64,000 nt of DNA, from assembly GCA_020444515.1 (NCBI GenBank), contig JAHLKX010000002.1, forward strand, positions 1 to 64,000, read 5' to 3'. Source of the DNA: Bacteroidota bacterium. GTDB taxonomy: Bacteria; Bacteroidota; Bacteroidia; Bacteroidales; JAADJA01. The position numbers and the translations under genes were made by a program. Under the pieces are notes generated by a model that saw only the letters and a program-made list of their open reading frames with translations, was not told the origin of the DNA and searched no databases. Shown piece after piece: positions 1 through 64,000 of the stretch (the first letter of the stretch is position 1; each line of letters starts with the position of its first letter).

Positions 1-315
1 ATTTGTGCTTTTGTTCCGGCAAAAGCACCAAAACCATAAGCCCAAACAAAGCTGTCCCCCCGCTCTTGAACAACACCGCAAATCCTGGCAAAGTAGTGGA
101 TTGTCATCCAAACATTCCCGACGTTGACCGTCGGGATGCCTTTGCCGGATTTGCTGGTTTTGTCCAATTCACAGCGACTCTTCCCGCTCGTTTGGGCGGG
201 CCTGCCCGCGGGTGATCCATGGGCACTTTAATAAATAAAAAACAATCATTCATAAAATTGGAAATCGCTCAGGATCGACCTTAAATTCTTTACGCAGCAA
301 AAGATGGTGATGAAC
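1..315. repeat. Direct repeat copy A (non-coding, partner at 496-834)
   Basis: This stretch is nearly identical to 496-834 over most of its length; copy B has about 24 extra bases around 683-706. It contains an 8-bp-arm palindrome (arms TCCCGACG/CGTCGGGA) at 116-136. Short open frames run through it on both strands, but none has a recognisable domain or convincing ribosome binding site, so I treat it as non-coding. It begins at the window edge, so its true left end is unknown. Bases 316-495 between the copies hold nothing I recognise. Confidence 0.75.
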
Positions 316-495
316 TATGTGGGAATGAATGTTAAATAATCCATGGCCGTACTTCGAGTCGGGGATGTCCGGCAAGAATCCCTGCCCTGTATTCCGCCTC
401 AGTGTGACCATTCGCTTTGGAGGTTTTATAATTAACAATACGGGGTTCCACTGAGGTGCTATGCCTCGAAGTATGCACAGGGTTTCATTCAATGG

Positions 496-834
496 ATTTG
501 TGCTTTTGTTCCGGCAAAAGCACCAAAACCATAAGCCCAAACAAAGCTGTCCCCCCGCTCTTGAACAATACCGCAAATCCAGGCAAAGTAGTGGATTGCC
601 ATCCAAACATTCCCGACGATGCCCGTCGGGATGCCTTTGCCGGATTTGCTGGTTTTGTCCAATTCACCGCTTCACTTCCCGCTCCCGACAATACTGTCGG
701 GACAGGTCGTTTGGGCGGGCCAACCCGCGGATGATCAATGGAAACTTAATTAATTCATATTCACTCATTCATTAAATTGAAAATCGCTCAGGATCGACCT
801 TAAATTCTTTTTGCAGCAAAACAAGGTGATGAAC
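496..834. repeat. Direct repeat copy B (non-coding, partner at 1-315)
   Basis: This is the second copy of the repeat starting at base 1. It carries two palindromes, at 611-631 (TCCCGACG/CGTCGGGA arms) and 683-702 (TCCCGACA/TGTCGGGA arms). The second palindrome lies in the segment absent from copy A, so it may be a separate small insertion. Bases 835-956 have no gene that I can support. Confidence 0.75.
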
Positions 835-956
835 CATTCGCTTTTTGAGTTATGGGGAAGCAGTGCCGGGTCAGACTGAGGGGTCAGCCTGTAGACTGAC
901 GTCCCGATGAAGTGTACCGGCATTGATGAGCAGTCACCTGTTTTTCCCAATGAAGA

Positions 957-1760
957 CTAACGCCTCACTATGAACCAGGGATTCCTCAGGTTTTCTTTGT
1001 TGTAAACCAGGGGTTTGTCAGAATCGTGATGAACTATTTCGGCTCCAGAATACAAGGCAATGGCATGCCCGGCGGCGACATCCCACTCCATGGTAGGAGC
1101 AAAGCGGGGATAAATATCGGCTGCTCCTTCAGCTACCATACAGATTTTTAATGAACTGCCGCGCGACAGGATCTCTACTTCTCCGTGTTGCCTTTTCAGG
1201 TCATTGAAATATGCCTCCGTTTCTGGTGTCAGGTGCGATTTGCTACCGACAATGGTATAAACTTTCCCGGGATGGACCTCAGGTAAGCGATTTCCTTTTG
1301 CCATCAATGTTTCCAGCTGGATGGTATCCTCCACCTGGTTTATTTTCATGGAACCGGTAGCTTCCGAACCAAAATAAAGCGTTTTGGTGACCGGAATATA
1401 GATCACGCCAAGAACAGGTGATCCTTCATGGATGAGCGCAATATTCACTGTAAACTCGCCATTTCGTTTGATAAATTCTTTGGTACCATCCAGGGGGTCC
1501 ACCATCCAGAAATATTCCCAGTTTTTCCGTTCTTCAAAAGGAATGGTCCTGCCCTCTTCACTGAGGATGGGTATTTCCGTCGGTCTGAGAAATTGATTGA
1601 TCACTTCGTTGGCAGAGGTATCGGCAATGGTTAGGGGTGACTGGTCGTCTTTATATTCCACACCAAAACCATGGTGGTAGATGTCGATGATCTTCTTCCC
1701 GGCTTCGACAGAAGCCATGATGGCTGTTTCGAGTAGTTGTTTGTGTGAGTTTTGATCCAT
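957..1760 (-). CDS. cysQ: 3'(2'),5'-bisphosphate nucleotidase CysQ
   Basis: Inositol-monophosphatase superfamily phosphatase (267 aa) that removes phosphate from 3'-phosphoadenosine 5'-phosphate (PAP), the by-product of PAPS use. The metal-binding signatures are intact: the EEG motif at residues 68-70, DPLDGT at 88-93 (ligands D88 and D91), and the WDVAAGH motif near residue 226. Length is normal for CysQ. It lies 5 bases downstream of the SLC13 permease on the same strand and almost certainly shares its transcript. The adjacent divergent cysC-cysD-cysN genes make PAPS, so PAP recycling fits the neighbourhood. A generic inositol phosphatase is the alternative, but context favours CysQ. Confidence 0.92.
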   Translation of the reverse strand: MDQNSHKQLLETAIMASVEAGKKIIDIYHHGFGVEYKDDQSPLTIADTSANEVINQFLRPTEIPILSEEGRTIPFEERKNWEYFWMVDPLDGTKEFIKRNGEFTVNIALIHEGSPVLGVIYIPVTKTLYFGSEATGSMKINQVEDTIQLETLMAKGNRLPEVHPGKVYTIVGSKSHLTPETEAYFNDLKRQHGEVEILSRGSSLKICMVAEGAADIYPRFAPTMEWDVAAGHAIALYSGAEIVHHDSDKPLVYNKENLRNPWFIVRR

Positions 1761-1765
1761 GATGG

Positions 1766-3538
1766 TTAATTAATGTAATAAAAATAGAGGATGGTTACCG
1801 TCCCGACCATATAAAGCAGGGTGAGTGGCAGACCGATCTTCATGTAATGTTTGAATGAATATCCACCTGGTCCGTAAACCATGAGGTTCGTCTGGTATCC
1901 GATGGGGGTAATGAAATTGGCGGCTGCAGCAAAAGCTACGATCAAAATAAAGGGGGTGGTGGATAATCCAAGATTAATGGCCGCTGTTACCGAGATCGGG
2001 AAAATGATCGCTGCTGCTGCTTTGTTGGTGATGTAAGAAGCCATCAGGTTGGTGATCAGGAAGATGCCGGTCAGCAATCCCAGTGGACCAAAGGGTTTGA
2101 ATACCCCGATGATAAAATTGGCGATGATATCGGCCATGCCGGTTTTGATCATGGCGGTGCCAAGGGCCAGGGACAATACTATTATCAAGGCCAGGTTGTA
2201 GTCGATGCTTTTAGGAATATCTTTTGGAGAAGCGATCTTCAGGATCTGGATGAGGATCATCAGGATCATCAGGGCCATGAACAATGATATGACATTGAGT
2301 GCTGAAAGCAGGATGGCTCCTATCAGTCCGAAAACCAGGGTCAGGCTTTTATACAACTCCAGCTTGCGGAATTCACGAACCCTGGAGATCAGGTAAAAGT
2401 CGTTGGTATCATTGGACCGCTTGGTGAAGTCGTCACCGGCAAGCAGCAAAAGTACATCTCCCGCCCGCAGCTTCACCGTTCCGATCTTACCGCTCACCCG
2501 TTCACCATTGCGGTGTATCGCCAGAATGGCGGCATCATATTTACCGCGGAAGCCGGTTTCCCTGACGGTTTTGGAGATCATGGAGGCATTGTGTGAAACC
2601 ACTACCTCCAGAACTGCCGTGCGTGTTTTTTTTGAAAACATACCCACCTGGGTCAGGGCCAGACCGATATCGGAATTGATCATTTCTGCAATGGTATTGG
2701 TGTCTCCGGCAAAGACCAGCACATCGCCTTCTTTTAGGATAACAGACGGAGAAACAGCCGATAAACGTTGTTCGCCCCTTGAAATTTCAACCACATAAAG
2801 TCCTTTCAGGTTCCTGAGGCCGGCCTCTTCCAGTGTTTTTCCAATGATCTTTGAATTGGCCCGGATCTGCGCTTCCACCAGGTATTCCCTCGATTTAGCC
2901 GAAAAATCATCCATCATGTCCCGATTCGCGGGGAGTAATTTATTGCTGAAAAGTATGAGGTAAACGGAGCCCACCAGGATCATGGGAAGACCCACCAGGG
3001 TGAAGTCAAACAGCTCCAGGGGTTTCAACCCGGGGATGATCTGTTCATCGATCACCATCCCATTGACGATCAGGTTGGTTGAGGTCCCGATCAGGGTTGC
3101 ACACCCACCAAGGATTGCGGCATATGACAGGGGGATGAGCAGCTTGGAGGCGGCAATATCGTTGCGGCGGCTCCAGCGATGCACATAGGGCATCATGATG
3201 GCCACCAGGGGGGTATTGTTGAGAAAAGCGGAAAACCCGGCCACCAGGAAGATCATCTTCGACATGAAGGTTTTATAAGCTTTTGTCTCCCGGAAAACCC
3301 TGTCGAAAACCCAGTCGATCATATCGGTCTTGCGAATGATGTCTCCCAGCAAAAGCAATAAAATGATCACTGCGATCTGCTCATTGGCCATGCCACTCAG
3401 GATCTCTGCCGGGGTGAGAATGCCAAAAAAGCCCAGCACGATTACCCCGATCAAAAAGGTGAAGGCCGGTCCCACAATTTCGGTGTACAGGGAGACAATG
3501 ATGAAAACAATGACTGCGGAAACAATGATGATATCCAA
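1766..3538 (-). CDS. SLC13 (DASS) family permease with two TrkA-C domains, probable sulfate transporter
   Basis: Integral membrane transporter of 590 aa. Hydrophobic segments fill roughly residues 1-200 and 390-590. Between them lie two soluble RCK-C/TrkA-C domains (about 210-285 and 305-375), each with the pattern of a GKTLxE or SKTVRE start followed by a GDVL turn. This TM-TrkA-C-TrkA-C-TM layout is typical of bacterial Na+/anion symporters of the SLC13 class. Sulfate as substrate is inferred from the gene order: it is followed 5 bases later by cysQ and is divergent from the sulfate activation genes. The family also includes dicarboxylate and other anion transporters, so substrate is not certain. 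Confidence 0.88.
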   Translation of the reverse strand: MDIIIVSAVIVFIIVSLYTEIVGPAFTFLIGVIVLGFFGILTPAEILSGMANEQIAVIILLLLLGDIIRKTDMIDWVFDRVFRETKAYKTFMSKMIFLVAGFSAFLNNTPLVAIMMPYVHRWSRRNDIAASKLLIPLSYAAILGGCATLIGTSTNLIVNGMVIDEQIIPGLKPLELFDFTLVGLPMILVGSVYLILFSNKLLPANRDMMDDFSAKSREYLVEAQIRANSKIIGKTLEEAGLRNLKGLYVVEISRGEQRLSAVSPSVILKEGDVLVFAGDTNTIAEMINSDIGLALTQVGMFSKKTRTAVLEVVVSHNASMISKTVRETGFRGKYDAAILAIHRNGERVSGKIGTVKLRAGDVLLLLAGDDFTKRSNDTNDFYLISRVREFRKLELYKSLTLVFGLIGAILLSALNVISLFMALMILMILIQILKIASPKDIPKSIDYNLALIIVLSLALGTAMIKTGMADIIANFIIGVFKPFGPLGLLTGIFLITNLMASYITNKAAAAIIFPISVTAAINLGLSTTPFILIVAFAAAANFITPIGYQTNLMVYGPGGYSFKHYMKIGLPLTLLYMVGTVTILYFYYIN

Positions 3539-3638
3539 TGCTTTTCCTTTCCTATTTGTTTGATAACCTTTCTACCCGATTTCAGTACAAGTGACCTTAA
3601 TAAATGGTTAACTTACAATTCACTTTGCAAAAAGTTTC

Positions 3639-3646
3639 TAACTTTG
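3639..3646 (+). promoter_or_regulatory. Candidate -7 box for cysC-cysD-cysN
   Basis: TAACTTTG matches the Bacteroidota -7 consensus TAnnTTTG and lies 36 bases before cysC in the divergent spacer 3539-3681. I see no well-spaced -33 TTG; TTA at 3613-3615 is slightly too far upstream. Moderate to low confidence. Confidence 0.45.
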
Positions 3647-3681
3647 CGCGGCAAATTTAATCAAATCGTTGTAAATTAAGA

Positions 3682-4299
3682 ATGAAGGTACAAGATAAAC
3701 ACATATACCCGGTCTTTGATAAGATCCTGAAACGGACGGATAAGGAAAAACTGTTGAATCAACGCTCGAAAGTGATCTGGATGACCGGTTTATCCGGCGC
3801 CGGGAAAACCACCATTGCCAAATACCTGGATGAAGCCCTGTATAAAAAGGGGTATGTTGCCCAAATTCTGGACGGGGATAATATCCGGTCGGGAATCAAC
3901 AATAACCTCAACTTTTCGGAGGTTGACCGCTATGAAAATATCCGGCGCATTGCCGAGGTCTCCAAACTCTTTATCAATTGCGGGATCATCATCATCAATA
4001 GTTTTATCAGTCCCACGGAAGAGATCCGTAACATGGCCCTGGAGATCATTGGCAAAGAAAATTTTGTGGAAGTGTTTGTCAGTGCCCCCATTGAGGTCTG
4101 TGAACAGCGTGATACAAAGGGCCTGTATGCCAAAGCACGCCGGGGCGAGATCAAAAACTTCACCGGCATCGATTCGCCTTTTGAATTGCCCGAGCATGCC
4201 GATATCACCGTCAGAACGGATCAGCAATCCATTGAAGAGTCGGTGAACCAGGTGCTGGAGTACCTGTTGCCACTCATCCGTTATGATGAGCAAGCATAA
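3682..4299 (+). CDS. cysC: Adenylylsulfate (APS) kinase CysC
   Basis: Phosphorylates APS with ATP to give PAPS, the universal sulfuryl donor. The protein (205 aa) has the P-loop GLSGAGKT at residues 36-43, the DGDNIRSG nucleotide/APS-binding motif, an FISPTEEIR segment and the C-terminal FTGIDSPFELP signature of APS kinases. The ATG start follows an AT-rich leader and gives a normal family length. cysD begins 36 bases downstream on the same strand. With CysD/CysN this forms a complete sulfate-to-PAPS module; no PAPS reductase (CysH) is present in the window, so the PAPS may feed sulfotransferases rather than only cysteine synthesis. Confidence 0.95.
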   Translation: MKVQDKHIYPVFDKILKRTDKEKLLNQRSKVIWMTGLSGAGKTTIAKYLDEALYKKGYVAQILDGDNIRSGINNNLNFSEVDRYENIRRIAEVSKLFINCGIIIINSFISPTEEIRNMALEIIGKENFVEVFVSAPIEVCEQRDTKGLYAKARRGEIKNFTGIDSPFELPEHADITVRTDQQSIEESVNQVLEYLLPLIRYDEQA

Positions 4300-4335
4300 T
4301 CCATTTGTTAATTGTAATCAACGTTTAGTCAATAC

Positions 4336-5241
4336 ATGAAGAAGTATAATATCAATCATCTCAGGGAACTGGAATCCGAATCCATTTTTATCATGCGGGA
4401 AGTTGCAGCCCAGTTTGAAAACCCGGGACTGCTGTTTTCCGGAGGGAAAGATTCCATCGTCATGGTGCATCTGGCTGTGAAAGCATTCTGGCCGGCGAAG
4501 ATCCCGTTTCCGCTTGTTCACATCGACACCGGACATAATTTTGAAGAGACACTCACTTTCCGGGATAACCTCGTGGAGCGGATCGGTGCACGACTGATCG
4601 TGGGATCGGTTCAGGATTCCATCGACAAGGGTCGGGTCACCGAAGAGAAAGGATACAATGCCAGCCGCAATCTTCTGCAAACAGTCACTTTATTGGATAC
4701 CATCGAGGAGCATAAGATCGATGCGGCACTGGGTGGGGGCCGCCGTGATGAAGAAAAAGCCCGGGCCAAAGAACGGTTTTTCTCCCACCGTGATGAATTC
4801 GGACAATGGGATCCTAAAAACCAGCGGCCTGAGCTCTGGAACATTTTCAACGGACGGAAACATCTGGGTGAACACTTCCGGGTGTTCCCGCTCAGCAACT
4901 GGACCGAAATGGATATCTGGCAATACATTTACCTCGAGAACATTGACATTCCGAGTTTGTATTTCACCCATGAACGCGATGTGTTCATCCGGGATGGGGT
5001 GATCCTATCCGATGCCCCATTCATGATGAAAAGGGATGATGAAGAGGTGAAAAGAATGCAGGTGCGCTGCCGGACTATCGGGGATATTTCATGTACCGGC
5101 CTCACCATGTCATCGGCCGATAACCTGGAAGACATCATCGCCGAGATCGCCGCTACACGGGTCACCGAAAGAGGTGGACGGGCCGATGACATGCGCTCCG
5201 AATCAGCCATGGAAGATCGAAAGAAAGAAGGATACTTTTAG
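4336..5241 (+). CDS. cysD: Sulfate adenylyltransferase subunit 2 CysD
   Basis: Catalytic ATP-pyrophosphatase subunit of heterodimeric ATP sulfurylase, which makes APS from sulfate and ATP. The PP-loop SGGKDS is at residues 35-40. Other family signatures are HIDTGHNFEE, the GGGRRDEEKARAKER segment, and a C-terminal RCRTIG...CTG region. Length (301 aa) is normal. It sits between cysC (36 bases upstream) and cysN (100 bases downstream). The cysD-cysN spacer contains a short purine-rich run around 5245-5285 and a CCAG-rich run near 5310-5330, related to the short-repeat families seen elsewhere in the window. Confidence 0.96.
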   Translation: MKKYNINHLRELESESIFIMREVAAQFENPGLLFSGGKDSIVMVHLAVKAFWPAKIPFPLVHIDTGHNFEETLTFRDNLVERIGARLIVGSVQDSIDKGRVTEEKGYNASRNLLQTVTLLDTIEEHKIDAALGGGRRDEEKARAKERFFSHRDEFGQWDPKNQRPELWNIFNGRKHLGEHFRVFPLSNWTEMDIWQYIYLENIDIPSLYFTHERDVFIRDGVILSDAPFMMKRDDEEVKRMQVRCRTIGDISCTGLTMSSADNLEDIIAEIAATRVTERGGRADDMRSESAMEDRKKEGYF

Positions 5242-5341
5242 GAAGCAAAGAGCTGAGGGCAAAGGGCGGAGAGCGAAGAGTGAATGATATAAATAAGGAA
5301 AGTAAATCACCAGAAACCAGTCACCAGTAAAAAGAAACATT

Positions 5342-6625
5342 ATGGACGAAACCAGAGAATTTTCAAGCAAGGCCTATTTGGATATGGAGCTGTTGCGGTT
5401 TTCAACCGCCGGCAGTGTGGATGATGGCAAGAGCACCCTCATTGGCCGCTTGCTGTATGATAGTAAATCAATATTTGAGGATCAGTTGGAATCCGTTAAA
5501 CGGGCCAGCATTAAAAAGGGCAATGAACAGATCGATCTGGCCCTGTTGACCGATGGCCTCCGTGCCGAGCGGGAACAGGGCATCACCATTGATGTGGCAT
5601 ACCGCTATTTTGCCACTCCCAAACGGAAGTTCATCATCGCCGATACGCCCGGTCATGTGCAATATACCCGCAATATGGTGACCGGCGCCTCCACCGCCAA
5701 TGCAGCCCTCATCCTCATCGATGCACGGAACGGCGTAACGGAACAAACCTATCGCCACTCTTACATTTCTTCTTTACTGCAGATCCCCCATTTGATCATT
5801 TGTGTAAACAAGATGGACCTGGTGGATTATAAAGAAGAGGTATATGAAGAGATCAAGGAGCAGTTCAGTGCTTTTGCTTCCAAGCTGGCGGTGAAAGATA
5901 TCCGGTTTGTACCCATCAGTGCCCTGAAAGGCGACAATGTGGTGGATCATTCCAAAAACATGCCCTGGTACGGTGGGGGAACCCTTCGGTATATCCTGGA
6001 GAATATCCATGTGGGAAGCGACCTCAATCACATTGATCCCCGCTTTCCGGTGCAATATGTCATTCGTCCGCAATCGGAAAAATACCACGACTACCGCGGT
6101 TATGCCGGCCGGGTGGCAGGCGGTGTATTCCGCAAAGGCGACCGGGTGATGGTGCTGCCTTCCGGGTTTGTGAGCACCATCGAATCCATTGATGTGTTCG
6201 AAGAAGAGTTGAAGGAGGCCTTTCCACCCATGTCGGTTACCCTCAGGCTGGCCGATGATATCGATATCAGCCGGGGGGATATGATCGTGAAGGAAAACAA
6301 TGTTCCGGAGGTGAGTCAGGATATTGATGTGATGATGTGCTGGATGAATGATAAACCCTTGCAGCCCCGCATGAAATATCACCTGAAACACACCACCAAT
6401 GATGTGAAATGCATGGTGAAAGAGATCAAATACAAGGTGGATGTGAATACCCTCAACCGCATTGATGATGGCCATGACCTGAAGATGAATGAGATCGCCA
6501 GGGTAACCATCCGCACGACCAAGCCCCTGTTTTTTGATCCTTATCGTCAGAACCGTCAGACCGGCAGCATTATCGTCATTGATGAAGCCACCAACAATAC
6601 GATGGGTGTGGGGATGATTGTGTAA
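5342..6625 (+). CDS. cysN: Sulfate adenylyltransferase subunit 1 CysN (GTPase)
   Basis: Regulatory GTPase subunit of ATP sulfurylase that couples GTP hydrolysis to APS synthesis. The EF-Tu-like G motifs are clear: G1 GSVDDGKS at residues 24-31, G3 DTPGH at 101-105 and G4 NKMD at 156-159. These are followed by beta-barrel domains. At 427 aa it is a stand-alone CysN without a fused APS kinase (the fused CysNC form is longer), consistent with the separate cysC upstream. A 297-residue open frame on the opposite strand is a shadow of this gene. The antiterminator gene starts 51 bases after the stop. Confidence 0.95.
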   Translation: MDETREFSSKAYLDMELLRFSTAGSVDDGKSTLIGRLLYDSKSIFEDQLESVKRASIKKGNEQIDLALLTDGLRAEREQGITIDVAYRYFATPKRKFIIADTPGHVQYTRNMVTGASTANAALILIDARNGVTEQTYRHSYISSLLQIPHLIICVNKMDLVDYKEEVYEEIKEQFSAFASKLAVKDIRFVPISALKGDNVVDHSKNMPWYGGGTLRYILENIHVGSDLNHIDPRFPVQYVIRPQSEKYHDYRGYAGRVAGGVFRKGDRVMVLPSGFVSTIESIDVFEEELKEAFPPMSVTLRLADDIDISRGDMIVKENNVPEVSQDIDVMMCWMNDKPLQPRMKYHLKHTTNDVKCMVKEIKYKVDVNTLNRIDDGHDLKMNEIARVTIRTTKPLFFDPYRQNRQTGSIIVIDEATNNTMGVGMIV

Positions 6626-6631
6626 AAGTGT

Positions 6632-6659
6632 GAAGTTCGAAGTTCGAAGTTCGAAGTTT
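6632..6659 (+). repeat. Tandem heptamer repeat (GAAGTTC, four copies, last imperfect)
   Basis: Four consecutive copies of GAAGTTC fill most of the cysN-antiterminator spacer; the fourth ends in TTT. It resembles other short-period repeats found after genes in this window. Confidence 0.8.
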
Positions 6660-6676
6660 TGTATCAATAATCATAA

Positions 6677-7198
6677 ATGTCTGCTGTCCCTAAAAGCTGG
6701 TTCGCCATTTATTGCCGTTCACGGAATGAGAAAAAAGTGAATGCACTGCTTCTGCACGATGGCATTGAAACCTACCTGCCGATTTTAAAGACCCTCAAAC
6801 AATGGAGCGATCGTAAAAAGTGGGTGGAGGAACCGCTTTTTCGTTCTTATATTTTCGTTCACATTACCCTGAAGGAGTATATGAAGGTGCTTCAAACCGA
6901 TGGGGTGGTCAGGTTCATTACGTTCGAAGGGAAGCCGGTCCCGGTGCCCCCTCAGCAGATCATTGCCATCAAGCAGTTCCTTGATTCGGAGGATGCTCCC
7001 CACATGGTGAATGAATCCTTTCAAATTGGCGACCGGGTGGAGGTATTTCGGGGAAGCCTGAAAGGTCTGGCCGGCAACCTCGTCGACTGGCGGGGAAAGC
7101 AGAAGGTTCGCATAGAGATCGAAAGCATCGGTCAATCCATTGTATTGACTGTTCCCAGGTCCTACCTGAAGGTGATCCCTAAGCAGGATGCGGTTTGA
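6677..7198 (+). CDS. UpxY-like transcription antiterminator (NusG family)
   Basis: A specialised NusG paralogue of 173 aa. An N-terminal NGN domain covers about residues 8-100 (WFAIYCRSRNEKKV opening, PLFRSYIFVH motif) and a C-terminal KOW domain about 113-165 (GDRVEVFRGSLKGLAG). In Bacteroides, UpxY proteins sit at the head of capsule loci and prevent premature termination of the long downstream operon. Here it follows cysN by 51 bases and precedes the polysaccharide genes, although repeats and unrelated genes intervene, so its target could be its own transcript or the cluster from 9.5 or 18.7 kb onward. RfaH-like assignment is the alternative name for the same functional class. Confidence 0.85.
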   Translation: MSAVPKSWFAIYCRSRNEKKVNALLLHDGIETYLPILKTLKQWSDRKKWVEEPLFRSYIFVHITLKEYMKVLQTDGVVRFITFEGKPVPVPPQQIIAIKQFLDSEDAPHMVNESFQIGDRVEVFRGSLKGLAGNLVDWRGKQKVRIEIESIGQSIVLTVPRSYLKVIPKQDAV

Positions 7199-7276
7199 TC
7201 CCATCAATGTTTGCGCTGCAAATAGCATCCCACTAACCCGCATAAGGATCATTAACAACCCACCTGCCCATCCCCA

Positions 7277-7430
7277 CGTCATGGCGAGCCTCAAGGCAGG
7301 CCTGGTGCACAGGAGCGTGGCCATCTCAAAGATCATGGGTGACAATAACAAACCTTGAAATTGCCTGCCTGCCGGCCGGCAAGCCGCGGCAGCCACCGCA
7401 ATGCCTCACCCAAATGCCTCGCAATGACGT
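7277..7430. repeat. Palindromic repeat element (CGTCAT-GCGA ... TCGCAATGACG), copy 1
   Basis: The element begins with CGTCATGGCGAG and ends with CTCGCAATGACG, which are imperfect inverted repeats. Inside is a second inverted pair (CCATCTCAAAGATCATGG... and CTTGAAATTGCC). Related copies occur at 7843, 8054, 8280, 10987, 15973 (half), 52592, 55513 and 55749. No coding sequence is present in 7199-7507. Confidence 0.8.
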
Positions 7431-7461
7431 CATCAAGTCCTGGCCGCTTTATAACAAAGGG

Positions 7462-7490
7462 TTATCAACTTTCTGAAATCATTACCTTTG
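7462..7490 (+). promoter_or_regulatory. Candidate promoter for the GIY-YIG gene
   Basis: TACCTTTG at 7483-7490 fits the -7 TAnnTTTG consensus. TTA at 7462-7464 is 18 bases upstream as a weak -33 element. The start codon at 7508 follows 17 bases later. Confidence 0.5.
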
Positions 7491-7507
7491 TATAAACCAA
7501 TTCCAAT

Positions 7508-7810
7508 ATGCAAAGAGGAGGCTTCATATATATACTTACCAACCGTTCCAATGACGTACTATATACGGGCGTGACGAGCAGAATTAAGGAAAGGGTGTTG
7601 GAACACAGGATGAAGAAATATCCCCGATCATTTACGGCCCGTTATAAGGTTCATAAATTGGTTTATTATGAGTTTTGTCATACCATTGAGGAAGCCATTG
7701 CACGTGAAAAACAGTTGAAAGCAGGTTCGAGGCAAAAGAAGATCGATTTAATTATAAGCACGAACCCAAACTGGAACGATCTGTTTGATGCAATAGATGA
7801 ATTGTACTAG
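7508..7810 (+). CDS. GIY-YIG nuclease superfamily protein (UPF0213-like)
   Basis: Small single-domain protein (100 aa). The GIY-YIG core is visible as FIYILTN followed by LYTGVT, the conserved arginine in ERVLEHR, and the glutamate of the EEAIAREKQLK helix. This matches the stand-alone YhbQ/UPF0213-type proteins that are abundant in Bacteroidota, whose cellular role is not established. It lies between copies of the palindromic repeat, a common setting for these genes, and has no obvious link to polysaccharide synthesis. The ATG is preceded by a candidate promoter 17 bases upstream and an AT-rich leader. Confidence 0.88.
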   Translation: MQRGGFIYILTNRSNDVLYTGVTSRIKERVLEHRMKKYPRSFTARYKVHKLVYYEFCHTIEEAIAREKQLKAGSRQKKIDLIISTNPNWNDLFDAIDELY

Positions 7811-7842
7811 ATGTTCATTAACGACCTGCCTGCCAATCCCAG

Positions 7843-7962
7843 CGTCATTGCGATCCGTCAGCTGACGGAGAAGCAATCTCAACGATCATGGGTGACAACT
7901 ACAAACCTTGAGATTGCCGCGGCAGCCACCGCAATGCCTCACCCCATTGCCTCGCAATGACG
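7843..7962. repeat. Palindromic repeat element, copy 2
   Basis: Begins CGTCATTGCGA and ends TCGCAATGACG, a nearly perfect terminal inverted repeat, with the internal AATCTC...GAGATTG pair. It is closely similar to the element at 7277-7430. Confidence 0.8.
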
Positions 7963-8053
7963 TCGTCAATTCCTGCGCTTTCCCCTGGCTCCCTGAATGT
8001 GAAACCCCAACAGCATATATATTGGTAATTCGTGACCCTGACCCCAAAGGTTA

Positions 8054-8186
8054 CGTCATGGCGAGCCTCAAGGCAGGCCTGGTGTAAAGGAGCGTGGCCA
8101 TCTCAAAGATCATGGTTGACAACGACAAACCTTGAGATTGCCGCGGCAGCCACCGCAATGCCTCACCCAAATGCCTCGCAATGACG
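8054..8186. repeat. Palindromic repeat element, copy 3
   Basis: Begins CGTCATGGCGAGCC and ends CTCGCAATGACG, with the same internal segments as copies 1 and 2. The spacer 7811-8529 contains three consecutive copies and no gene. Confidence 0.8.
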
Positions 8187-8279
8187 TCATTAATTCCCGC
8201 GCTGCCCTCCTGATCTCCCTAAATGTTAAACCCCGTAAGTCCACAAAAGCATAATTAATGACCCTCCCGCCAAAGGCAA

Positions 8280-8450
8280 CGTCATTGCGAGCCCCAAGGC
8301 AGGCCCCATGTGCAAGAGCGAAGCCTGCCTGCCGACGCACTGGCTTAACAGTGGCAGGCAGGCAATCTCAACGATCATTGGTGACAACGACAAACCATGA
8401 GATTGTCGCATTAGCCACCCCAAAGCCTTCCCCCATTCCCTCCCAATGAC
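8280..8450. repeat. Palindromic repeat element, copy 4 (diverged 3' arm)
   Basis: Begins CGTCATTGCGAGCC; the right arm has decayed to CTCCCAATGAC. An internal GCCTGCCTGCC...GGCAGGCAGGC inverted pair is inserted between 8323 and 8362. Confidence 0.75.
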
Positions 8451-8529
8451 ATCCTCACTGCCAGTGCTAAGTCCAAAAAGCACTCCCGGCTTTTCAACAA
8501 CAACCCTTTGAAAAAATTACCGTAAAAAG

Positions 8530-8559
8530 TTGCAAATTGATAAATATTGAGTAATTTTG
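8530..8559 (+). promoter_or_regulatory. Promoter of the winged-helix regulator gene
   Basis: TTG at 8530-8532 and TAATTTTG at 8552-8559 are separated by 19 bases, the expected geometry for a Bacteroidota primary-sigma promoter (-33/-7). The gene starts at 8576. This is the best promoter match in the window. Confidence 0.7.
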
Positions 8560-8575
8560 TTACTCGTTTTTGGCT

Positions 8576-9115
8576 ATGCTCGATACGCTGATCACATCAA
8601 AAACCCGGATTAAATTGCTGATGAAGTTCTTCCTCAACAGCAACTCAAGGTCGTATTTACGCAACCTTGAAACGGAATTCGGGGAATCCACCAACTCCAT
8701 CCGGCTTGAACTGAACAAGTTCGAAAAAGCAGGTCTGCTCACCACCGAAGTCGATGGCAATAAAAAATTCTTCCGGGCCAATACCCTTCACCCGTTATTC
8801 AAAGACATTCACAACATTTTAATGAAGCATGTCGGGTTCGATAAGATCATCGAACGGGTGGTGAATAAGCTCGGAAACCTCCAAAAGGTTTATGTTGCCG
8901 GTGATTTCGCCAAGGGGATCGACAACCAGATCATCGACCTGATCTTTATTGGTGATAATATCAATAAGGAGTTCCTGATCAAACTGGTGGAGAAAACAGA
9001 AAAACTGATCAGCAAGAAGATCCGGTATGTCGTTTTCGGCATCCAGGAGTTTACCGATTATATGGCGCATCAAAATGAATCGGATTTGCTGATCCTTTGG
9101 AAAAGCGAAGGATAA
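8576..9115 (+). CDS. Winged-helix (ArsR-like) transcriptional regulator with C-terminal nucleotidyltransferase-like domain
   Basis: Protein of 179 aa. Residues 1-75 form a winged helix (SKTRIKLLMKFF, then a recognition helix in GESTNSIRLELNKFEKAGLL and a GNKKFFRAN wing). Residues 90-179 resemble a degenerate nucleotidyltransferase fold (VYVAGDFAKG followed by IIDLIFIG). I recognise this as a well-conserved Bacteroidota family often found next to polysaccharide genes; regulation of the downstream cluster is an inference. I chose ATG at 8576; a TTG two codons earlier is possible. A good promoter lies 17 bases upstream of this start. Confidence 0.75.
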   Translation: MLDTLITSKTRIKLLMKFFLNSNSRSYLRNLETEFGESTNSIRLELNKFEKAGLLTTEVDGNKKFFRANTLHPLFKDIHNILMKHVGFDKIIERVVNKLGNLQKVYVAGDFAKGIDNQIIDLIFIGDNINKEFLIKLVEKTEKLISKKIRYVVFGIQEFTDYMAHQNESDLLILWKSEG

Positions 9116-9193
9116 AATTCGGACATTTGCAGATTCCTGCCGGATTTTTCAAATGGCTAAAAAACAACCTGTTAGGTCATATGCCTGTGACTG

Positions 9194-9470
9194 AAAGGGC
9201 GGAGCTGTGGGAGGAGGGGCGAAGAGCAGAGAGCGAAGGGTGGAGAGTAGAGGGATTGGGTGAAAGGGAGATGAGAGAGGGGGAGAAAGAGAGACTGGGA
9301 GACTGGGAGAGGGAGCGAGGGGAGAGACTGGGTGAGGGAGTGAAAGAGAGACAAAGAGACGGAGAGACTTAGTGAGGGGGTGAGAGAGATATAAGGAGAC
9401 GGAGAGACTGGGTGAGGGAGTGAGAGAGAGATCAAGAGATGGGGAGACTGAGAGAGAGACAAGAAGACAA
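9194..9470 (+). repeat. Purine-rich short tandem repeat block (GAGACTGGGAGA type)
   Basis: The spacer 9116-9561 is dominated by degenerate repeats of units such as GGGAGACTGGGAGA and GGTGAGGGAGTGAGAGAGA on the + strand, with almost no pyrimidine runs. It starts with a GGGCGGAGCTG...GCGAAGAGCAGAGAGC segment that resembles the AGC-type repeat family. Open frames on either strand here are compositional artefacts. Similar blocks occur at 15784-15950, 16053-16150, 17699-17760 and 55159-55280. Confidence 0.85.
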
Positions 9471-9561
9471 ATTTCAACCTGCATGCCGATAAGCAGGCCT
9501 GCAAATTCCTCTAAGCCGACCGGTTCAAATTAAAAAACAAGATCGTTAAACAAGAGAGTTC

Positions 9562-10965
9562 ATGAAAGACATTAAAACCATCAGTTGCATTGGCGCCGGA
9601 TATGTCGGTGGGCCGACCATGGCCGTGATCGCCCTGAAAAATCCCCATATCCGTGTGAATGTAGTGGATATCAACGAAGAAAAGATCCGGCTTTGGAATT
9701 CTGATAACCTCGATGAGTTGCCAGTGTATGAGCCCGGATTAGCCGATATTGTAAAAAAAGTCCGAAACAAAAACCTGTTTTTCCATACCGATATCAACCA
9801 GGCCATCGAAGATGCAGAAATGATCTTCATCTCTGTGAATACCCCTACCAAAACCTATGGGGTGGGCAAAGGAATGGCCGCCGACCTGAAATATGTGGAG
9901 CTGTGTGCCCGGCAAATTGCCGATGTGGCCAAAACCGATAAGATCGTAGTGGAAAAATCGACCCTGCCGGTCCGGACCGCCTCTTCCATCAAACGCATCC
10001 TGGCCGAACAAAACAAAGGGTTGACTTACAGCGTACTGTCAAATCCCGAATTCCTGGCCGAAGGAACAGCCATCAAAGACTTGCTGGAGGCCGATCGGGT
10101 GCTCATCGGCGGTGAAGAAAGCGAGAATGGCCAAAAGGCCATCGAAGCACTGGTGAAGATCTATGAAGCCTGGCTGCCCCGTGAACGTATCCTCACCACC
10201 AATGTGTGGTCGTCCGAGCTCTCAAAGCTCACGGCCAATGCATTCCTGGCCCAGCGCATCTCCTCCATCAATGCCATTTCGGTATTGTGTGAAAAAACCG
10301 GTGCCGATGTCGATGAAGTGGCCCGCGCCATTGGCTCCGACAGCCGGATCGGGCCCAAATTCCTGAAGGCATCCGTTGGGTTTGGCGGCTCCTGCTTTCA
10401 GAAAGACATTCTCAACCTGGTGTACCTCAATCGTTTTTATGGTCTCAACGAGGCAGCCGATTACTGGGAGCAGGTGATCATCATGAATGATTACCAGAAA
10501 CACCGTTTTGCAGCCAATATGGTGAGCTCCATGTTCAATACGGTCTCCGGGAAAAAGATCGTTTTTTATGGCTGGGCATTCAAAAAAGATACCAATGACA
10601 CCCGTGAGTCGGCAGCCATTTACATTGCCGATCAGCTCATCGATGAACAGGCCGAGATCCATGTATACGATCCCAAGGTGAGCCATCGCCGCATGCAGCA
10701 GGATCTGTATGACCTGAACACCCGTCCGGAGGCGGAAAACGATCAATACCTGCACTTTGAAAAGGATCCCTATGAAGCCATCAGGGGTGCCCATGCCGTG
10801 GCGGTCATTACCGAGTGGGATGTATTCAAGAGCCTCGACTGGCAAAAGATATACAAGGCAATGAAAAAACCGGCCTTCATTTTCGACGGACGGAATATCC
10901 TGGATCATGAAGCGCTCCGGGAAATTGGGTTTGAGGTAACGGCGATCGGGAAGAAGAAGGTTTAA
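9562..10965 (+). CDS. UDP-glucose/UDP-HexNAc 6-dehydrogenase
   Basis: Oxidises a UDP-hexose at C6 to the uronic acid using two NAD+. The protein (467 aa) has an N-terminal Rossmann motif GAGYVGGPT at residues 11-19, the [12 protein letters not shown] signature, and the catalytic cysteine in [10 protein letters not shown] (Cys278). A C-terminal UDP-binding domain follows ([17 protein letters not shown]). The sequence resembles the long UGDH type whose usual substrate is UDP-glucose. The next gene is UDP-glucuronate-epimerase-like, which supports UDP-GlcA as product. However, the WlbA-like gene at 14843 would need UDP-GlcNAcA, so UDP-GlcNAc is a possible second substrate. Confidence 0.92.
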
Positions 10966-10986
10966 TGACTTTTCCGCTCATGGTTA

Positions 10987-11118
10987 CGTCATTGCGAACC
11001 ACAAGGTAAGCAGGTGTGCTGGAGTGAAGCAATCTCAATAATCTTTGAAGACAAGAAAAAGCATAGAGATTGCCGCGGCAGCTTACCCTCATAGCCAAAC
11101 AGATGCCTCGCAATGACG
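10987..11118. repeat. Palindromic repeat element, copy 5
   Basis: Begins CGTCATTGCGAACC and ends CTCGCAATGACG, with AGCAATCTCAATAATC and AGAGATTGCC inside. It occupies the spacer after the dehydrogenase gene. Confidence 0.8.
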
Positions 11119-11124
11119 CCGTTA

Positions 11125-11181
11125 AGGGCTAATAGCTAAAGGCCAAAAGCTAACAGCTAACAACCAACAGCCAACAGCCAA
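11125..11181 (+). repeat. AGC-type short repeat (GCTAAAGGCCAAAAGCTAACAGC family)
   Basis: A run of degenerate 7-8 base units (AGCTAAA, GGCCAAA, AGCTAAC, AACCAAC, AGCCAAC) ends 13 bases before the epimerase start. The same unit family appears at 17760-17800, 18430-18545, and in reverse orientation at 57880-57920 and 59690-59775. Confidence 0.8.
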
Positions 11182-11194
11182 AAAAATTACAAAA

Positions 11195-12256
11195 GTGTCT
11201 AAACAAAAAATCTTAATTACAGGAACCGCCGGATTCATCGGCTTTCACCTCACCAAAAAGCTGGTGGAAGAAGGCCATGATATTGTGGGATTGGACTGCA
11301 TTAACAGCTATTACGATATCAACCTGAAACATGGCAGGCTGTCGGAATTGGGTTTCGATCACCAATCAATTGAATACAATAAGGAGGTTAAAAGCGGTTT
11401 GTTTGAAAACCTTTCTTTTATAAAATTGCGGCTGGAAGATAATGAAAACATTGCCCGGTTTTTTGAACACCATCCCTTCGATACCGTCATCAACCTGGCC
11501 GCCCAGGCAGGGGTTCGTTATTCGCTTGAAAATCCCCACTCCTACATCGAAAGCAACATCACCGGCTTTTTGAATATCCTGGAAGCATGCCGCTACCAAA
11601 AGGTTGGCCACCTGGTCTATGCCAGCAGCTCCAGTGTGTATGGCATGAATGAGGAGATGCCTTTTTCGGTGCACCATTCCGTGAATCATCCCATCAGCCT
11701 GTATGCCGCTTCCAAAAAAAGCAATGAGATGATGGCCCACAGCTACAGCAGCCTGTTTGATCTGCCCACCACCGGCCTTCGTTTTTTTACGGTGTACGGA
11801 CCCTGGGGTCGGCCCGACATGGCCCTCTTCCTGTTCACCAAAGCCATTTTGGAAGACAAACCCATCGATATCTTCAACATGGGCAACATGCTCCGCGACT
11901 TCACCTATGTGGATGATATCGTCAACGGCATCGAGAAGATCAAAGATAAGATCCCGGCTGCCAATCCCAACTGGGATGGTAAAAATCCCGATCCGGCCAC
12001 CTCAAAAGCGCCCTATCAGATCTATAACATCGGGAACAACAAACCGGTTAAACTAATGGATTTTATTGAGGCCCTGGAAGAGGTGCTGGGCAAAAAAGCC
12101 AAAAAGAACATGATGCCCATGCAATTGGGCGATGTGCCGGCCACCTTTGCCGATGTCGCAGGACTGGTCAAAGACTTCGGTTATAAACCCGACACCGATT
12201 ATCATGATGGGATCCGGAGGTTTGTGGAGTGGTACAGGAGTTTTTATAATAAATGA
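11195..12256 (+). CDS. NAD-dependent epimerase, UDP-glucuronate 4-epimerase-like
   Basis: Extended SDR of 353 aa. The NAD-binding motif GTAGFIG is at residues 10-16, and the active-site segment is ASSSSVYG plus SLYAASKKS with Tyr170 and Lys174. The N-terminal [15 protein letters not shown] and the [16 protein letters not shown] signature are characteristic of the UDP-glucuronate epimerase (LpsL/GAE) group. It would convert UDP-GlcA to UDP-GalA. The start is GTG at 11195, giving residues [10 protein letters not shown]. It lies 229 bases after the dehydrogenase gene, the spacer being filled with repeats, and the pair likely forms a two-step route from UDP-glucose to UDP-GalA. Confidence 0.88.
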
Positions 12257-12310
12257 TTTCACGCCAATAAATGCGAATTAAATTACCGCTAATTTTCGCG
12301 AATATTTGCG

Positions 12311-12328
12311 TCCCAATAACTATCGGGA
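12311..12328. repeat. Short palindrome (TCCC-AATA-ACT-ATCGGGA)
   Basis: An imperfect TCCCnATA...TATnGGGA hairpin followed by GGCGTTCATTAGCGGTT. The same arrangement (palindrome followed by AGCG...CATTGGCGGT) occurs at 14776-14791 upstream of the intact WlbA-like gene. Confidence 0.65.
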
Positions 12329-12359
12329 TTGGCGTTCATTAGCGGTTAAAAAAAACAAC

Positions 12360-12407
12360 ATGTACAATTTCGGATTGATAGGAGCAGCCGGCTACATCGC
12401 CCCGCGC
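12360..12407 (+). pseudogene. Truncated 5' duplicate of the WlbA-like oxidoreductase gene
   Basis: Bases 12360-12407 encode MYNFGLIGAAGYIAPR, matching the first 16 residues of the intact gene at 14843 with only His2 changed to Tyr. The similarity then stops abruptly and a TAA follows four codons later. The upstream region (about 12278-12359) also resembles 14751-14842, including a palindrome followed by a conserved GGCG/GCGG segment. This is a remnant left by duplication or by insertion of the 12.4-14.8 kb segment. Confidence 0.85.
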
Positions 12408-12519
12408 CCCTATTTCCCCTAAAGGGGATAGCCTGCGCACACGAAATTTATTAAAATTGGATTGTTGATAAACTCGCACCCCGCACCCCGCACCCAAAAC
12501 CCAACTTCAAACAATTTTG

Positions 12520-12527
12520 TACCTTTG
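12520..12527 (+). promoter_or_regulatory. Candidate -7 box before the MntA-like gene
   Basis: TACCTTTG matches TAnnTTTG but is only 4 bases before the ATG at 12532, implying a nearly leaderless transcript. No -33 TTG is visible; the upstream sequence is a CGCACCC repeat (12475-12500). Confidence 0.4.
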
Positions 12528-12531
12528 ATTC

Positions 12532-12825
12532 ATGCGATTGACAGATAAACAAAAAGCAATTATTCAAACTGCAGCTGCCAGAATCTTTGGTTCATCTGCC
12601 AGGGTTTATCTTTACGGATCAAGAATTAACGATCAGGTTAAGGGAGGTGATATTGACCTCATGATCGATGCCGAAATATATAAAATGAAATCAAGGAATA
12701 AGGTGTTATTTTTAGTAGCGTTAAAAAAACAACTTGGGGAGCAAAAAATTGATGTCGTGTATAATCATCCCGGCCGTCAGGATCAGTTTATCAATTCCAT
12801 GAAAAAGCAAGCAATTCTGTTGTGA
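12532..12825 (+). CDS. MntA-like minimal nucleotidyltransferase (antitoxin)
   Basis: Protein of 97 aa with the nucleotidyltransferase signature GS (residues 29-30) followed by DxD (Asp40 and Asp42) in GSRINDQVKGGDIDLMID. In MntA/HepT systems the MntA protein adenylylates a tyrosine of the HepT RNase and thereby neutralises it. The gene overlaps the downstream HepT-like gene by 4 bases (ATGA), the usual toxin-antitoxin arrangement. It lies in a segment that appears inserted between a truncated and an intact copy of the WlbA-like gene start, consistent with horizontal acquisition. Confidence 0.85.
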   Translation: MRLTDKQKAIIQTAAARIFGSSARVYLYGSRINDQVKGGDIDLMIDAEIYKMKSRNKVLFLVALKKQLGEQKIDVVYNHPGRQDQFINSMKKQAILL

Positions 12826-13196
12826 TGAATCCTGATTTGATGGACTGGCTAAAAGAAGCCGCTGATGCAGGAGATCTGCACCTGAAACGTATGAACTTTG
12901 CGAGGGACCAGTTGATCTATTATTTTCCCCTTGACGTTGATTCATATAATCTTCTTGATGCTGAACAAATCAGCTTTACAGACCAACTGGTTTTTCGTTT
13001 TACCAAATTGCAGGATCTCATGGGCAGGAAACTCTTCCGTTTGATTTTGGAAAGCCTGGATGAAGATGTTGAAAATATGGCCTTCATCGATATGCTGTCA
13101 AGACTTGAGAAATTGAATCTGCTGGAGGATCATCAGAAATGGCTTGAATTGAGAGAAGTCAGAAATTTAATGGCCCATGAATATCCTTTACAATAG
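12822..13196 (+). CDS. HepT-like toxin, truncated by an in-frame TAG
   Basis: HEPN-domain protein, 124 aa up to the stop. The RNase motif Rx4HxY is intact at residues 114-121 (RNLMAHEY). Immediately after the TAG (13194-13196) the same frame continues for 34 codons to a TAA at 13299-13301, encoding EIFVDDVNELYNRCDELAG and more, a helical tail like that expected at the C terminus of HepT proteins. The likely ancestral product was about 159 aa, so the present gene is either inactivated or makes a shortened protein that still has its catalytic motif. The MntA partner overlaps its start. Confidence 0.8.
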   Translation: MMNPDLMDWLKEAADAGDLHLKRMNFARDQLIYYFPLDVDSYNLLDAEQISFTDQLVFRFTKLQDLMGRKLFRLILESLDEDVENMAFIDMLSRLEKLNLLEDHQKWLELREVRNLMAHEYPLQ

Positions 13197-13301
13197 GAAA
13201 TTTTTGTTGATGACGTGAATGAACTTTATAACCGGTGTGACGAGCTTGCCGGAATCTGGGAAAGCCTTAAATTATTTACCGTTAAAAGATTCAATTTATA
13301 A
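13197..13301 (+). pseudogene. Detached C-terminal portion of hepT after the internal stop
   Basis: This is an in-frame continuation of the HepT-like gene without its own start codon near the junction. The 34 codons have amphipathic, charged content and end at a TAA. One base change (TAG to CAG, GAG or AAG) would restore a single longer frame. Confidence 0.7.
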
Positions 13302-13309
13302 GCTGAGGA

Positions 13310-13350
13310 ATGATTTCACGCGAATATTCGCGAATCTTTGCGGTTAAAAC
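13310..13350. repeat. CGCGAATATTCGCG palindromic motif
   Basis: ATGATTTCACGCGAATATTCGCGAATCTTTGCGGTTAAAA contains a self-complementary core (CGCGAATATTCGCG). A related copy begins at 12253 (ATGATTTCACGCCAATAAATGCG...), so similar motifs bracket the MntA/HepT pair. A degenerate version is at 36424-36525. Confidence 0.65.
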
Positions 13351-13450
13351 ATGTTACTCAATATAAAAATGAATGACGATTCCAGACATCAATCATAAAT
13401 AATGACAAAATGAGTAAATTTGAGTACTAAATTTACAAAAACAAGTCGTT

Positions 13451-14560
13451 ATGAAAAAGAGTATTATTTCTTTACTTTTAACAATAATCATTTATAGTAG
13501 CTTCTCTCAGGCCCCACATGCATTCAAATACCAAGCTATAGCAAGGAACAACTCGGGTCAAATCCTATCAAACCAAGATGTATCATTCCAAATCAGCATT
13601 TTGCAGAATAGTATTAGTGGAACAAATGTTTACACTGAAATCCACAGCACAATCACCAACGAATTTGGATTGGTGATTCTTGAAATTGGTAATGGAACTG
13701 TTGTTAATGGTAATTTTAATGCTATAGAATGGGGTTCAGACTCCTATTTTTTACAAGTTGAAATGGATGAAAACGCTGGAAACACCTATCAATTATTGGG
13801 AATAACACAATTACTTAGTGTACCATATGCTATGCATTCATCAACAACAAGTGATACTTCACGTTGGAGAAAAAATAACGATGAGCTGTATTATAATGAT
13901 GGAAATATAGGTATTGGCACAAACAATCCTGAAGAATCATCATTATTAGAAATTAACAGCAATTTAAAAGGATTTTTGCCACCGAGGATGACATCAGATG
14001 ACATGTGGGCTATTGCATCTCCTACAGCAGGATTGATGGTTTACAATATAACTGTAAATTCAATTGTTTTTTACAATGGTACAACCTGGGAAAAAACAAA
14101 TGGAGAATTATTGTTTTATATCGGACAAGCTTATGGCGGTGGTATTATTTTCTATATTGATGGCACAAACCAGCACGGTCTTATTGCGGCCTCCAGTGAC
14201 CAAGGCTATGCAGAGTGGGGCTGTTTTGGATTTGATATCTTAGGCACATATACCGGCCTTGGTTACGGGCAGGCAAACACAACAGCCATTGTGAATGGAT
14301 GTTGGGAGCAAGGCATAGCGGCCAAAATTTGTAATGATCTTGTTTTGAACGGATACGATGACTGGTTTTTGCCGTCGAAAGACGAGCTAAACCAAATTTA
14401 TGAACATAAAGCTGCAATTGGTGATTTTATTGATAACTACTATTGGAGTTCCTCTGAGTGCACTTGCGACGGAGGGTGGGCCCAGTGGTTCCCCGATGGC
14501 TACCAGGACTACTACCCTAAGTTTGCAACATTCTGCGTTAGGGCTATTAGGGCTTTTTAA
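13451..14560 (+). CDS. Secreted protein with C-terminal DUF1566 (Lcl-like) domain
   Basis: Protein of 369 aa with a signal peptide (about residues 1-19, cleavage near SFS/QA). Residues 25-130 look like a beta-sandwich segment seen in many Bacteroidota surface proteins (FKYQAIARNNSGQIL start). Residues 150-165 carry a tail-fibre-like NIGIGTNNPEESSLLEIN motif. Residues 220-369 match DUF1566/Lcl_C, with WFLPSKDELNQIYEHK and YWSSSE signatures and a final ATFCVRAIRAF. Function is unknown; surface adhesion is suggested by the family. A candidate -7 box (TAAATTTG, 13415-13422) precedes it. It is more AT-rich than its neighbours and lies within the putatively inserted segment. Confidence 0.8.
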   Translation: MKKSIISLLLTIIIYSSFSQAPHAFKYQAIARNNSGQILSNQDVSFQISILQNSISGTNVYTEIHSTITNEFGLVILEIGNGTVVNGNFNAIEWGSDSYFLQVEMDENAGNTYQLLGITQLLSVPYAMHSSTTSDTSRWRKNNDELYYNDGNIGIGTNNPEESSLLEINSNLKGFLPPRMTSDDMWAIASPTAGLMVYNITVNSIVFYNGTTWEKTNGELLFYIGQAYGGGIIFYIDGTNQHGLIAASSDQGYAEWGCFGFDILGTYTGLGYGQANTTAIVNGCWEQGIAAKICNDLVLNGYDDWFLPSKDELNQIYEHKAAIGDFIDNYYWSSSECTCDGGWAQWFPDGYQDYYPKFATFCVRAIRAF

Positions 14561-14775
14561 CAATTTATCTGGTTAAACTTGTCATGGTATTTTGAAATGC
14601 TCTATTGAATTTAAAATAATAGTTCAGGGAAAAATGAATTCTTGAAAAGAATAGAAATAGAATACGTTGGGTATCAGCAAGTCATGTTAATCAAAATAAA
14701 TATTGCAAAGAAACGGTTACAGGCCATATTTCCAAAATGATCTCGCACAAATTTAAGCGAATTGTATTACCGCGA

Positions 14776-14791
14776 TCCCGAAGCTTCGGGA
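14776..14791. repeat. Perfect 16-base palindrome upstream of the WlbA-like gene
   Basis: TCCCGAAGCTTCGGGA is perfectly self-complementary. It lies 51 bases before the start codon. A diverged counterpart lies at 12311-12328 before the truncated duplicate. The rest of 14561-14842 holds no gene. Confidence 0.7.
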
Positions 14792-14842
14792 TTAGCGAGC
14801 ATTGGCGGTAAAAACAATTAGATCGGTTAAACACAAAACAAT

Positions 14843-15784
14843 ATGCACAATTTCGGATTGATAGGCGCCGCCGGCTACATTGCCCCGCGCCACATGAAAG
14901 CGATCAAGGAAACCGGTAACAACCTCGTGGCGGCCCTCGACCTTTACGACAGTGTCGGCATCATCGACTCGTACTTCCCTCGTGCCGACTTCTTTACCGA
15001 GCCCGAGCGTTTCGACCGGCATATGGACAAGCTGCGCCGCGCTGGAAATGGCAGGATCGACTACCTGAGTATCTGCTCGCCCAATTACCTGCATGATGCC
15101 CATATCCGGATGGCCCTGCGCAATGATGCCCATGCCATCTGCGAAAAACCCCTTGTGCTCAACCCCTGGAATGTGGAGGCCCTGGCACAGATCGAAGAGG
15201 AGACCGGCAAAAAGATCTATACCATCCTGCAGCTGCGTCACCATCCGGCCATCATGGCTTTAAAAGAAAAGATCGACAACGGCCCCAAAGACAAAACCTA
15301 CGACATCGACCTCACCTATATCACCTCCCGGGGCAACTGGTATTACCGTTCCTGGAAAGGTAACCTGGAAAAAAGCGGCGGCGTGGCCACCAATATCGGG
15401 GTCCACTTTTTTGATATGCTCACCTGGATCTTTGGCGACAGCACCGAAAACATCGTCCACCTGAGCCGCCCCGACCGGGCCTCCGGATTCCTGCAACTCA
15501 AACAAGCAAGGGTGCGCTGGTTCCTGAGCATCAATGCTGAGACCTTACCACCGGAAATCAAAGCCAAAGGCCAAACCACCTTCCGGTCCATTACGGTGGA
15601 TGGCGAAGAGATCGAATTCAGCGGTGGTTTCACCGACCTCCATACGGTAAGCTATCAAAAGATCGTGGAAGGGAAAGGCTACGGACTCACAGATGCCAGG
15701 GGAAGTGTTGATATTGTCTACAGCATCCGCAACCAGCAGGAACAGGAGGGGGATGGGAAGAGGCACGCTTTGGCCAAGGGCTGA
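14843..15784 (+). CDS. wlbA: WlbA/WbpB-type UDP-N-acetylglucosaminuronate 3-dehydrogenase (Gfo/Idh/MocA family)
   Basis: NAD-dependent oxidoreductase of 313 aa. The N-terminal Rossmann segment GLIGAAGYIAPRHMKAIK and the following GNNLVAALD and DSVGIIDSYFP motifs match the WlbA/WbpB group closely. The EKP active-site motif is at residues 101-103 (Lys102). WlbA oxidises C3 of UDP-GlcNAcA on the way to UDP-2,3-diacetamido uronic acids. The usual partners (a WbpE aminotransferase and WbpD acetyltransferase) are not adjacent; the aminotransferase at 19667 and hexapeptide acyltransferase at 47957 are only possible substitutes. A truncated copy of its 5' end lies at 12360. Confidence 0.88.
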   Translation: MHNFGLIGAAGYIAPRHMKAIKETGNNLVAALDLYDSVGIIDSYFPRADFFTEPERFDRHMDKLRRAGNGRIDYLSICSPNYLHDAHIRMALRNDAHAICEKPLVLNPWNVEALAQIEEETGKKIYTILQLRHHPAIMALKEKIDNGPKDKTYDIDLTYITSRGNWYYRSWKGNLEKSGGVATNIGVHFFDMLTWIFGDSTENIVHLSRPDRASGFLQLKQARVRWFLSINAETLPPEIKAKGQTTFRSITVDGEEIEFSGGFTDLHTVSYQKIVEGKGYGLTDARGSVDIVYSIRNQQEQEGDGKRHALAKG

Positions 15785-15950
15785 GGGCGAAGGGCTGAGG
15801 GCTGAGGGTGGAGACTGGAGACATAGAGATGGGGAGACTGGGAGACTTAGAGATGGAGAGACTGTGAGACTCAGAGATGGAGAGATGGAGAGATAGGGAG
15901 ACTGGGAGATGGGAGATGGGAAGATGGAGTGACTAAGAGACAAAGCCTTC
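15784..15950 (+). repeat. Purine-rich short tandem repeat block
   Basis: Begins inside the stop region of the WlbA-like gene with GGGCTGAGGGCGAAGGGCTGAGG units, then becomes GAGATGGGGAGACTGGGAGACTTAGAGATGG repeats. It is the same family as 9194-9470. The spacer 15785-16393 contains only repeats. Confidence 0.8.
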
Positions 15951-15972
15951 ATGACCTGCCAGACAAAGGCAT

Positions 15973-16026
15973 CGTCATTGCGAGCCTAAAGGCAGGCAGT
16001 TGTGAAGGAGCGCGGCAATCTCAATG
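15973..16026. repeat. Half copy of the palindromic repeat element
   Basis: CGTCATTGCGAGCCTAAAGGCAGGC...GCGGCAATCTCAATG corresponds to the left half of the elements at 7277 and 10987. The right arm is missing and is replaced by purine-rich repeat. Confidence 0.7.
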
Positions 16027-16052
16027 TGAGTTGTGAAGGGAAAAAAAGATGA

Positions 16053-16345
16053 AGTGAGGGGGTGACAGAGTGATTGGGAGACGGAGAGAAAGGGAAATAT
16101 GGGAACAAGGGTATATGGGTATTGAGGGAAGTCCTTAAGCTAAAGGCTGAAATTGGAGACATGGAGATGAAGAGATTTTGAAAACGGAAATGTAAAAGTC
16201 AGTAAACAGTTGGCAATTTGATTAAAGATATGTAATACTCAACCCGCACCCTACCTGTCGCCTGCCTGCCGGTAGGCAGGGTAGGCAGGCTCGCAACCCG
16301 CAACCCGCACCTCGCACCCAGTCTGTAACTTGAAAATCGTTCTAC
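16053..16345 (+). repeat. Left direct-repeat block flanking the DUF4143 ATPase gene
   Basis: Contains, in order, TGAGGGGGTGAC, ATATGGGAACAAGGGTATATGGG, TATTGAGGGAAG, AGCTAAAGGCTG and CGCAACCCGCAACCCGCACC. The same segments recur in the same order at 17699-17850 on the other side of the gene. A GCCTGCCTGCC...GGTAGGCAGGCAGG hairpin is also present near 16260-16290. Confidence 0.75.
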
Positions 16346-16363
16346 ATACAATACATATTTTGT

Positions 16364-16371
16364 TATTTTTG
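16364..16371 (+). promoter_or_regulatory. Candidate -7 box for the DUF4143 ATPase gene
   Basis: TATTTTTG fits TAnnTTTG and lies 22 bases before the ATG. A -33 TTG with correct spacing is not evident. Confidence 0.4.
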
Positions 16372-16393
16372 TTCTGTATATAAAACATTATTA

Positions 16394-17641
16394 ATGAATA
16401 AAGACCTCCTAAAGAAGATCATCATCGAAAACCAGGAACGCATTCCCGGCTTAAAGGTATTTCCAAGGGGGGTTAATATTTCTGACGACACATCCACTAT
16501 TATCACAGGACCACGTCGTGCAGGAAAAACCTATATGCTGTACGGTACGATCCAGCAATTGCTCGAAAAAGGGAATGATATAAGCGAAATTTTATATATC
16601 AATTTTGAAGATGAACGACTCCTTGAAATGAGTACGAAGGACCTTGACACCATCCTGGAAAGTTATAAGGAGTTATACAATAAAACACCCTTTATTTTTC
16701 TTGATGAAATTCAGAATATCAATGCCTGGCAGAAGTTTGCCAGACGACTGGCTGATACCGGTTACATGACCATGATCACTGGCAGCAATGCGCAAATGTT
16801 GAGTGCTGATATGGCTTCAACACTGGGTGGCAGGTATATGATCCGGGAAATCGATACCCTGTCATTTTCTGAGTACCTACAATTTCAAGGTATTCATAGT
16901 AATGAAAATACATTGTACACGGGTACCCGTTTTGAAATTCAACAACATTTTGAAGACTATTTTACTTTTGGTGGATTCCCCGAACTTTATCGAATAAGTA
17001 ATAAAAAAGAATACCTCAGCAATATTTTCCAAAAGATATTTCTTGGGGATATTATCGCCCGGTATCAAATACGAAATTCACATGCTTTAAAGATCATGGT
17101 AAAAAAGCTGGCCGAAAGCACCATGGATGAAGTCAGTTACCGGCGCATCAGGAATATTGTTCAATCCACAGGTATTGCAGTGGGTACCAACACATTGATA
17201 GAATATATCAATTATTTCAAGGAGGCTTTCCTGATGAATGAGTTGAATAATTTCGGAGCGAAGATCTCTTCCAGGGAAACGAAAAAGAAATTTTATTTCC
17301 GGGATCATGGGTTGTTGACCTTATTCCTGCAAGATCCGGATTCAGCATTACTTGAGACTTTGGTTTACAATCATTTAAGATCAAAACATTCAGATCAGCT
17401 TTATTACTTACGGAATAACTATGAAGTTGATTTTATGGTACCGGGTGTATCCCTAACCCAGGTTGCTTATTCGCTGACCAATAATAATACAAAGACCCGG
17501 GAACTGCAATCCTTGAAAAAAGCTGCCGAAGCATTGAATATCGGAAAGCTGCAAATAATAACCAAATCAGAGGAAGAGCAAATAGAGTTGGATGACAAAA
17601 AAGTCGATGTCATTCCGGTTTGGAAATGGCTTTTGGAATAA
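16394..17641 (+). CDS. AAA+ family ATPase with DUF4143 (PD-(D/E)xK-like) C-terminal domain
   Basis: Protein of 415 aa. Walker A GPRRAGKT is at residues 39-46 and Walker B IFLDEIQ includes Asp104 and Glu105. A sensor-like TGSNAQML motif follows. Residues 200-415 form DUF4143, including a nuclease-like segment (LETLVYNHLR...YYLRNNYEVDFMV). Such proteins are very common in Bacteroidota and archaea and their role is unclear; they often behave as mobile accessory genes. Here the gene stands alone between direct-repeat blocks (16053-16345 and 17699-17850) and interrupts the polysaccharide genes, which supports recent insertion. No link to capsule synthesis is evident. Confidence 0.9.
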   Translation: MNKDLLKKIIIENQERIPGLKVFPRGVNISDDTSTIITGPRRAGKTYMLYGTIQQLLEKGNDISEILYINFEDERLLEMSTKDLDTILESYKELYNKTPFIFLDEIQNINAWQKFARRLADTGYMTMITGSNAQMLSADMASTLGGRYMIREIDTLSFSEYLQFQGIHSNENTLYTGTRFEIQQHFEDYFTFGGFPELYRISNKKEYLSNIFQKIFLGDIIARYQIRNSHALKIMVKKLAESTMDEVSYRRIRNIVQSTGIAVGTNTLIEYINYFKEAFLMNELNNFGAKISSRETKKKFYFRDHGLLTLFLQDPDSALLETLVYNHLRSKHSDQLYYLRNNYEVDFMVPGVSLTQVAYSLTNNNTKTRELQSLKKAAEALNIGKLQIITKSEEEQIELDDKKVDVIPVWKWLLE

Positions 17642-17698
17642 ACGGAAATATTTCAAAAAATTCTGATAGGACCAATGGCAACCGAGACCGATGGATGG

Positions 17699-17850
17699 AG
17701 TGAGGGGGGTGACTGGGAGTTATGGGAATAAGGGTATAGGATGATTGAGGGAAGCCTGCAAGCTAAAGGCTAACGGCTAAAAACTAACAGCTTTCAACCT
17801 GCAACCCGTAACTCGCATCTCGCATAACTTAGAACTTTTATAAATAAGGT
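17699..17850 (+). repeat. Right direct-repeat block flanking the DUF4143 ATPase gene
   Basis: Matches the ordered segments of 16053-16345: TGAGGGGGGTGACTGGGAG, TTATGGGAATAAGGGTATAGG, GATTGAGGGAAG, AGCTAAAGGCTAAC and CAACCCGTAACTCGCATCTCGCA. It fills most of the spacer 17642-17961. Confidence 0.75.
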
Positions 17851-17961
17851 GTAACACATACTAAAAACACAAAAAAGTTGATTAATAATAGTACTTCGCT
17901 GAAAAGAAGAAAAGCCGATTTGTCCACAAGGCAAATTATTATTAATCTAAACTTTTTAGCT

Positions 17962-18351
17962 ATGTCTTTAAAAATCAAAGCCGTTCAGCGGAAAAACCCG
18001 CAGGACCCCGCAGCAACCCCATTGTGGTATGCATCAGCAATCAGTTCAGGAAAAGTAGACATTGATGACCTCGCCGAGGGCATCGCCCTGGCCTCCACCA
18101 TGAGCCGCGCCGACATTTACGGTGTAATTGTCGCCATGGTTGATGAAGTGGTCACCCACCTGGCCGAAGGCAAGATCGTAACCCTGGGCAAGCTGGGAAC
18201 CCTGCGAATGACTGTGAACAGTGATGGCACGGATGCCGCCGACAAGGTGTCGTCAAGCCTCGTGAAAAAGATCAATGTGCGTTACCGCGCTGGTTCCGAT
18301 ATCGCCAACAAGGTGAAATCGATCAAACTGGAAAAGGTCTCCGCTACTTGA
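17962..18351 (+). CDS. HU-like DNA-binding protein
   Basis: Protein of 129 aa from the ATG at 17962 (MSLKIKAVQRKNPQ); an upstream TTG at 17878 would add 28 unlikely residues. The sequence matches the HU-like family of Bacteroidota: an N-terminal strand, an ATPLWYASAISSGKVD segment, helices containing SRADIYGVIVAMVDEVVTHLAEGKIVTLGKLGTLRM, and a basic C-terminal RYRAGSDIANKVKSIKLEK tail. These proteins share the HU/IHF fold, with the family's usual GxxVxLxxxGxF element seen as GKIVTLGKLGTL. Whether it acts as a general nucleoid protein or a local regulator of the cluster cannot be told. It is followed by two stem-loops. Confidence 0.85.
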   Translation: MSLKIKAVQRKNPQDPAATPLWYASAISSGKVDIDDLAEGIALASTMSRADIYGVIVAMVDEVVTHLAEGKIVTLGKLGTLRMTVNSDGTDAADKVSSSLVKKINVRYRAGSDIANKVKSIKLEKVSAT

Positions 18352-18358
18352 TCTTAAG

Positions 18359-18431
18359 GGTCCTTCTCCGAATCAGCCGGTGGGCTGAGAAGGAGAATCC
18401 AATGCGTTCCTGCCCCGGCGGGGACGCATCG
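18359..18431 (+). terminator. Two consecutive stem-loops after the HU-like gene
   Basis: The first (about 18363-18396) pairs CCTTCTC with GAGAAGG around an inner CAGCC/GGCTG stem. The second (about 18402-18430) pairs ATGCGT with ACGCAT around an inner CCCCGGCGGGG. Neither is followed by a long T run, so factor-independent termination is uncertain. Confidence 0.45.
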
Positions 18432-18545
18432 TTTCCCCGAAAGCCGAAGAGCTAAGCGCCAAAAGCCAAAAGCAAGAACCAACAGCTAAAGGCTAAAAAT
18501 CAATGACCAAAAGATACCAACTAGAAACCAGAAGCCAGCAACCAG
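18432..18545 (+). repeat. AGC/CCAG-type short repeats before the polysaccharide cluster
   Basis: Units such as AGCCGAAG, AGCTAAG, CGCCAAAAGCCAAAAGC, AACCAACAGCTAAAGGCTAAA and ACCAGAAGCCAGCAACCAGC run through this stretch. Bases 18546-18693 are an AT-rich leader before the first gene of the cluster; I see no clear -33/-7 pair there. Confidence 0.7.
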
Positions 18546-18693
18546 CATAATGTCGTATATTTTCATCAAAATCTCTGATATTTTTCAAAAAAAGTCTAAT
18601 ATTTTCTCAGGATGTTCAGCAACATTTTGTGAATTGATGCGGGAGAGTTTGGCAATTATTCTTTTCGAATATAAAATTCAATAAAACAATATT

Positions 18694-19665
18694 ATGAAAG
18701 TATTAGTAACAGGAGGTGCCGGATACATTGGTAGTGTCCTGGTGCGGCAATTATTAAATCTGGATCATCAGGTCAGGGTGCTTGATTTGCTCAATTTTGG
18801 CGGTGAATCCATCGTGGAATTAATGAACGATCCGAATTTTGAATTTATCAAAGGTGATGTACGCAATCCGGATGATCAGGAAAAAACCCTGGAGGGTATG
18901 GATGCCGTTGTCAACCTTGCTGCCATCGTTGGTGATCCGGCTTGTGCAAAGCAACCTGATTTGGCCAGGGAAACCAATCTGGAAGCAACCAAGACATTAT
19001 ATACAATGGCCAATAAAAAGGGATTGAAGAAATTTGTTTTTGCCTCTACCTGTTCTAATTATGGAAAGATGTCCGACCCCAATTCCTATGTGAATGAAGA
19101 ATCTGAACTCTCACCGGTATCACTTTATGCTGAAACCAAAGTCGCAGGAGAGATATTTCTTCTAAGTCAGGATAGAAACAATGTTTGTAAACCTACCTGC
19201 CTCCGTTTTTCAACGGTTTATGGCTTAAGTCCGCGCATCCGTTTCGATTTAACGGTGAATGAATTTACAAGAGATGTAGCGATGGGTAAGGAGCTGGTTA
19301 TTTTCGGGGAACAATTCTGGCGGCCCTATTGTCATGTATTTGACCTGGCCAGGAGTGTAGTGCAGGTTTTAGAAAGTGATGAAGAAAAAACAGCATTCGA
19401 AGTCTTCAATGTAGGAGACACCAATGAAAATTATCAGAAACAAATGTTGGCTGATGAAATTAAAAAACAAATACCGGAGGCTAAGATAAGCTATGTAAAA
19501 AAAGATGAAGATCCCCGCGATTACAGGGTTTCTTTTAAAAAAATAAATGAACAACTTGAATTTAATATATCAAAAACGGTTCCTGAAGGAATTGCACAGG
19601 TGATCCAGGTTATTCAGGATGGTTTTCTGGAAGATCCATACAATAAAAGGTACAAAAACATTTAG
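18694..19665 (+). CDS. NAD-dependent epimerase/dehydratase (extended SDR)
   Basis: Sugar-nucleotide-modifying SDR of 323 aa. The NAD motif GGAGYIG is at residues 7-13, AAIVGDPAC lies near residue 80, and the active-site Tyr145-x3-Lys149 is in SLYAETK. The usual serine region reads ASTCSNYG. The exact reaction (4-epimerase, 4-reductase or 4,6-dehydratase) cannot be assigned; the ACxKQPDLARETN segment is typical of a family commonly found next to aminotransferases and keto-sugar enzymes. It opens the AT-rich cluster and is followed after one base by the LegC-like aminotransferase, so the two are surely co-transcribed. Confidence 0.85.
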   Translation: MKVLVTGGAGYIGSVLVRQLLNLDHQVRVLDLLNFGGESIVELMNDPNFEFIKGDVRNPDDQEKTLEGMDAVVNLAAIVGDPACAKQPDLARETNLEATKTLYTMANKKGLKKFVFASTCSNYGKMSDPNSYVNEESELSPVSLYAETKVAGEIFLLSQDRNNVCKPTCLRFSTVYGLSPRIRFDLTVNEFTRDVAMGKELVIFGEQFWRPYCHVFDLARSVVQVLESDEEKTAFEVFNVGDTNENYQKQMLADEIKKQIPEAKISYVKKDEDPRDYRVSFKKINEQLEFNISKTVPEGIAQVIQVIQDGFLEDPYNKRYKNI

Positions 19666-19666
19666 T

Positions 19667-20812
19667 ATGCAGGAAATTGTCGATTTTATCAGACAGCTTT
19701 ATAATAGCAGTGAATTTATTCCCCTGCATGCTCCTGTCTTTATGGGTAACGAAAAGAAATACCTGAATGAGTGTATAGATTCTACTTTTGTTTCTTATGT
19801 TGGAAAATTCGTCACTCAGTTTGAAGAAATGACAGCTTCTTATACGGGTGCTAAACATGCAGTTGCCGTTGTAAATGGTACAGCTGCACTTCAAATTGCA
19901 CTAACTGTAACCGGAGTGGAAAAAGGTGATGAAGTGATCACCCAGCCACTCACTTTTGTAGCCACGGCCAATGCCATTGTGCATGCCGGCGCACAGCCTG
20001 TTTTTGTAGATGTGGACCGAGATACTTTGGGCATGTCACCGGAAAGCCTGAGTGATTTCCTGAATAAGAATACGTCATTTAATAAAGGTGTGTGTTTTAA
20101 TAAAATCACCGGAAAACCCATCAAAGCCATTGTGCCGGTGCATATTTTCGGACACCCCTGCCGGATTACAGAAATAGTTGAAATTGCTCGAAAATATAAT
20201 ATTAAGGTTGTAGAAGATTCAGCAGAGTCATTGGGTTCTTATTATCAGGGACAACATACAGGGACTTTTGGAGAAGTTGGTATTTTAAGTTATAACGGCA
20301 ATAAAACGATCACAACCGGTGGCGGTGGAATGATCATTACTGATAATGAAGATTTGGCTAAAAGGGCAAAACATATAACGACTACAGCAAAAGTACCCCA
20401 CCCCTGGGAATATGTACATGATGAAATTGCTTACAACTACCGGTTGACCAACTTGAATGCAGCTGTGGGCGTAGCACAAATGGAACAAATTGAAGAAATC
20501 CTTGAAAATAAAAGAAAAACGGCTCAGAAATACCAGACATTCTTTGAAATGAAAAATGCTGTTGATTTTATTAAGGAACCAATAAATTCCCACTCTAATT
20601 ATTGGCTAAATGCAATACTTTTTAACAATAGAAATGAACGCGATGCATTCCTGAAATATACAAATGAAAGGGGTATTATGACAAGGCCGATTTGGCAATT
20701 GATGAACAAACTTAAAATGTTTAAAAATGCACAAACCGATGACTTAATTAATGCCGAATGGTTGGAGCATAGAGTTGTTAACGTACCAAGCAGTATTAAA
20801 ATCCTAAATTAA
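19667..20812 (+). CDS. LegC-type PLP-dependent sugar aminotransferase (DegT/DnrJ/EryC1 family)
   Basis: Protein of 381 aa from ATG 19667, one base after the preceding stop; an in-frame ATG at 19619 would overlap the upstream gene. It has the LegC-like opening IPLHAPVFMGNEKKYLNECIDS and FVSYVGKFV, then VVNGTAALQIAL, VPVHIFGHPC, DSAESLGS, and the PLP lysine in SYNGNKT (Lys213). LegC enzymes aminate the C4 keto group of a nucleotide 4-keto-6-deoxy-HexNAc in legionaminic acid synthesis. Here no NeuB or hydrolysing 2-epimerase follows, so the amino sugar may instead be used directly or feed the unusual aldolase pathway next door. A GDP-perosamine-synthase-like role is an alternative. Confidence 0.85.
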   Translation: MQEIVDFIRQLYNSSEFIPLHAPVFMGNEKKYLNECIDSTFVSYVGKFVTQFEEMTASYTGAKHAVAVVNGTAALQIALTVTGVEKGDEVITQPLTFVATANAIVHAGAQPVFVDVDRDTLGMSPESLSDFLNKNTSFNKGVCFNKITGKPIKAIVPVHIFGHPCRITEIVEIARKYNIKVVEDSAESLGSYYQGQHTGTFGEVGILSYNGNKTITTGGGGMIITDNEDLAKRAKHITTTAKVPHPWEYVHDEIAYNYRLTNLNAAVGVAQMEQIEEILENKRKTAQKYQTFFEMKNAVDFIKEPINSHSNYWLNAILFNNRNERDAFLKYTNERGIMTRPIWQLMNKLKMFKNAQTDDLINAEWLEHRVVNVPSSIKILN

Positions 20813-20818
20813 TTTATT

Positions 20819-22366
20819 ATGAAAACGAAAAACTTCGAAGTACTTGATTGCACCCTGCGTGATGGCGGTTATTATACCAATTGGGATTTTGATGACGAAA
20901 TAGTAGAGCGTTACCTGAAGAACATAGATAAGCTGCCTGTGGACATCATAGAAATTGGATATCGAAGTATGCCTGAAAAAGATTACAAAGGCAAGTATTT
21001 TTATCTCCCGGATTTCGTCCTTGTTAAAATAGAAAAACTGAACATCAGTAAGGAAATTGCTATCATGTTCAATGAAAAAAGTGTTATACCTGAGCATCTG
21101 GATGTTTTGTTACCAGGATTGAAGCCAGTGGTATCTATTATCCGACTGGCAGTAAACCCTGAAAACTTTGATCGGGCTGTAATATTGGCAAAAGCTATTA
21201 AAGATAAAGGTTTTGATGTTACTTTTAATATGATGTATATGTCAAAGTATTATAAGGACGAAGCCTTTCTAAATAAACTCTCCCAAGCTGATGGTATTGT
21301 AAGGTATTTAAACCTGGTGGATTCATATGGTGGCTTACTTCCCAATCAGGTTAAAGAATTGGTTGAAGTAGTTAAATCAAAGACAAAAATTACCTTAGGG
21401 TATCACGGACATAACAATCTTGAGCTGGGTATGGCAAACTCATTGGTTGCGCTTGAAGCAGGATGTGAAATAGTGGATGGGACCATTACCGGTATGGGAA
21501 GAGGTGCAGGAAACTTAAAAACCGAATTGCTTTTAACGCATTTGGTTTCGCAAGGAATAGTTGATTTTGATTTTAATGCACTTTCAGCACTCGTTGAGGA
21601 ATTTGAAGAAATGCAAAAACATTATGGCTGGGGTACGAACCTACCATATATGGTTTCTGGGGCAAATTCTTTACCCCAGAGTGATGTAATGGAGTGGGTA
21701 ACGCAACGATGGTATTCATTTAACAGTATTATCCGGGCATTGCATATCCAAAAAGCGGGAGAAGACGATAACCTTAAATTATCGCTTTTTAAACCCGAAA
21801 AGAATTTTAAATATGTGATAATTATTGGTGGAGGCCTATCTGCCGTCAAGCACGCCGAAGCCGTAAAGCAATTTATTAAAAGCCTTGATGATGTCTGTAT
21901 TGTGCATGCCAGCTCAAAAAATGCCAAAAGCTATGAAGACGTAAATTGTAAGCAGTTTTATTGTCTGGTAGGAAATGAAGGACACCGACTTGAAAAAGTA
22001 TTTAATGATTTAAAAACATTTCATGGAGAATGCATTCTGCCTCCTTTTCCCAGAAAAATGGGTACTTATATTCCAGAAGTTTTAAGAAATAACTCTTTTG
22101 AACTGGAGAAGGTTAATTTTACAGATAAGTATAAAGATGCACATACATCATTGGCATTGCAAACTGCAATTGATTTGCAAGCTGAATTTGTTTATTTAGT
22201 TGGTTATGATGGGTATAACAAATCAGAAATAACCAGTAAAGAACAGGCTTTAATATCTGAGAATGAATATTTATTTGGTCGAATGATAAATTACAACTTC
22301 CAATTTAAAAGCCTTTTAAAAACTAATTATACTCTTATAGTAGATTCTATTTACGCAAAAGTTTAA
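20819..22366 (+). CDS. HMGL-type (DRE-TIM) aldolase fused to a C-terminal Rossmann-like domain
   Basis: Two-part protein of 515 aa. Residues 1-300 are a DRE-TIM barrel: LDCTLRDGG at 9-17 provides the catalytic Arg14 and metal ligand Asp15, and HGHNN at 196-200 gives the metal-binding histidines. This is the layout of 4-hydroxy-2-oxovalerate aldolase-like enzymes, which join or split pyruvate and an aldehyde. Residues about 325-515 form a separate domain starting with VIIIGGGLSAVKHAEAVKQ and including a conserved-looking LVGYDGYN segment; it resembles the DUF115-type Rossmann domain of Maf-like proteins, though I hold that loosely. It starts 6 bases after the aminotransferase and is followed by a CMP-sugar synthetase and a KDG-kinase-like gene, so a role in making a keto-deoxy sugar acid is inferred. 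Confidence 0.8.
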   Translation: MKTKNFEVLDCTLRDGGYYTNWDFDDEIVERYLKNIDKLPVDIIEIGYRSMPEKDYKGKYFYLPDFVLVKIEKLNISKEIAIMFNEKSVIPEHLDVLLPGLKPVVSIIRLAVNPENFDRAVILAKAIKDKGFDVTFNMMYMSKYYKDEAFLNKLSQADGIVRYLNLVDSYGGLLPNQVKELVEVVKSKTKITLGYHGHNNLELGMANSLVALEAGCEIVDGTITGMGRGAGNLKTELLLTHLVSQGIVDFDFNALSALVEEFEEMQKHYGWGTNLPYMVSGANSLPQSDVMEWVTQRWYSFNSIIRALHIQKAGEDDNLKLSLFKPEKNFKYVIIIGGGLSAVKHAEAVKQFIKSLDDVCIVHASSKNAKSYEDVNCKQFYCLVGNEGHRLEKVFNDLKTFHGECILPPFPRKMGTYIPEVLRNNSFELEKVNFTDKYKDAHTSLALQTAIDLQAEFVYLVGYDGYNKSEITSKEQALISENEYLFGRMINYNFQFKSLLKTNYTLIVDSIYAKV

Positions 22367-22374
22367 AGGATTAA

Positions 22375-23082
22375 ATGAACAAATCATTATCAGTTTTTCT
22401 TCCAACAAGAAAAGGAAGTCAAAGAGTAAATAATAAAAGTACACGACCTTTTTCTATCTTTAAAGAGGGGGGGCTGCTCGAATTGAAACTATCACAATTA
22501 ATTAAAATAGATTCTTTTGATGAAATTATTGTATCTTCAAATGATGAAAAGAGTTTGCAAATTGCGGAGAAATTCTACACCAAATCATCAAAAATTAGGA
22601 TTGTGAAAAGACCAGATTCGTTGGCAAATGCTGAAACTAAGCTCACAGAACTTATTAAATACGCAGGAGGGCTATGTAAGAGTGAGCATATATTATGGAC
22701 GCATGTTACTTCTCCATTTATTGATATGGATGATTACTATAAATCAATTAATACTTATTTTAGAGTAATTGAAAGCGATTTCGACTCACTGATGTCTGTA
22801 AAAAAACTGCAGACTTTTATTTGGGATAAAGAAAGCAATGATATTATTAATAGAAAGAATCAAGAAAAATGGCCCCGTACTCAGGATTTAAAAATATTGT
22901 ATGAAATTGATAGTGGAATATTTATCACCTCAAAAGAGATTTATTTAAAGTCAATAGATAGGATAGGTTCAAAGCCATATTTATATGAAATGGATGACAT
23001 AAAATCATTTGATATTGATTGGCCAAAAGATTTTGAAATTGCTGAAATCTTATTTGATCATTTAAAAGAAAAAATGAAATGA
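22375..23082 (+). CDS. CMP-sugar-acid synthetase (acylneuraminate cytidylyltransferase family)
   Basis: Protein of 235 aa. The N-terminal CTP-binding signature is FLPTRKGSQRVNNKSTRPF, a variant of the family's IPARxGSKRIxxKN. A DEIIVSSNDEKSLQIAE segment follows, then an ILWTHVTSPFID motif, a C-terminal DIDW metal-binding motif and a final helix. The family activates 2-keto-3-deoxy sugar acids (Neu5Ac, Kdn, legionaminic acid, Kdo-like) as CMP esters. It has a good AAGGA ribosome binding site and overlaps the kinase gene by 4 bases (ATGA), so aldolase, synthetase and kinase appear translationally coupled. Confidence 0.85.
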   Translation: MNKSLSVFLPTRKGSQRVNNKSTRPFSIFKEGGLLELKLSQLIKIDSFDEIIVSSNDEKSLQIAEKFYTKSSKIRIVKRPDSLANAETKLTELIKYAGGLCKSEHILWTHVTSPFIDMDDYYKSINTYFRVIESDFDSLMSVKKLQTFIWDKESNDIINRKNQEKWPRTQDLKILYEIDSGIFITSKEIYLKSIDRIGSKPYLYEMDDIKSFDIDWPKDFEIAEILFDHLKEKMK

Positions 23083-24107
23083 TAACCACTTTTGGTGAAA
23101 TCATGCTAAGAATCACACCTCAAGATGCAGGAGAGCGGATTCTGCAATCAGACAGCTTTAGGATAGAGCCCGGTGGAAGTGAGTCAAATGTGGCTATTGC
23201 CCTGGCGAATTTAGGAATGGAAACTCAATTCATTACTAGTTTACCGGATAATACACTTTCAGATAAAACTATACGGTATTTAAAAGAACATAATGTCTTA
23301 CCATGTATTTCAAAAATAGGCTCCCGGCTTGGCGTTTATTGGACAGAGACGGGAATAGGTCCTCGTAATTCATTTGTCATTTACGACAGGGATAATTCAG
23401 CATTTAGTCAGGCACAATACCATTACTTTAACTGGAATGAGATATTGCGAAAAACTGAATGGTTTCACTTTTCAGGCATTTCTCCTGCTGTGAGTGAATC
23501 GGTTGCTAGTCTTTTGCAGCGGGTTGTGAATGAATGTAATTGTCATTACTCCGTAGACTTAAACTATCGTAAAAGATTATGGAACTGGACAGGTAGAGAT
23601 CCTGAACACAACAATAAAGTAATGACAGGATTGTGTAAAAAAGCAAAATTAATTTCTGGAAACGAATCTGACTTTTCAGATATTTTTGGAATTGACAGTA
23701 CAAAAAAAAATTTAGATGACAAATATTTTGAAATAGCGGAAAAAGCGCTTGATAAGTTTCCTTTTACTAAATTTATATCCATTAGCAACCGGCAATCAAT
23801 TTCAGCAACAAGAAATGACTGGAATGGATTTTTGTTTGTTAATGGAAATGGGGAAATACAAATTTTTAAAAGTCATGCCTATCAATTAGACAATGTCATC
23901 GACCGCGTAGGAACAGGTGATAGCTTTGTTGCAGGAATTATCTATGGCCTGCTTAACTTTGGAATAGAAAAGTCCCAAAAAACAATAGATTTTGCTACTA
24001 CACTGGCTGCATTAAATCATACGACTAAAGGAGATGCAAGTACATTTAGTGAAAAAGATGTGTTTGATGTCATGAAAGCAAAAGGTTCCGGTAGGATTGT
24101 TAGGTAG
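23079..24107 (+). CDS. PfkB-family sugar kinase, 2-keto-3-deoxygluconate kinase-like
   Basis: Ribokinase-fold kinase of 342 aa. It opens with TFGEIMLRITP and GGSESNVAIALANLG, the KDG-kinase version of the N-terminal signature, followed by SVDLNYRKRLW. The anion hole and catalytic base are in GTGDS at residues 278-282 (Asp281). KDG kinases phosphorylate 2-keto-3-deoxy sugar acids at the terminal hydroxyl. Its ATG overlaps the stop of the CMP-synthetase gene. A catabolic Entner-Doudoroff-type kinase would be odd inside a capsule cluster; a role on the same keto-deoxy acid as its two upstream neighbours is more consistent. Confidence 0.85.
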   Translation: MITTFGEIMLRITPQDAGERILQSDSFRIEPGGSESNVAIALANLGMETQFITSLPDNTLSDKTIRYLKEHNVLPCISKIGSRLGVYWTETGIGPRNSFVIYDRDNSAFSQAQYHYFNWNEILRKTEWFHFSGISPAVSESVASLLQRVVNECNCHYSVDLNYRKRLWNWTGRDPEHNNKVMTGLCKKAKLISGNESDFSDIFGIDSTKKNLDDKYFEIAEKALDKFPFTKFISISNRQSISATRNDWNGFLFVNGNGEIQIFKSHAYQLDNVIDRVGTGDSFVAGIIYGLLNFGIEKSQKTIDFATTLAALNHTTKGDASTFSEKDVFDVMKAKGSGRIVR

Positions 24108-24197
24108 ATTTTTAATTATTTAAGCAAAGGTGACATATATAATTCAGAAAAATCATTGTAGATGTTTTAATCAATCTACTCAGTGCTCAGTCTCTCA

Positions 24198-25874
24198 ATG
24201 GCTATTAAAATCAAATTAACATCTGAACAAAAACAAAAGGGCCACTTTCTTAGAAATAGGGAGCTGGTCCTTTACATTGATGGGTTACGCCACGATGAAC
24301 ATATTTCATATGAAGTACGGGTGAAATGTCTTAAGGAAGCCATAAAAAGGTTCGACCATGATTTACAGGAAGCAGCAGATAAATTTAAGCATCATAAATT
24401 TGGTGCCTATCTTTGGCTTTTTACGCCAGATTTTATAAGGGGAGAAGAAATATCAGGTCTTTTTCGGATTTTTTATTTGCTTCAAATAATCGATTTTTTG
24501 TTGAAAAATGAAGAAGTTAATCAGGTAGATATTGAGGCGGTTTTACATCCATGGGTGAAGGAGCAATTAAAAGAAAAGGCCCCTAATATTTATTATAATC
24601 GTTTTGCTATTATGTTGAACATTTTTCATCAGTTTTTGCAAAATGCTAAGGATATATATAAAACGTACAGTTTTAATTTTAGAATGTTGGTAAGCAAATC
24701 AAACAATCCTTTTGATGGAACCTTGATTGATACATCATCAAATTATTCGAAAAACCGGTATGATGATATAGATAAAGTTAGTGATATTTTTAAAAAGGTT
24801 AAGTATTATTCCGGAGATCAGCTAGCAGTTAAAGGTATTGATAGTGGTAAAGCGGTTGTGTTTAAGCGGGAACTAAATATAAAAATCCTTATATTATCCT
24901 TTATTTCAAGTTTAAATATAATTCGCTTTTTAAATTCACATAAATCTGAAATACCTGCTACCCTTTATTATAACCATAAGGGATTTTATAAAATGATACT
25001 CTATTGGGATTTAGTAATGGCACAAAAGAGTATTGATTCATATTTGTCCAAATCCAAAATAAATTACATTGTCCAGGTATCTACACTCACGAAACCTCTT
25101 TATCGTTCTTTGATGATGCTGGCGAAACAACATGGTATTAAATATTTCCAGGTGGCTTCAAGGAGTTTAACGAAACTACGAAACTCCGAAAGGTTGTTGA
25201 AATGTGATGTGGAAGAATACAATCAAACTGCTCTTCCAGATGCCTACATCTTTAAGGATAGAAATAGCCGAAAAATTTTGAATAATTATCCAAAACTAAT
25301 GAAGAAAAGCTATGTCGGGACGCGTTTTATGATGAACAATCCAGTTTATAAGAACAATGAAAAAAAACCGGTTGCTTTATTTTTACTATTTAATCATAGA
25401 TCTGATGTAAGTAAAAAATTATTAAAAGCGGTGATAAAAACAAAGTCATATGAGCTTTGTGACACGATAATTTATCGTTGCCACCCCAGTTTTATTTTTA
25501 ACATTAAAACAATTAGGAACGCTTTTCCTGGTAAGCAAATCATTGATAATACAGGACAAGACTATAATGTATTAAATGATTACAGAATCTTAGCTGTTAG
25601 TGGTCCAACATCAGCAGCTTTGGAAGCTGTGAGTTATGGAAGTGTAGTTCATTGGGCATCCTATGTTTATGATGATGCCATTTTAATGGATGAAGTAATG
25701 AGTATTATTGGGATAAAATGTCCTGATAATCAAAAATTGGAACAAAGCTTATTACAATTATTTGCAGATTCAAATATGTTTCTCAAAAAATTGTTAAATG
25801 ATAAACAAAATATTAGTAAGTATTTTCATACCCAAAATTTAATTTCAGAACAAATACGTAATATCTTGAACTGA
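24198..25874 (+). CDS. Putative GT-B-like polysaccharide biosynthesis protein
   Basis: Large soluble protein of 558 aa (ATG 24198; a GTG at 24183 is also possible). I do not recognise a named family with certainty. Residues 290-340 contain a QVSTLTKPLYRSLMMLAKQ helix-strand unit; residues 420-500 read IIYRCHPSF, DNTGQDYNVL and AVSGPTSAALEAVSYG, the last being similar to nucleotide-sugar binding helices of GT-B capsule and sialic-acid-type transferases. Position after the CMP-synthetase and kinase makes it a candidate transferase for the CMP-activated sugar. This is inference. No signal peptide or membrane segment is evident. Confidence 0.6.
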   Translation: MAIKIKLTSEQKQKGHFLRNRELVLYIDGLRHDEHISYEVRVKCLKEAIKRFDHDLQEAADKFKHHKFGAYLWLFTPDFIRGEEISGLFRIFYLLQIIDFLLKNEEVNQVDIEAVLHPWVKEQLKEKAPNIYYNRFAIMLNIFHQFLQNAKDIYKTYSFNFRMLVSKSNNPFDGTLIDTSSNYSKNRYDDIDKVSDIFKKVKYYSGDQLAVKGIDSGKAVVFKRELNIKILILSFISSLNIIRFLNSHKSEIPATLYYNHKGFYKMILYWDLVMAQKSIDSYLSKSKINYIVQVSTLTKPLYRSLMMLAKQHGIKYFQVASRSLTKLRNSERLLKCDVEEYNQTALPDAYIFKDRNSRKILNNYPKLMKKSYVGTRFMMNNPVYKNNEKKPVALFLLFNHRSDVSKKLLKAVIKTKSYELCDTIIYRCHPSFIFNIKTIRNAFPGKQIIDNTGQDYNVLNDYRILAVSGPTSAALEAVSYGSVVHWASYVYDDAILMDEVMSIIGIKCPDNQKLEQSLLQLFADSNMFLKKLLNDKQNISKYFHTQNLISEQIRNILN

Positions 25875-25892
25875 ATTAACTAATTAAGGAAT

Positions 25893-27116
25893 ATGAATAA
25901 TTCGGTTAAAAGAAAATTAAAAGTGGTTTGGTTATGTGGGTTTTCAAACGCCATTGTTCAAGAAAAAATCAGACCATTTAAAAAAGTTGGTGAAATTGCC
26001 CCCTGGATCACCAGCCTTATTAAACTATTTGAAAAAAATGATACCATTGAATTGCATATTGTTTCTCCGCATCAGTGGATATATGGTAAAAGAAAATTTG
26101 AACTGAAGGGTATTCGTTATTATTTCTTTAACCAGGGTATGCCTGTTCTGGGGAGGAATTGGCCTTCCTTTTTCCCTCTAGATCTATGGACAAATCACTA
26201 TTTCGTAAAAAAGCATGTTTCGGAAATTATTTATGAAATTAATCCGGACATCATTCATTTACATGGTGCGGAAAATACCTTCCATTCAAATGCAATCCTG
26301 CAATTTAAAAACAAATATCCTGTTTTTATAACAGTGCAAGGAATTCTTTCTAATACTATTTATGCTTCCAAATCCAAGCATTTGAGAACTGTGCGACGAA
26401 TTAAGAATGAAAAAATGATCTATAAAACGTTCAAACATTTTGGTTACCGAACTGAAACTATGGGCAAGGACATTACCAATTTAAATCCTTACGCAAAATT
26501 GCATTGGCATAATTATCCTATGAAAAAAATAGAATTGATTAAAAGTGAAAAACAATTTGATCTGGTATATTTTGCGCGAATAACAAAAGAAAAGGGAATC
26601 GAGGATTTATTAAAAGCTGTTGCTATAATAAAAAAGACAAAGAAGAATATTAGTCTATGCGTTATAGGTGCTGGAAAAACTGATGAATTGAAGGTTTTGG
26701 CTAATAAATTAAATATAGGTCAGAATGTATATTGGGCAGGCTTTTTACCAACACAAAAAGATGTTCACAAAATGGCTTCCACAGCCCGGATCACCGTACT
26801 GCCTGTCTATTCCGAGATCATTTCAGGGACGATTGTGGAAAGCCTTTTCCTGAAATTACCTGTAATTGCATACGACGTCGGAAGCATACATGAGGTGAAT
26901 AAGGAAGATGAAATCATTACTCTTGTTCCCCGTGGTGATGTTCAGAGGTTGTCGCACGCCATCATTGGACTGCTGAATGATGAAAATCAAAGGGAAAAGA
27001 AAGCAGATATGGGCTACAAGAGAGCGAAGGAAATGTTTGGTGCTAGTAATGATGAGATAAGAAATCAATTACTGAAGGCCTACGAGTTGGTTATTCATGA
27101 TTTTCATGGTAAATAA
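25893..27116 (+). CDS. Glycosyltransferase family 4 (GT-B)
   Basis: Retaining glycosyltransferase of 407 aa. The N-terminal domain has HLHGAENTFHSNAILQF and an IHLHGAEN-type acceptor loop; the C-terminal GT4 domain begins around residue 225 with DLVYFARITKEKGIEDLLKA, followed by VIGAGKTDELK and the nucleotide-sugar-binding EIISGTIVESLFLKLPVIAYDVG (ExxxxG...E pattern). The AAGGA ribosome binding site lies 5 bases before the ATG. It sits between the CMP-sugar cassette and the flippase and shares their transcript. Donor and acceptor are unknown. Confidence 0.9.
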   Translation: MNNSVKRKLKVVWLCGFSNAIVQEKIRPFKKVGEIAPWITSLIKLFEKNDTIELHIVSPHQWIYGKRKFELKGIRYYFFNQGMPVLGRNWPSFFPLDLWTNHYFVKKHVSEIIYEINPDIIHLHGAENTFHSNAILQFKNKYPVFITVQGILSNTIYASKSKHLRTVRRIKNEKMIYKTFKHFGYRTETMGKDITNLNPYAKLHWHNYPMKKIELIKSEKQFDLVYFARITKEKGIEDLLKAVAIIKKTKKNISLCVIGAGKTDELKVLANKLNIGQNVYWAGFLPTQKDVHKMASTARITVLPVYSEIISGTIVESLFLKLPVIAYDVGSIHEVNKEDEIITLVPRGDVQRLSHAIIGLLNDENQREKKADMGYKRAKEMFGASNDEIRNQLLKAYELVIHDFHGK

Positions 27117-27129
27117 TTATAACCTATAA

Positions 27130-28674
27130 GTGAACGCAGGAACCAGGGTGATTTTTAATACGGCTGTGTTATACGTGCGGCTCCTTATCGGCATGGGGCT
27201 GGGTTTATTTACCACCCGCCTTGTTTTAAGTGCACTTGGAGAAGAAGATTTTGGAATTTATGCCCTTGTGGGCGGAGTAGTGGGGATGCTGGGTATTTTA
27301 AACTCCTCTATGGCACGCGCCTCCATGCGTTTTATGGCACATAGTCTGGGATCAGGGAAAGAAGAAATTGTTAGGAAAACTTTCAATACAACATTATTCC
27401 TTCATTTTATCATCGGCATCATTGTGTCACTCATTATGGAAACAGGCGGATTGCTTATGTTTGAGTATCTTTTAAATATACCAGGTGAAAGAATTATGGA
27501 TGCAAAGATCGTTTTCCATTTTATGGTCGTAACTACCTTTGTAACGATTATTTCGGTTCCCTATGATGCTGTCATGAATTCGCATGAAAACATACTTGCC
27601 CTGTCTTTGGTTGATGTCTTGGGTTATCTATTAAAACTGGGTATAGCAATTTATCTCACCTATAGCTCTTCAAATTTATTGGTTTTGTATGGGGGATTAA
27701 TGCTATTAACCCAGGTTATACTTAGGGTGATTAAACAAGTTTACAGCCGGCTGAAATACCATGAATGTAAGGTTAATTTCAGGACTTATATTGATAAAGA
27801 TTTGTCAAAAGAAATATTATCGTTTTCGGGCTGGAATCTTTTTGGTTCACTAGCTTCAATGTCAGTTACCCAGGTCAGGGGTATCCTATTGAATATGTTT
27901 TTCGGTGTATCTGTCAATGCTGCTGATGGTATATCAAAAACTGCCAGCGCTCAGGTAAATACAGTTGCTTCAAGTATGACACGCGCACTCAATCCTCAGC
28001 TTGTTAAAAGCGAGGGGAGCGGAAACAGGAAAAAAATGCTTCATTTTACAGAAATGGCTACTAAATTTTCAATTTATTTATATGCCCTTTTTGCTATTCC
28101 GGTAATTATCGAAACGCCCTATCTGCTTGACCTTTGGCTTAAAGAAGTACCTGAATTTGCTGTCATCTTTTGTCAGCTTATCTTAATTGGATTATTTCTT
28201 GAAAAGTTTACTTTTGAAATAACTTCTGCCATCAGGGCTGTTGGCAAAATTAGAAATTTTCAGCTTGCAGAATCAATTATCGCTGTGTCTTCAATTCCCA
28301 TTTCTTATGTAGTTTTTAAATTGGGATATCCACCTTATTCTATTTTTTTAGTGAATATTTTTATAGCTTCTCTAGCGATTTTCATTAGATTGTATTATGG
28401 CAAAACGGTTGCAGGAATGAATATTCATGATTTTTTTAAAAACGGAATTCTTCCGGTGTTAATTCCTTTAATTCTAGCATTTATAACTGCCCTTGCTCCA
28501 AAATTGTTTTTACCTCAAAGTTTTATACGATTATTTCTCTCGACTATTGTTTCATTTCTGGTTATGACAGCAAGTTTTTGGTTTTTTGGATTAAAGGCTG
28601 ATGAAGCAAATAAATTAAAAAAAATAATATATTCTGCAGCCCATAAGTTTGGCATAATAGATAAAAAACAATAA
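27130..28674 (+). CDS. Wzx-like polysaccharide flippase (MATE/PST superfamily)
   Basis: Membrane protein of 514 aa with about 12-14 hydrophobic segments across its whole length, starting at a GTG (27130). The N-terminal RVIFNTAVLYVRLLIGMGLGLFTTRLVL and EEDFGIYALVGG motifs are characteristic of oligosaccharide flippases in Bacteroidota. It would move lipid-linked repeat units across the inner membrane. With the Wzy-like polymerase at 34067 it defines a Wzx/Wzy-dependent pathway. No second flippase or ABC exporter is present in the window. Confidence 0.9.
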   Translation: MNAGTRVIFNTAVLYVRLLIGMGLGLFTTRLVLSALGEEDFGIYALVGGVVGMLGILNSSMARASMRFMAHSLGSGKEEIVRKTFNTTLFLHFIIGIIVSLIMETGGLLMFEYLLNIPGERIMDAKIVFHFMVVTTFVTIISVPYDAVMNSHENILALSLVDVLGYLLKLGIAIYLTYSSSNLLVLYGGLMLLTQVILRVIKQVYSRLKYHECKVNFRTYIDKDLSKEILSFSGWNLFGSLASMSVTQVRGILLNMFFGVSVNAADGISKTASAQVNTVASSMTRALNPQLVKSEGSGNRKKMLHFTEMATKFSIYLYALFAIPVIIETPYLLDLWLKEVPEFAVIFCQLILIGLFLEKFTFEITSAIRAVGKIRNFQLAESIIAVSSIPISYVVFKLGYPPYSIFLVNIFIASLAIFIRLYYGKTVAGMNIHDFFKNGILPVLIPLILAFITALAPKLFLPQSFIRLFLSTIVSFLVMTASFWFFGLKADEANKLKKIIYSAAHKFGIIDKKQ

Positions 28675-28690
28675 AAAATTAAAATAATAC

Positions 28691-29608
28691 ATGACAGATC
28701 AACTCTCCGTTCCCGTCCTGCTGGTTGCCTTTAATCGACCGGATACCACACTGACTGTTTTCAATAGAATCAGAGATGCCCGCCCCTTGAAGCTATATGT
28801 CGCTGTAGATGGGCCAAGGGAAGAAAAGGAAGGAGAGTTAAATTTGGTAGAAGAGGTGAGGCAAATTGTGCAAAATGTAAATTGGACATGTGAGACACAT
28901 TACCACTTCAATGAAAAAAATAAAGGAGCCGAAATTACTGTTTCATCAGCTATTTCCTGGGTTTTTGAGCAGGAGGAATATGCAATTATATTAGAAGACG
29001 ACATTGTAGCGCCATTGACCTTTTTTAAATTTGCACAGGAAATGTTATATAAGTTCAAAGATGATGAAAGAATTGGAACAGTATCTGGATCGAATTATAC
29101 ACCAGTACCAACACCTGATAATACGGATTATTTTTTTGCTAAATATGGACATTCATGGGGTTGGGCAACATGGAAAAGAGCATGGCATGGTTTTGATTTG
29201 AATGTAAAGATACCCGATGAACATTTAACCACTTCATTTCTTAAAACCATTACCAATAGTAAAGCTGAACTTAATTATTATCGCAGAAGATTTAAATCAA
29301 TGCAGAAAAAAGGGCCGGGAAACAGCACCTGGGACGCAGTGGGATTGTATTTCTTTAGGATAAATAATCGGATGTCAATTATACCCAAGGTTAATCTAAC
29401 AACCAATATTGGGGTATACGGATTACATGCCAGGGGCAGGTCTAAATTTCATTTTAAACCGATGGATGAAGATTTTGTAGTTAAAAAACATCCGGAAAAA
29501 GTTGAATGTTTTGTCGAATTTGATAGGCACCATTTTCAAACACATATTTATAACAGGAAACCGATATTATTTAGGATAATCAATAAGATTTTTAGGCATT
29601 TAAAATGA
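28691..29608 (+). CDS. GT-A glycosyltransferase (nucleotide-diphospho-sugar transferase)
   Basis: Protein of 305 aa. It begins with VPVLLVAFNRPDTTLTVFNRI, a GT-A opening, and has the metal/nucleotide-binding EDDI motif in AIILEDDIVAP, followed by SWGWATWKRAWHGFD, a signature of the so-called hemolytic-protein-HlpA-like glycosyltransferases. It lies 16 bases after the flippase gene. The family's sugar specificity is not predictable; inverting transfer is likely from the GT2-like fold. Confidence 0.85.
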   Translation: MTDQLSVPVLLVAFNRPDTTLTVFNRIRDARPLKLYVAVDGPREEKEGELNLVEEVRQIVQNVNWTCETHYHFNEKNKGAEITVSSAISWVFEQEEYAIILEDDIVAPLTFFKFAQEMLYKFKDDERIGTVSGSNYTPVPTPDNTDYFFAKYGHSWGWATWKRAWHGFDLNVKIPDEHLTTSFLKTITNSKAELNYYRRRFKSMQKKGPGNSTWDAVGLYFFRINNRMSIIPKVNLTTNIGVYGLHARGRSKFHFKPMDEDFVVKKHPEKVECFVEFDRHHFQTHIYNRKPILFRIINKIFRHLK

Positions 29609-29661
29609 TAATATAGCAAGTTAAAGAAACAAGGGGTGTTAAAAATCTAAATTAGTAACCC

Positions 29662-30195
29662 ATGAATAGAATAAAATTAAGGTCATTGACAATTGAAGAC
29701 CTTCCAAAAACTTTAGAATGGCATAATCGTGAAGATATCCAGGATTTTTATTCAGGACATCCTTTTCCGGTAAGTAAGGAAATGGAGGAAGCATGGTATG
29801 AGCAGATTTTAAAAAGTAATTACCCTACAACAGTTTTTGGTATTGAGGAGAACTCCAATATGGAATTAGTCGGAATAACCGTTCTTAAAAATATACAGAA
29901 TATCAATCGTGTTGCTGAGTTTGCTATCTATATCGGAGCTGAAAATTACAAAGGAAAGGGACTTTCAATTGATGCAACCAAAGAGACATTAAGATTTGCT
30001 TTTTACAAACTGGGGTTAAATCGTATATTTTTAAAAGTGCTTGCAAATAATGAAACGGCAATTAAACTGTATAAAAAAGTGGGTTATAAAGAAGAAGGGG
30101 TGCTAAGGTCCTCTGTTTTTAAAAATAACAGATTTGAAAATGAAATAATAATGTCAATATTGAAATCTGAATTTGAAAAAAAGGATGTCATCTAA
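29662..30195 (+). CDS. GNAT N-acetyltransferase (RimJ/RimL-like)
   Basis: Acetyl-CoA-dependent acyltransferase of 177 aa. It shows the RimJ/RimL layout: IKLRSLTIEDLPKTLEWHN opening, AEFAIYIGAENYKGKGLSIDATKETLRFAF (motif A, with the GxGxG-like loop KGKGLS) and NETAIKLYKKVGYKEEGVLR (motif B). In this setting N-acetylation of an amino sugar is the natural guess, as in PseH-type enzymes, and the LegC-like product is a possible substrate. It overlaps the FemAB-like gene by 11 bases. Confidence 0.85.
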   Translation: MNRIKLRSLTIEDLPKTLEWHNREDIQDFYSGHPFPVSKEMEEAWYEQILKSNYPTTVFGIEENSNMELVGITVLKNIQNINRVAEFAIYIGAENYKGKGLSIDATKETLRFAFYKLGLNRIFLKVLANNETAIKLYKKVGYKEEGVLRSSVFKNNRFENEIIMSILKSEFEKKDVI

Positions 30196-31246
30196 AATTC
30201 TCTTTTTAAATAATTCTGAAGAATGGGCTAGTTTATTAAATCATCTACCCATTGAACAACAGGATATTTATTTCACTCCTGAATATTATAGCCTATATGA
30301 AAATTACGGTGACGGCAAGGCACAATGTTTTGTATTTGAAAAAGATGGTGAATTGGCTCTTTATCCATTTTTATTGAATACTGTGAATGCTCTGGGCTAT
30401 GATTTGGATAAGGAATATTTTGACATTCAGGGTGCCTATGGCTACAATGGTGTTGTTGCATCTAGTAATGAAAAAGATTTTATTGAAAGTTTTTTTAATT
30501 CTTTTAATCAATATTGTAAAGAAGAAAATATTGTTGCTGAATTTACAAGATTTCATCCCCTCATCAACAATAAATCATTTTCGGAAAAGTACCTCCAGGT
30601 TGTTTACGACCGAAATACAATCTATATTGACTTAAACAACAATTACGAAAATATTTTTAAAAATTTCCAGACCACTACGCGCAAACAAATTAAAAGAGCA
30701 ATCAATCGTTACCATATTAAGATAAAGGTTTTTGAGAATGACATTAATCAATTAAATTTATTTACTGAAATTTACCATGAAACCATGGATAGGGTTCAGT
30801 CAGTTCCTTATCTATATTTTAACAAGGCTTATTTTAAATCACTAATAGAAAGCACTAAGAATGTTTGTTTTGTGGCTTATTATGAAAGTAAACCCATCGC
30901 TTCCATTCTTGCCTTTTTCAATCAATATTATATTCACGGACATCTTGGTGGTGCATTAACTGATTATTTATATATGTCTCCAAACAGTTTGTTATATTCG
31001 GAAATGATCAAGTTTGGTCAAAGCAAGGGGTGTCATTTCTTTCATGTAGGCGGAGGGACAACTTCTGAGGAAAATGATCCATTATTACAGTTTAAGATGA
31101 ACTTTTCAAATAACACTTTGGACTTTTATATTGGAAAGAAAATTTATAACAAAGAAGTTTATAAATTGATAGTTGCGCAGTGGGAGAACAAATATCCGAA
31201 GAAGGTTGATAAATATGAAAATTTTGTGCTAAAATACCGTTATTAA
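30185..31246 (+). CDS. FemAB-like GNAT protein (aminoacyltransferase/acyltransferase)
   Basis: Protein of 353 aa (ATG 30185; a TTG four codons earlier is possible). It has the two-lobed FemAB/GNAT_6 arrangement: an N-terminal lobe with PIEQQDIYFTPEYYSLYE, a central FKNFQTTTRKQIKRAINRY segment and a C-terminal GNAT core with SKPIASILAFFNQYYIHGHLGGA followed by LLYSEMIKFGQSKGCHFFHVGGG. FemX-like enzymes transfer amino acids from aminoacyl-tRNA; related proteins of this type appear in polysaccharide loci where they may acylate sugars. The exact donor is unknown. It overlaps the preceding GNAT gene. Confidence 0.75.
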   Translation: MSSKILFLNNSEEWASLLNHLPIEQQDIYFTPEYYSLYENYGDGKAQCFVFEKDGELALYPFLLNTVNALGYDLDKEYFDIQGAYGYNGVVASSNEKDFIESFFNSFNQYCKEENIVAEFTRFHPLINNKSFSEKYLQVVYDRNTIYIDLNNNYENIFKNFQTTTRKQIKRAINRYHIKIKVFENDINQLNLFTEIYHETMDRVQSVPYLYFNKAYFKSLIESTKNVCFVAYYESKPIASILAFFNQYYIHGHLGGALTDYLYMSPNSLLYSEMIKFGQSKGCHFFHVGGGTTSEENDPLLQFKMNFSNNTLDFYIGKKIYNKEVYKLIVAQWENKYPKKVDKYENFVLKYRY

Positions 31247-31250
31247 AATT

Positions 31251-31925
31251 ATGAAGAAAAATTTATTTGTATCAGTGCATCCTGACGATGAAACTTTAGG
31301 CTGCGGGGGAACCATTTTAAAATACAAAGAAATTGGAGATGAGAATTATTGGTTAATTATAACTGCTCCTACTATCGATCATCCTTATAGCTTTACCAAA
31401 GAAATGATACAACAAAGAGAGAATGAAATTAAAAAAGTTTCTCAATTGTTTGGCTTTCATAAAACCATTCAATTGGGGTTTCCCACGCAATTGCTCGACG
31501 AAATAAACATTAGAGATTTAGTAGGGGAAATTGATAAGGCAATAAATGAAATTAAACCGCAGGTATTATTTTTAATCAACAGAAGCGATGTCCATTCTGA
31601 TCATAGGGTGGCATTTCAAGCTGTTTATGCCTGTACCAAAAACTTTCGCAAACCTTTTATTGAAGAAATACTGATGTACGAAACCTTATCCGAAACAGAA
31701 TTTTCACCAGCACTTAATGAGGCCGTTTTTTCCCCTAATGTTTATGTTGACATCACTGATTTTATGGACAATAAACTGGAAATCATGTCGGTATTTTCAA
31801 GCGAAGTAATGCCTGATAATTTGCCCAGAAGCATGAGTGCGATCAGAGCTTTAGCTGCATACAGGGGAAGCAGAATTGGGGTTAACTTTGCAGAAGCATT
31901 TATGCTGATTTTCCAAAAAAGATAA
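31251..31925 (+). CDS. PIG-L family deacetylase
   Basis: Zinc-dependent N-deacetylase of 224 aa. The metal site is complete: HPDDE at residues 10-14 and the downstream SDVHSDHR histidine pair. The family removes acetyl groups from GlcNAc-type sugars or related conjugates. It begins 5 bases after the FemAB-like gene and precedes another GNAT gene, suggesting a deacetylate-then-reacylate step that swaps the N-acyl group on a sugar. A role on a free or lipid-linked precursor in the cytoplasm is likely because no signal peptide is seen. Confidence 0.9.
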   Translation: MKKNLFVSVHPDDETLGCGGTILKYKEIGDENYWLIITAPTIDHPYSFTKEMIQQRENEIKKVSQLFGFHKTIQLGFPTQLLDEINIRDLVGEIDKAINEIKPQVLFLINRSDVHSDHRVAFQAVYACTKNFRKPFIEEILMYETLSETEFSPALNEAVFSPNVYVDITDFMDNKLEIMSVFSSEVMPDNLPRSMSAIRALAAYRGSRIGVNFAEAFMLIFQKR

Positions 31926-31944
31926 CAATATAATTTAAATTACG

Positions 31945-32904
31945 ATGGAAGAGATTTTATACTATTTTGATAAGCCAATAGATGAAACCCTTATCTCAGA
32001 TACTTTTCAAAAAGCCTATGGAATTCCTTTGAACATTAAATCCTGGGAGTGGCGTTTTCTGAATAATCCGGTGACAGAAAAGGTGTATATCAATTATATT
32101 GAAATCAATGGCGTGTTAGCAGCTTACTATGCCGTATCACCTGTCAATATTTTGATTGATGGGCAATCTCATAAAATTGCGCTGTCAAATATGACCATGA
32201 CGCATCCCGATCATCAGGGAAAAGGATATTTTAAAATGCTTGCCAAAGATTTGTATAAAAAATTGAAAGAAGATGGCTACATTGGTGTTTTTGGTTTTGC
32301 AAATCAGAATTCGCATTATGGTTTCAGGAAAAATCTGGGCTGGATTGATTTGGCCGGGTTGAATAGTTTTAGCGTTGATAAAAATGATTTCAGACTAAAT
32401 TTATTAAAAAAGATTGAAGGTGCAAATTATACCGAAGCGGCACTTAATTTATCCCATATTCAAAGGGCAAAGGAATTAATTTGCTCAAAACAAAAGATTG
32501 TTCCGGACCGAAGCGAAAACTTTCTGTCCTGGAGACTTTTAAAAAACCCGTCAAATCAATATCATACCTTATTGGTTGAAGTTGAAAACGATTTGAAAGG
32601 AATTTTGTTTTTTAAATTTTACAACGGTTCAATTGATATCATGGAATGTTATTACACGAATCAAAGTGAACTTGATCCACACCTTACTCTAATAAATGCA
32701 ATTTCATATTTAATAGCCAAATACAATATGAGGGTTAATATGTGGTCAAATTTGCATAGTAGTGAACATCTGACCCTTGAAAAGTATGGGTTCAAAGAAA
32801 GTAATTTTTTGACCTATTTTGGAGTTATTCCCTTCGTTTCAAAACCTGGCCTAACAGACCTTAGAACCTGGCATTATCGGTTTATTGATTCAGATGTTTT
32901 TTAA
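31945..32904 (+). CDS. GNAT-superfamily acyltransferase, 319 aa
   Basis: Tandem-like GNAT protein. The N-terminal core has KIALSNMTMTHPDHQGKGYF, the acetyl-CoA-binding motif A (HPDHQGKG), and FGFANQNSHYGFRKNLGW as motif B. Residues 170-319 look like a second, degenerate GNAT lobe (SWRLLKNPSNQYHTLLVEV). Similar large GNAT proteins occur in O-antigen clusters and are presumed to acylate amino sugars. It is 19 bases downstream of the PIG-L gene and both may act on the same sugar position. Confidence 0.8.
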   Translation: MEEILYYFDKPIDETLISDTFQKAYGIPLNIKSWEWRFLNNPVTEKVYINYIEINGVLAAYYAVSPVNILIDGQSHKIALSNMTMTHPDHQGKGYFKMLAKDLYKKLKEDGYIGVFGFANQNSHYGFRKNLGWIDLAGLNSFSVDKNDFRLNLLKKIEGANYTEAALNLSHIQRAKELICSKQKIVPDRSENFLSWRLLKNPSNQYHTLLVEVENDLKGILFFKFYNGSIDIMECYYTNQSELDPHLTLINAISYLIAKYNMRVNMWSNLHSSEHLTLEKYGFKESNFLTYFGVIPFVSKPGLTDLRTWHYRFIDSDVF

Positions 32905-32945
32905 TTGCAACATTTTATAGAATAGAGAAATAATGAATTTAGCCA

Positions 32946-34019
32946 ATGGCAGATACTGAATTTAATTATAGGAAATTATTTATTGATAAGGACTCATCAA
33001 TACTTGAGGCCTTAAAACAAATGGATAGTGTTGGTAAAAAATTATTGATCGTAACACAAAAGGATAAATTTTATAGTCTTATCAGCATTGGCGATCTTCA
33101 GCGGGCAATAATCAAGAATGTGCCAATGGATACAAAAATAAAAAATATTCTAAGGCGTAATATTTATGTTGCAGATGATAATGAAGATACCAATGCAATT
33201 AAAAAAAGAATGCTTGAATCAAGGGTAGAATTTATGCCAATTATTGATTCGGAAAAAAACATAATAAACATACTGTTTTGGGAGGACGTTTTTTCATCCG
33301 GTCAAAAAAGAATTATTAAAAAAATCAATTTACCGGTTGTTATTATGGCAGGAGGTAAAGGCACACGTCTAAAGCCTTTGACCAATGTACTCCCAAAAGC
33401 CTTGATTCCCATTGGAGAAAAAACCATGATTGAAGAGATCGTTGACCGGTTTGGGAATCATGATTGTAGTGACTTTTATATATCTGTTAATTATAAATCA
33501 GAGTTTATCGAGTTTTACATTGATAATCAAAAACTTCCTTATAATTTTATGTTTTTCAAAGAAAAAAAACCCCTGGGTACAGCCGGAAGTTTAACGCTAT
33601 TAAAGAATAAAATTCATCAAACATTCTTTGTGAGCAATTGTGATATATTGATTGAACAAGATTATTCTGAAATACTGGATTATCACAGAGCAAACCATAA
33701 TGAAATTACAATTGTTGCAGCATTAAAACATTATCCAATCCCTTATGGAACCATACAAACAGGAACAAATGGATCATTGACCAATTTAATAGAAAAACCT
33801 GAAATAACCTTTAAAATTAATTCAGGGATGTATATACTTGAACCAAATTTGTTGAATGAAATACCGGATAATGAGTTTTTTCATATCACTCAATTAATCG
33901 AAAAAGTGAAAAATCAAAAGGGTAAAGTTGGTGTTTTTCCAGTCAGTGAAAATTCATGGAAGGATATTGGAAATTGGGATGAGTATCTTACAACAGCCAA
34001 AATCAATAAATTTGGTTAA
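32946..34019 (+). CDS. CBS-domain sugar-1-phosphate nucleotidyltransferase (PtmE/LegF-like)
   Basis: Protein of 357 aa with a CBS pair at residues 5-120 (SSILEALKQMDSVGKKLLIV and SRVEFMPIIDSEKNI) fused to an NTP-transferase domain starting at about residue 133 with VVIMAGGKGTRLKPLTNVLPKALIPIG. It ends with a WKDIGNWDEYLTT segment. This fusion is the arrangement of PtmE in Campylobacter, which makes GDP-glucosamine for legionaminic acid. Together with the LegC-like aminotransferase it hints at a GDP-linked amino sugar route; GDP-mannose-type pyrophosphorylase activity is the alternative. Confidence 0.85.
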   Translation: MADTEFNYRKLFIDKDSSILEALKQMDSVGKKLLIVTQKDKFYSLISIGDLQRAIIKNVPMDTKIKNILRRNIYVADDNEDTNAIKKRMLESRVEFMPIIDSEKNIINILFWEDVFSSGQKRIIKKINLPVVIMAGGKGTRLKPLTNVLPKALIPIGEKTMIEEIVDRFGNHDCSDFYISVNYKSEFIEFYIDNQKLPYNFMFFKEKKPLGTAGSLTLLKNKIHQTFFVSNCDILIEQDYSEILDYHRANHNEITIVAALKHYPIPYGTIQTGTNGSLTNLIEKPEITFKINSGMYILEPNLLNEIPDNEFFHITQLIEKVKNQKGKVGVFPVSENSWKDIGNWDEYLTTAKINKFG

Positions 34020-34066
34020 TGTAAGATTGATTTAATAACGACTATATTAATCTATAAAACTTAGAA

Positions 34067-35347
34067 ATGTTTGGTTTAAATAAAAGGAAGTATTTCAGGA
34101 TTGTTGCTTTTATGCTTATGCTAACTACTCTTCTTCCTGTTATTAGTAACAACTTACCCACATATGTTGGAAGCTATCATTTTTTTGCAGCCATCTGGCT
34201 GGGTTCGATTTTGATTTTCTATCCAAGGATTATTGTCCAAAAATATTTTTTATTTTTCTTGTTCTTTGGATTGGTTTTCATTGGACTATTAAGGACTTTA
34301 TGGAGTGAAATGACCGTTTGGGATAAGGGAGGTCTACTAATGGAGTTTTATATTTTTTCAGTAGCAATTTCGGTAATCCTTTATTTCAAAATTGAAAAAG
34401 ATTATGAGGGGCTTGCCTGGTTGGTAAAATGGTCTTTAATATTTGTTGGTATTACTTCTATCATGACAATTTATTCAACCTCACTAAATTCAATGGCTGG
34501 AAGGTATATGATTAATCCAGATGCCTTTAATTCATGGGAGGAATTTCAACAATTTAAAAAATTGGGCACCGGCTCACATGGATTAGCAACAACACTTGGG
34601 GCATTATTTCCAATGATGTTTTATTATTATAGAAATAATACATCTATAATTTTTTCAAAAAAAATCATTATTTTCTATGGAATTATTGGTTTTATCGTAG
34701 TTCTCAGAATTCAGATATTTGCTAATATTTTATTATCTTCTGCCATTATTATAATATCATTTTTAGGAAGAAAAAAAATCAGACAATCTCTTCTTGTTTT
34801 GTTTTTATTATTTATTATATTTATTATAATTCCAATGTCCTTATATGCTGACTTTCTGAGGATTGTAAGTTCCTATTTTAATCCTCAATCGGAGATATAT
34901 TTTAAGTTGAACGATATGGCTAAATATTTAACCATTGGAGATAGTTATGGGACAGCTACTGGCGGTAGGGCCGCCCGTTACCCTTTATTATTTAGTGCAT
35001 TTATTGAAAATCCGTTGTTTGGCTATTTTACAGGTGATCATAGTAAAAGTATTGCTGCCGGTGGTCACCTATATTGGATGTATAAATTAACAATAGTCGG
35101 TATATTTGGCTTTATTCCCTATTTGATCCTTCATTTTACTTTTATAAAAAATGTTGTGAGCTATATCAAAAAAAACGAAGAATTTACCTTTTATTATTTA
35201 GTTTCTATATCTGCTATAATTGGCTTGGGTTTTATGAAAAATTTGGCTGGAAGAGAAATGTGGTTCACGTATTTTATTATTCTGCCCGGGATATATTTTT
35301 TACCCCTTTTAAAAAATAGAAAACAAAGAAAATACCAAATGAGATAG
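34067..35347 (+). CDS. Wzy-like O-antigen/capsule polymerase
   Basis: Polytopic membrane protein of 426 aa with about ten hydrophobic segments and a large periplasmic loop at residues 265-330 rich in charged and aromatic residues (YFKLNDMAKYLTIGDSYGTATGGRAARYP), containing the RxxRYPLLFSAF and GDHSKSIAAGGHLYW features typical of Wzy/O-antigen-ligase-like proteins. It would join repeat units in the periplasm. Sequence conservation in Wzy proteins is low, so assignment rests on topology and on the neighbouring Wzx. It is one of the most AT-rich genes in the cluster. Confidence 0.8.
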   Translation: MFGLNKRKYFRIVAFMLMLTTLLPVISNNLPTYVGSYHFFAAIWLGSILIFYPRIIVQKYFLFFLFFGLVFIGLLRTLWSEMTVWDKGGLLMEFYIFSVAISVILYFKIEKDYEGLAWLVKWSLIFVGITSIMTIYSTSLNSMAGRYMINPDAFNSWEEFQQFKKLGTGSHGLATTLGALFPMMFYYYRNNTSIIFSKKIIIFYGIIGFIVVLRIQIFANILLSSAIIIISFLGRKKIRQSLLVLFLLFIIFIIIPMSLYADFLRIVSSYFNPQSEIYFKLNDMAKYLTIGDSYGTATGGRAARYPLLFSAFIENPLFGYFTGDHSKSIAAGGHLYWMYKLTIVGIFGFIPYLILHFTFIKNVVSYIKKNEEFTFYYLVSISAIIGLGFMKNLAGREMWFTYFIILPGIYFLPLLKNRKQRKYQMR

Positions 35348-35419
35348 AAATTTGCATTTATTTTATCCAATCCAAAATTATTGAATGAATTATTTTTTAA
35401 TAGAAATATTTTGATAACT

Positions 35420-36433
35420 GTGGACAATAAAAAATTATTAATAACAGGCGGCACTGGTTCATTTGGAAATGCAGTATTAAATCGATATGTTCTTTTAAAC
35501 GATTTTAGCGAAATACGTATTTTCAGCCGTGATGAAAAGAAACAGGACGACATGCGGAAGCGGTTAAACAGCTCCAAAGTCAAGTTTTACATTGGGGATG
35601 TGCGGAACAAAAGCAGTGTCAGTCATGCCATGAAGGGGGTGGATTATGTATTTCATGCAGCGGCCTTAAAACAGGTGCCCAGCTGTGAGTTTTTCCCCAT
35701 AGAAGCGTTAAAAACCAATGTGCTGGGCGCGGAAAATGTGCTGGAGGCGGCCCTGGAAAACCGTGTAAAGAAGGTGGTGGTGCTGAGCACCGATAAGGCC
35801 TGTTACCCCATAAATGCCATGGGCATGTCGAAGGCGATGATGGAAAAGGTGATGATCGCCCGCTCGAGGGAAAACGGAAACGGTAGCAGCATTTTGTGCG
35901 GCACCCGTTACGGAAACGTGATGGCCTCCCGTGGTTCTGTGATCCCGCTGTTTGCCGAACAGATCAAAAACGGACAGGAAATCACTATTACGGATCCAGA
36001 TATGACTCGCTTCATGATGACCCTTGAAGAAGCGGTGGAGCTGGTGCTGTATGCTTTTGAACATGCCAGCCCGGGGGATCTTTTTGTGCAGAAGTCGCCT
36101 GCAGCCACCATTGATACCCTGGCAAAAGCAATGGTGGAACTTTACAATGCAAATAACTCGATAAAAATAATCGGCACACGCCACGGCGAAAAGCAATTCG
36201 AGACCCTGGTGAACCGAGAGGAGATGGTAAAGGCACAGGATCTGGGTAATTATTACAAAATACCTGCCGATAACCGGGACCTGAATTACAATCTATATTT
36301 TTCAAGCGGTGAATCGAGAGTGTCGACCATGGAGGAGTACAATTCGCACAATACGAAGAGGCTTGATGTGGAAGAGACAAAGAAATTATTGTTAAAACTC
36401 GATTTCATTAGGCAAGACTTAGGTCTTTCGTAA
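35420..36433 (+). CDS. capE: UDP-GlcNAc 4,6-dehydratase/5-epimerase CapE
   Basis: SDR of 337 aa from GTG 35420 (VDNKKLLITGGTGSFG); a TTG 13 codons earlier is less likely. NAD motif GGTGSFG, then FSRDEKKQDDM, HAAALKQVPSCEF and STDKACYPINAMGMSK. The last has methionine in place of the usual catalytic tyrosine ahead of lysine, as in CapE and PglF. CapE is the first enzyme of UDP-L-FucNAc synthesis. capF follows after 107 bases and capG after that. Base composition changes sharply near 35515, from AT-rich to GC-richer, inside the gene. Confidence 0.9.
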   Translation: MDNKKLLITGGTGSFGNAVLNRYVLLNDFSEIRIFSRDEKKQDDMRKRLNSSKVKFYIGDVRNKSSVSHAMKGVDYVFHAAALKQVPSCEFFPIEALKTNVLGAENVLEAALENRVKKVVVLSTDKACYPINAMGMSKAMMEKVMIARSRENGNGSSILCGTRYGNVMASRGSVIPLFAEQIKNGQEITITDPDMTRFMMTLEEAVELVLYAFEHASPGDLFVQKSPAATIDTLAKAMVELYNANNSIKIIGTRHGEKQFETLVNREEMVKAQDLGNYYKIPADNRDLNYNLYFSSGESRVSTMEEYNSHNTKRLDVEETKKLLLKLDFIRQDLGLS

Positions 36434-36540
36434 ATTGGACGTTGATAACGTAGATTCAGCGGATAATAATAGACTTTACTATTTAACAATCTTTGCGATT
36501 CTGTTTGATCCGCGGCATTTGCGTTCAAACTAAAGAAAAA

Positions 36541-37659
36541 ATGATTAAAGTTGGAATTACAGGACAAGCTGGTTTCATGGGAACCCACTTGTTTAACTAT
36601 TTAGGTCTTTTTAAGGAGTTCCGGCATATTCCCTTTGAAGATTATTTTTTTGACGATGAGCAAGCGTTGATGGATTTTGTGGGGCAGTGCGATGTCATCG
36701 TTCATTTGGCTGCCATGAACCGTCATGGCGATCCGCAGGTGATCTATGATATGAACCTGGAGCTTGTGAGGAGCCTTATCCGGGCCTGCGAGGAAACCGG
36801 TTCGGCACCGCACATCCTGTTTTCCTCCTCCACCCAGGAAAAAAAGGACAATCCGTATGGCAAATCCAAACGGGAAGGGCGGGAGCTCCTGGAAGCCTGG
36901 GCGAAGCGAAGCGGTGCCCGATTTGCCGGGATGGTGATCCCCAATGTTTTCGGTCCCTTCGGTCATCCCTATTACAATTCCGTTGTGGCTACCTTTTGTC
37001 ATCAGCTGACCCACGGTGAAACCCCGCACATTGATGTGGACGGACATCTGAAGCTGATATACATCAATGAACTGGTTGAAGAATTTAAAAACCGGATACT
37101 GAATCCCGGAACCGACAGGGTTATTCGCTATGAGGTGCCTCCCCGTCATGAAGCGCATGTTTCAGAAATACGCTCCATCTTGGAGGAATTTAAAGATTCC
37201 TATTTCGAAAAGGGGAATATTCCTGACATCAACACCCCGTTCAGGCTGGCCCTTTTCAACACATTCCGCTGCTACATGCCAATCAACCGGTTCCCGTTTC
37301 CATACAAACTCAATACCGATGACCGGGGAATGTTTGTTGAACTGATCCGGGCCGGAACCTCCGGACAGTCTTCCTATTCGACCACCGTGCCGGGCATCAC
37401 CCGGGGCAACCATTTTCACACCCGCAAGGTAGAACGTTTTGCAGTGATAAAAGGTAAAGCGAGGATACAATTAAGAAAGACCGGAACAGATCAAGTGATA
37501 ACCTATGACCTGGATGGGGAAAGCCCTTCCTTTGTCGATATGCCCATCTGGTATACACACAACATCACCAATGTAGGCGATGAAGAATTGCTTACCATGT
37601 TCTGGATCAATGAGCCTTATAATCCTGCGGATCCTGATACTTATTTCGAGGAAGTTTAA
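36541..37659 (+). CDS. capF: Bifunctional capsular polysaccharide enzyme CapF (SDR plus cupin)
   Basis: Protein of 372 aa from ATG 36541. The N-terminal Rossmann domain has GITGQAGFMGTHL and a PYGKSKREGRELL active-site segment. The C-terminal cupin (about residues 255-372) has RGMFVELI, TRGNHFHTRKVERFAVIKG with metal-binding histidines, and a WYTHNITNVG motif. In CapF the cupin epimerises at C3 and the SDR domain reduces C4, giving UDP-6-deoxy-talose-type HexNAc. It sits between CapE and CapG in the canonical order for UDP-L-FucNAc. Codon use is GC-richer than the surrounding cluster. Confidence 0.93.
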   Translation: MIKVGITGQAGFMGTHLFNYLGLFKEFRHIPFEDYFFDDEQALMDFVGQCDVIVHLAAMNRHGDPQVIYDMNLELVRSLIRACEETGSAPHILFSSSTQEKKDNPYGKSKREGRELLEAWAKRSGARFAGMVIPNVFGPFGHPYYNSVVATFCHQLTHGETPHIDVDGHLKLIYINELVEEFKNRILNPGTDRVIRYEVPPRHEAHVSEIRSILEEFKDSYFEKGNIPDINTPFRLALFNTFRCYMPINRFPFPYKLNTDDRGMFVELIRAGTSGQSSYSTTVPGITRGNHFHTRKVERFAVIKGKARIQLRKTGTDQVITYDLDGESPSFVDMPIWYTHNITNVGDEELLTMFWINEPYNPADPDTYFEEV

Positions 37660-37723
37660 AATGGTCTGAATCGAAAGGTTCAAAGAAGCTCATGTTTTTT
37701 TAGAATCAAAAAACTTTTTATTG

Positions 37724-38869
37724 ATGACCCAATTTAACAAATCGAGTCTAAAGGTGGCCACCATTGTAGGCACCCGGCCCGAGATCATCCGGCTTTCGTC
37801 GGTCATAAAACGGCTGGATCAGTATTTAACCCAGGTTTTTATCCATACCGGGCAAAATTATGATTATGAATTAAATGAAATCTTTTTCAAGGATCTTGAA
37901 CTGAGACAACCGGATTATTATTTGAATGTTGATACAAGTTCTGTTGGTAAAGTATACGGCGAAACCATCATCAAATCAGAAGAGGTGTTTAAAAAAGAGA
38001 AGCCGGATGCTCTGCTGATCCTCGGGGATACCAACAGTTCCATTGCCGGGATCATTGCCAAACGGATGAGGATTCCAATCTTTCATATGGAAGCCGGTAA
38101 TCGCAGCTTTGATATGAATGTTCCTGAGGAGATCAACCGCAGGATCATTGATCATGTAGCTGATTTCAACCTGGTCTATACCGAACATGCACGGAGACAT
38201 CTTTTATCCGAAGGATTGCCTCATCGAAGAATTTATCTGACTGGTTCTCCGATGTACGAAGTGCTTCATGCAAATATGGATAAGATTGAAAAGTCTACTA
38301 TATTGTCTCAATTGGATTTAGAAAAGAAGAAATATTTTCTCGTAAGCACGCATAGAGAGGAAAATGTAGACAATCCTTCCAATTTGATTCAAATCATTGA
38401 TGTATTAAATCGCCTGGCTTCAGCATATGAATTTCCGGTAATTGTTTCTACACACCCCAGAACAAGGAAAAGGCTTGAATTGTTGAAAGATAAAAAGTTG
38501 GATCAAAGAATTCAATTCATGAAACCATTTGGGTTAAACGACTATGTGAATTTACAGATGAATGCACTGTGCACCATTTCAGATAGCGGAACAATCAGTG
38601 AGGAGTCGGCAATATTATCATTTCCAGCCATTTCAATTCGCCAATCAATGGAAAGGCCTGAAGCTCAGGACACAGGTACGATAATTTTATCAGGTTTCGA
38701 TTCTGATATTGTGTTTGACTCAGTTGGATTGGTTATTCATGAGCATGCACAAGGTAAATACAGTCACATTCCTTCTGAATATGCCATAAGCAATACATCA
38801 TGGCGGGTTTTGAAATTAATCATGGGTCATACCAAACTAAGCAATACGTGGTGGGGGATAAAAAAATAA
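37724..38869 (+). CDS. capG: UDP-N-acetyl sugar 2-epimerase CapG (WecB family)
   Basis: Non-hydrolysing 2-epimerase of 381 aa from ATG 37724. Key motifs are IVGTRPEIIRLSSV, LGDTNSS, HMEAGNRSFDMNVPEEINR and the C-terminal SDSGTISEESA nucleotide-binding motif. In the CapEFG route it completes UDP-L-FucNAc. The first ~500 bases share the GC-richer composition of capF, whereas from about 38260 the gene becomes AT-rich like the following genes, so the coding sequence looks mosaic. Confidence 0.93.
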   Translation: MTQFNKSSLKVATIVGTRPEIIRLSSVIKRLDQYLTQVFIHTGQNYDYELNEIFFKDLELRQPDYYLNVDTSSVGKVYGETIIKSEEVFKKEKPDALLILGDTNSSIAGIIAKRMRIPIFHMEAGNRSFDMNVPEEINRRIIDHVADFNLVYTEHARRHLLSEGLPHRRIYLTGSPMYEVLHANMDKIEKSTILSQLDLEKKKYFLVSTHREENVDNPSNLIQIIDVLNRLASAYEFPVIVSTHPRTRKRLELLKDKKLDQRIQFMKPFGLNDYVNLQMNALCTISDSGTISEESAILSFPAISIRQSMERPEAQDTGTIILSGFDSDIVFDSVGLVIHEHAQGKYSHIPSEYAISNTSWRVLKLIMGHTKLSNTWWGIKK

Positions 38870-39999
38870 AGATATTTTTTATAAAAGGAGGACGTGGTCA
38901 TTTAAACACAGCTTCTTATAATCGCTTTTTAATGATTAAAGAAATGGTTTCAATGCACTTCGAATGTGAAGTACAGGGATATAGAAAAAATTCAGAAAGA
39001 ATATTTAAGGGTAGTAGAATTTTGAATGCAATTCATTATCGTTTTTTGTTGATTAGTAACTCATTAAAAATTCCCAAATCCACAAATAAACAGTTAAATA
39101 TAATATTTCTTCTAAATACGGATCCTTTGGTTTTTTTATTAGTATGGATAGTAGCCAAATTAAAAAAATTGCTTATAATAAGTGAGCGAAATGAATATCC
39201 TGTTATCATAAGAAATGATAATAGCTATAAAGTTCTTTTTTATAGACTATTTATACTGTGGTGGCAATACAAAATTTTAGATGGCTTCTTTTTAATGACC
39301 GAACCACTTATCAACTTCTATTCAGCCCATGTAAGAAAGAATTGTATAATACAACTTTTACCGATGACAGTAGATTTTAATAGATTTACAAATCTGCAAA
39401 AAATCGACACTTGTAAATATTTATTTTATGCTGGAAGTTTGTCACAAAAGAAAGATGGAATAATTAGTCTTATAAGGGCATTTAATGATATAGAATATAA
39501 TGAAAATAATCTTGAATTATGGATAGCTGGCGGTGTAAGAGAGGAGGAATCTTATCACCATTTAAAATCATTAATTGCTAAGCTAGAATTAGAGAAACAT
39601 ATTAAATTATTAGGTACCATAGATAGAAATAAAATACCCCAATTAATATCTAATGCTTTGATTTTGGTTTTACCCAGGCCAAAAAGTATTCAAGCACAGG
39701 GAGGGTTTCCAACTAAATTAGGAGAATATTTGGCCTCAGGTAAACCTGTAATTGCCACTCGTGTTGGTGAAATACCAAAATATCTGAATGAAGATGAAGT
39801 CTTTTTTATTTCATCTGAACACATTGAAAAAGGTTTGGTAAATCGAATTAATCGTATCCTGTCAGACTATGATAAAGCTTTAATTATTGGCGAAAAAGGT
39901 AAAGAAAAAGCATTCGAATATTTCAGTACAACAAGAAATGCAGAAAAAATAAAAATATTGATTGATAAAATTGCTCAAAAGTCAATGCATTATGAATGA
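38848..39999 (+). CDS. Glycosyltransferase family 4
   Basis: GT-B glycosyltransferase of about 383 aa. The C-terminal domain has KYLFYAGSLSQKKDGIISLIRAF, LELWIAGGVREEE, and the donor-binding QAQGGFPTKLGEYLASGKPVIATRVGE (GGFPxKxxEYLAxGxP). The true start is uncertain: the frame opens at an ATG (38800) well inside capG, but GTG at 38848 or 38851 gives a more usual N terminus just before KKIKIFFIKGGRGHLNTASY and overlaps capG by only about 20 bases. Located directly after capG, it is a good candidate for FucNAc transfer (WbuB-like), though this is only positional. Confidence 0.8.
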   Translation: MVGDKKIKIFFIKGGRGHLNTASYNRFLMIKEMVSMHFECEVQGYRKNSERIFKGSRILNAIHYRFLLISNSLKIPKSTNKQLNIIFLLNTDPLVFLLVWIVAKLKKLLIISERNEYPVIIRNDNSYKVLFYRLFILWWQYKILDGFFLMTEPLINFYSAHVRKNCIIQLLPMTVDFNRFTNLQKIDTCKYLFYAGSLSQKKDGIISLIRAFNDIEYNENNLELWIAGGVREEESYHHLKSLIAKLELEKHIKLLGTIDRNKIPQLISNALILVLPRPKSIQAQGGFPTKLGEYLASGKPVIATRVGEIPKYLNEDEVFFISSEHIEKGLVNRINRILSDYDKALIIGEKGKEKAFEYFSTTRNAEKIKILIDKIAQKSMHYE

Positions 40000-41089
40000 A
40001 GTAATTTTATTATTTGCTGGTGATTTTATTCCTCCAGAAACCTCTGATTGCATATATTCGGAAGAATTATTACAAGTATTAAAAGATAAGGACTTTTCTA
40101 TTGTAAATCTCGAAACTCCAATAACAACATCTAATACGAAAATTGAAAAGACCGGAAACAATTTCAAACGACACCCAGATACCATAAAACATATAAATGA
40201 TGGATGTTTTGATGCAGTTGCACTGTCCAATAATCATATTCGTGATTACGGTGATACAGGGGTACTAGATACAATTGAAATATGCAAGCAAAACAAAATC
40301 AACACTGTAGGTGCAGGTAAAAATATTCAGGATGCACAAAAACCCTTAAGAATTCAAATCAAAGGAATTAAAATTTCAATACTGAATTACAGTGAACGGG
40401 AGTTTAACATAGCTGATGAAAAAAAAGCAGGAGCCAATCCTTACGATACAATTAGTTCTTTCTATGATATTCAAAAAGAGAAGTTAGAGAATGATCATGT
40501 AATTGTGGTTTATCATGGAGGTATAGAATATCAGTATTATCCCACACCCGAGATGGTAAGAAAATTTAAATACATGGTTGATATTGGAGCAGATGCTATT
40601 GTATCACATCATACGCATCGCTATAGTGGCTCAATTATTTATAAGGATAAACCTATAATGTTTGGATTGGGGAATTTTATTTCGCATACCAGAAGCAAAG
40701 TAACAAAAGATTGGCAAGTGGGGGTTATTGCCCGCCTTAGTTTTTTTAATAAAAAAATAAAATCTGAATTTGTTCCAACAATTATGAATGTTTCCTTTAA
40801 CCAGATTCACTTGTTTGAATGTTTTTATAGCATTTTAAATGAAATAGAAAGTATAAGTGAAAATATTGAGAACAAGGAGTTTTTTGAAAAATATTGGGCA
40901 AAGCAGGATTCTTTAGCCAAGAATGGGTTATACCTTTTTTTAAAATCAAATAGTAGGTTTAACTATAGATTGAAAAAATATTTTCCATTTGTTATTAGTA
41001 ATAAGCTAAATTCATTCAAGCGAAAAAATTTACTCAACTTGGTTCAATGTGATAGTCATAGAGAACGATTAATAAGAATTCTCAAATAA
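39992..41089 (+). CDS. CapA-family metallophosphatase-like protein
   Basis: Protein of 365 aa from ATG 39992, overlapping the preceding stop by 8 bases. It has the PGA_cap signatures: LLFAGDFIPPE, SIVNLETPIT, ALSNNHIRDYGDTGVLDTI, VYHGGIEYQYYPTPEM, VSHHTHRYSG and GLGNFISH, which supply the metal ligands of the calcineurin-like fold. The family is named after CapA of poly-gamma-glutamate capsules but is widespread in polysaccharide loci with unproven activity. No signal peptide is seen. Its place before an asparagine-synthase-like gene and an ATP-grasp gene could indicate a shared amide- or phosphate-linked decoration. Confidence 0.85.
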   Translation: MNEVILLFAGDFIPPETSDCIYSEELLQVLKDKDFSIVNLETPITTSNTKIEKTGNNFKRHPDTIKHINDGCFDAVALSNNHIRDYGDTGVLDTIEICKQNKINTVGAGKNIQDAQKPLRIQIKGIKISILNYSEREFNIADEKKAGANPYDTISSFYDIQKEKLENDHVIVVYHGGIEYQYYPTPEMVRKFKYMVDIGADAIVSHHTHRYSGSIIYKDKPIMFGLGNFISHTRSKVTKDWQVGVIARLSFFNKKIKSEFVPTIMNVSFNQIHLFECFYSILNEIESISENIENKEFFEKYWAKQDSLAKNGLYLFLKSNSRFNYRLKKYFPFVISNKLNSFKRKNLLNLVQCDSHRERLIRILK

Positions 41090-41106
41090 TACAATAAGTT
41101 ATAAAT

Positions 41107-42834
41107 ATGTGGGTAATTTCAAAGGAACAAATTAGATATAAAAATAGTACTCTCACTAGAAATCAATTTGACAATTACTATTTCTATTCAAATCAGGGTA
41201 TTTATTCTGATAAAAATAAAACCATTAAATGGTTTTATGATGGATATATTACCTCCAGGCAAAACTCTGAAGATAGGTTTAAACCATTAACAGGCTATTC
41301 TCTTTTAGAGAAAGTATTCGCACAATATAAAGAAGACTTTATACATCATGTAAAAGGTAATTTCATAATTATCATGTTTCAAAATAATTCGTTTAAAATT
41401 TTTTCAGACAGATTTGGTATTAAAAAGTTCTTTTATTGGAAGATTAGGCAGAGTTTTACTATTTCTGATGATATAGGTCTAATAGTTAGTGAGAGAAGTT
41501 CAATGCCATCACGAGAAAACATGATAATTTATTCGTTATTTTACCATTTTAGTGGAGCAAGAACATTTTTTGATGAAGTTTACCACAATTTACCTGCAGA
41601 AATTATTAGCCTAAAAAATTATAAACTCGAAAAAGGCTATTACTGGAATCCAGAAAATTTATTAATTCAGGTTAAAAAGAAAATAAGTATTAAAGAAATT
41701 TCAGAAGTATTATCTCTTGTAGTTGATAGTAATCTTGATTTAATTGATAAGGATAGAATTAGCCTTTCTCTAACTGGTGGGGCTGATACGAGAAATCTGC
41801 TGGCTATTTTCCTAAACAGAAAAATTAGACCCCATTTATATACATATGGTAATCCATTATCTGCTGACTGCATAAAAGCATCTAGAATATGTAAGGCGTT
41901 GAATTTGAGGCACGAGGTGCATGATATTCAAATGGACTCAATAACATTTGAAAAGTATGCCAGGAAAATTATTAAAGGGGGAGGAGGATTAGCATCGATT
42001 CACAGGGTTCATAGGATAATTGCGATAGAAAGGGAGCGGGCTTATGCCGATTCAATGTTTCTTGGAACATTAGGTGGTGAATATATTAAGGGTGTCAGCG
42101 AAGACGACTATATTGTACCTTCTTTAGTTTATGATAATTGGACAAATTCTACATATAATCATAAGTTATTAGGAGGTTATTTTGATAGAAAAAGGCTTCG
42201 CAACGATGTTAGCATTTCTGATAGTATTATTGACTTTATAAGAAATGAACCTTACATGAAAGGTGACATTTTATCTCGAAAACATAACGCTCTAAATTAC
42301 CTTACAGCCCATCTACATGATGCACAAGATGTTAATCTGTATAATGAAATTTTAGATTATGTTTTTACACCTTTTTTGGATATTGATTATATGGAAACAC
42401 TTTTTTCATCACAGTTTACTTTTGACCAAAAAGAAGTAGTTCCAAACAAAATTCTGCGTCGTTTGGAGAATCCTTTATATGCTTCACAGTTTCTGCAAAA
42501 AACCTATAAACCTCTGACAAAATTCCGCTATTCTGGTGAACATATCCCTTCTGAAGTTTTATTTAATAAATATTATGCGGGATTTATGAAAGTGATAAGA
42601 AAGAAAATAGCACCTAATTATCCTGCAAACTTTCCGCTTTCCCAATGGATGGAAACTTTTGTGAAACGGAATTTACCTTTATGTAATAATTATAGAATTT
42701 TACGTGAAACTTATGATATTGATGGAATGATTAAAGATTTGAATTCTGTAAAACTCATTCCTAAAGAGTCTTTTTGGTTGAAATATACGAATCCGATAAT
42801 GATGAGATTTATAATTGAAGAATTAAATCCCTGA
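41107..42834 (+). CDS. Asparagine-synthase-like amidotransferase lacking the N-terminal cysteine
   Basis: Protein of 575 aa with an AsnB-type two-domain layout. Residues 1-175 resemble the glutaminase half (FKIFSDRFGIKKFFYW is the DRxGxKPLYY motif), but residue 2 is Trp, not the catalytic Cys, so it cannot use glutamine in the usual way. The synthetase half has the PP-loop as SLTGGADTRNLLAI near residue 220. Such Cys-lacking proteins are found in polysaccharide and lasso-peptide clusters, where they adenylate a carboxylate. The next gene is an ATP-grasp ligase only 5 bases away. Substrate unknown. Confidence 0.85.
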   Translation: MWVISKEQIRYKNSTLTRNQFDNYYFYSNQGIYSDKNKTIKWFYDGYITSRQNSEDRFKPLTGYSLLEKVFAQYKEDFIHHVKGNFIIIMFQNNSFKIFSDRFGIKKFFYWKIRQSFTISDDIGLIVSERSSMPSRENMIIYSLFYHFSGARTFFDEVYHNLPAEIISLKNYKLEKGYYWNPENLLIQVKKKISIKEISEVLSLVVDSNLDLIDKDRISLSLTGGADTRNLLAIFLNRKIRPHLYTYGNPLSADCIKASRICKALNLRHEVHDIQMDSITFEKYARKIIKGGGGLASIHRVHRIIAIERERAYADSMFLGTLGGEYIKGVSEDDYIVPSLVYDNWTNSTYNHKLLGGYFDRKRLRNDVSISDSIIDFIRNEPYMKGDILSRKHNALNYLTAHLHDAQDVNLYNEILDYVFTPFLDIDYMETLFSSQFTFDQKEVVPNKILRRLENPLYASQFLQKTYKPLTKFRYSGEHIPSEVLFNKYYAGFMKVIRKKIAPNYPANFPLSQWMETFVKRNLPLCNNYRILRETYDIDGMIKDLNSVKLIPKESFWLKYTNPIMMRFIIEELNP

Positions 42835-42839
42835 AAAAA

Positions 42840-43889
42840 ATGAAAGTAGGCATTTTAAGAAATGAAAATCCTGATTCAGCCCAGAAGTGGGAAATTGCTT
42901 GTAGAAAAAGACAGATTGATTATGAAGTTATTGATTTAACAGCATTTAATTGGCTTGAGAATGTAAGAAAACCAGGTTTTGATTTCTTTTTGTTGAGACC
43001 TTCAGGTAATTTAACTCACTATAAAACGCTTTATGATGAAAGGCTTTATGTTATTTCAAAAGTTCTAAACCTAAGAACTTATCCTTTTTATGAAGAAACA
43101 ATAATATATGAAAATAAAAAGCTTCTTTGTTATTATTTGGATGGCAGTGATATTCCTCATCCAAAATCCTGGGTTTTTTATTCTAAGAAAGAAGCAAAGA
43201 ATTTTATTAAAAATTATTCTCTTCCTATAGTTGCAAAAACTTCTATTGGTGCATCTGGTAGTGGAGTTTCCATCATTAGAACAGCAGATCAAGCTACTAA
43301 ATACATAGCGAGAGCATTTTCAAATAAAGGAATAAAAAGAAGCTTTGGGCCAAATAAATCTACAGGAACTCCTTCCAGTTGGGCAAAAAAGGCAATTAAG
43401 AATCCAGCCTTTTTTAAAAAGAAGGTTAAACAATATCTCACAACACATAAGTATGGCGAAAGAGATTTTGTTATTTTTCAAAAATACATTCCTCATAACT
43501 TTGAATGGCGAATGGTGAAAATCGGAGAATCATATTTTGGTCATCAAAAAGTAAAGCAAGCTGATAAGGCAAGTGGAACGAAGGGTATCGATTATGTAAC
43601 TCCTCCTAATAAATTGTTAGACTTTACAAGAGACTTGTGCGATAAAAATAATTTCCATTTTATGGCTGTTGACTTGTTTGAAGATGGCGAAGGAGGGTTC
43701 CTGGTAAATGAGTTGCAAACAATCTTTGGTCATGTTCAGGATTTTATCTTAGCTATTAACAATAGACCCGGTCGTTTTCTCCATCAAAATGGTGAATGGG
43801 TATTTCAGGAAGGTGACTTTAATACCAATGAATCTTATGATCTGAGATTGGAAACAGCAATTAAACTTTATAAAGATAGCTTGAAATAG
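42840..43889 (+). CDS. ATP-grasp ligase (RimK-like)
   Basis: Protein of 349 aa. The ATP-grasp fold is visible as LPIVAKTSIGASGSGVSIIRTADQA (lysine plus flexible Gly-rich loop), DFVIFQKYIPHNFEWRMVKIG (adenine-contact region), and FHFMAVDLFEDGEGGFLVNELQTIFGH (metal-binding D/E...NE). ATP-grasp enzymes form amide or thioester bonds through an acyl phosphate. It starts 5 bases after the asparagine-synthase-like gene, so the two probably act together on one substituent. A spacer of 157 bases without recognisable features follows. Confidence 0.85.
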   Translation: MKVGILRNENPDSAQKWEIACRKRQIDYEVIDLTAFNWLENVRKPGFDFFLLRPSGNLTHYKTLYDERLYVISKVLNLRTYPFYEETIIYENKKLLCYYLDGSDIPHPKSWVFYSKKEAKNFIKNYSLPIVAKTSIGASGSGVSIIRTADQATKYIARAFSNKGIKRSFGPNKSTGTPSSWAKKAIKNPAFFKKKVKQYLTTHKYGERDFVIFQKYIPHNFEWRMVKIGESYFGHQKVKQADKASGTKGIDYVTPPNKLLDFTRDLCDKNNFHFMAVDLFEDGEGGFLVNELQTIFGHVQDFILAINNRPGRFLHQNGEWVFQEGDFNTNESYDLRLETAIKLYKDSLK

Positions 43890-44046
43890 ATAAATGCTAA
43901 ACCTGCTTTGAGCAATCTTGCTTCAAAAAGCTATAATAAAGCAATTGTTTAAAAGTGAGTCAATCAGAAATATATCTTCCTAAGGTACTATTAGGAGAAA
44001 CTATTTGAGTTAATCATATTATAGATATTACTTTGTAAATAGTAAG

Positions 44047-44973
44047 GTGGCTTTAAAAGTCCTTTTTGTAAGCAGTGGCAACAACAAGTTTGGGATATCC
44101 CCAATCATTAAGAGTCAGGGATTATCTCTTGAGAAGGAGGGCGTAGAGGTAGAATACTTTACAATTAAAGGAAGAGGCATGGGAGGATATATAAAAAGTA
44201 TTCCCAGATTAAAAAGATATGTTAATAAAAACAACTTTGATCTGATTCATGCTCATTATTCATTATCTGCTTTTGTTGCGTCATTTGTTTCTGGTTTACC
44301 TTTGGTTGTATCGTTGATGGGAAGTGATACACAGGTGAGTGTTGCCTATAAACTGGTTATAAGGATGTTTTATGTTTTGAGATGGAAATCTTTGATTGTA
44401 AAATCTGAAAGCATGAAGAAAAGCATTAGTATTAAAAAAGCTAATATAATTCCAAATGGGGTTGACTTCAGAGCATTTAAACCCTTGGAGCGTAATCCTT
44501 TGAGAAAGAAGTTTAACCTTTTAAACAATAAGAAGTATGTTTTGTTTTTGGCTGACCCCAGCCGGTATGCAAAAAACTTTCCATTAGCAGAAAGTGCTTT
44601 TAATTTAATAAAAAGAGAAGATATTGAACTCAAAGTAGTGTATCATATATCCCATAAATCAATACCAGAGTACCTGAATGCTTTTGATGTATTACTATTA
44701 ACTTCACGCTGGGAAGGATCACCCAATGTGATCAAAGAATCCATGGCCTGCAATATGCCTATAGTGGCCACTGATGTTGGCGATGTTAGTGAAGTTATAG
44801 GGTCAACTGAAGGATGTTTCGTAACAGGTCTAGATGAATATGAAATCAGCGAATGTTTACAAAAAGCCATTGAATTTGATGGTAGAACTTCTGGAAGATC
44901 AAATATTAAACATCTTGATTCAAAAGTTATTGCCAATAAATTGATTTCAATTTACAAAGAAGTGTTGAACTAA
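44047..44973 (+). CDS. Glycosyltransferase family 4
   Basis: GT-B transferase of 308 aa starting at GTG 44047, shorter than the usual 350-400 because the N-terminal half is compact. Motifs are DLIHAHYSLSAFVASFVSGLPLVVSLMGSD, an NGVDFRAFKPL linker, VLFLADPSRYAKNFPLAESAF and the donor site SRWEGSPNVIKESMACNMPIVATDVGDVSE. The ATP-grasp gene that follows starts immediately after its stop codon, indicating coupled translation. Confidence 0.9.
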   Translation: MALKVLFVSSGNNKFGISPIIKSQGLSLEKEGVEVEYFTIKGRGMGGYIKSIPRLKRYVNKNNFDLIHAHYSLSAFVASFVSGLPLVVSLMGSDTQVSVAYKLVIRMFYVLRWKSLIVKSESMKKSISIKKANIIPNGVDFRAFKPLERNPLRKKFNLLNNKKYVLFLADPSRYAKNFPLAESAFNLIKREDIELKVVYHISHKSIPEYLNAFDVLLLTSRWEGSPNVIKESMACNMPIVATDVGDVSEVIGSTEGCFVTGLDEYEISECLQKAIEFDGRTSGRSNIKHLDSKVIANKLISIYKEVLN

Positions 44974-46134
44974 GTGAGGAAAGAAGGCGCAATTGTAATT
45001 GAAGGGCATGTACAGGGATTAGCCAATACCAGAGCACTTGGTCGTGAGGGTATTCCTGTAATTGTAATAGATGTAGATAATTGTGTGGCAGGTTATTCAA
45101 AGTATTGTCATGCTTTTTTCAAATGTCCGGCTTTTATTGAACCTGAGTTTATTGACTTTCTGATTGATTTGGCTAAAAACAAAGGATATGAAAACTGGAT
45201 GTTGTTACCCTCAAATGACCATGCAGTTTATAATATTTCCAAACACAAGGATATTTTATCCCGGTATTTCAAAATCATAACACCCAAAGCAGAAATAATT
45301 GAAAAAATATATAACAAGCAGAACTTGATAGGAATCGCCAGATCTATTGGTGTACCTGTTCCAGTTTCGTATTTTAAGTGTAAGGAACTGGCTGGTAATC
45401 CACAGGATGCGCAGTTCCCGCTAATTACAAGAGGGAAATTTGGGCTGTCGTTTTATAAATTAACACATCACAAGGCCTATATTTCTGAAAATGCAACTCA
45501 ATATAAGAACCATGTTGATGAAATTGAAAAGTTTGGTGCACTTGATATATCCTTTACTCAGGAAGTTATTCCGCTTAAAGGAAATAATAAAACCATTTCC
45601 TTTGCAGCTTTTTGTATTGATGGAGTGATTAAATCATATTGGATAGGAGAAAAGTTGAGAGATCATCCGTTCAATTTTGGTACGGCAACGTTTGCCATTA
45701 GTATTGAGAATAAAGAGTGTTTGGAGTATTCGGAAAAACTTGTTGAGAAGTTAAACTACACAGGAGTTTGTGAAATTGAATTTTTAAAAAATCCTGAAAC
45801 GGGTAGCTTAAATCTGATTGAGATCAACGCAAGAACCTGGTTGTGGGTAGGTTTGGCTGATAAGTGCGGAGTAAATTTTCCGAAACTCATTTATGATTTT
45901 TTATATACGGGTAAAGTAATCAAAAATTATAAATATCAAGTTGGATTAAGGTGGTTTAATCTATTCAGCGATGTATTGTTTTCAATTCAAAATATTGTTA
46001 AAGGACGTTTGAAAATAGGAACTTTTTTTATGTCTTATCAACTTCCGTTAACAGAGGCAACTTTTAGTAAAAGCGACATCCGGCCATTTTTGATGTATTT
46101 AATATTTATTCCGAGATTTTTAAGAAATCGCTAA
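44974..46134 (+). CDS. ATP-grasp carboxylate-amine ligase
   Basis: Protein of 386 aa starting with GTG directly at the end of the preceding gene. The N-terminal preATP-grasp segment has VIEGHVQGLANTRALGREGIPVIVID, and the catalytic part has QFPLITRGKFGLSFYK, ISFTQEVIPL and CEIEFLKNPETGSLNLIEINARTW with the metal-binding E...NAR. It resembles the carbamoyl-phosphate-synthase-like ATP-grasp proteins that occur in Bacteroidota O-antigen clusters. It probably makes an amide on a sugar acid or an amino acid substituent. The DUF354 gene follows without a gap. Confidence 0.88.
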   Translation: MRKEGAIVIEGHVQGLANTRALGREGIPVIVIDVDNCVAGYSKYCHAFFKCPAFIEPEFIDFLIDLAKNKGYENWMLLPSNDHAVYNISKHKDILSRYFKIITPKAEIIEKIYNKQNLIGIARSIGVPVPVSYFKCKELAGNPQDAQFPLITRGKFGLSFYKLTHHKAYISENATQYKNHVDEIEKFGALDISFTQEVIPLKGNNKTISFAAFCIDGVIKSYWIGEKLRDHPFNFGTATFAISIENKECLEYSEKLVEKLNYTGVCEIEFLKNPETGSLNLIEINARTWLWVGLADKCGVNFPKLIYDFLYTGKVIKNYKYQVGLRWFNLFSDVLFSIQNIVKGRLKIGTFFMSYQLPLTEATFSKSDIRPFLMYLIFIPRFLRNR

Positions 46135-47211
46135 ATGAAAAAGAGAATAATATTTGATGTTGGTCATCCAGCCCAGGTACATCATTTTAAACATTTGTAT
46201 TGGAAATTGAAAAAACTTGGATGGTCTGGTTTGTTTACTGTAAAAGATAAAGAAATTGCAATAGAACTTGTACAAAAGTATGATCTGCCATATAAAATAG
46301 TTGGTAAAAATAAAAAAGGATTAGTTAGAAAGATTTTTAACCTAGTTAGTGATATTTGGAAATTCTTAATTCTTGTAAAAAATTTTAAGCCAGATATAAT
46401 TGTATCAAGATTTTCCCTTCACAGCGCATTTGTAGGAAAACTAACATCAACAATTAATATTGGATTTGCAGATACAGAACATACTGGTTTTATAGATGGT
46501 ATTACAGAACCATTCGTGAATTTGAAATTTACAGGATTTTCTTACAGAAATAATTTCAAGAAGAATCACTACAGATATAAAGGTAATATTGAGTTGTTTT
46601 ATCTGCATCCCAATTTATTTACACCCAATAGAATGTTATTGAATGATTTAAATATCGATTCTACAAAAAAGATTGTGATCATACGCTTTGTTTCCTGGAA
46701 TGCCCATCATGATGTTGGAAATAAAGGAATATCATTTGAAGAAAAAATAAAATTAGTTCAAAAACTCAGTAAAGATGCAAACGTCATAATTACTTCTGAA
46801 CAAGAATTGCCTTCAGAATTTGAACCATACAGGATTAGTATTGGGGTTGAACATATTCATGATTTGATATCTTTTTCTGATCTATATATTGGTGAAGGTG
46901 GTTCGATGGCATCAGAGGCGGCAGTTTTGGGAATTCCCTCAATATATATTAATCCTTTAACGATGGGGTATCTTGAAGAAGAAGAGAAGTTTGGTTTATT
47001 ATTTAGATGTAAAGATGTTAAAGAAGGATTTATTAAAGCAAAAGAAATTTTGGATAATAGAAATATAAAAATTGAATTTCAAGAAAGAAGGGATCAATAC
47101 TTAAGTGAGATGATTGATGTTACTGAGTATATGGCTTGGTTTATTAACAATTATCCACAAAGTTTAAATGAAATCAGTCAAAATCCGGAATATCAAAATA
47201 AATTTAAATAA
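46135..47211 (+). CDS. DUF354 family protein (GT-B-like), copy 1
   Basis: Protein of 358 aa starting immediately after the previous stop. DUF354 motifs are FDVGHPAQVHHFKHLYWKLKK, LHPNLFTPN, RFVSWNAHHDVGNKG and the EGGSMASEAAVLGIPSI donor-like motif. DUF354 proteins have a GT-B-like fold and occur in bacterial and archaeal polysaccharide loci; their reaction is not established. A diverged paralogue lies at 51382 with the same motif order. The SDR gene starts 1 base after its stop. Confidence 0.85.
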   Translation: MKKRIIFDVGHPAQVHHFKHLYWKLKKLGWSGLFTVKDKEIAIELVQKYDLPYKIVGKNKKGLVRKIFNLVSDIWKFLILVKNFKPDIIVSRFSLHSAFVGKLTSTINIGFADTEHTGFIDGITEPFVNLKFTGFSYRNNFKKNHYRYKGNIELFYLHPNLFTPNRMLLNDLNIDSTKKIVIIRFVSWNAHHDVGNKGISFEEKIKLVQKLSKDANVIITSEQELPSEFEPYRISIGVEHIHDLISFSDLYIGEGGSMASEAAVLGIPSIYINPLTMGYLEEEEKFGLLFRCKDVKEGFIKAKEILDNRNIKIEFQERRDQYLSEMIDVTEYMAWFINNYPQSLNEISQNPEYQNKFK

Positions 47212-47212
47212 A

Positions 47213-47896
47213 ATGAAAATAATAATTACAGGTGCATCCAGGGGTATTGGTAAATACCTGATGGAGATGTTTAAAAAAGAAGGTGAAGAAGTATATGGAA
47301 CTTATTTGAACACCCCTCCTGATGAAGGTGGTGAAAATATGAGTAAGGTTAACATTGGTGATTATAATGAAGTAAAAACCTGGGTCGACAGTATTGTAAA
47401 AAATGATTATAAGGTTGTTTTGCTCAATTGTGCAGGAACCAATTACAATGGATTTGCCCACAAAGCAGATTTGGCTAAATGGAAAAGTGTGATCGACATC
47501 AACTTAACGGGCACTTTTTATGCGATACATGCTGTTTTGCCTTTGATGCGTGAGAGCGGATTTGGGCGTATCATCAATTTTGCATCAATTGTTGCACAAA
47601 AAGGGATTCCAGGTACCAGTGCTTATGCCGCTTCCAAATCAGCCCTTTGGGGAATGTCGAAAAGTATTGCAATTGAAAATGCCAAAAAAGGAATTACCAT
47701 CAATAGTCTGAACCTCGGTTATTTTGATATTGGCATGATAACAGAGGTTCCGGAAGAATTTCTGGCTTTGATCAAAAAAGAAATACCGACAGGCCAACTG
47801 GGCAATCCTGAAAATATTTTTAAGATCGTGAAATTTTTGATTGAAAGCGATTATACCAACGGGACGACCATTGATATTAATGCCGGTTTGTTTTAG
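47213..47896 (+). CDS. Short-chain dehydrogenase/reductase (FabG-like)
   Basis: Classical SDR of 227 aa from ATG 47213; an in-frame ATG 15 codons upstream lies inside the DUF354 gene. It shows TGASRGIGKYL (cofactor), LNCAG (NNAG-type), the catalytic Ser in NFASIVAQ, Tyr-x3-Lys in SAYAASKSALWGMSKS, and a C-terminal NGTTIDINAGL. FabG-like proteins reduce 3-ketoacyl chains; many others act on sugars. With a KAS III gene 2.5 kb downstream, reduction of a short 3-ketoacyl group is one possibility. Confidence 0.88.
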   Translation: MKIIITGASRGIGKYLMEMFKKEGEEVYGTYLNTPPDEGGENMSKVNIGDYNEVKTWVDSIVKNDYKVVLLNCAGTNYNGFAHKADLAKWKSVIDINLTGTFYAIHAVLPLMRESGFGRIINFASIVAQKGIPGTSAYAASKSALWGMSKSIAIENAKKGITINSLNLGYFDIGMITEVPEEFLALIKKEIPTGQLGNPENIFKIVKFLIESDYTNGTTIDINAGLF

Positions 47897-47956
47897 CGAT
47901 AAACCTTTCCAATTATCCGGTTGTTTAACTCATTAAATATTTTATAAAAAATTTTT

Positions 47957-48556
47957 GTGAAAGATTATCTGGAATTTAAAAAACAGCCGCTTCCTAATCA
48001 TGTGGAAAGAACATTTTTTGTGGCCCTGAAAAAGACTGCCAGGGAGCATGGCTATACCGGTTTTCTGGCCAGTTCGAGGTTTCTCTACAGGAGAACAATG
48101 GATTACATCCTGCAGGTGATCTCCAAAACGCTTCCTTATAGCGGAATAAAAGTGAAGCTACACAGGATGCGTGGGGTTAAGATCGGTAAAAATGTGCACA
48201 TCGGACCCATGGTTACCATTGATGATGTATATCCCAATTTCGTGGTGATCGAAGACGGTGTTTCTATTGCTGGCCAGAATTTTATCATCACGCATAACAA
48301 ACCATTGGAATATCATAAACACCTTTCCGAAGCCTTTTTAGGACCGGTGATTATCAAGAAAAATGCCTGGATCGCCATCGGTGTCATCATTCTTCCGGGC
48401 GTTACCATTGGGGAGGGAGCCATCGTTGCATCAGGATCTGTTGTAACAAAGGATATTCCGCCCAATACCTTATGGGGTGGAGTGCCGGCCAAACAAATTA
48501 GAGAATTTGAAATGAAAGACGGTATACCGGTTGGGTTTAAAAAGAATCAGTTTTAA
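47957..48556 (+). CDS. Left-handed beta-helix (hexapeptide) acyltransferase
   Basis: Protein of 199 aa starting at GTG 47957. After a helical N terminus (about residues 1-65), hexapeptide repeats run from residue 75 to 180: KIGKNVHIGPMVTIDD, EDGVSIAGQNFIITHN with a likely catalytic His, and NAWIAIGVIILPGVTIGEGAIVASGSVVTKDIPPNTLWGGVPAKQI. Such enzymes O- or N-acetylate sugars using acetyl-CoA. It resembles WbbJ/NodL/WbpD-like proteins, so a contribution to a diacetamido-uronic acid with WlbA is possible but unproven. Confidence 0.88.
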   Translation: MKDYLEFKKQPLPNHVERTFFVALKKTAREHGYTGFLASSRFLYRRTMDYILQVISKTLPYSGIKVKLHRMRGVKIGKNVHIGPMVTIDDVYPNFVVIEDGVSIAGQNFIITHNKPLEYHKHLSEAFLGPVIIKKNAWIAIGVIILPGVTIGEGAIVASGSVVTKDIPPNTLWGGVPAKQIREFEMKDGIPVGFKKNQF

Positions 48557-48561
48557 TAAAG

Positions 48562-49413
48562 ATGTTGGATTTCACTTATAAAAAGTATAACCAGATTGTT
48601 GAATCCATTTCTCGGTCAGGTTATCAAGTATTAACCATTGGTGATTATATAAAGATGGGGGCCGAGAAGCCTGAAAAGTTCATCATTATCCGTCATGATG
48701 TAGATTTGGATGCAGATTACCAGGTAAAATTTGCCGAACTGGAAAATCGTTTTGGTATTCATACATCTTATTATTTCAGGTGTACTGATAAAATTTACAA
48801 GGAAGATACCATCAGCAAGGTTCATAAATTGGGTCATGAGGTTGGATATCATTATGAAGTGATAACCAAGGCTAAAGGGGATCCTGTTAAGGCCATTGAT
48901 ATTTTCAAAGATGAAATCGACAGATTTCAGACAAATTGGAAGAGCGAAACGATATGTCCGCACGGTGGCTCTTTTGTCGATAATGCAGACGGATACGCCC
49001 TAAAGGATATTATCAAGCTCATTCCGAAATTACTCTCAAAAAAATCGGTTTTCTCTAACTGGAGCAATTTTAATCTCTGGGAAAAACATGATTACAAAGA
49101 GTTCGGTATCATCGGTGATGCTTACGAATCGGTTGATTTTAAGGATATTTTGTATTTGTCGGACACTGGGAGGAGTTGGGATAGCAAATATAAGCGCCTG
49201 GACAAAGTGGACTCTCTTATAAATCCAAAGTTTAATGTGAAAAAATCGAATGATATCATCAAGATCATAGAAAATGGAGAGGCGAATAAAATTTACCTGC
49301 TGGTGCATCTGGAGCAATGGAAAGATAACTTATGGGATTGGTTCCTTTGGTATGTTGCCCAGGTAATCAGAAGAAGCGGGAAAAAATTTATCTTTAAAAT
49401 GAAGGGTAAATAA
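48562..49413 (+). CDS. Polysaccharide deacetylase-like protein (NodB-like fold), copy 1
   Basis: Protein of 283 aa. The start MLDFTYKKYNQIVESISRSG is shared with the paralogue at 53302. The metal-binding first motif reads HDVD at residues 45-48 and is followed by YYFRCTD and the HEVGYHYE histidine pair. No signal peptide, so it acts in the cytoplasm, unlike secreted chitin deacetylases. It lies 5 bases after the acyltransferase gene. The substrate could be a nucleotide- or lipid-linked amino sugar. Confidence 0.8.
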   Translation: MLDFTYKKYNQIVESISRSGYQVLTIGDYIKMGAEKPEKFIIIRHDVDLDADYQVKFAELENRFGIHTSYYFRCTDKIYKEDTISKVHKLGHEVGYHYEVITKAKGDPVKAIDIFKDEIDRFQTNWKSETICPHGGSFVDNADGYALKDIIKLIPKLLSKKSVFSNWSNFNLWEKHDYKEFGIIGDAYESVDFKDILYLSDTGRSWDSKYKRLDKVDSLINPKFNVKKSNDIIKIIENGEANKIYLLVHLEQWKDNLWDWFLWYVAQVIRRSGKKFIFKMKGK

Positions 49414-49441
49414 ATGTGGATCGGTCAGGAATAAACCCGTG

Positions 49442-50368
49442 ATGTCAGCTAAAAAGGAAAAATATTGTTTGATTACCAATGATGTTGAAACGACTTCTCT
49501 CTGGAATCATATATTAAGCGACAAAACAGGTGAGATTGTATTGAAAGAGGGGATGCCCGTATTATTAGAGGCTTACAAGAGGTATGATATCAAAGCGACG
49601 TTTTATTTTACGGGTCATATTGCAAAATTATATCCTGATATTGTAAGAATGATTGTTCCAGATGGCCATGAAGTTGGTTGTCATGGTCTGACCCATGAAT
49701 CGGACAAAGCATTCGACAAGTTGACCCTGGAACAACAGATTGATCATTTAACCAGGTCAAAAGAGATTCTGGAAAACATCTGTAACCAAGAAGTGGTATC
49801 CTTCAGGGCACCTGCATTGAGGATCAACCAATTTACACCCGAAGCTTTGGAAAAGACAGGCTTTCTGATTGACAGTTCGGTTGCCCCACAAAGAATGGAT
49901 ATGTTCTTATCATTTGGGTCGATGAATAAATTGCAATGGATTTTTGCCCCACGACAACATTATTATACCAGGGAGGATAATTTGACGAGATCAGGATCGG
50001 GAAAAATATTTGAAATTCCCATCAATGCCATGTTCCTTCCATATACGGGCACCATGATGAGAATTTCGCCATTCATGACCAAAATGACCAGATATTTTTT
50101 GGTAAAAGAGACTTCTCTTTTTAAGCATCCCATGGTCTTTTTAATTCATCCCAACGAACTAATAGATGAAGAAATTACGGAAACAAAAGTGAATAGAAGG
50201 GCAAAGAATTTTTTTTCATATATGTTGGGTGATAAACTAAGATACCACTTAAAGTTAAAAAACCTGGGTACGAAAGCCATCCCATTGTTTGAGGATCAAT
50301 TGGAATATTTGCAGAAAAAAAACTATGCTTTTGTAACGACCAGTCAATATTATAATATTTTCAAATGA
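49442..50368 (+). CDS. Polysaccharide deacetylase (NodB domain)
   Basis: Protein of 308 aa (ATG 49442; GTG 49439 possible). The NodB signatures are ITNDVETTSLW (first Asp pair, with Glu in second position), YFTGHIAKLYPDIVRMIVPDGHEVGCHGLTHE (His pair), and VSFRAPALRINQFTPEALEKTGFLIDSSVAP. No signal peptide is visible. It is a closer match to classical NodB than its neighbour at 48562. Its stop overlaps the KAS III start by 4 bases (ATGA), so the two are translationally coupled. Confidence 0.88.
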   Translation: MSAKKEKYCLITNDVETTSLWNHILSDKTGEIVLKEGMPVLLEAYKRYDIKATFYFTGHIAKLYPDIVRMIVPDGHEVGCHGLTHESDKAFDKLTLEQQIDHLTRSKEILENICNQEVVSFRAPALRINQFTPEALEKTGFLIDSSVAPQRMDMFLSFGSMNKLQWIFAPRQHYYTREDNLTRSGSGKIFEIPINAMFLPYTGTMMRISPFMTKMTRYFLVKETSLFKHPMVFLIHPNELIDEEITETKVNRRAKNFFSYMLGDKLRYHLKLKNLGTKAIPLFEDQLEYLQKKNYAFVTTSQYYNIFK

Positions 50369-51366
50369 AACAGTTAGTAAGAAAAGTGAAAATCATCGGA
50401 ACGGGCTCCTATGTTCCAGAAAAAATATATACGAATAAGTATCTGGAAACCCTTGTTGAAACCAATGATGAATGGATTCAAAAGACATTGGGTATAAAAG
50501 AAAGAAGAATTGCAGCAAAAAATGAGGCCACTAGTGATTTGGCATGGCGTGCCGGCTACAATGCAATTTTGGATGCCGGTCTTACTAAAGACGATATTGA
50601 TTTGATCATTGTTGCTACTGCTACACCAGATCGGCTTGCTCCTTCAACAGCGGCAATAACACAAGATAAATTAAAAGCATACAATGCTGTAGCGTTTGAT
50701 ATTTCGGCTGTTTGTTCAGGATTTTTGTATAGTATGTCTGTTGCTTCCTCATTCATTGCAAGTGGAGTATACGACAATGTGCTTGTTGTCGGGGCAGATA
50801 CGTTTTCTCGAATTACAGATTGGACCAGAAGAGATTGTGTTTTTTTTGGTGATGGTGCTGGTGCTGCAGTATTATCTTCGGCAAATGTCAATGAGGGTTT
50901 TATTGCTTTTAGGCTATATACTGATGGCAGAGGTAAGTTCAATTATACGATTCCTGCAGGAGGCTCAGAAATGCCCTGCACACCTGAAGTTCTTGCAAAT
51001 GGGTTGCAGTATTTTCAGATGAATGGGCGTGCAGTTTACGAAACAGGGACAAAGGTATTGCCTCAAGCTATATTTCAGGTTTTGAGTGATACAGGTCTTT
51101 CAATCAACGACATTGATTTAATGATACCGCATCAACCAAGTATTGGGATATTAAAAGAGACAGCCAGGATAATTAATCTTCCTTTCGAAAAGGTAATGAC
51201 AAATATGGATAAATATGCTAATACTTCTGGAGCGACCATCCCATTAATACTTGACGAAACCCACAAAGCTGGAAAGATCAGGAATGGAGCTAATATTTTA
51301 TTTGCAGCTGTTGGAAGTGGCTGGACTTATGGAGCTTCAATTATCAAATGGTCACATGGTAAGTAA
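50365..51366 (+). CDS. 3-oxoacyl-ACP synthase III-like (KAS III/FabH family)
   Basis: Thiolase-fold condensing enzyme of 333 aa with a complete catalytic triad: Cys117 in DISAVCSGF, His256 in IPHQPS, Asn286 in KYANTSG. Other FabH signatures are GTGSYVPEKIYTN, WIQKTLGIKERR and the C-terminal GSGWTYGASIIKW. The main fatty-acid FabH is expected elsewhere in the genome; a copy inside a capsule cluster and coupled to a deacetylase suggests it makes or transfers a short acyl group for sugar decoration. No acyl carrier protein gene is seen nearby. Confidence 0.9.
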   Translation: MKQLVRKVKIIGTGSYVPEKIYTNKYLETLVETNDEWIQKTLGIKERRIAAKNEATSDLAWRAGYNAILDAGLTKDDIDLIIVATATPDRLAPSTAAITQDKLKAYNAVAFDISAVCSGFLYSMSVASSFIASGVYDNVLVVGADTFSRITDWTRRDCVFFGDGAGAAVLSSANVNEGFIAFRLYTDGRGKFNYTIPAGGSEMPCTPEVLANGLQYFQMNGRAVYETGTKVLPQAIFQVLSDTGLSINDIDLMIPHQPSIGILKETARIINLPFEKVMTNMDKYANTSGATIPLILDETHKAGKIRNGANILFAAVGSGWTYGASIIKWSHGK

Positions 51367-51381
51367 AGCTGACAATGCTAG

Positions 51382-52476
51382 ATGCCCATTCTCTTCGAAA
51401 TAAACCACCCTGCTCATATTCACCTGTTCCGCAACCTGTCGCAGCTATTGCTGGAACGGGGAAAGCCGTCGTTGTTCCTGATCAAGTCGGACCCGGTGGT
51501 GGAGCGGCTGGCGGTTTTTTACGATCTGCCGGTGGTTAACATGGGGAAAAAGGGAAAGGGCATGCTGCAAAAATACTTGTTTCAATTGCGGTTTTTGTGG
51601 AAGTCGGTATGGCTGGCCCGTTCGGTGAAAGCAGAGTTAGGGCTGGGTGTTTCCATGACCCTGCCCATGGTATCCAAATACAGCCGCATGCACAGCATCT
51701 CCCTGGATGATGATGATATGGCGGTGACCCCGGTCTTTGCCAAATATGCCAACAGGGCTTCGGTGATCCTTACTCCCGCTGCATTGAGTCATGAGGACCG
51801 GGGGGTGAACCATGTGTCCTATCCCGGCTATCATGAGCTGGCTTATCTCCATCCGAACCGGTTCACACCGGATGCTTCGGTATTGGATTTGCTGGGAGTG
51901 CAGAAAAGCGAAACTTGGTTTGTTTTGCGGTTCAATGCTTTCAGGGCCCACCACGACATCGGCGAGGGGGGGATGACCTTTGTACAGAAAAAAAGGTTGG
52001 TGGAGAAGCTGATGAAACATGGGAAAGTGTTTATCTCCGCAGAAGGGGAGGTAGATCCGGAATTCCGGCCCATGCTCCTGCCCGACCGGCCCGAGCTGAT
52101 GCACAGCATCCTGGCTTATACCACCCTCTATGTCGGCGAAAGCCAGACCATGACTTCAGAGGCGGCTGTGCTGGGAACGCCGGCCCTCAAGTGCAACACT
52201 TTTGCGGGGCGGCTGTCGGTGCCCAACGATCTGGAAAAACAATACGGGTTGTGTTATGCCTACCTGCCGGAGGATTTTGATATAATGATGGACAAAGTGG
52301 ATGAGCTGCTGGCCATGCCCGATTTGAAAAGTGAGTGGCAGAAACGAAGGTTAAAAATGCTGGAAGAGAAGATCGATGTAACGGCTTTTCTGGTCTGGTT
52401 GGTGGAGCATTATCCGGAGAGTGTGAAGGAAGTAAATCAGGAAGGGGCCGGTGTTCTTAGTCGGTGGAGGGGATAG
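51382..52476 (+). CDS. DUF354 family protein (GT-B-like), copy 2
   Basis: Protein of 364 aa with the same motif order as the DUF354 protein at 46135: FEINHPAHIHLFRNL, LHPNRFTPD, RFNAFRAHHDIGEGG and ESQTMTSEAAVLGTPAL. Its codon use is markedly GC-richer than both neighbours, so it probably has a different recent origin from copy 1 rather than arising by local duplication. Enzyme activity for this family is not established. Confidence 0.85.
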   Translation: MPILFEINHPAHIHLFRNLSQLLLERGKPSLFLIKSDPVVERLAVFYDLPVVNMGKKGKGMLQKYLFQLRFLWKSVWLARSVKAELGLGVSMTLPMVSKYSRMHSISLDDDDMAVTPVFAKYANRASVILTPAALSHEDRGVNHVSYPGYHELAYLHPNRFTPDASVLDLLGVQKSETWFVLRFNAFRAHHDIGEGGMTFVQKKRLVEKLMKHGKVFISAEGEVDPEFRPMLLPDRPELMHSILAYTTLYVGESQTMTSEAAVLGTPALKCNTFAGRLSVPNDLEKQYGLCYAYLPEDFDIMMDKVDELLAMPDLKSEWQKRRLKMLEEKIDVTAFLVWLVEHYPESVKEVNQEGAGVLSRWRG

Positions 52477-52591
52477 GTGAAGTTGATGATTGAGGGTGTG
52501 AGTGGGTTTGGTTGTTGTGGGGTGCAAGTTGTAAGGTTCAAACCTGTCTGCCATAGGGTAGGTTGCAGGTTGTGAGCCTTTCGCCTACAAT

Positions 52592-52724
52592 GTCATTGCG
52601 AGGTGAATTAGGCGGGATTGCGTGCAGATCACCTCGGCAATCTCAATGTAATTTGTGGAATTTAACAATCATTGAGATTGCTTCGCTCTTTCGCGCAAAG
52701 GCTCCACTAAGGCTCGCAATGACG
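52592..52724. repeat. Palindromic repeat element, copy 6
   Basis: Begins GTCATTGCGAGG and ends GCTCGCAATGACG, with GGCAATCTCAATG and CATTGAGATTGCTTCGC as an internal inverted pair. It lies in the spacer 52477-52905, which also has GGTTGCAGGTTGTGAG-type repeats (52511-52577) and no gene. Confidence 0.8.
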
Positions 52725-52905
52725 ATGCCTTTAAATAATGGATTACAAATGAGCATTTCTTAACGATGGTTCACCCCTTTAGGGGGACAGGGGGAAGCGA
52801 AGGCAATAATGATACATATCGCTTGTTTGAAGTTAATGCTAGTTGTTTACAGGATATTCACCCTCAACCAAAGGCCAAAAGCCAATAGCTAAATGCTTCT
52901 TCCAA

Positions 52906-53289
52906 ATGATTAGAAAGATATTTTGGGTTTACACAATCGTTTTAATACTCTTAGCGATCCTGCCCATCAACAGCAGTGGTAACAGTATCAATCATACCTA
53001 TGTCGTTTCGATCCGGCTGGATTATGTATTGCACTTTGCCATTTTTATCCCCTGGATGTTTTTATTATGGAAGTCAAGTGGAATCAGCTTTAAGAAAGAC
53101 TCGACACTTGCTTTTTTAATTATTATTGCATCCCTTGCTTTTTCGATGGTCAATGAAGGAATTCAATATTTTTTGCCATACCGGGCCTTCAACATTAATG
53201 ACCTTTTGGCAAATGGACTGGGGGTAAGTTTAGGATCTTTATTTTTTTGTGAAAGTTTTCATAAATATGTTCGAAAAAGAATTGTTTAA
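52906..53289 (+). CDS. VanZ-like membrane protein
   Basis: Small membrane protein of 127 aa from ATG 52906; the upstream in-frame ATG at 52843 would include repeat-derived residues. Four hydrophobic segments are apparent (about residues 5-20, 40-55, 70-85 and 105-120). VanZ-type features are the LDYVLHFAIFIPWMFLL segment with its histidine, the EGIQYFLPYRAFNINDLLANGLGVSLG loop and two acidic residues in that loop. VanZ proteins have no settled function; in polysaccharide loci they are frequent companions. It is followed 12 bases later by a NodB-like gene. Confidence 0.85.
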   Translation: MIRKIFWVYTIVLILLAILPINSSGNSINHTYVVSIRLDYVLHFAIFIPWMFLLWKSSGISFKKDSTLAFLIIIASLAFSMVNEGIQYFLPYRAFNINDLLANGLGVSLGSLFFCESFHKYVRKRIV

Positions 53290-53301
53290 TATCAAAGAAA
53301 A

Positions 53302-54075
53302 TTGGATTTTACACTAAAAAAATATAAAAGTCTTTTACTGCATTTAAAAGCTGCAGGATATGATTTTCAAACGTTTAATGAATTCCTGGAAAACCCATCA
53401 TACAAAGTAGTAATGCTAAGACATGATGTTGAAGCAAAATATCCTCACGCCCTTGACTTTGCCAATATTCAAAACCAATTGAAAATTAAAGGGACCTACT
53501 ATTTTCGTTTTTTAAGAAATCACTATGATAGCAGAATCATCAAAAAAATTGCTGATTTAGGACATGAAATCGGATATCACTATGATGATCTAAGTTTCTA
53601 CCATGGAGATTTTGATCAAGCAATATTGAGGTTTGAAAAGAATTTAGAGACCTTACGTGCAATTTCAAATGTAAAGACCATTTGCATGGAAGGAGCACCT
53701 ATGTCAAAATACGATAATCGGGATTTATGGAAAAAGTTCAGGCTTCAGGATTATGGAATTGTGGGAGAGCCTTATTTAAATATAGACTTTAATAAAGTTT
53801 ACTATTTGACAGATACCGGAAGAAATTGGGGTCAACAATATAGTGTCAGGGATAAAGCAACTGGTAATCCACGTCAGAAAAAAATGTTTAAATCCACCAA
53901 AGAAATCATTGTTGCTTTAGAACAAAATGACCTGCCTGATCAAATGATGATCACCTTTCATCCTCAACGATGGAATAATCACTTTTTACCATGGTTGTGG
54001 GAATTCTTTTTTCAGAACTTCAAAAACCAAGTGAAGGCTGTGCTAATAAAACATAGGGGGCAGCGAAGACCTTGA
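53302..54075 (+). CDS. Polysaccharide deacetylase-like protein, copy 2 (altered metal motif)
   Basis: Protein of 257 aa beginning at a TTG (53302); the first residues MDFTLKKYKSLLLHLKAAG align with the paralogue at 48562. The first metal motif is HDVE at residues 41-44 instead of HDVD, and the second is HEIGYHYD. It ends with an FHPQRWNNHFLPWLWEFF segment also present in spirit in copy 1 (HLEQWKDNLWDWFLWY). The substitution may be tolerated or may alter activity. No signal peptide. Confidence 0.78.
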   Translation: MDFTLKKYKSLLLHLKAAGYDFQTFNEFLENPSYKVVMLRHDVEAKYPHALDFANIQNQLKIKGTYYFRFLRNHYDSRIIKKIADLGHEIGYHYDDLSFYHGDFDQAILRFEKNLETLRAISNVKTICMEGAPMSKYDNRDLWKKFRLQDYGIVGEPYLNIDFNKVYYLTDTGRNWGQQYSVRDKATGNPRQKKMFKSTKEIIVALEQNDLPDQMMITFHPQRWNNHFLPWLWEFFFQNFKNQVKAVLIKHRGQRRP

Positions 54076-54126
54076 CCAACCTCGGGGAGAAAGCTGAAAA
54101 AAGAACTTTAAACTAAAAACATATTC

Positions 54127-55158
54127 ATGGAACTGAGGACCGCTTCAGACATTCGTAAGACCGATATTCAGCAATGGGGAGACTTTGTAAAGAACCACCC
54201 ACGGGGGACCGTGTTCCAGTCGCCGGAGATGTTCCGCCTGTTCGAAGCTTCCCGGAATTTCAATCCGGTGGTCATCATCGCCCGGGATGAAAAACGGATC
54301 ACCGGTGTGCTGCTGGCAGTGATCATTCGAGAGTTCGGCGGACCCATCGGGTTTTTCAGCTCCCGCACGGTGGTCTATGGCGGCCCTTTGATCGATAACG
54401 GAGCTTCCCATCCTGACAACATCCTCTCCGAATTGCTGCAGGAGCTGATCTATGCGGTCAAAAACCGTTCGGTCTTCATTCAGTTCCGCAATTTTGATGA
54501 CCGGAGTACCGATATCCCGGTCTTTGAATCCCATGGTTTTCGGTATATGGAACGGCTCAATTACCTGCTGGATACAACCGATGCAGCCCTTGTCAAAAAG
54601 CGAATGAGCAAAAGCAAGTGGCGGCAGATCCGCAAGGGACTGGAGGCCGGTGCCGAGATCATCGAACCGGAGAATGAAGCCCAGATAAAAGATTTTTATC
54701 ATATACTGCATAACCTCTATCAGTACAAGGTCAAAAAGCCCCTTCCGCGTTATTCCTTTTTCAGGAATTTTTATCATCATACCCAGAAAAAGGAGACCGG
54801 TATTATTCGCCTGGTGAAATATGAGGGCAGGATCATCGGGGGTATTTTATCGCCGGTATTCCAGGATAAGGTGATCTATGAGTGGTATGTCTGCGGTCTT
54901 GATCAGGAATACAAGCACGTTTATCCCAGTGTGCTGGCTACCTGGGCGGCCATTGACTATGCCATTGAACATGGGTTGCACACCTTCGACTTCATGGGGG
55001 TAGGGGTTCCGGATAAGGATTATGGTGTGCGGGAGTTCAAGTCGAAGTTCGGTGGGGAAATGGTCAATTACGGCCGTTTCGGCCGGATCAACAACCATTT
55101 CATTTATACCGTGACGGAGATCGGGTTTAATGTTTTGGCGCTGTTGCGGAAGATTTGA
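54127..55158 (+). CDS. FemAB-like GNAT protein, second copy
   Basis: Protein of 343 aa with the FemAB/GNAT_6 layout: GDFVKNHPRGTVFQSPEMFRLFE, a central MSKSKWRQIRKGLEAGAEI, and a C-terminal GNAT lobe with EGRIIGGILSPVFQDKVIYEWYVCGLDQEY and HTFDFMGVGVPDKDYGVREFKSKFGG. It is only distantly similar to the FemAB-like protein at 30185 and is GC-richer. It is the last gene of the co-directional cluster before the repeat block. Aminoacyl or acyl transfer to a sugar is inferred. Confidence 0.8.
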   Translation: MELRTASDIRKTDIQQWGDFVKNHPRGTVFQSPEMFRLFEASRNFNPVVIIARDEKRITGVLLAVIIREFGGPIGFFSSRTVVYGGPLIDNGASHPDNILSELLQELIYAVKNRSVFIQFRNFDDRSTDIPVFESHGFRYMERLNYLLDTTDAALVKKRMSKSKWRQIRKGLEAGAEIIEPENEAQIKDFYHILHNLYQYKVKKPLPRYSFFRNFYHHTQKKETGIIRLVKYEGRIIGGILSPVFQDKVIYEWYVCGLDQEYKHVYPSVLATWAAIDYAIEHGLHTFDFMGVGVPDKDYGVREFKSKFGGEMVNYGRFGRINNHFIYTVTEIGFNVLALLRKI

Positions 55159-55280
55159 TGGAGACAGAGTGACAGAGAGAGGGAGAGAGGGAGAGACAGG
55201 GAGAGAGGGAGACTTGGAGACTGGGCGAATAAGAGACTGGGAGATGGGGTGAGAGAGAGATGGAGAGACGGAGAGATGGG
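55159..55280 (+). repeat. Purine-rich short tandem repeat block
   Basis: Directly after the FemAB-like stop the + strand reads as repeats of GACAGAGAGAGGGAGA, GACTGGGAGATGGGGTGAGAG and GATGGAGAGACGG. It is the same family as 9194-9470. Confidence 0.85.
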
Positions 55281-55389
55281 GTTTGGTTGTGTTGAATGGA
55301 TAATGCATATATAAAATGAGGTATCCCAAAGCATTTGTTTCAAAATTGTCAGATGCCGAGGGAGAAGCTGCAGAAATACAAACCCGCCT

Positions 55390-55998
55390 GACGGCTCGCA
55401 ATATCGTTAACTTTATCGAGGTTGTCGCTAGTTGCCAAACATGAGCGTTGGCTCCCTTCAGGGGCAGGGGGTGCGGAGGAAAAAAACAAGTCAGGCATCG
55501 ACAGTAAAAAGCGTTGTTATGCTGAGCCTGCCTGCCGTTACGCAAGCCCAAAGGGAGGCAGGCAATCTCTGTATTCCTCATTGTCCTCAATATTCGTAGA
55601 GATTGCGTCGCTCTGGCACACAAAGCCTGGTCTAAGGTTCGCAATGACGTAACCTTTTACAGGGATGTCGCCAATGATCGTATACCAGGTTTAGGGGTGG
55701 GGGGTACGGAGGATTAAAACAAGTCGGTCATCAACAGAAAAAAGCGTTGTCATGCTGAGCCTGCCTGCCGTTGCGCAAGCCCATGGGGAGGCAGGCAATC
55801 TCTGTATTCCTCATTGTCCTCAACATTCGTAGAGATTGCGTCGCTCCATTACACAAGCCTGCCTAGAGGCTCGCAAAATCTTTACCTTTATCGAGGTTGA
55901 ATCTAATGGACAAACATGAGCGCTGGCTCCCTTCAGGGGCAAGGGGGTGCGAAGGAATATAACAAGTCAGGCATCAACAGTATAAAGCGTTGTCATGT
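55390..55998. repeat. Three tandem compound repeat units containing palindromic elements
   Basis: Units of about 225-250 bases begin near 55392, 55643 and 55868. Shared segments are CGAGGTTG, CAAACATGAGCG(T/C)TGGCTCCC, AACAAGTCAGGCATC and AAAGCGTTGTCATGCTGAGCC. Units 1 and 2 end in GAGATTGCGTCGCTC plus an arm like CGCAATGACG, making them versions of the palindromic element (about 55513-55650 and 55749-55877); unit 3 is cut short. The rest of 55159-56267 has no gene; a short purine/pyrimidine-mixed stretch (56000-56240) shows nothing recognisable. Confidence 0.75.
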
Positions 55999-56242
55999 AG
56001 ATCTACTTCACGTTTATGTTTCAATAGATTAGCGGATACACCTGCACACTGTTCAGCCCGGCCTGAGAGTTTTTCTTTCTTTTGGATTAAGCCAAAAGAA
56101 AATTTTAAAAGATCTACATTAAATGCTAAACCATAACATATACTTCCCGTCCGCAAACCGGCGGCTCAGTATGACGCAATGCTGGTGGTGAATACATAAA
56201 GGAAATTTAAATTCCCTTCCATACCCCGGATAAAAAAACCCT

Positions 56243-56250
56243 TAACTTTG
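56243..56250 (+). promoter_or_regulatory. Candidate -7 box for the sugar transferase gene
   Basis: TAACTTTG matches TAnnTTTG and precedes the ATG at 56268 by 17 bases. A matching -33 TTG is not visible. A new transcription unit here is plausible because a 1.1-kb repeat block separates it from the cluster. Confidence 0.5.
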
Positions 56251-56267
56251 CCTCTTCAAACCTGATC

Positions 56268-57839
56268 ATGGAGAATCATAAGTTGCAAACATCTACAGTG
56301 AACCGGAAAAAGATCATCCGCCGCAAGATCATCTATATTCTTGTCGATGTGCTGATCGTGACGGCCTCTTTCCTGGTGTTTATCTGGTACAAACCGGCAT
56401 CTGTAAGAGTTTATCTTCCACGGTATTTCGAACCATTTATATTTTTCCTGGGGGTGTGGTTGTTCGTGGGTTTTATCATTGCCAAATACAACCTCCATAA
56501 AGCCCGCAATACCAAAGATGTGATCATTCCCATCCTCATCACCAACCTCACCATCCTGGCGGTGGTCACCACCCTGATCTATTCCTTCGGGGCCTTTTAT
56601 TATTCGCGGCTCATCGTGTTTGGCACCATGGCCCTGTCAACCTTGCTGGAATTGATACTGGCCTACCTGTTCATCTCGGTCAAGCGGCCGGTGATCATCC
56701 CTGAGTTCGAAGCACCTCCGGTAAAACCCCGCTATTATCCCACCGACAAGACCTTTCAGTCGGCCAAAAAGGATGAAGCCCGTTATGTGGAGACCCGCTA
56801 CCAGATCCGTCAGATCATTGTGGATGAGGCCAGTGAGAATGTCTACCAGTTCATTTCAAAATATGTGGATGTGGGCAACCCCGCCAACCTCACCCTGTCC
56901 ACCACCACTTCGTTCAATATTGAACAATTGCCCCCCGAGCGGTTCAGCAGCCTGGTGAATCTGCATCAGGTCAATGATATCCGGCGCATCAATAAGTTTT
57001 TTGAAACGGTCAACAAACGGCTTCCCTTTGGAGGGATTTACATCAGTAGTGCGGAAACCTATCCGTTGCGGAAAGCGAGGATCCTGGCCGAGCATCCCCC
57101 GGTACTGAATCACATCCATTACTTTTTTGATTTCATTTTCACCCGGGTTTTCCCCAAATTGCCGGTCTTCAAGAAATTTTATTTCTGGGTTACGCTGGGT
57201 CGCAACCGGGTTTTGAGTCGGGCCGAGACCCTGGGCCGGCTCTATTCCTGTGGATTTGAATGTGTGGATGAAACCTTCATCGAAGGAAAGTTTTACTTTG
57301 TCGCCCGCAAGATCAAAGAGCCTTTTTATCCTGTAAGTCCCACCTATGGCCCTTTTATCCGGTTGAAGCGCTATGGTAAGGGCGGGAAAGAGATCGGTGT
57401 ATACAAGATGCGCACCATGCACGCCTACTCGGAATATTTGCAGGAGTACGTATACATGAAGAACAGCCTGCAGGAAGGCGGAAAATTCAGCAATGATTTC
57501 CGGGTTACGGCGGCCGGCCGGTTCATGCGAAAGTTCTGGCTCGATGAGCTGCCCATGATCTTCAATCTTTTTTTGGGCGATATGAAAATAGTGGGTGTGC
57601 GACCTTTGAGTAAGCATTACTTCAATTTATACAGTGATGAATTGAAATCCAAGCGGACACAATTCAAGCCCGGGCTGGTGCCACCTTATTATGTTGATAT
57701 GCCCAAAACCCTGGATGAGATCATGGCCTCTGAGATGAAATACCTGGAGGCTTACGAAAAAAGTCCCTTCATCACCGATTTAAGGTATTTCTTCGCTGCC
57801 TTTTACAACATCATTTTCCGGAGAGCGCGGAGCAAGTAG
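56268..57839 (+). CDS. Polyprenyl glycosylphosphotransferase (bacterial sugar transferase family)
   Basis: Initiating transferase of 523 aa expected to move a sugar-1-phosphate onto undecaprenyl phosphate. Four hydrophobic segments lie in residues 20-135. A central soluble domain (about 170-350) resembles a methyltransferase-like or Rossmann segment with no recognised motif. The C-terminal catalytic part has GVYKMRTMHAYSEYLQ, FGRF-like AAGRFMRKFWLDELPMIFNLFLGDMKIVGVRPLS, the hallmark of the family. The usual hydrophobic re-entrant helix just before the KxRTM motif is not obvious here. It is the only initiating transferase in the window. Confidence 0.88.
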   Translation: MENHKLQTSTVNRKKIIRRKIIYILVDVLIVTASFLVFIWYKPASVRVYLPRYFEPFIFFLGVWLFVGFIIAKYNLHKARNTKDVIIPILITNLTILAVVTTLIYSFGAFYYSRLIVFGTMALSTLLELILAYLFISVKRPVIIPEFEAPPVKPRYYPTDKTFQSAKKDEARYVETRYQIRQIIVDEASENVYQFISKYVDVGNPANLTLSTTTSFNIEQLPPERFSSLVNLHQVNDIRRINKFFETVNKRLPFGGIYISSAETYPLRKARILAEHPPVLNHIHYFFDFIFTRVFPKLPVFKKFYFWVTLGRNRVLSRAETLGRLYSCGFECVDETFIEGKFYFVARKIKEPFYPVSPTYGPFIRLKRYGKGGKEIGVYKMRTMHAYSEYLQEYVYMKNSLQEGGKFSNDFRVTAAGRFMRKFWLDELPMIFNLFLGDMKIVGVRPLSKHYFNLYSDELKSKRTQFKPGLVPPYYVDMPKTLDEIMASEMKYLEAYEKSPFITDLRYFFAAFYNIIFRRARSK

Positions 57840-57845
57840 GGGTGG

Positions 57846-57930
57846 TTTCTTGTTGCGGGTTGCAGGTTGCGGGTTGCAAGCTTTTTGCTCTAAGCCCTTC
57901 GCCCTTTGCTCTCCGCTTCAATCACCAAAG
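57846..57930 (-). repeat. GGTTGCGGGTTGCAGG and AGC-type short repeats
   Basis: The spacer after the sugar transferase gene carries TTGCGGGTTGCAGGTTGCGGGTTGC followed by GCTCTAAGCCCTTCGCCCTTTGCTCTCCGC, the reverse-complement orientation of the CGCAACCCGCAACC and AGCTAAAGGC families. A small AAGCTTCAGC hairpin is at 57928-57940. Confidence 0.8.
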
Positions 57931-58014
57931 CTTCAGCGAAGGTGATTTCTCGAACCAAAAAACCACCATTCCGTAAATATTCGGATATTTGTTTTGTTTA
58001 TTAAACGATACCCC

Positions 58015-59667
58015 ATGCTAAAGAAGATAAACCTGCTCATTTTGCTGATCCTGTTCATGGCTTCTGTCAGGGTTCAGGGACAGAACGTCTACGAACACAT
58101 CTCCAATCAAAATATCTATGATTTTGTGGATGAACTGGCCAATGCCGGGATCATCAACCTTAACTCGGCGGTGAAGCCTTACAGCCGAAAGTTTATAGCC
58201 GATGCCCTTGTTCAGGCTGCCGAAAACCAGGAAAGTCTCAACAAGCGTCAACGGAATGAGGTGAGCTTTTATCTGCTGAATTATAAACTGGAGATAGATT
58301 CTTTACCCGACTACAATCAAAAATTCGATGTTTTTGGTTCCATGGATCATTTGGCCACGGCCATCAATCCACTGGGTCTTTTTTATAAAGACAAACTTTT
58401 TTCATTTGGGGTGAAACCCATCTGGGGGATCAACTACTTTATCAATGATAAGGAATCCATTTATCACCGCTGGGGTGGGGCTGAGGCCTTCGCCTATATA
58501 GGTAAACGATGGGCATTTTATGCCAGTCTGCGGGATAACAATGAAACCGTAAGGATCTCAGAACCGGAGTACTTTACACGCAGACCCGGGGGTGCTTATA
58601 AAGGAACACCGGGCGGTGGTGGCGACTACAGTGAAATGCGGGGTGGCGTAACCTATAGTTGGAAATGGGGCTCGGTGGGCCTGGTAAAAGACCACCTTAA
58701 CTGGGGAAACAATCAACATGGGCCCATGATATTTTCCGACAGGGCACCCTCTTTTGCGCAGATCAAATTGCAGATCAAGCCGGTTAAATGGTTTGAGTTG
58801 AACTATTTTCATGGCTGGCTGGTCTCTATGGAGATTGACAGTGTGCGGTCCTATTATTCGAGCTATCCACCCCGCGAGGTGTATCGTCCCAAATATGTGG
58901 CGGCCAATATTTTTACCTTTACCCCCTGGAAACGATTGGATATTTCCATCGGGAATTCCATCATCTACAGCGATATGAATGTCCATCCCGCTTACCTGAT
59001 CCCGGTCATGTTCTATAAATCCATCGACCATACCCTCAATGAAGACATAGACAATCAGAATTCCCAGATGTTCCTGGACATCAGCTCCCGGAATATCAGG
59101 AACCTCCATTTGTACGGAACCCTTTACATTGATGAATTGAAATTGGATCGAATTGGTGATCCAACTCAGCATAATGTTTGGAGTTTTAAAGTGGGAGCCA
59201 AAGAAACCAATATTCTTCTTAAGAATATTTCAATTAATATTGAATATTCAAGATCAATGCCTCTTACTTATGAACATCGTGTACCAACATTAACTTTCGC
59301 ATCGAATAATTATAATTTGGGTTACTATTTAAGGGATAACTCTCAGGAAATATTTGCCAAAGTTACTTATAAACCATTGAAGGGATTACTTTTGAAAACA
59401 TATTACATTTTGGCACAACATGGTCCAGACCATCCATTTGATATTACAACAAATGTCGTTGGTAATCCCTTCATGGAGCGGGTCACCTGGCAGAACCAGA
59501 CCCTCTCCTTTGGCGCCCGCTATGAGTTCATCAACAATGCTTACCTTTTTGCCGAATACATTATGAGTGATATCACCGGTGATGAAGAACAGGTTGAATT
59601 GTATACACCTGCGTTCTATCGCGGACAAAACAATACCATTTCGGTAGGATTTAATTTGGGATTTTAG
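58015..59667 (+). CDS. Wzi-like capsule assembly outer-membrane protein
   Basis: Protein of 550 aa from ATG 58015 (an earlier in-frame ATG at 57994 gives seven extra residues). A signal peptide covers residues 1-24 (KKINLLILLILFMASVRVQG). Long alternating stretches with aromatic girdle residues follow, as in an 18-strand beta-barrel; recognisable Wzi-family pieces are GVKPIWGINYF, VTYSWKWGSVGLVKDHLNWG and YFHGWLVS. Wzi anchors capsule to the outer membrane. Bases about 59135-59465 are strongly AT-rich (about one-third GC by my count of 59161-59460) while the rest of the gene is near half GC, suggesting a recombined patch. Confidence 0.88.
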   Translation: MLKKINLLILLILFMASVRVQGQNVYEHISNQNIYDFVDELANAGIINLNSAVKPYSRKFIADALVQAAENQESLNKRQRNEVSFYLLNYKLEIDSLPDYNQKFDVFGSMDHLATAINPLGLFYKDKLFSFGVKPIWGINYFINDKESIYHRWGGAEAFAYIGKRWAFYASLRDNNETVRISEPEYFTRRPGGAYKGTPGGGGDYSEMRGGVTYSWKWGSVGLVKDHLNWGNNQHGPMIFSDRAPSFAQIKLQIKPVKWFELNYFHGWLVSMEIDSVRSYYSSYPPREVYRPKYVAANIFTFTPWKRLDISIGNSIIYSDMNVHPAYLIPVMFYKSIDHTLNEDIDNQNSQMFLDISSRNIRNLHLYGTLYIDELKLDRIGDPTQHNVWSFKVGAKETNILLKNISINIEYSRSMPLTYEHRVPTLTFASNNYNLGYYLRDNSQEIFAKVTYKPLKGLLLKTYYILAQHGPDHPFDITTNVVGNPFMERVTWQNQTLSFGARYEFINNAYLFAEYIMSDITGDEEQVELYTPAFYRGQNNTISVGFNLGF

Positions 59668-59671
59668 GCTG

Positions 59672-59775
59672 GGTGCTGGTTGCAAGCTATTTGCTCTTAG
59701 CCCTTAGCTGTTAGCTCTTAGCCCTTAGCCCTTGGCCCTTTGCTCTTAGCTCTTAGCCCTCCGCTCTCCGCCCTT
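59672..59775 (-). repeat. AGC-type short repeats (TTAGCCCTTAGC orientation)
   Basis: Dense run of TTGCTCTTAGCCC, TTAGCTGTTAGCTC, TTAGCCCTTGGCCC and CCGCTCTCCGCCC units, the reverse orientation of the family at 11125 and 18432. Confidence 0.85.
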
Positions 59776-59811
59776 CTCTGCAAAATCTTCCATCTCATCC
59801 AACCTTTACGC

Positions 59812-59838
59812 TTGCGTATTGTCTTTTTCTTAAATTTG
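59812..59838 (+). promoter_or_regulatory. Candidate promoter for the C69 dipeptidase gene
   Basis: TTG at 59812-59814 and TAAATTTG at 59831-59838 are 16 bases apart, slightly shorter than ideal. The ATG follows at 59862. Confidence 0.55.
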
Positions 59839-59861
59839 CACGATCACTTAAAATTTTACAT

Positions 59862-61565
59862 ATGAAGAAACGATATTTGATAGCTTTATTTTTCCTGGCC
59901 CTGGGACTGCAGATCCCTGCCATCATGGCCTGTACCAACTTCCTGGTCACCAAAGGAGCCTCCACCGATGGGTCCACCTTCATCAGTTATGCCGCGGATT
60001 CACATGTCCTGTATGGCGAATTGTATCACTGGCCGGCCGCCTCGTGGCCCGAAGGGACCATGCTGGACATTTATGAATGGGATACTGGAAAATTTCTCGG
60101 TCAGATCAAACAGGCGTCTGAAACCTACAATGTTGTCGGGAATATGAATGAACACCAGGTGTCCATTGGAGAGACTACCTATGGCGGTCGCAGTGAACTG
60201 GGCCGGCAGCCGGGTGCCATCATGGATTATGGGAGCCTGATCTATGTCGCTTTGCAGCGTTCAAAAACAGCCCGTGAAGCTTTGAAGATCATGACGGAAC
60301 TGATGGCGGAATATGGGTATGCCAGCAGTGGCGAGTCTTTTTCTGTTGCAGATCCCAATGAAGTGTGGATCTTTGAATTGATCGGCAAGGGTGATGGAAA
60401 TAAGGGTGCCGTTTGGGTAGCCCTGCGCATCCCTGATGGTTATGTGAGTGCCCATGCCAACCAGGCCCGCATCCAGACATTCCCGCTGGCCAATGGCGAA
60501 ACGTCCATTACCTTTTCACAACGGGATAAAATCGATGATCCGGCGGTTACCTGCTATTATGCCGATGATGTGATCTCCTTCGCCAAAACCAAAGGCTATT
60601 ATGAAGGGGATGATGCAAAATTCAGCTTTTCAGATACCTATGCCCCGGTCGACTTCGGTGGTGCCCGGTTCTGTGAAGTTCGCGTATGGAGCTTTTTCAG
60701 GAGTGTAAAATCAGGTATGGACAAGTACTATGATTATGCATCGGGTCATAACCTCAAAAACCGGATGCCATTATGGATCAAGCCGGATCGCAAAATTGCC
60801 GTGGAGGATGTGATGGATTATATGCGCGATCACCTGGAAGGAACCCCACTGGACATGACCCAGGATATCGGAGCCGGTCCTTTTGGAAATCCCTATCGCT
60901 GGCGGCCCCTCACCTGGGAGGTGGATGGTGTGGCTTATTGCAATGAAAGGGCAACGGCTACCCAGCAAACCGGTTTTGTTTTTGTATCCCAGGCCCGCTC
61001 ATGGTTACCCGATCCGGTGGGTGGCATCCATTGGTTTGGCGTGGATGATGCGGCCAGTACGGTATTCACTCCCATGTATTGCGGTATCACGCGTGTTCCC
61101 GAGTCTTATGCTGTTGGAAATGGTTCCATGATGGAATTTTCATTTGATGCGGCTTTCTGGGTATTCAACATGGTATCAAATTTTGCTTACACGCGATATA
61201 ACATCATTCATCCCGAAATCCGGGCTGAACAAACCAAACTGGAATGGCAATTCCTGAATGAGATCAAAGAGATCGATCAGAAAGCATCTGAATTATATAC
61301 CAATGACAAAGAAGCGGCTATAAAAATGTTGACCTATTATTCGGTCAAGGCCGGGGATGAAACAACCCGCCACTGGCTCAATTTTTATACTTACCTGTTC
61401 ACCAAATACATGGATGGCAACATCAAGGAAAAAAGAGCGGTGCCGGAAGGGTATAAATATTATACTCCAAAACTGGAGCAACCCGGATATGGTGCTGACT
61501 GGTATCGCAGGATCGTGGATGAAACAGGTGATCATTTTAAAGTGCAGGGTAGCGCCGGTCACTAG
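59862..61565 (+). CDS. C69 family dipeptidase (secreted, Ntn-type cysteine peptidase)
   Basis: Protein of 567 aa. A signal peptide covers residues 1-23 (ALFFLALGLQIPAIMA), and cleavage after Ala23 would expose Cys24, the N-terminal nucleophile of the family, in ACTNFLVTKGASTDGSTF. Other C69 motifs are GNMNEHQVSIGETTYGGR, GYASSGESFSVADPNEVWIFELIG and AHANQARIQTFPL. It probably cleaves dipeptides in the periplasm. It is unrelated to the polysaccharide genes and is followed by a clear terminator, so it is a single-gene transcript. Confidence 0.92.
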   Translation: MKKRYLIALFFLALGLQIPAIMACTNFLVTKGASTDGSTFISYAADSHVLYGELYHWPAASWPEGTMLDIYEWDTGKFLGQIKQASETYNVVGNMNEHQVSIGETTYGGRSELGRQPGAIMDYGSLIYVALQRSKTAREALKIMTELMAEYGYASSGESFSVADPNEVWIFELIGKGDGNKGAVWVALRIPDGYVSAHANQARIQTFPLANGETSITFSQRDKIDDPAVTCYYADDVISFAKTKGYYEGDDAKFSFSDTYAPVDFGGARFCEVRVWSFFRSVKSGMDKYYDYASGHNLKNRMPLWIKPDRKIAVEDVMDYMRDHLEGTPLDMTQDIGAGPFGNPYRWRPLTWEVDGVAYCNERATATQQTGFVFVSQARSWLPDPVGGIHWFGVDDAASTVFTPMYCGITRVPESYAVGNGSMMEFSFDAAFWVFNMVSNFAYTRYNIIHPEIRAEQTKLEWQFLNEIKEIDQKASELYTNDKEAAIKMLTYYSVKAGDETTRHWLNFYTYLFTKYMDGNIKEKRAVPEGYKYYTPKLEQPGYGADWYRRIVDETGDHFKVQGSAGH

Positions 61566-61601
61566 TCTTCACCATTAGCCCATCATAATAGGAACCCATA
61601 T

Positions 61602-61629
61602 AAAGAGCCTTGCAGGAGGCTCTTTTTTT
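61602..61629 (+). terminator. Rho-independent terminator after the dipeptidase gene
   Basis: Stem AAAGAGCC (61602-61609) pairs with GGCTCTTT (61618-61625) around an 8-base loop and is followed by TTTT. It lies 37 bases after the stop codon. Confidence 0.85.
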
Positions 61630-61786
61630 ATTTCATAATTAATTGAATGCCCTTCATTTAGAAACGTAAATTATTTGTAAATTTGAATTGGATTTTCGAC
61701 GAGACGAATTTTAATTGAAGAAAGATGGAATCCGAAATATCATGACTTCATCCACGGATGCAGGGTGTTATGAAGAAAATTTTATG

Positions 61787-61794
61787 TACGTTTG
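61787..61794 (+). promoter_or_regulatory. Candidate -7 box for the coiled-coil protein gene
   Basis: TACGTTTG matches TAnnTTTG, with TTA at 61768-61770 about 16 bases upstream. The ATG is at 61829. The remainder of 61630-61786 shows nothing recognisable. Confidence 0.5.
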
Positions 61795-61828
61795 CACATT
61801 GTTTTAAAACCAGCTAATTAACATTGAG

Positions 61829-62764
61829 ATGACACAGACGCCAACGAAACCAAACCCGAGTCAACAGGGATCACAAAAGCGTTCAAAGACCTGGATGATC
61901 CTGGCTGTTCTATTGCTGATCATTGTGGTCGGCCTTTTGGTGTTTTTCCTTCCCAAACTGAACAATTATAAAGAACTGGTGCGGGAAAAAGAACAACAAA
62001 GGACCATTTTGCAGTATGAACTGGATGACCTGATGGCTGCTCATGACAGCATCAAAAGCGAATACGGCACCCTGGCCGATTCATTGCAGGTGAAAGACAG
62101 CATTATCCGGGCCAATGCGGAAGAAATTGAGCAATTGCTCAATTACAAATGGGAATACAATAAGGTGAATAAAAAGCTGAACCTCCTGCGCAATATTACA
62201 CAGGGTTATGTGCATCAGCTTGATTCTTTGTTTACGGTTAACCGTGAGCTCAAAGAGGAAAACGAAAAAATCCGGCAACAATATGCCCGGGAGCAGGATC
62301 GTACACGGGAACTGTCGAAAGATAAGGAAGAACTGATTGAACGGGTGAATGATGCTGCCGTTCTCAATGCTTATAACCTGCAGGTCAGAACCATCCGGTT
62401 CACCGGTAGCGGCCGGGAGCGCGATACCGATAAATCCAACAAAGTGGAACGGGTAAAGATCTGCTTTACCCTGGGTGAGAATAAACTCGTTGAATCGGGG
62501 ATCAAAACCATTTATGCCCGTATTATCCGTCCTGATGGGGTGGTGGTAACGCAAAAAGTTGGTGGCGATTATTCATTCAATTTCAAAGGAGAACAACTGG
62601 AATATACGGTTAAAAAAGAGGTTAATTACGAACAGCAGGACATGGATCTTTGTATGTGGTGGGATAAAAAATCAAAAGAGGAAGCAGCCATGGTCGGTGT
62701 CTATAACGTAGCTGTTTATTACGAAGACTTTGAAATCGGTAAATCGAGTTTTGAACTGAAATAA
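61829..62764 (+). CDS. Membrane-anchored coiled-coil protein of unknown function
   Basis: Protein of 311 aa. A short Gln/Pro/Lys-rich N terminus precedes one membrane helix (residues 22-41). Residues about 48-185 are strongly helical and charged, with heptad-like spacing, typical of a coiled coil. Residues 185-311 form a soluble, beta-rich domain (RTIRFTGSGRERDTDKSNKVERVKICFTL, then a strand-rich KTIYARIIRPDG and ending in YYEDFEIGKSSFELK). The architecture is common in Bacteroidota; I recognise no specific function. It is bounded by a promoter box upstream and a bidirectional terminator downstream. Confidence 0.75.
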   Translation: MTQTPTKPNPSQQGSQKRSKTWMILAVLLLIIVVGLLVFFLPKLNNYKELVREKEQQRTILQYELDDLMAAHDSIKSEYGTLADSLQVKDSIIRANAEEIEQLLNYKWEYNKVNKKLNLLRNITQGYVHQLDSLFTVNRELKEENEKIRQQYAREQDRTRELSKDKEELIERVNDAAVLNAYNLQVRTIRFTGSGRERDTDKSNKVERVKICFTLGENKLVESGIKTIYARIIRPDGVVVTQKVGGDYSFNFKGEQLEYTVKKEVNYEQQDMDLCMWWDKKSKEEAAMVGVYNVAVYYEDFEIGKSSFELK

Positions 62765-62778
62765 AAACACGAGATCAT

Positions 62779-62814
62779 AAAAAAGCCTGGTATTGATAAA
62801 TATCAGGCTTTTTT
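62779..62814. terminator. Bidirectional terminator between two convergent genes
   Basis: Stem AAAAAAGCCTG (62779-62789) pairs with CAGGCTTTTTT (62804-62814). The A run on one side and T run on the other let it serve both the coiled-coil gene (+) and the isomerase gene (-). Confidence 0.88.
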
Positions 62815-62836
62815 ACTTTTACCCGGGCTTGTTTGC

Positions 62837-64000
62837 CTAGGATCCGATGCGTTTTCGGATGTGTTCCGTTTCTTTTTCAAAGCCCGGTTTTCCAAGGAGC
62901 GCGAACATATTCTTTTTATAGGCTTCCACACCGGGTTGGTCAAACGGGTTGACCTCGAGGGTATAACCGCTCAGGGCGCAGGCCATTTCAAAAAAGTAGA
63001 TGAGTTGTCCGAGATAATATTCATTGATGGCCGGCACGTTCAAGTGAATATTCGGAACACCGCCATCGGTATGGGCCAGCATGGTGCCCAGTTCAGCCAT
63101 TTTATTCACTTCATCGATCCGTTTTCCGGCGATATAATTGAGTCCATCGAGGTTTTGTTCTTCCTCAGGGATAACAAGCTTTGTATGGGGCTGATCAACA
63201 GAGAGCACTGTTTCGAAAAGCATTCTTTCACCCTCCTGGATGTACTGGCCCATGGAGTGAAGGTCGGTGGTGAAATTGACACCGGCCGGAAAAATCCCTT
63301 TCCCTTCTTTTCCTTCACTTTCACCATAAAGTTGTTTCCACCATTCGGTGAGGTAAAAGAGGTTGGGCAGGTAATTCACCAGGATCTCCACCTTTTTCCC
63401 TTGCTGATAAAGGGCATTTCTGGCGGCTGCATAAAGGGCCATGGGATTGTCTCCAAACTGAGATGATTGGCGGTTGAGGGCTTCCATTTCTGCGGCGCCC
63501 CTGATCAACTCCCGGATATTAAATCCAGCTACTGCGATGGGTAACAATCCCACGGGTGTGAGCACCGAATAACGTCCTCCCACATCATCGGGAACCACAT
63601 AGGTTTGATAACCTTCATTGGTGGCAAGGGTTTTTAGGGCCCCTTTTGACTGATCGGTAATGGCAATGATCCTGTCAACAGCCTCCTTTTTACCATATTT
63701 TTTTTCGAGGTGATTTTTGAGTATCCTGAAAGCGATCGCCGGCTCGGTGGTGGTTCCTGATTTGGAAATGACGGTCAGGGCATACTCATGGGCATCCAGG
63801 AGCTCCAGTAACTGATTCATATAGTCTTCACCGATGTTTTGGCCGGCATAAAGGATAAACGGGCCTTTATTATTTCTCTTCAGTTCTGCAAAATTGTCTT
63901 GCAAAGCCTCAATTACGGCCCGGGCACCAAGGTAAGAGCCACCGATTCCAATGACCACGAATATTGTTGCCTTTTCCCGCATGCGCGCAGCAGCAGCCTC
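62837..64000 (-). CDS. pgi: Glucose-6-phosphate isomerase, partial (3' part, runs off the window)
   Basis: C-terminal 387 or so residues of phosphoglucose isomerase. The frame is open through base 64000 (EAAAAR precedes the first internal Met at 63982), so the real start lies outside. Motifs are [54 protein letters not shown] and [14 protein letters not shown] near the C terminus, all diagnostic of bacterial PGI. It converts glucose-6-phosphate and fructose-6-phosphate, at the branch to hexosamine and nucleotide-sugar precursors. Transcribed towards the coiled-coil gene, with a shared terminator between. Confidence 0.96.

Follow-up and report, generated by a model that had tools for sequence, protein, structure and literature searches.

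Organization of the locus

The window (the whole 64,000-nucleotide stretch of DNA analysed in this study) contains six adjacent co-directional open reading frames on the + strand, all of which were found as originally predicted. The features considered here are as follows.

18694..19665, + strand: SDR with an Epimerase match; the closest solved relative is PDB entry 6vo6
19667..20812, + strand: LegC-family aminotransferase (open reading frame from 19619) with a DegT match; TIGR04181 (LegC) 563.5 bits, cut-off 420
20819..22366, + strand: two-domain HMGL aldolase, module core; PF00682 (HMGL-like), PDB entry 3dxi at E = 1.2e-106
21806..22363, + strand: C-terminal domain of the aldolase, with a predicted fold like that of MptE/DUF115 and GT29 sialyltransferases (structure model, Foldseek)
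22375..23082, + strand: CMP-ulosonate-type cytidylyltransferase (NeuA/PseF-like), module core; PF02348 (CTP_transf_3)
23079..24107, + strand: PfkB kinase of the 2-keto-3-deoxygluconate (KDG) kinase group; PfkB match, PDB entry 2afb at E = 8.5e-64
24183..25874, + strand: 563-amino-acid protein, possible glycosyltransferase; no family match

The open reading frame of the aminotransferase opens at 19619, but translation more likely begins at the in-frame ATG at 19667, one base past the stop of the SDR gene. From the aminotransferase on, the genes are separated by 6 and 8 bases, a 4-base overlap and, before the gene at 24183, 75 bases, and the close spacing up to the kinase gene is thus borne out. 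The family calls of the original prediction agree with the profile matches (SDR with Epimerase, LegC with DegT and TIGR04181, and the HMGL, cytidylyltransferase and PfkB calls with HMGL-like, CTP_transf_3 and PfkB, respectively), and the two motifs noted in the aldolase are in place, LDCTLRDGG at residues 9–17 and HGHNN from residue 196. The protein encoded from 24183, which had been described as GT-B-like, gave no match in Pfam, NCBIfam or PHROG at E = 0.001, and no convincing relative was found among solved structures (best E = 0.35). Phage records gave no match at E = 1e-15; at the same limit 17 plasmid records were matched, each with less than 60% identity.

Structure of the aldolase

Residues 1 to about 312 of the aldolase form an HMGL/TIM barrel resembling that of 4-hydroxy-2-oxovalerate aldolases, and with the AF2 model (pLDDT 92.8) Foldseek ranks 3dxi first, followed by DmpG/AmnG-type aldolases. 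The protein in 3dxi (BVU_2661 from Bacteroides vulgatus, a putative aldolase) belongs to the same family, with 52% identity over the N-terminal domain; however, only the N-terminal domain was solved and the entry title gives no function, whereas the window aldolase has a C-terminal domain too. Arg14, Asp15, His196 and His198 show no variation across 50 aligned relatives and align with the Arg/Asp pair and the two histidines of the DmpG active site (1nvm), which have a metal role. The window aldolase shares the fold, the Arg-Asp pair and the two-His site with DmpG, BphI and AmnG, whereas Tyr18, which is likewise invariant in the 50 relatives, occupies the place of His21 of DmpG, the catalytic histidine of DmpG-type aldolases. 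The window aldolase further differs from these enzymes in its additional C-terminal domain and in its neighbours, an aminotransferase and a cytidylyltransferase in place of an acylating aldehyde dehydrogenase, and its score against the 4-hydroxy-2-oxovalerate aldolase equivalog TIGR03217 (93.2 bits) is far below the cut-off of 286.

Residues from about 330 to 515 are predicted to adopt a sialyltransferase/MptE fold (model pLDDT 94.1), which is a new observation of this study. Foldseek matched the model of this domain to 8sd5 (E = 7.7e-5, probability 1.00) and 5bo8 (E = 2.4e-3, probability 0.98), with a TM score of about 0.48, and the conserved stretches of the domain are GGG, PPxPRxMGTxxP, GYDGY, EN and TPTxY. 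Although the predicted fold is common to MptE/DUF115 proteins and GT29 sialyltransferases, the domain differs from both in its fusion to an aldolase and in scoring below the Pfam cut-off: the C-terminal domains of the relatives gave weak MptE-like profile matches, the best of 26.2 bits and all below 34.6, and that of the window aldolase itself matched neither this profile nor, by sequence, any solved structure. The aldolase might be a double enzyme whose barrel uses pyruvate to build a short 2-keto-3-deoxy acid and whose C-terminal domain binds or transfers the CMP-activated product of the neighbouring cytidylyltransferase. We consider this unlikely; if true, one polypeptide would both synthesize and transfer an ulosonic acid of a new kind, in relatives spanning the Bacteroidota, Pseudomonadota, Bacillota and Omnitrophota.

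Pairing of the aldolase with a cytidylyltransferase

The window cytidylyltransferase scores 41.1 bits against PF02348 (cut-off 22.6), matches the NeuA structure 9t4z at E = 2.7e-8 and contains the stretches R-x-GS-x-RV (N-terminal) and DIDW-x-x-DF-x-IAE (C-terminal, with D-x-D), whereas its score against the PseF subfamily (58.5 bits) is under the cut-off of 205.7. The neighbourhood comparison that had been proposed as a check confirmed that such enzymes co-occur with the aldolase. In 55 of 59 neighbourhoods a cytidylyltransferase of the CMP-ulosonate type lies close by, from three genes before the aldolase to four genes after it, and is NeuA/PseF-like in 36 and KdsB-like in 19; two pairs of neighbourhoods (L018/L045 and L025/L046) come from the same genomes, leaving 57 distinct neighbourhoods and a pairing of 53 of 57. 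Three of the four neighbourhoods that lack the gene stop at a contig edge, and the fourth (L072) is not cut short. Of 30 more distant loci, 25 have a cytidylyltransferase no further than 8 kb away, in one case (L092) on the opposite strand, and three others (L090, L104 and L106) are uncut yet have none nearby. In the phylum sample, the pair is present in all nine full-length loci outside the window. Because the pair recurs in several phyla, the pairing is not due to chance. Three loci were omitted from the sets, L063 from set A2 (cut by a contig end) and L004 and L005 from set A1 (internal stops), and one neighbour table omits 14 loci (duplicates or short copies) and counts only rows with more than 1.5 kb downstream (84). 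In six loci the third gene after the aldolase is of the GT29 type, the family having been confirmed on one.

The type of the cytidylyltransferase changes beside one aldolase family. On the aldolase tree (90 rows, 80 labelled, with the labels of the window row assigned by hand and then checked) the NeuA/KdsB label switches 16 times, and the aldolase-linked cytidylyltransferases cluster, with 6 and 5 changes versus shuffled means of 31.9 and 28.4. The two KdsB-like pair members that were tested score above the cut-off of the Kdo subfamily NF009905 and below that of the kdsB equivalog TIGR00466.

Distribution of NeuB and KdsA

No NeuB (PF03102) match was found in the whole window genome (5.0 Mb, 94.7% complete), so that the predicted lack of a NeuB synthase holds genome-wide. 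Nor does NeuB show a consistent link to the set elsewhere: a NeuB-like gene occurs in 16 of 88 neighbourhoods, the kinase-bearing locus L107 among them, and 13 of the 16 have a second cytidylyltransferase. The window genome carries KdsA on contig C3, outside the stretch on which the original prediction was based. The NeuB-like genes were found by phmmer with two L107 proteins that had been identified as NeuB by eye, and their positions in L030 and L045 agree with PF03102 matches. Three other genomes (G054, G112 and G123, 98–99% complete) have no NeuB or KdsA match at E = 0.001, and all the CTP_transf_3 matches of G112 and G123 fall in the aldolase loci. The latter two genomes support the notion of an aldolase acting instead of NeuB.

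In one alternative, the acid activated by the cytidylyltransferase comes from another source (Kdo produced by KdsA, or a nonulosonic acid that is scavenged), and the aldolase modifies or recycles it, for example by retro-aldol cleavage. The KdsA gene of the window genome speaks for this. The KdsB-like enzymes in 19 of the 59 loci, the two tested of which exceed NF009905 though not TIGR00466, point the same way. However, the window genome has one further CTP_transf_3 gene, which is KdsB-like, scores 203 bits and lies on contig C14; in G123, where no NeuB or KdsA match was found, the sole CTP_transf_3 gene is aldolase-linked; and the alternation of two cytidylyltransferase types beside one aldolase family also argues against it. 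We regard this alternative as improbable.

About equally improbable, in our estimation, is that another enzyme (an HpcH/HpaI protein where present) forms the acid and that the HMGL protein performs another step, such as a second aldol addition or, by means of its C-terminal domain, a transfer. Tyr18 at the position of the catalytic histidine would be consistent with this, and HpcH/HpaI genes occur in 10 of 90 loci, in five of which they lie between the HMGL gene and the cytidylyltransferase, directly after the former. The loci bearing them include both G112 loci and the G054 locus, in which this protein could be the acid-forming enzyme, and not the G123 locus. On the other hand, an HpcH/HpaI gene is missing from the surrounding 3 kb in 80 of the 90 loci, and none is present in the 64 kb window.

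HAD phosphatase and KDG-kinase-like protein

The presence of a HAD phosphatase in 38 of the 59 aldolase neighbourhoods suggests that the aldehyde substrate is phosphorylated; the one HAD protein tested scores below the cut-offs of all named phosphatases. The kinase had been predicted to belong to the set, and it does so in a rare variant, a KDG-kinase-like gene occurring in 3 of 90 loci (the window, L029 and L107), with the reservation that less than 2.5 kb of downstream sequence is available in 11 of the other 89 rows, where some kinases or phosphatases could have escaped notice. These three loci lack a HAD phosphatase of the module type. As a general member of the module the kinase is rejected on this count.

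The window kinase groups with those of L029 and L107 (SH-aLRT 99), the three being 46–56% identical to one another and no more than 42% identical to any of 31 further KDG-kinase-like proteins from the phylum. According to PMC5334617, the KDG substrate residues of the Sulfolobus solfataricus enzyme are Gly34, Tyr90, Tyr106, Arg108, Arg166, Asp258 and Asp294. The equivalents in the window kinase (Gly33, Tyr87, Tyr102, Arg104, Arg164, Asp281 and Asp319), assigned by way of the Thermus enzyme 1v19 and by motif, and for Asp319 by motif alone, are invariant in the three operon kinases. The window kinase thus shares the family and the substrate residues with KDG kinases (2afb; Flavobacterium FlKin), whereas it belongs to a separate clade linked to a cytidylyltransferase and scores 172.4 bits against the KDG kinase equivalog NF041332, below the cut-off of 440. 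Among 395 genomes of the phylum the next kinase scores 324 bits versus 664 for that of the window, whose sequence is included in the profile. The operon kinase is unlikely to be a housekeeping KDG kinase; no other homologue was found in the genome at E = 0.001.

Proposed route to a CMP-activated acid

It is probable, although by no means assured, that the aldolase makes a 2-keto-3-deoxy acid that the cytidylyltransferase activates, the two forming a module independent of NeuB and KdsA. The HMGL domain would add the metal enolate of pyruvate to an aldehyde, probably a sugar phosphate in most relatives, from whose product the HAD phosphatase would afterwards release the acid; in the rare variant of the window the KDG-kinase relative takes its place and would most plausibly act on the keto-deoxy acid itself, a role to which we give slightly less than an even chance. 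The neighbouring NeuA- or KdsB-type enzyme would then yield a CMP-sugar for a surface polysaccharide. Of the NeuB-independent pyruvate-aldol route to a CMP-ulosonate in the original prediction, the pairing and the NeuB independence stood, whereas pyruvate as the donor and the product, like the aldehyde, the order of the steps and what the C-terminal domain does, are what we infer. Genomics gives good support for an aldolase in the place of NeuB with subsequent CMP activation; no biochemistry was found.

To our knowledge, PEP-dependent synthases like NeuB and KdsA account for all known CMP-activated ulosonic acids. As in the sialic, legionaminic and pseudaminic acid pathways, a CTP_transf_3 enzyme encoded in a polysaccharide locus would activate a 2-keto-3-deoxy sugar acid with CMP, whereas an HMGL-fold aldolase stands in the place of the PEP-dependent NeuB. 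The order of the Kdo pathway, synthase (KdsA), HAD phosphatase (KdsC) and cytidylyltransferase (KdsB), is also similar, and a KdsB-like enzyme is present in 19 of the 59 loci; here, however, an aldolase replaces KdsA, and the window has a kinase and no HAD phosphatase of the module type. Short 3-deoxy-ulosonic acids (C5–C7) occur in a few polysaccharides, and if the proposal is true their origin could be tested directly with two purified proteins. NeuB is a common marker in genome searches for CMP-activated ulosonic acids, and such searches would miss a pyruvate-aldolase route; cytidylyltransferases without a synthase would be explained, and a function would be suggested for the solved aldolase family of 3dxi. 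Many bacteria carry the pair, which points to sialic-acid-like surface-coat sugars made without the usual synthase. A laboratory precedent for aldolase-then-CMP chemistry is the in vitro synthesis in which an aldolase joins ManNAc and pyruvate and a CMP-sialic acid synthetase follows, as given in PMC7729866. No description of an aldolase–cytidylyltransferase module of this kind was found among the matches listed in searches of open full texts, nor in passages of PMC12409901, PMC7729866, PMC5334617 and PMC10680097, and searches on short ulosonic acids already known turned up nothing of use.

The SDR and the LegC-type aminotransferase

The tight spacing from the SDR to the kinase would suit a single amino-ulosonic acid pathway of six genes, with the SDR and the aminotransferase acting first and the aldolase next. 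However, the SDR and LegC genes are outside the recurring set: within the order, 50 of 295 genomes encode a LegC relative (E = 1e-90) and 5 of 393 the aldolase (E = 1e-60), the E limits differing and the window genome being counted in both. The best 29 other LegC loci have the SDR type of the window upstream in five and a NeuB-like gene in eight, and neither the aldolase nor its cytidylyltransferases within flanks of 1.5 kb. This distribution and these neighbours speak against the predicted participation of the two proteins in the aldolase route, which is rejected, and make the single pathway very improbable. A legionaminic acid pathway is also rejected, as the SDR scores 81.9 bits against a LegB cut-off of 475 and NeuB is absent. 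The SDR and the LegC aminotransferase probably form an amino-sugar pair of their own, in which the SDR would be a nucleotide-sugar 4-oxidase and the aminotransferase its partner rather than that of the aldolase. The best solved relative of the SDR, 6vo6 (a putative sugar-nucleotide epimerase/dehydratase), is presumably Campylobacter Cj1427. According to PMC10680097, Cj1427 is a GDP-heptose C4-dehydrogenase, an activity that would fit an SDR and an aminotransferase leading to a 4-amino sugar.

Gene set and genomic setting

Open reading frames and family searches recovered the six adjacent genes as the original prediction had described them:

18694–19665, + strand, SDR
to 20812, + strand, LegC aminotransferase
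20819–22366, + strand, HMGL aldolase
22375–23082, + strand, cytidylyltransferase
23079–24107, + strand, PfkB kinase
24183–25874, + strand, sixth gene of the set

The LegC start is likeliest at 19667, 1 base past the SDR stop, the aldolase and cytidylyltransferase genes are separated by 8 bases, and the latter overlaps the kinase gene by 4 bases. The genome of the window (5.0 Mb, 16 contigs, 94.7% complete) gave no NeuB match, a KdsA match above the cut-off on contig C3 and two CTP_transf_3 genes, the window's own and one on contig C14 (203 bits), which, going by its score class, would be KdsB. Within the genus to which the window belongs, four genomes (89–94% complete) gave no aldolase match at E 1e-60, and the set therefore looks like an accessory trait.

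The SDR, which resembles PDB structure 6vo6 (E 1.1e-50), and the LegC aminotransferase probably form a separate pair. Within the order, LegC relatives were found in 50 of 295 genomes at E 1e-90 and the aldolase in five of 393 at E 1e-60. Among the best 29 other LegC loci, a window-type SDR lies upstream in five and a NeuB-like gene in the flank in eight; the aldolase module is in the flanks of none.

Pairing of aldolase and cytidylyltransferase

Focusing on the core module, the HMGL-fold aldolase and a CMP-ulosonate-type cytidylyltransferase (NeuA/PseF-like or KdsB-like), named genomes were searched with an eight-sequence profile, giving at least 558 relatives, of which the best 80 loci were retained; nine further stretches from genomes of the phylum were added to these, and the nine together with the best 50 of the 80 loci gave 59 neighbourhoods (57 distinct). 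Among the carriers of the aldolase is Roseivirga pacifica, which can be cultivated. The cytidylyltransferase is present from three genes before to four genes after the aldolase in 55 of the 59, as the NeuA/PseF-like type in 36 and the KdsB-like type in 19, with both within that span in none. Of the four misses, L039, L063 and L074 (L-numbers denote aldolase loci from other genomes) end at a contig edge and L072 is genuine, holding no cytidylyltransferase within the span. In the 30 loci that are more distant, a cytidylyltransferase was found up to 8 kb away in 25 (on the other strand in L092); the five lacking one in that range are L081, which a contig end truncates, L090, L100, with 1.4 kb downstream, L104 and L106. 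A HAD_2 phosphatase is present in 38 of the 59 neighbourhoods.

On the aldolase tree the NeuA/KdsB label changes 16 times (90 rows, 80 labelled and ten without; quick method). The aldolase retains a cytidylyltransferase whose type is repeatedly swapped, and such constancy of pairing with exchange of type is to be expected of two enzymes that catalyse successive steps on a variable sugar. Aldolase-linked cytidylyltransferases of the NeuA and KdsB types alike cluster in a tree that carries a long-branch warning. The genomic evidence strongly supports the aldolase and the cytidylyltransferase working together, with no NeuB required; the pyruvate chemistry and the product are putative, and genomics proves neither. 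The nearest known kind of system is CMP-ulosonate synthesis, of which the module would be a new variant.

Relation to NeuB and KdsA

INDEPENDENCE from NeuB and KdsA was examined in 57 genomes, including that of the window, of which 31 gave a NeuB match (a few of them weak) and 26 gave none. Three of the 57 (G054, G112 and G123; 98–99% complete) gave a match to neither NeuB nor KdsA. Every CTP_transf_3 match of G112, which has two such genes, and of G123, which has one, lies inside an aldolase locus, and G054 has three, at least one of them outside its aldolase locus. These cases call for caution, in that an aldolase of a second pyruvate-type family, HpcH/HpaI, is also present at the two G112 loci and at the G054 locus; the G123 locus lacks it. 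In G414, G424 and G425, whose completeness is not stated, NeuB gave no match and KdsA only matches below the cut-off.

A consistent link of NeuB or KdsA to the set would have counted against the original prediction, and neither shows one: of 88 neighbourhoods, 16 contain a NeuB-like gene and one contains KdsA. A second cytidylyltransferase is found in 13 of the 16, as if the NeuB route and the aldolase route each had their own.

The aldolase and its C-terminal domain

The predicted model of the aldolase N-domain is nearest to PDB structure 3dxi, followed by 4-hydroxy-2-oxovalerate aldolases, with which it shares an Arg, an Asp and two His residues that are invariant in 50 aligned relatives of the window's aldolase, although Tyr18 takes the place of their catalytic His. 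For the C-terminal domain, the predicted model (pLDDT 94.1) is nearest to HPPK of Methanocaldococcus jannaschii, at E 7.7e-5, and to the human sialyltransferase ST8SiaIII, at E 2.4e-3, with a TM of about 0.48. MptE-like profile matches, under the cut-off and at the right position, were obtained in L107, L108, L094, L096 and L045; the window's own domain gave no MptE-like profile match and no match among solved sequences.

Counting only rows with more than 1.5 kb of downstream sequence, a cytidylyltransferase lies on the same strand and at most 5 kb away for 70 of 73 aldolases with a profile-recognised C-terminal domain, compared with six of the 11 in which the profile recognised none; the weak MptE-like match is present in three of these six (L094, L107 and L108), and also in L096. 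Short proteins of 322–337 residues, again with more than 1.5 kb downstream, have a cytidylyltransferase in none of three cases. We propose binding or transfer of the CMP-sugar as a possible role of the C-terminal domain.

The kinase variant

The PfkB kinase occurs only in the window, L029 and L107 (three of 90 rows), loci that gave neither a HAD nor an HpcH gene of the types seen in the module. The three operon kinases are 46–56% identical to one another and, when set against 31 other KDG-kinase-like proteins, fall into a single clade (support 99, in a quick tree with long branches); the window and L107 aldolases share just 32% identity over 314 residues. PMC5334617 gives seven substrate residues of KDG kinase, and the operon kinases have counterparts for these seven. 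The kinase would act on the keto-deoxy acid. The window (NeuA with kinase), L029 (KdsB with kinase) and L017 (KdsB with HAD) group on the aldolase tree as a single clade (support 100). Kinase and phosphatase are therefore exchanged among close relatives, as are the two cytidylyltransferase types. L107 carries, in addition, two NeuB-like genes and a further cytidylyltransferase-like gene downstream.

Neighbouring genes and other loci

Both HpcH/HpaI and HMGL aldolases are present in ten of 90 loci (L019, L020, L022, L037, L038, L079, L088, L094, L096 and L101). L026 has two HMGL-family genes in one genome (5561–7153 and 9204–10796), both distant from the window's aldolase, and the better-matching one is without a nearby cytidylyltransferase. 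At position +3 after the aldolase, L030, L031, L032, L034, L061 and L065 carry a gene of one cluster, assigned to the GT29 sialyltransferase family in L034, the only one tested; it is a candidate transferase for the CMP-sugar.

Within the window, a gene at 32946–34019 encodes an NTP_transferase with a CBS domain; legionaminic acid clusters hold a similar nucleotidyltransferase, of the PtmE type. Its relatives occur in L030, L032 and L038, which also have a NeuB-like gene. Three genes of the same cluster at 35381–38869 (Pfam Polysacc_synt_2, Epimerase with Polysacc_synt_C, and Epimerase_2) fit synthesis of UDP-N-acetyl-L-fucosamine, the putative product given their likeness to CapE/F/G. At 39962–43889, a PGA_cap capsule-synthesis protein (PF09587, 178.6 bits) adjoins genes with weak amidotransferase-like and ATP-grasp-like matches.
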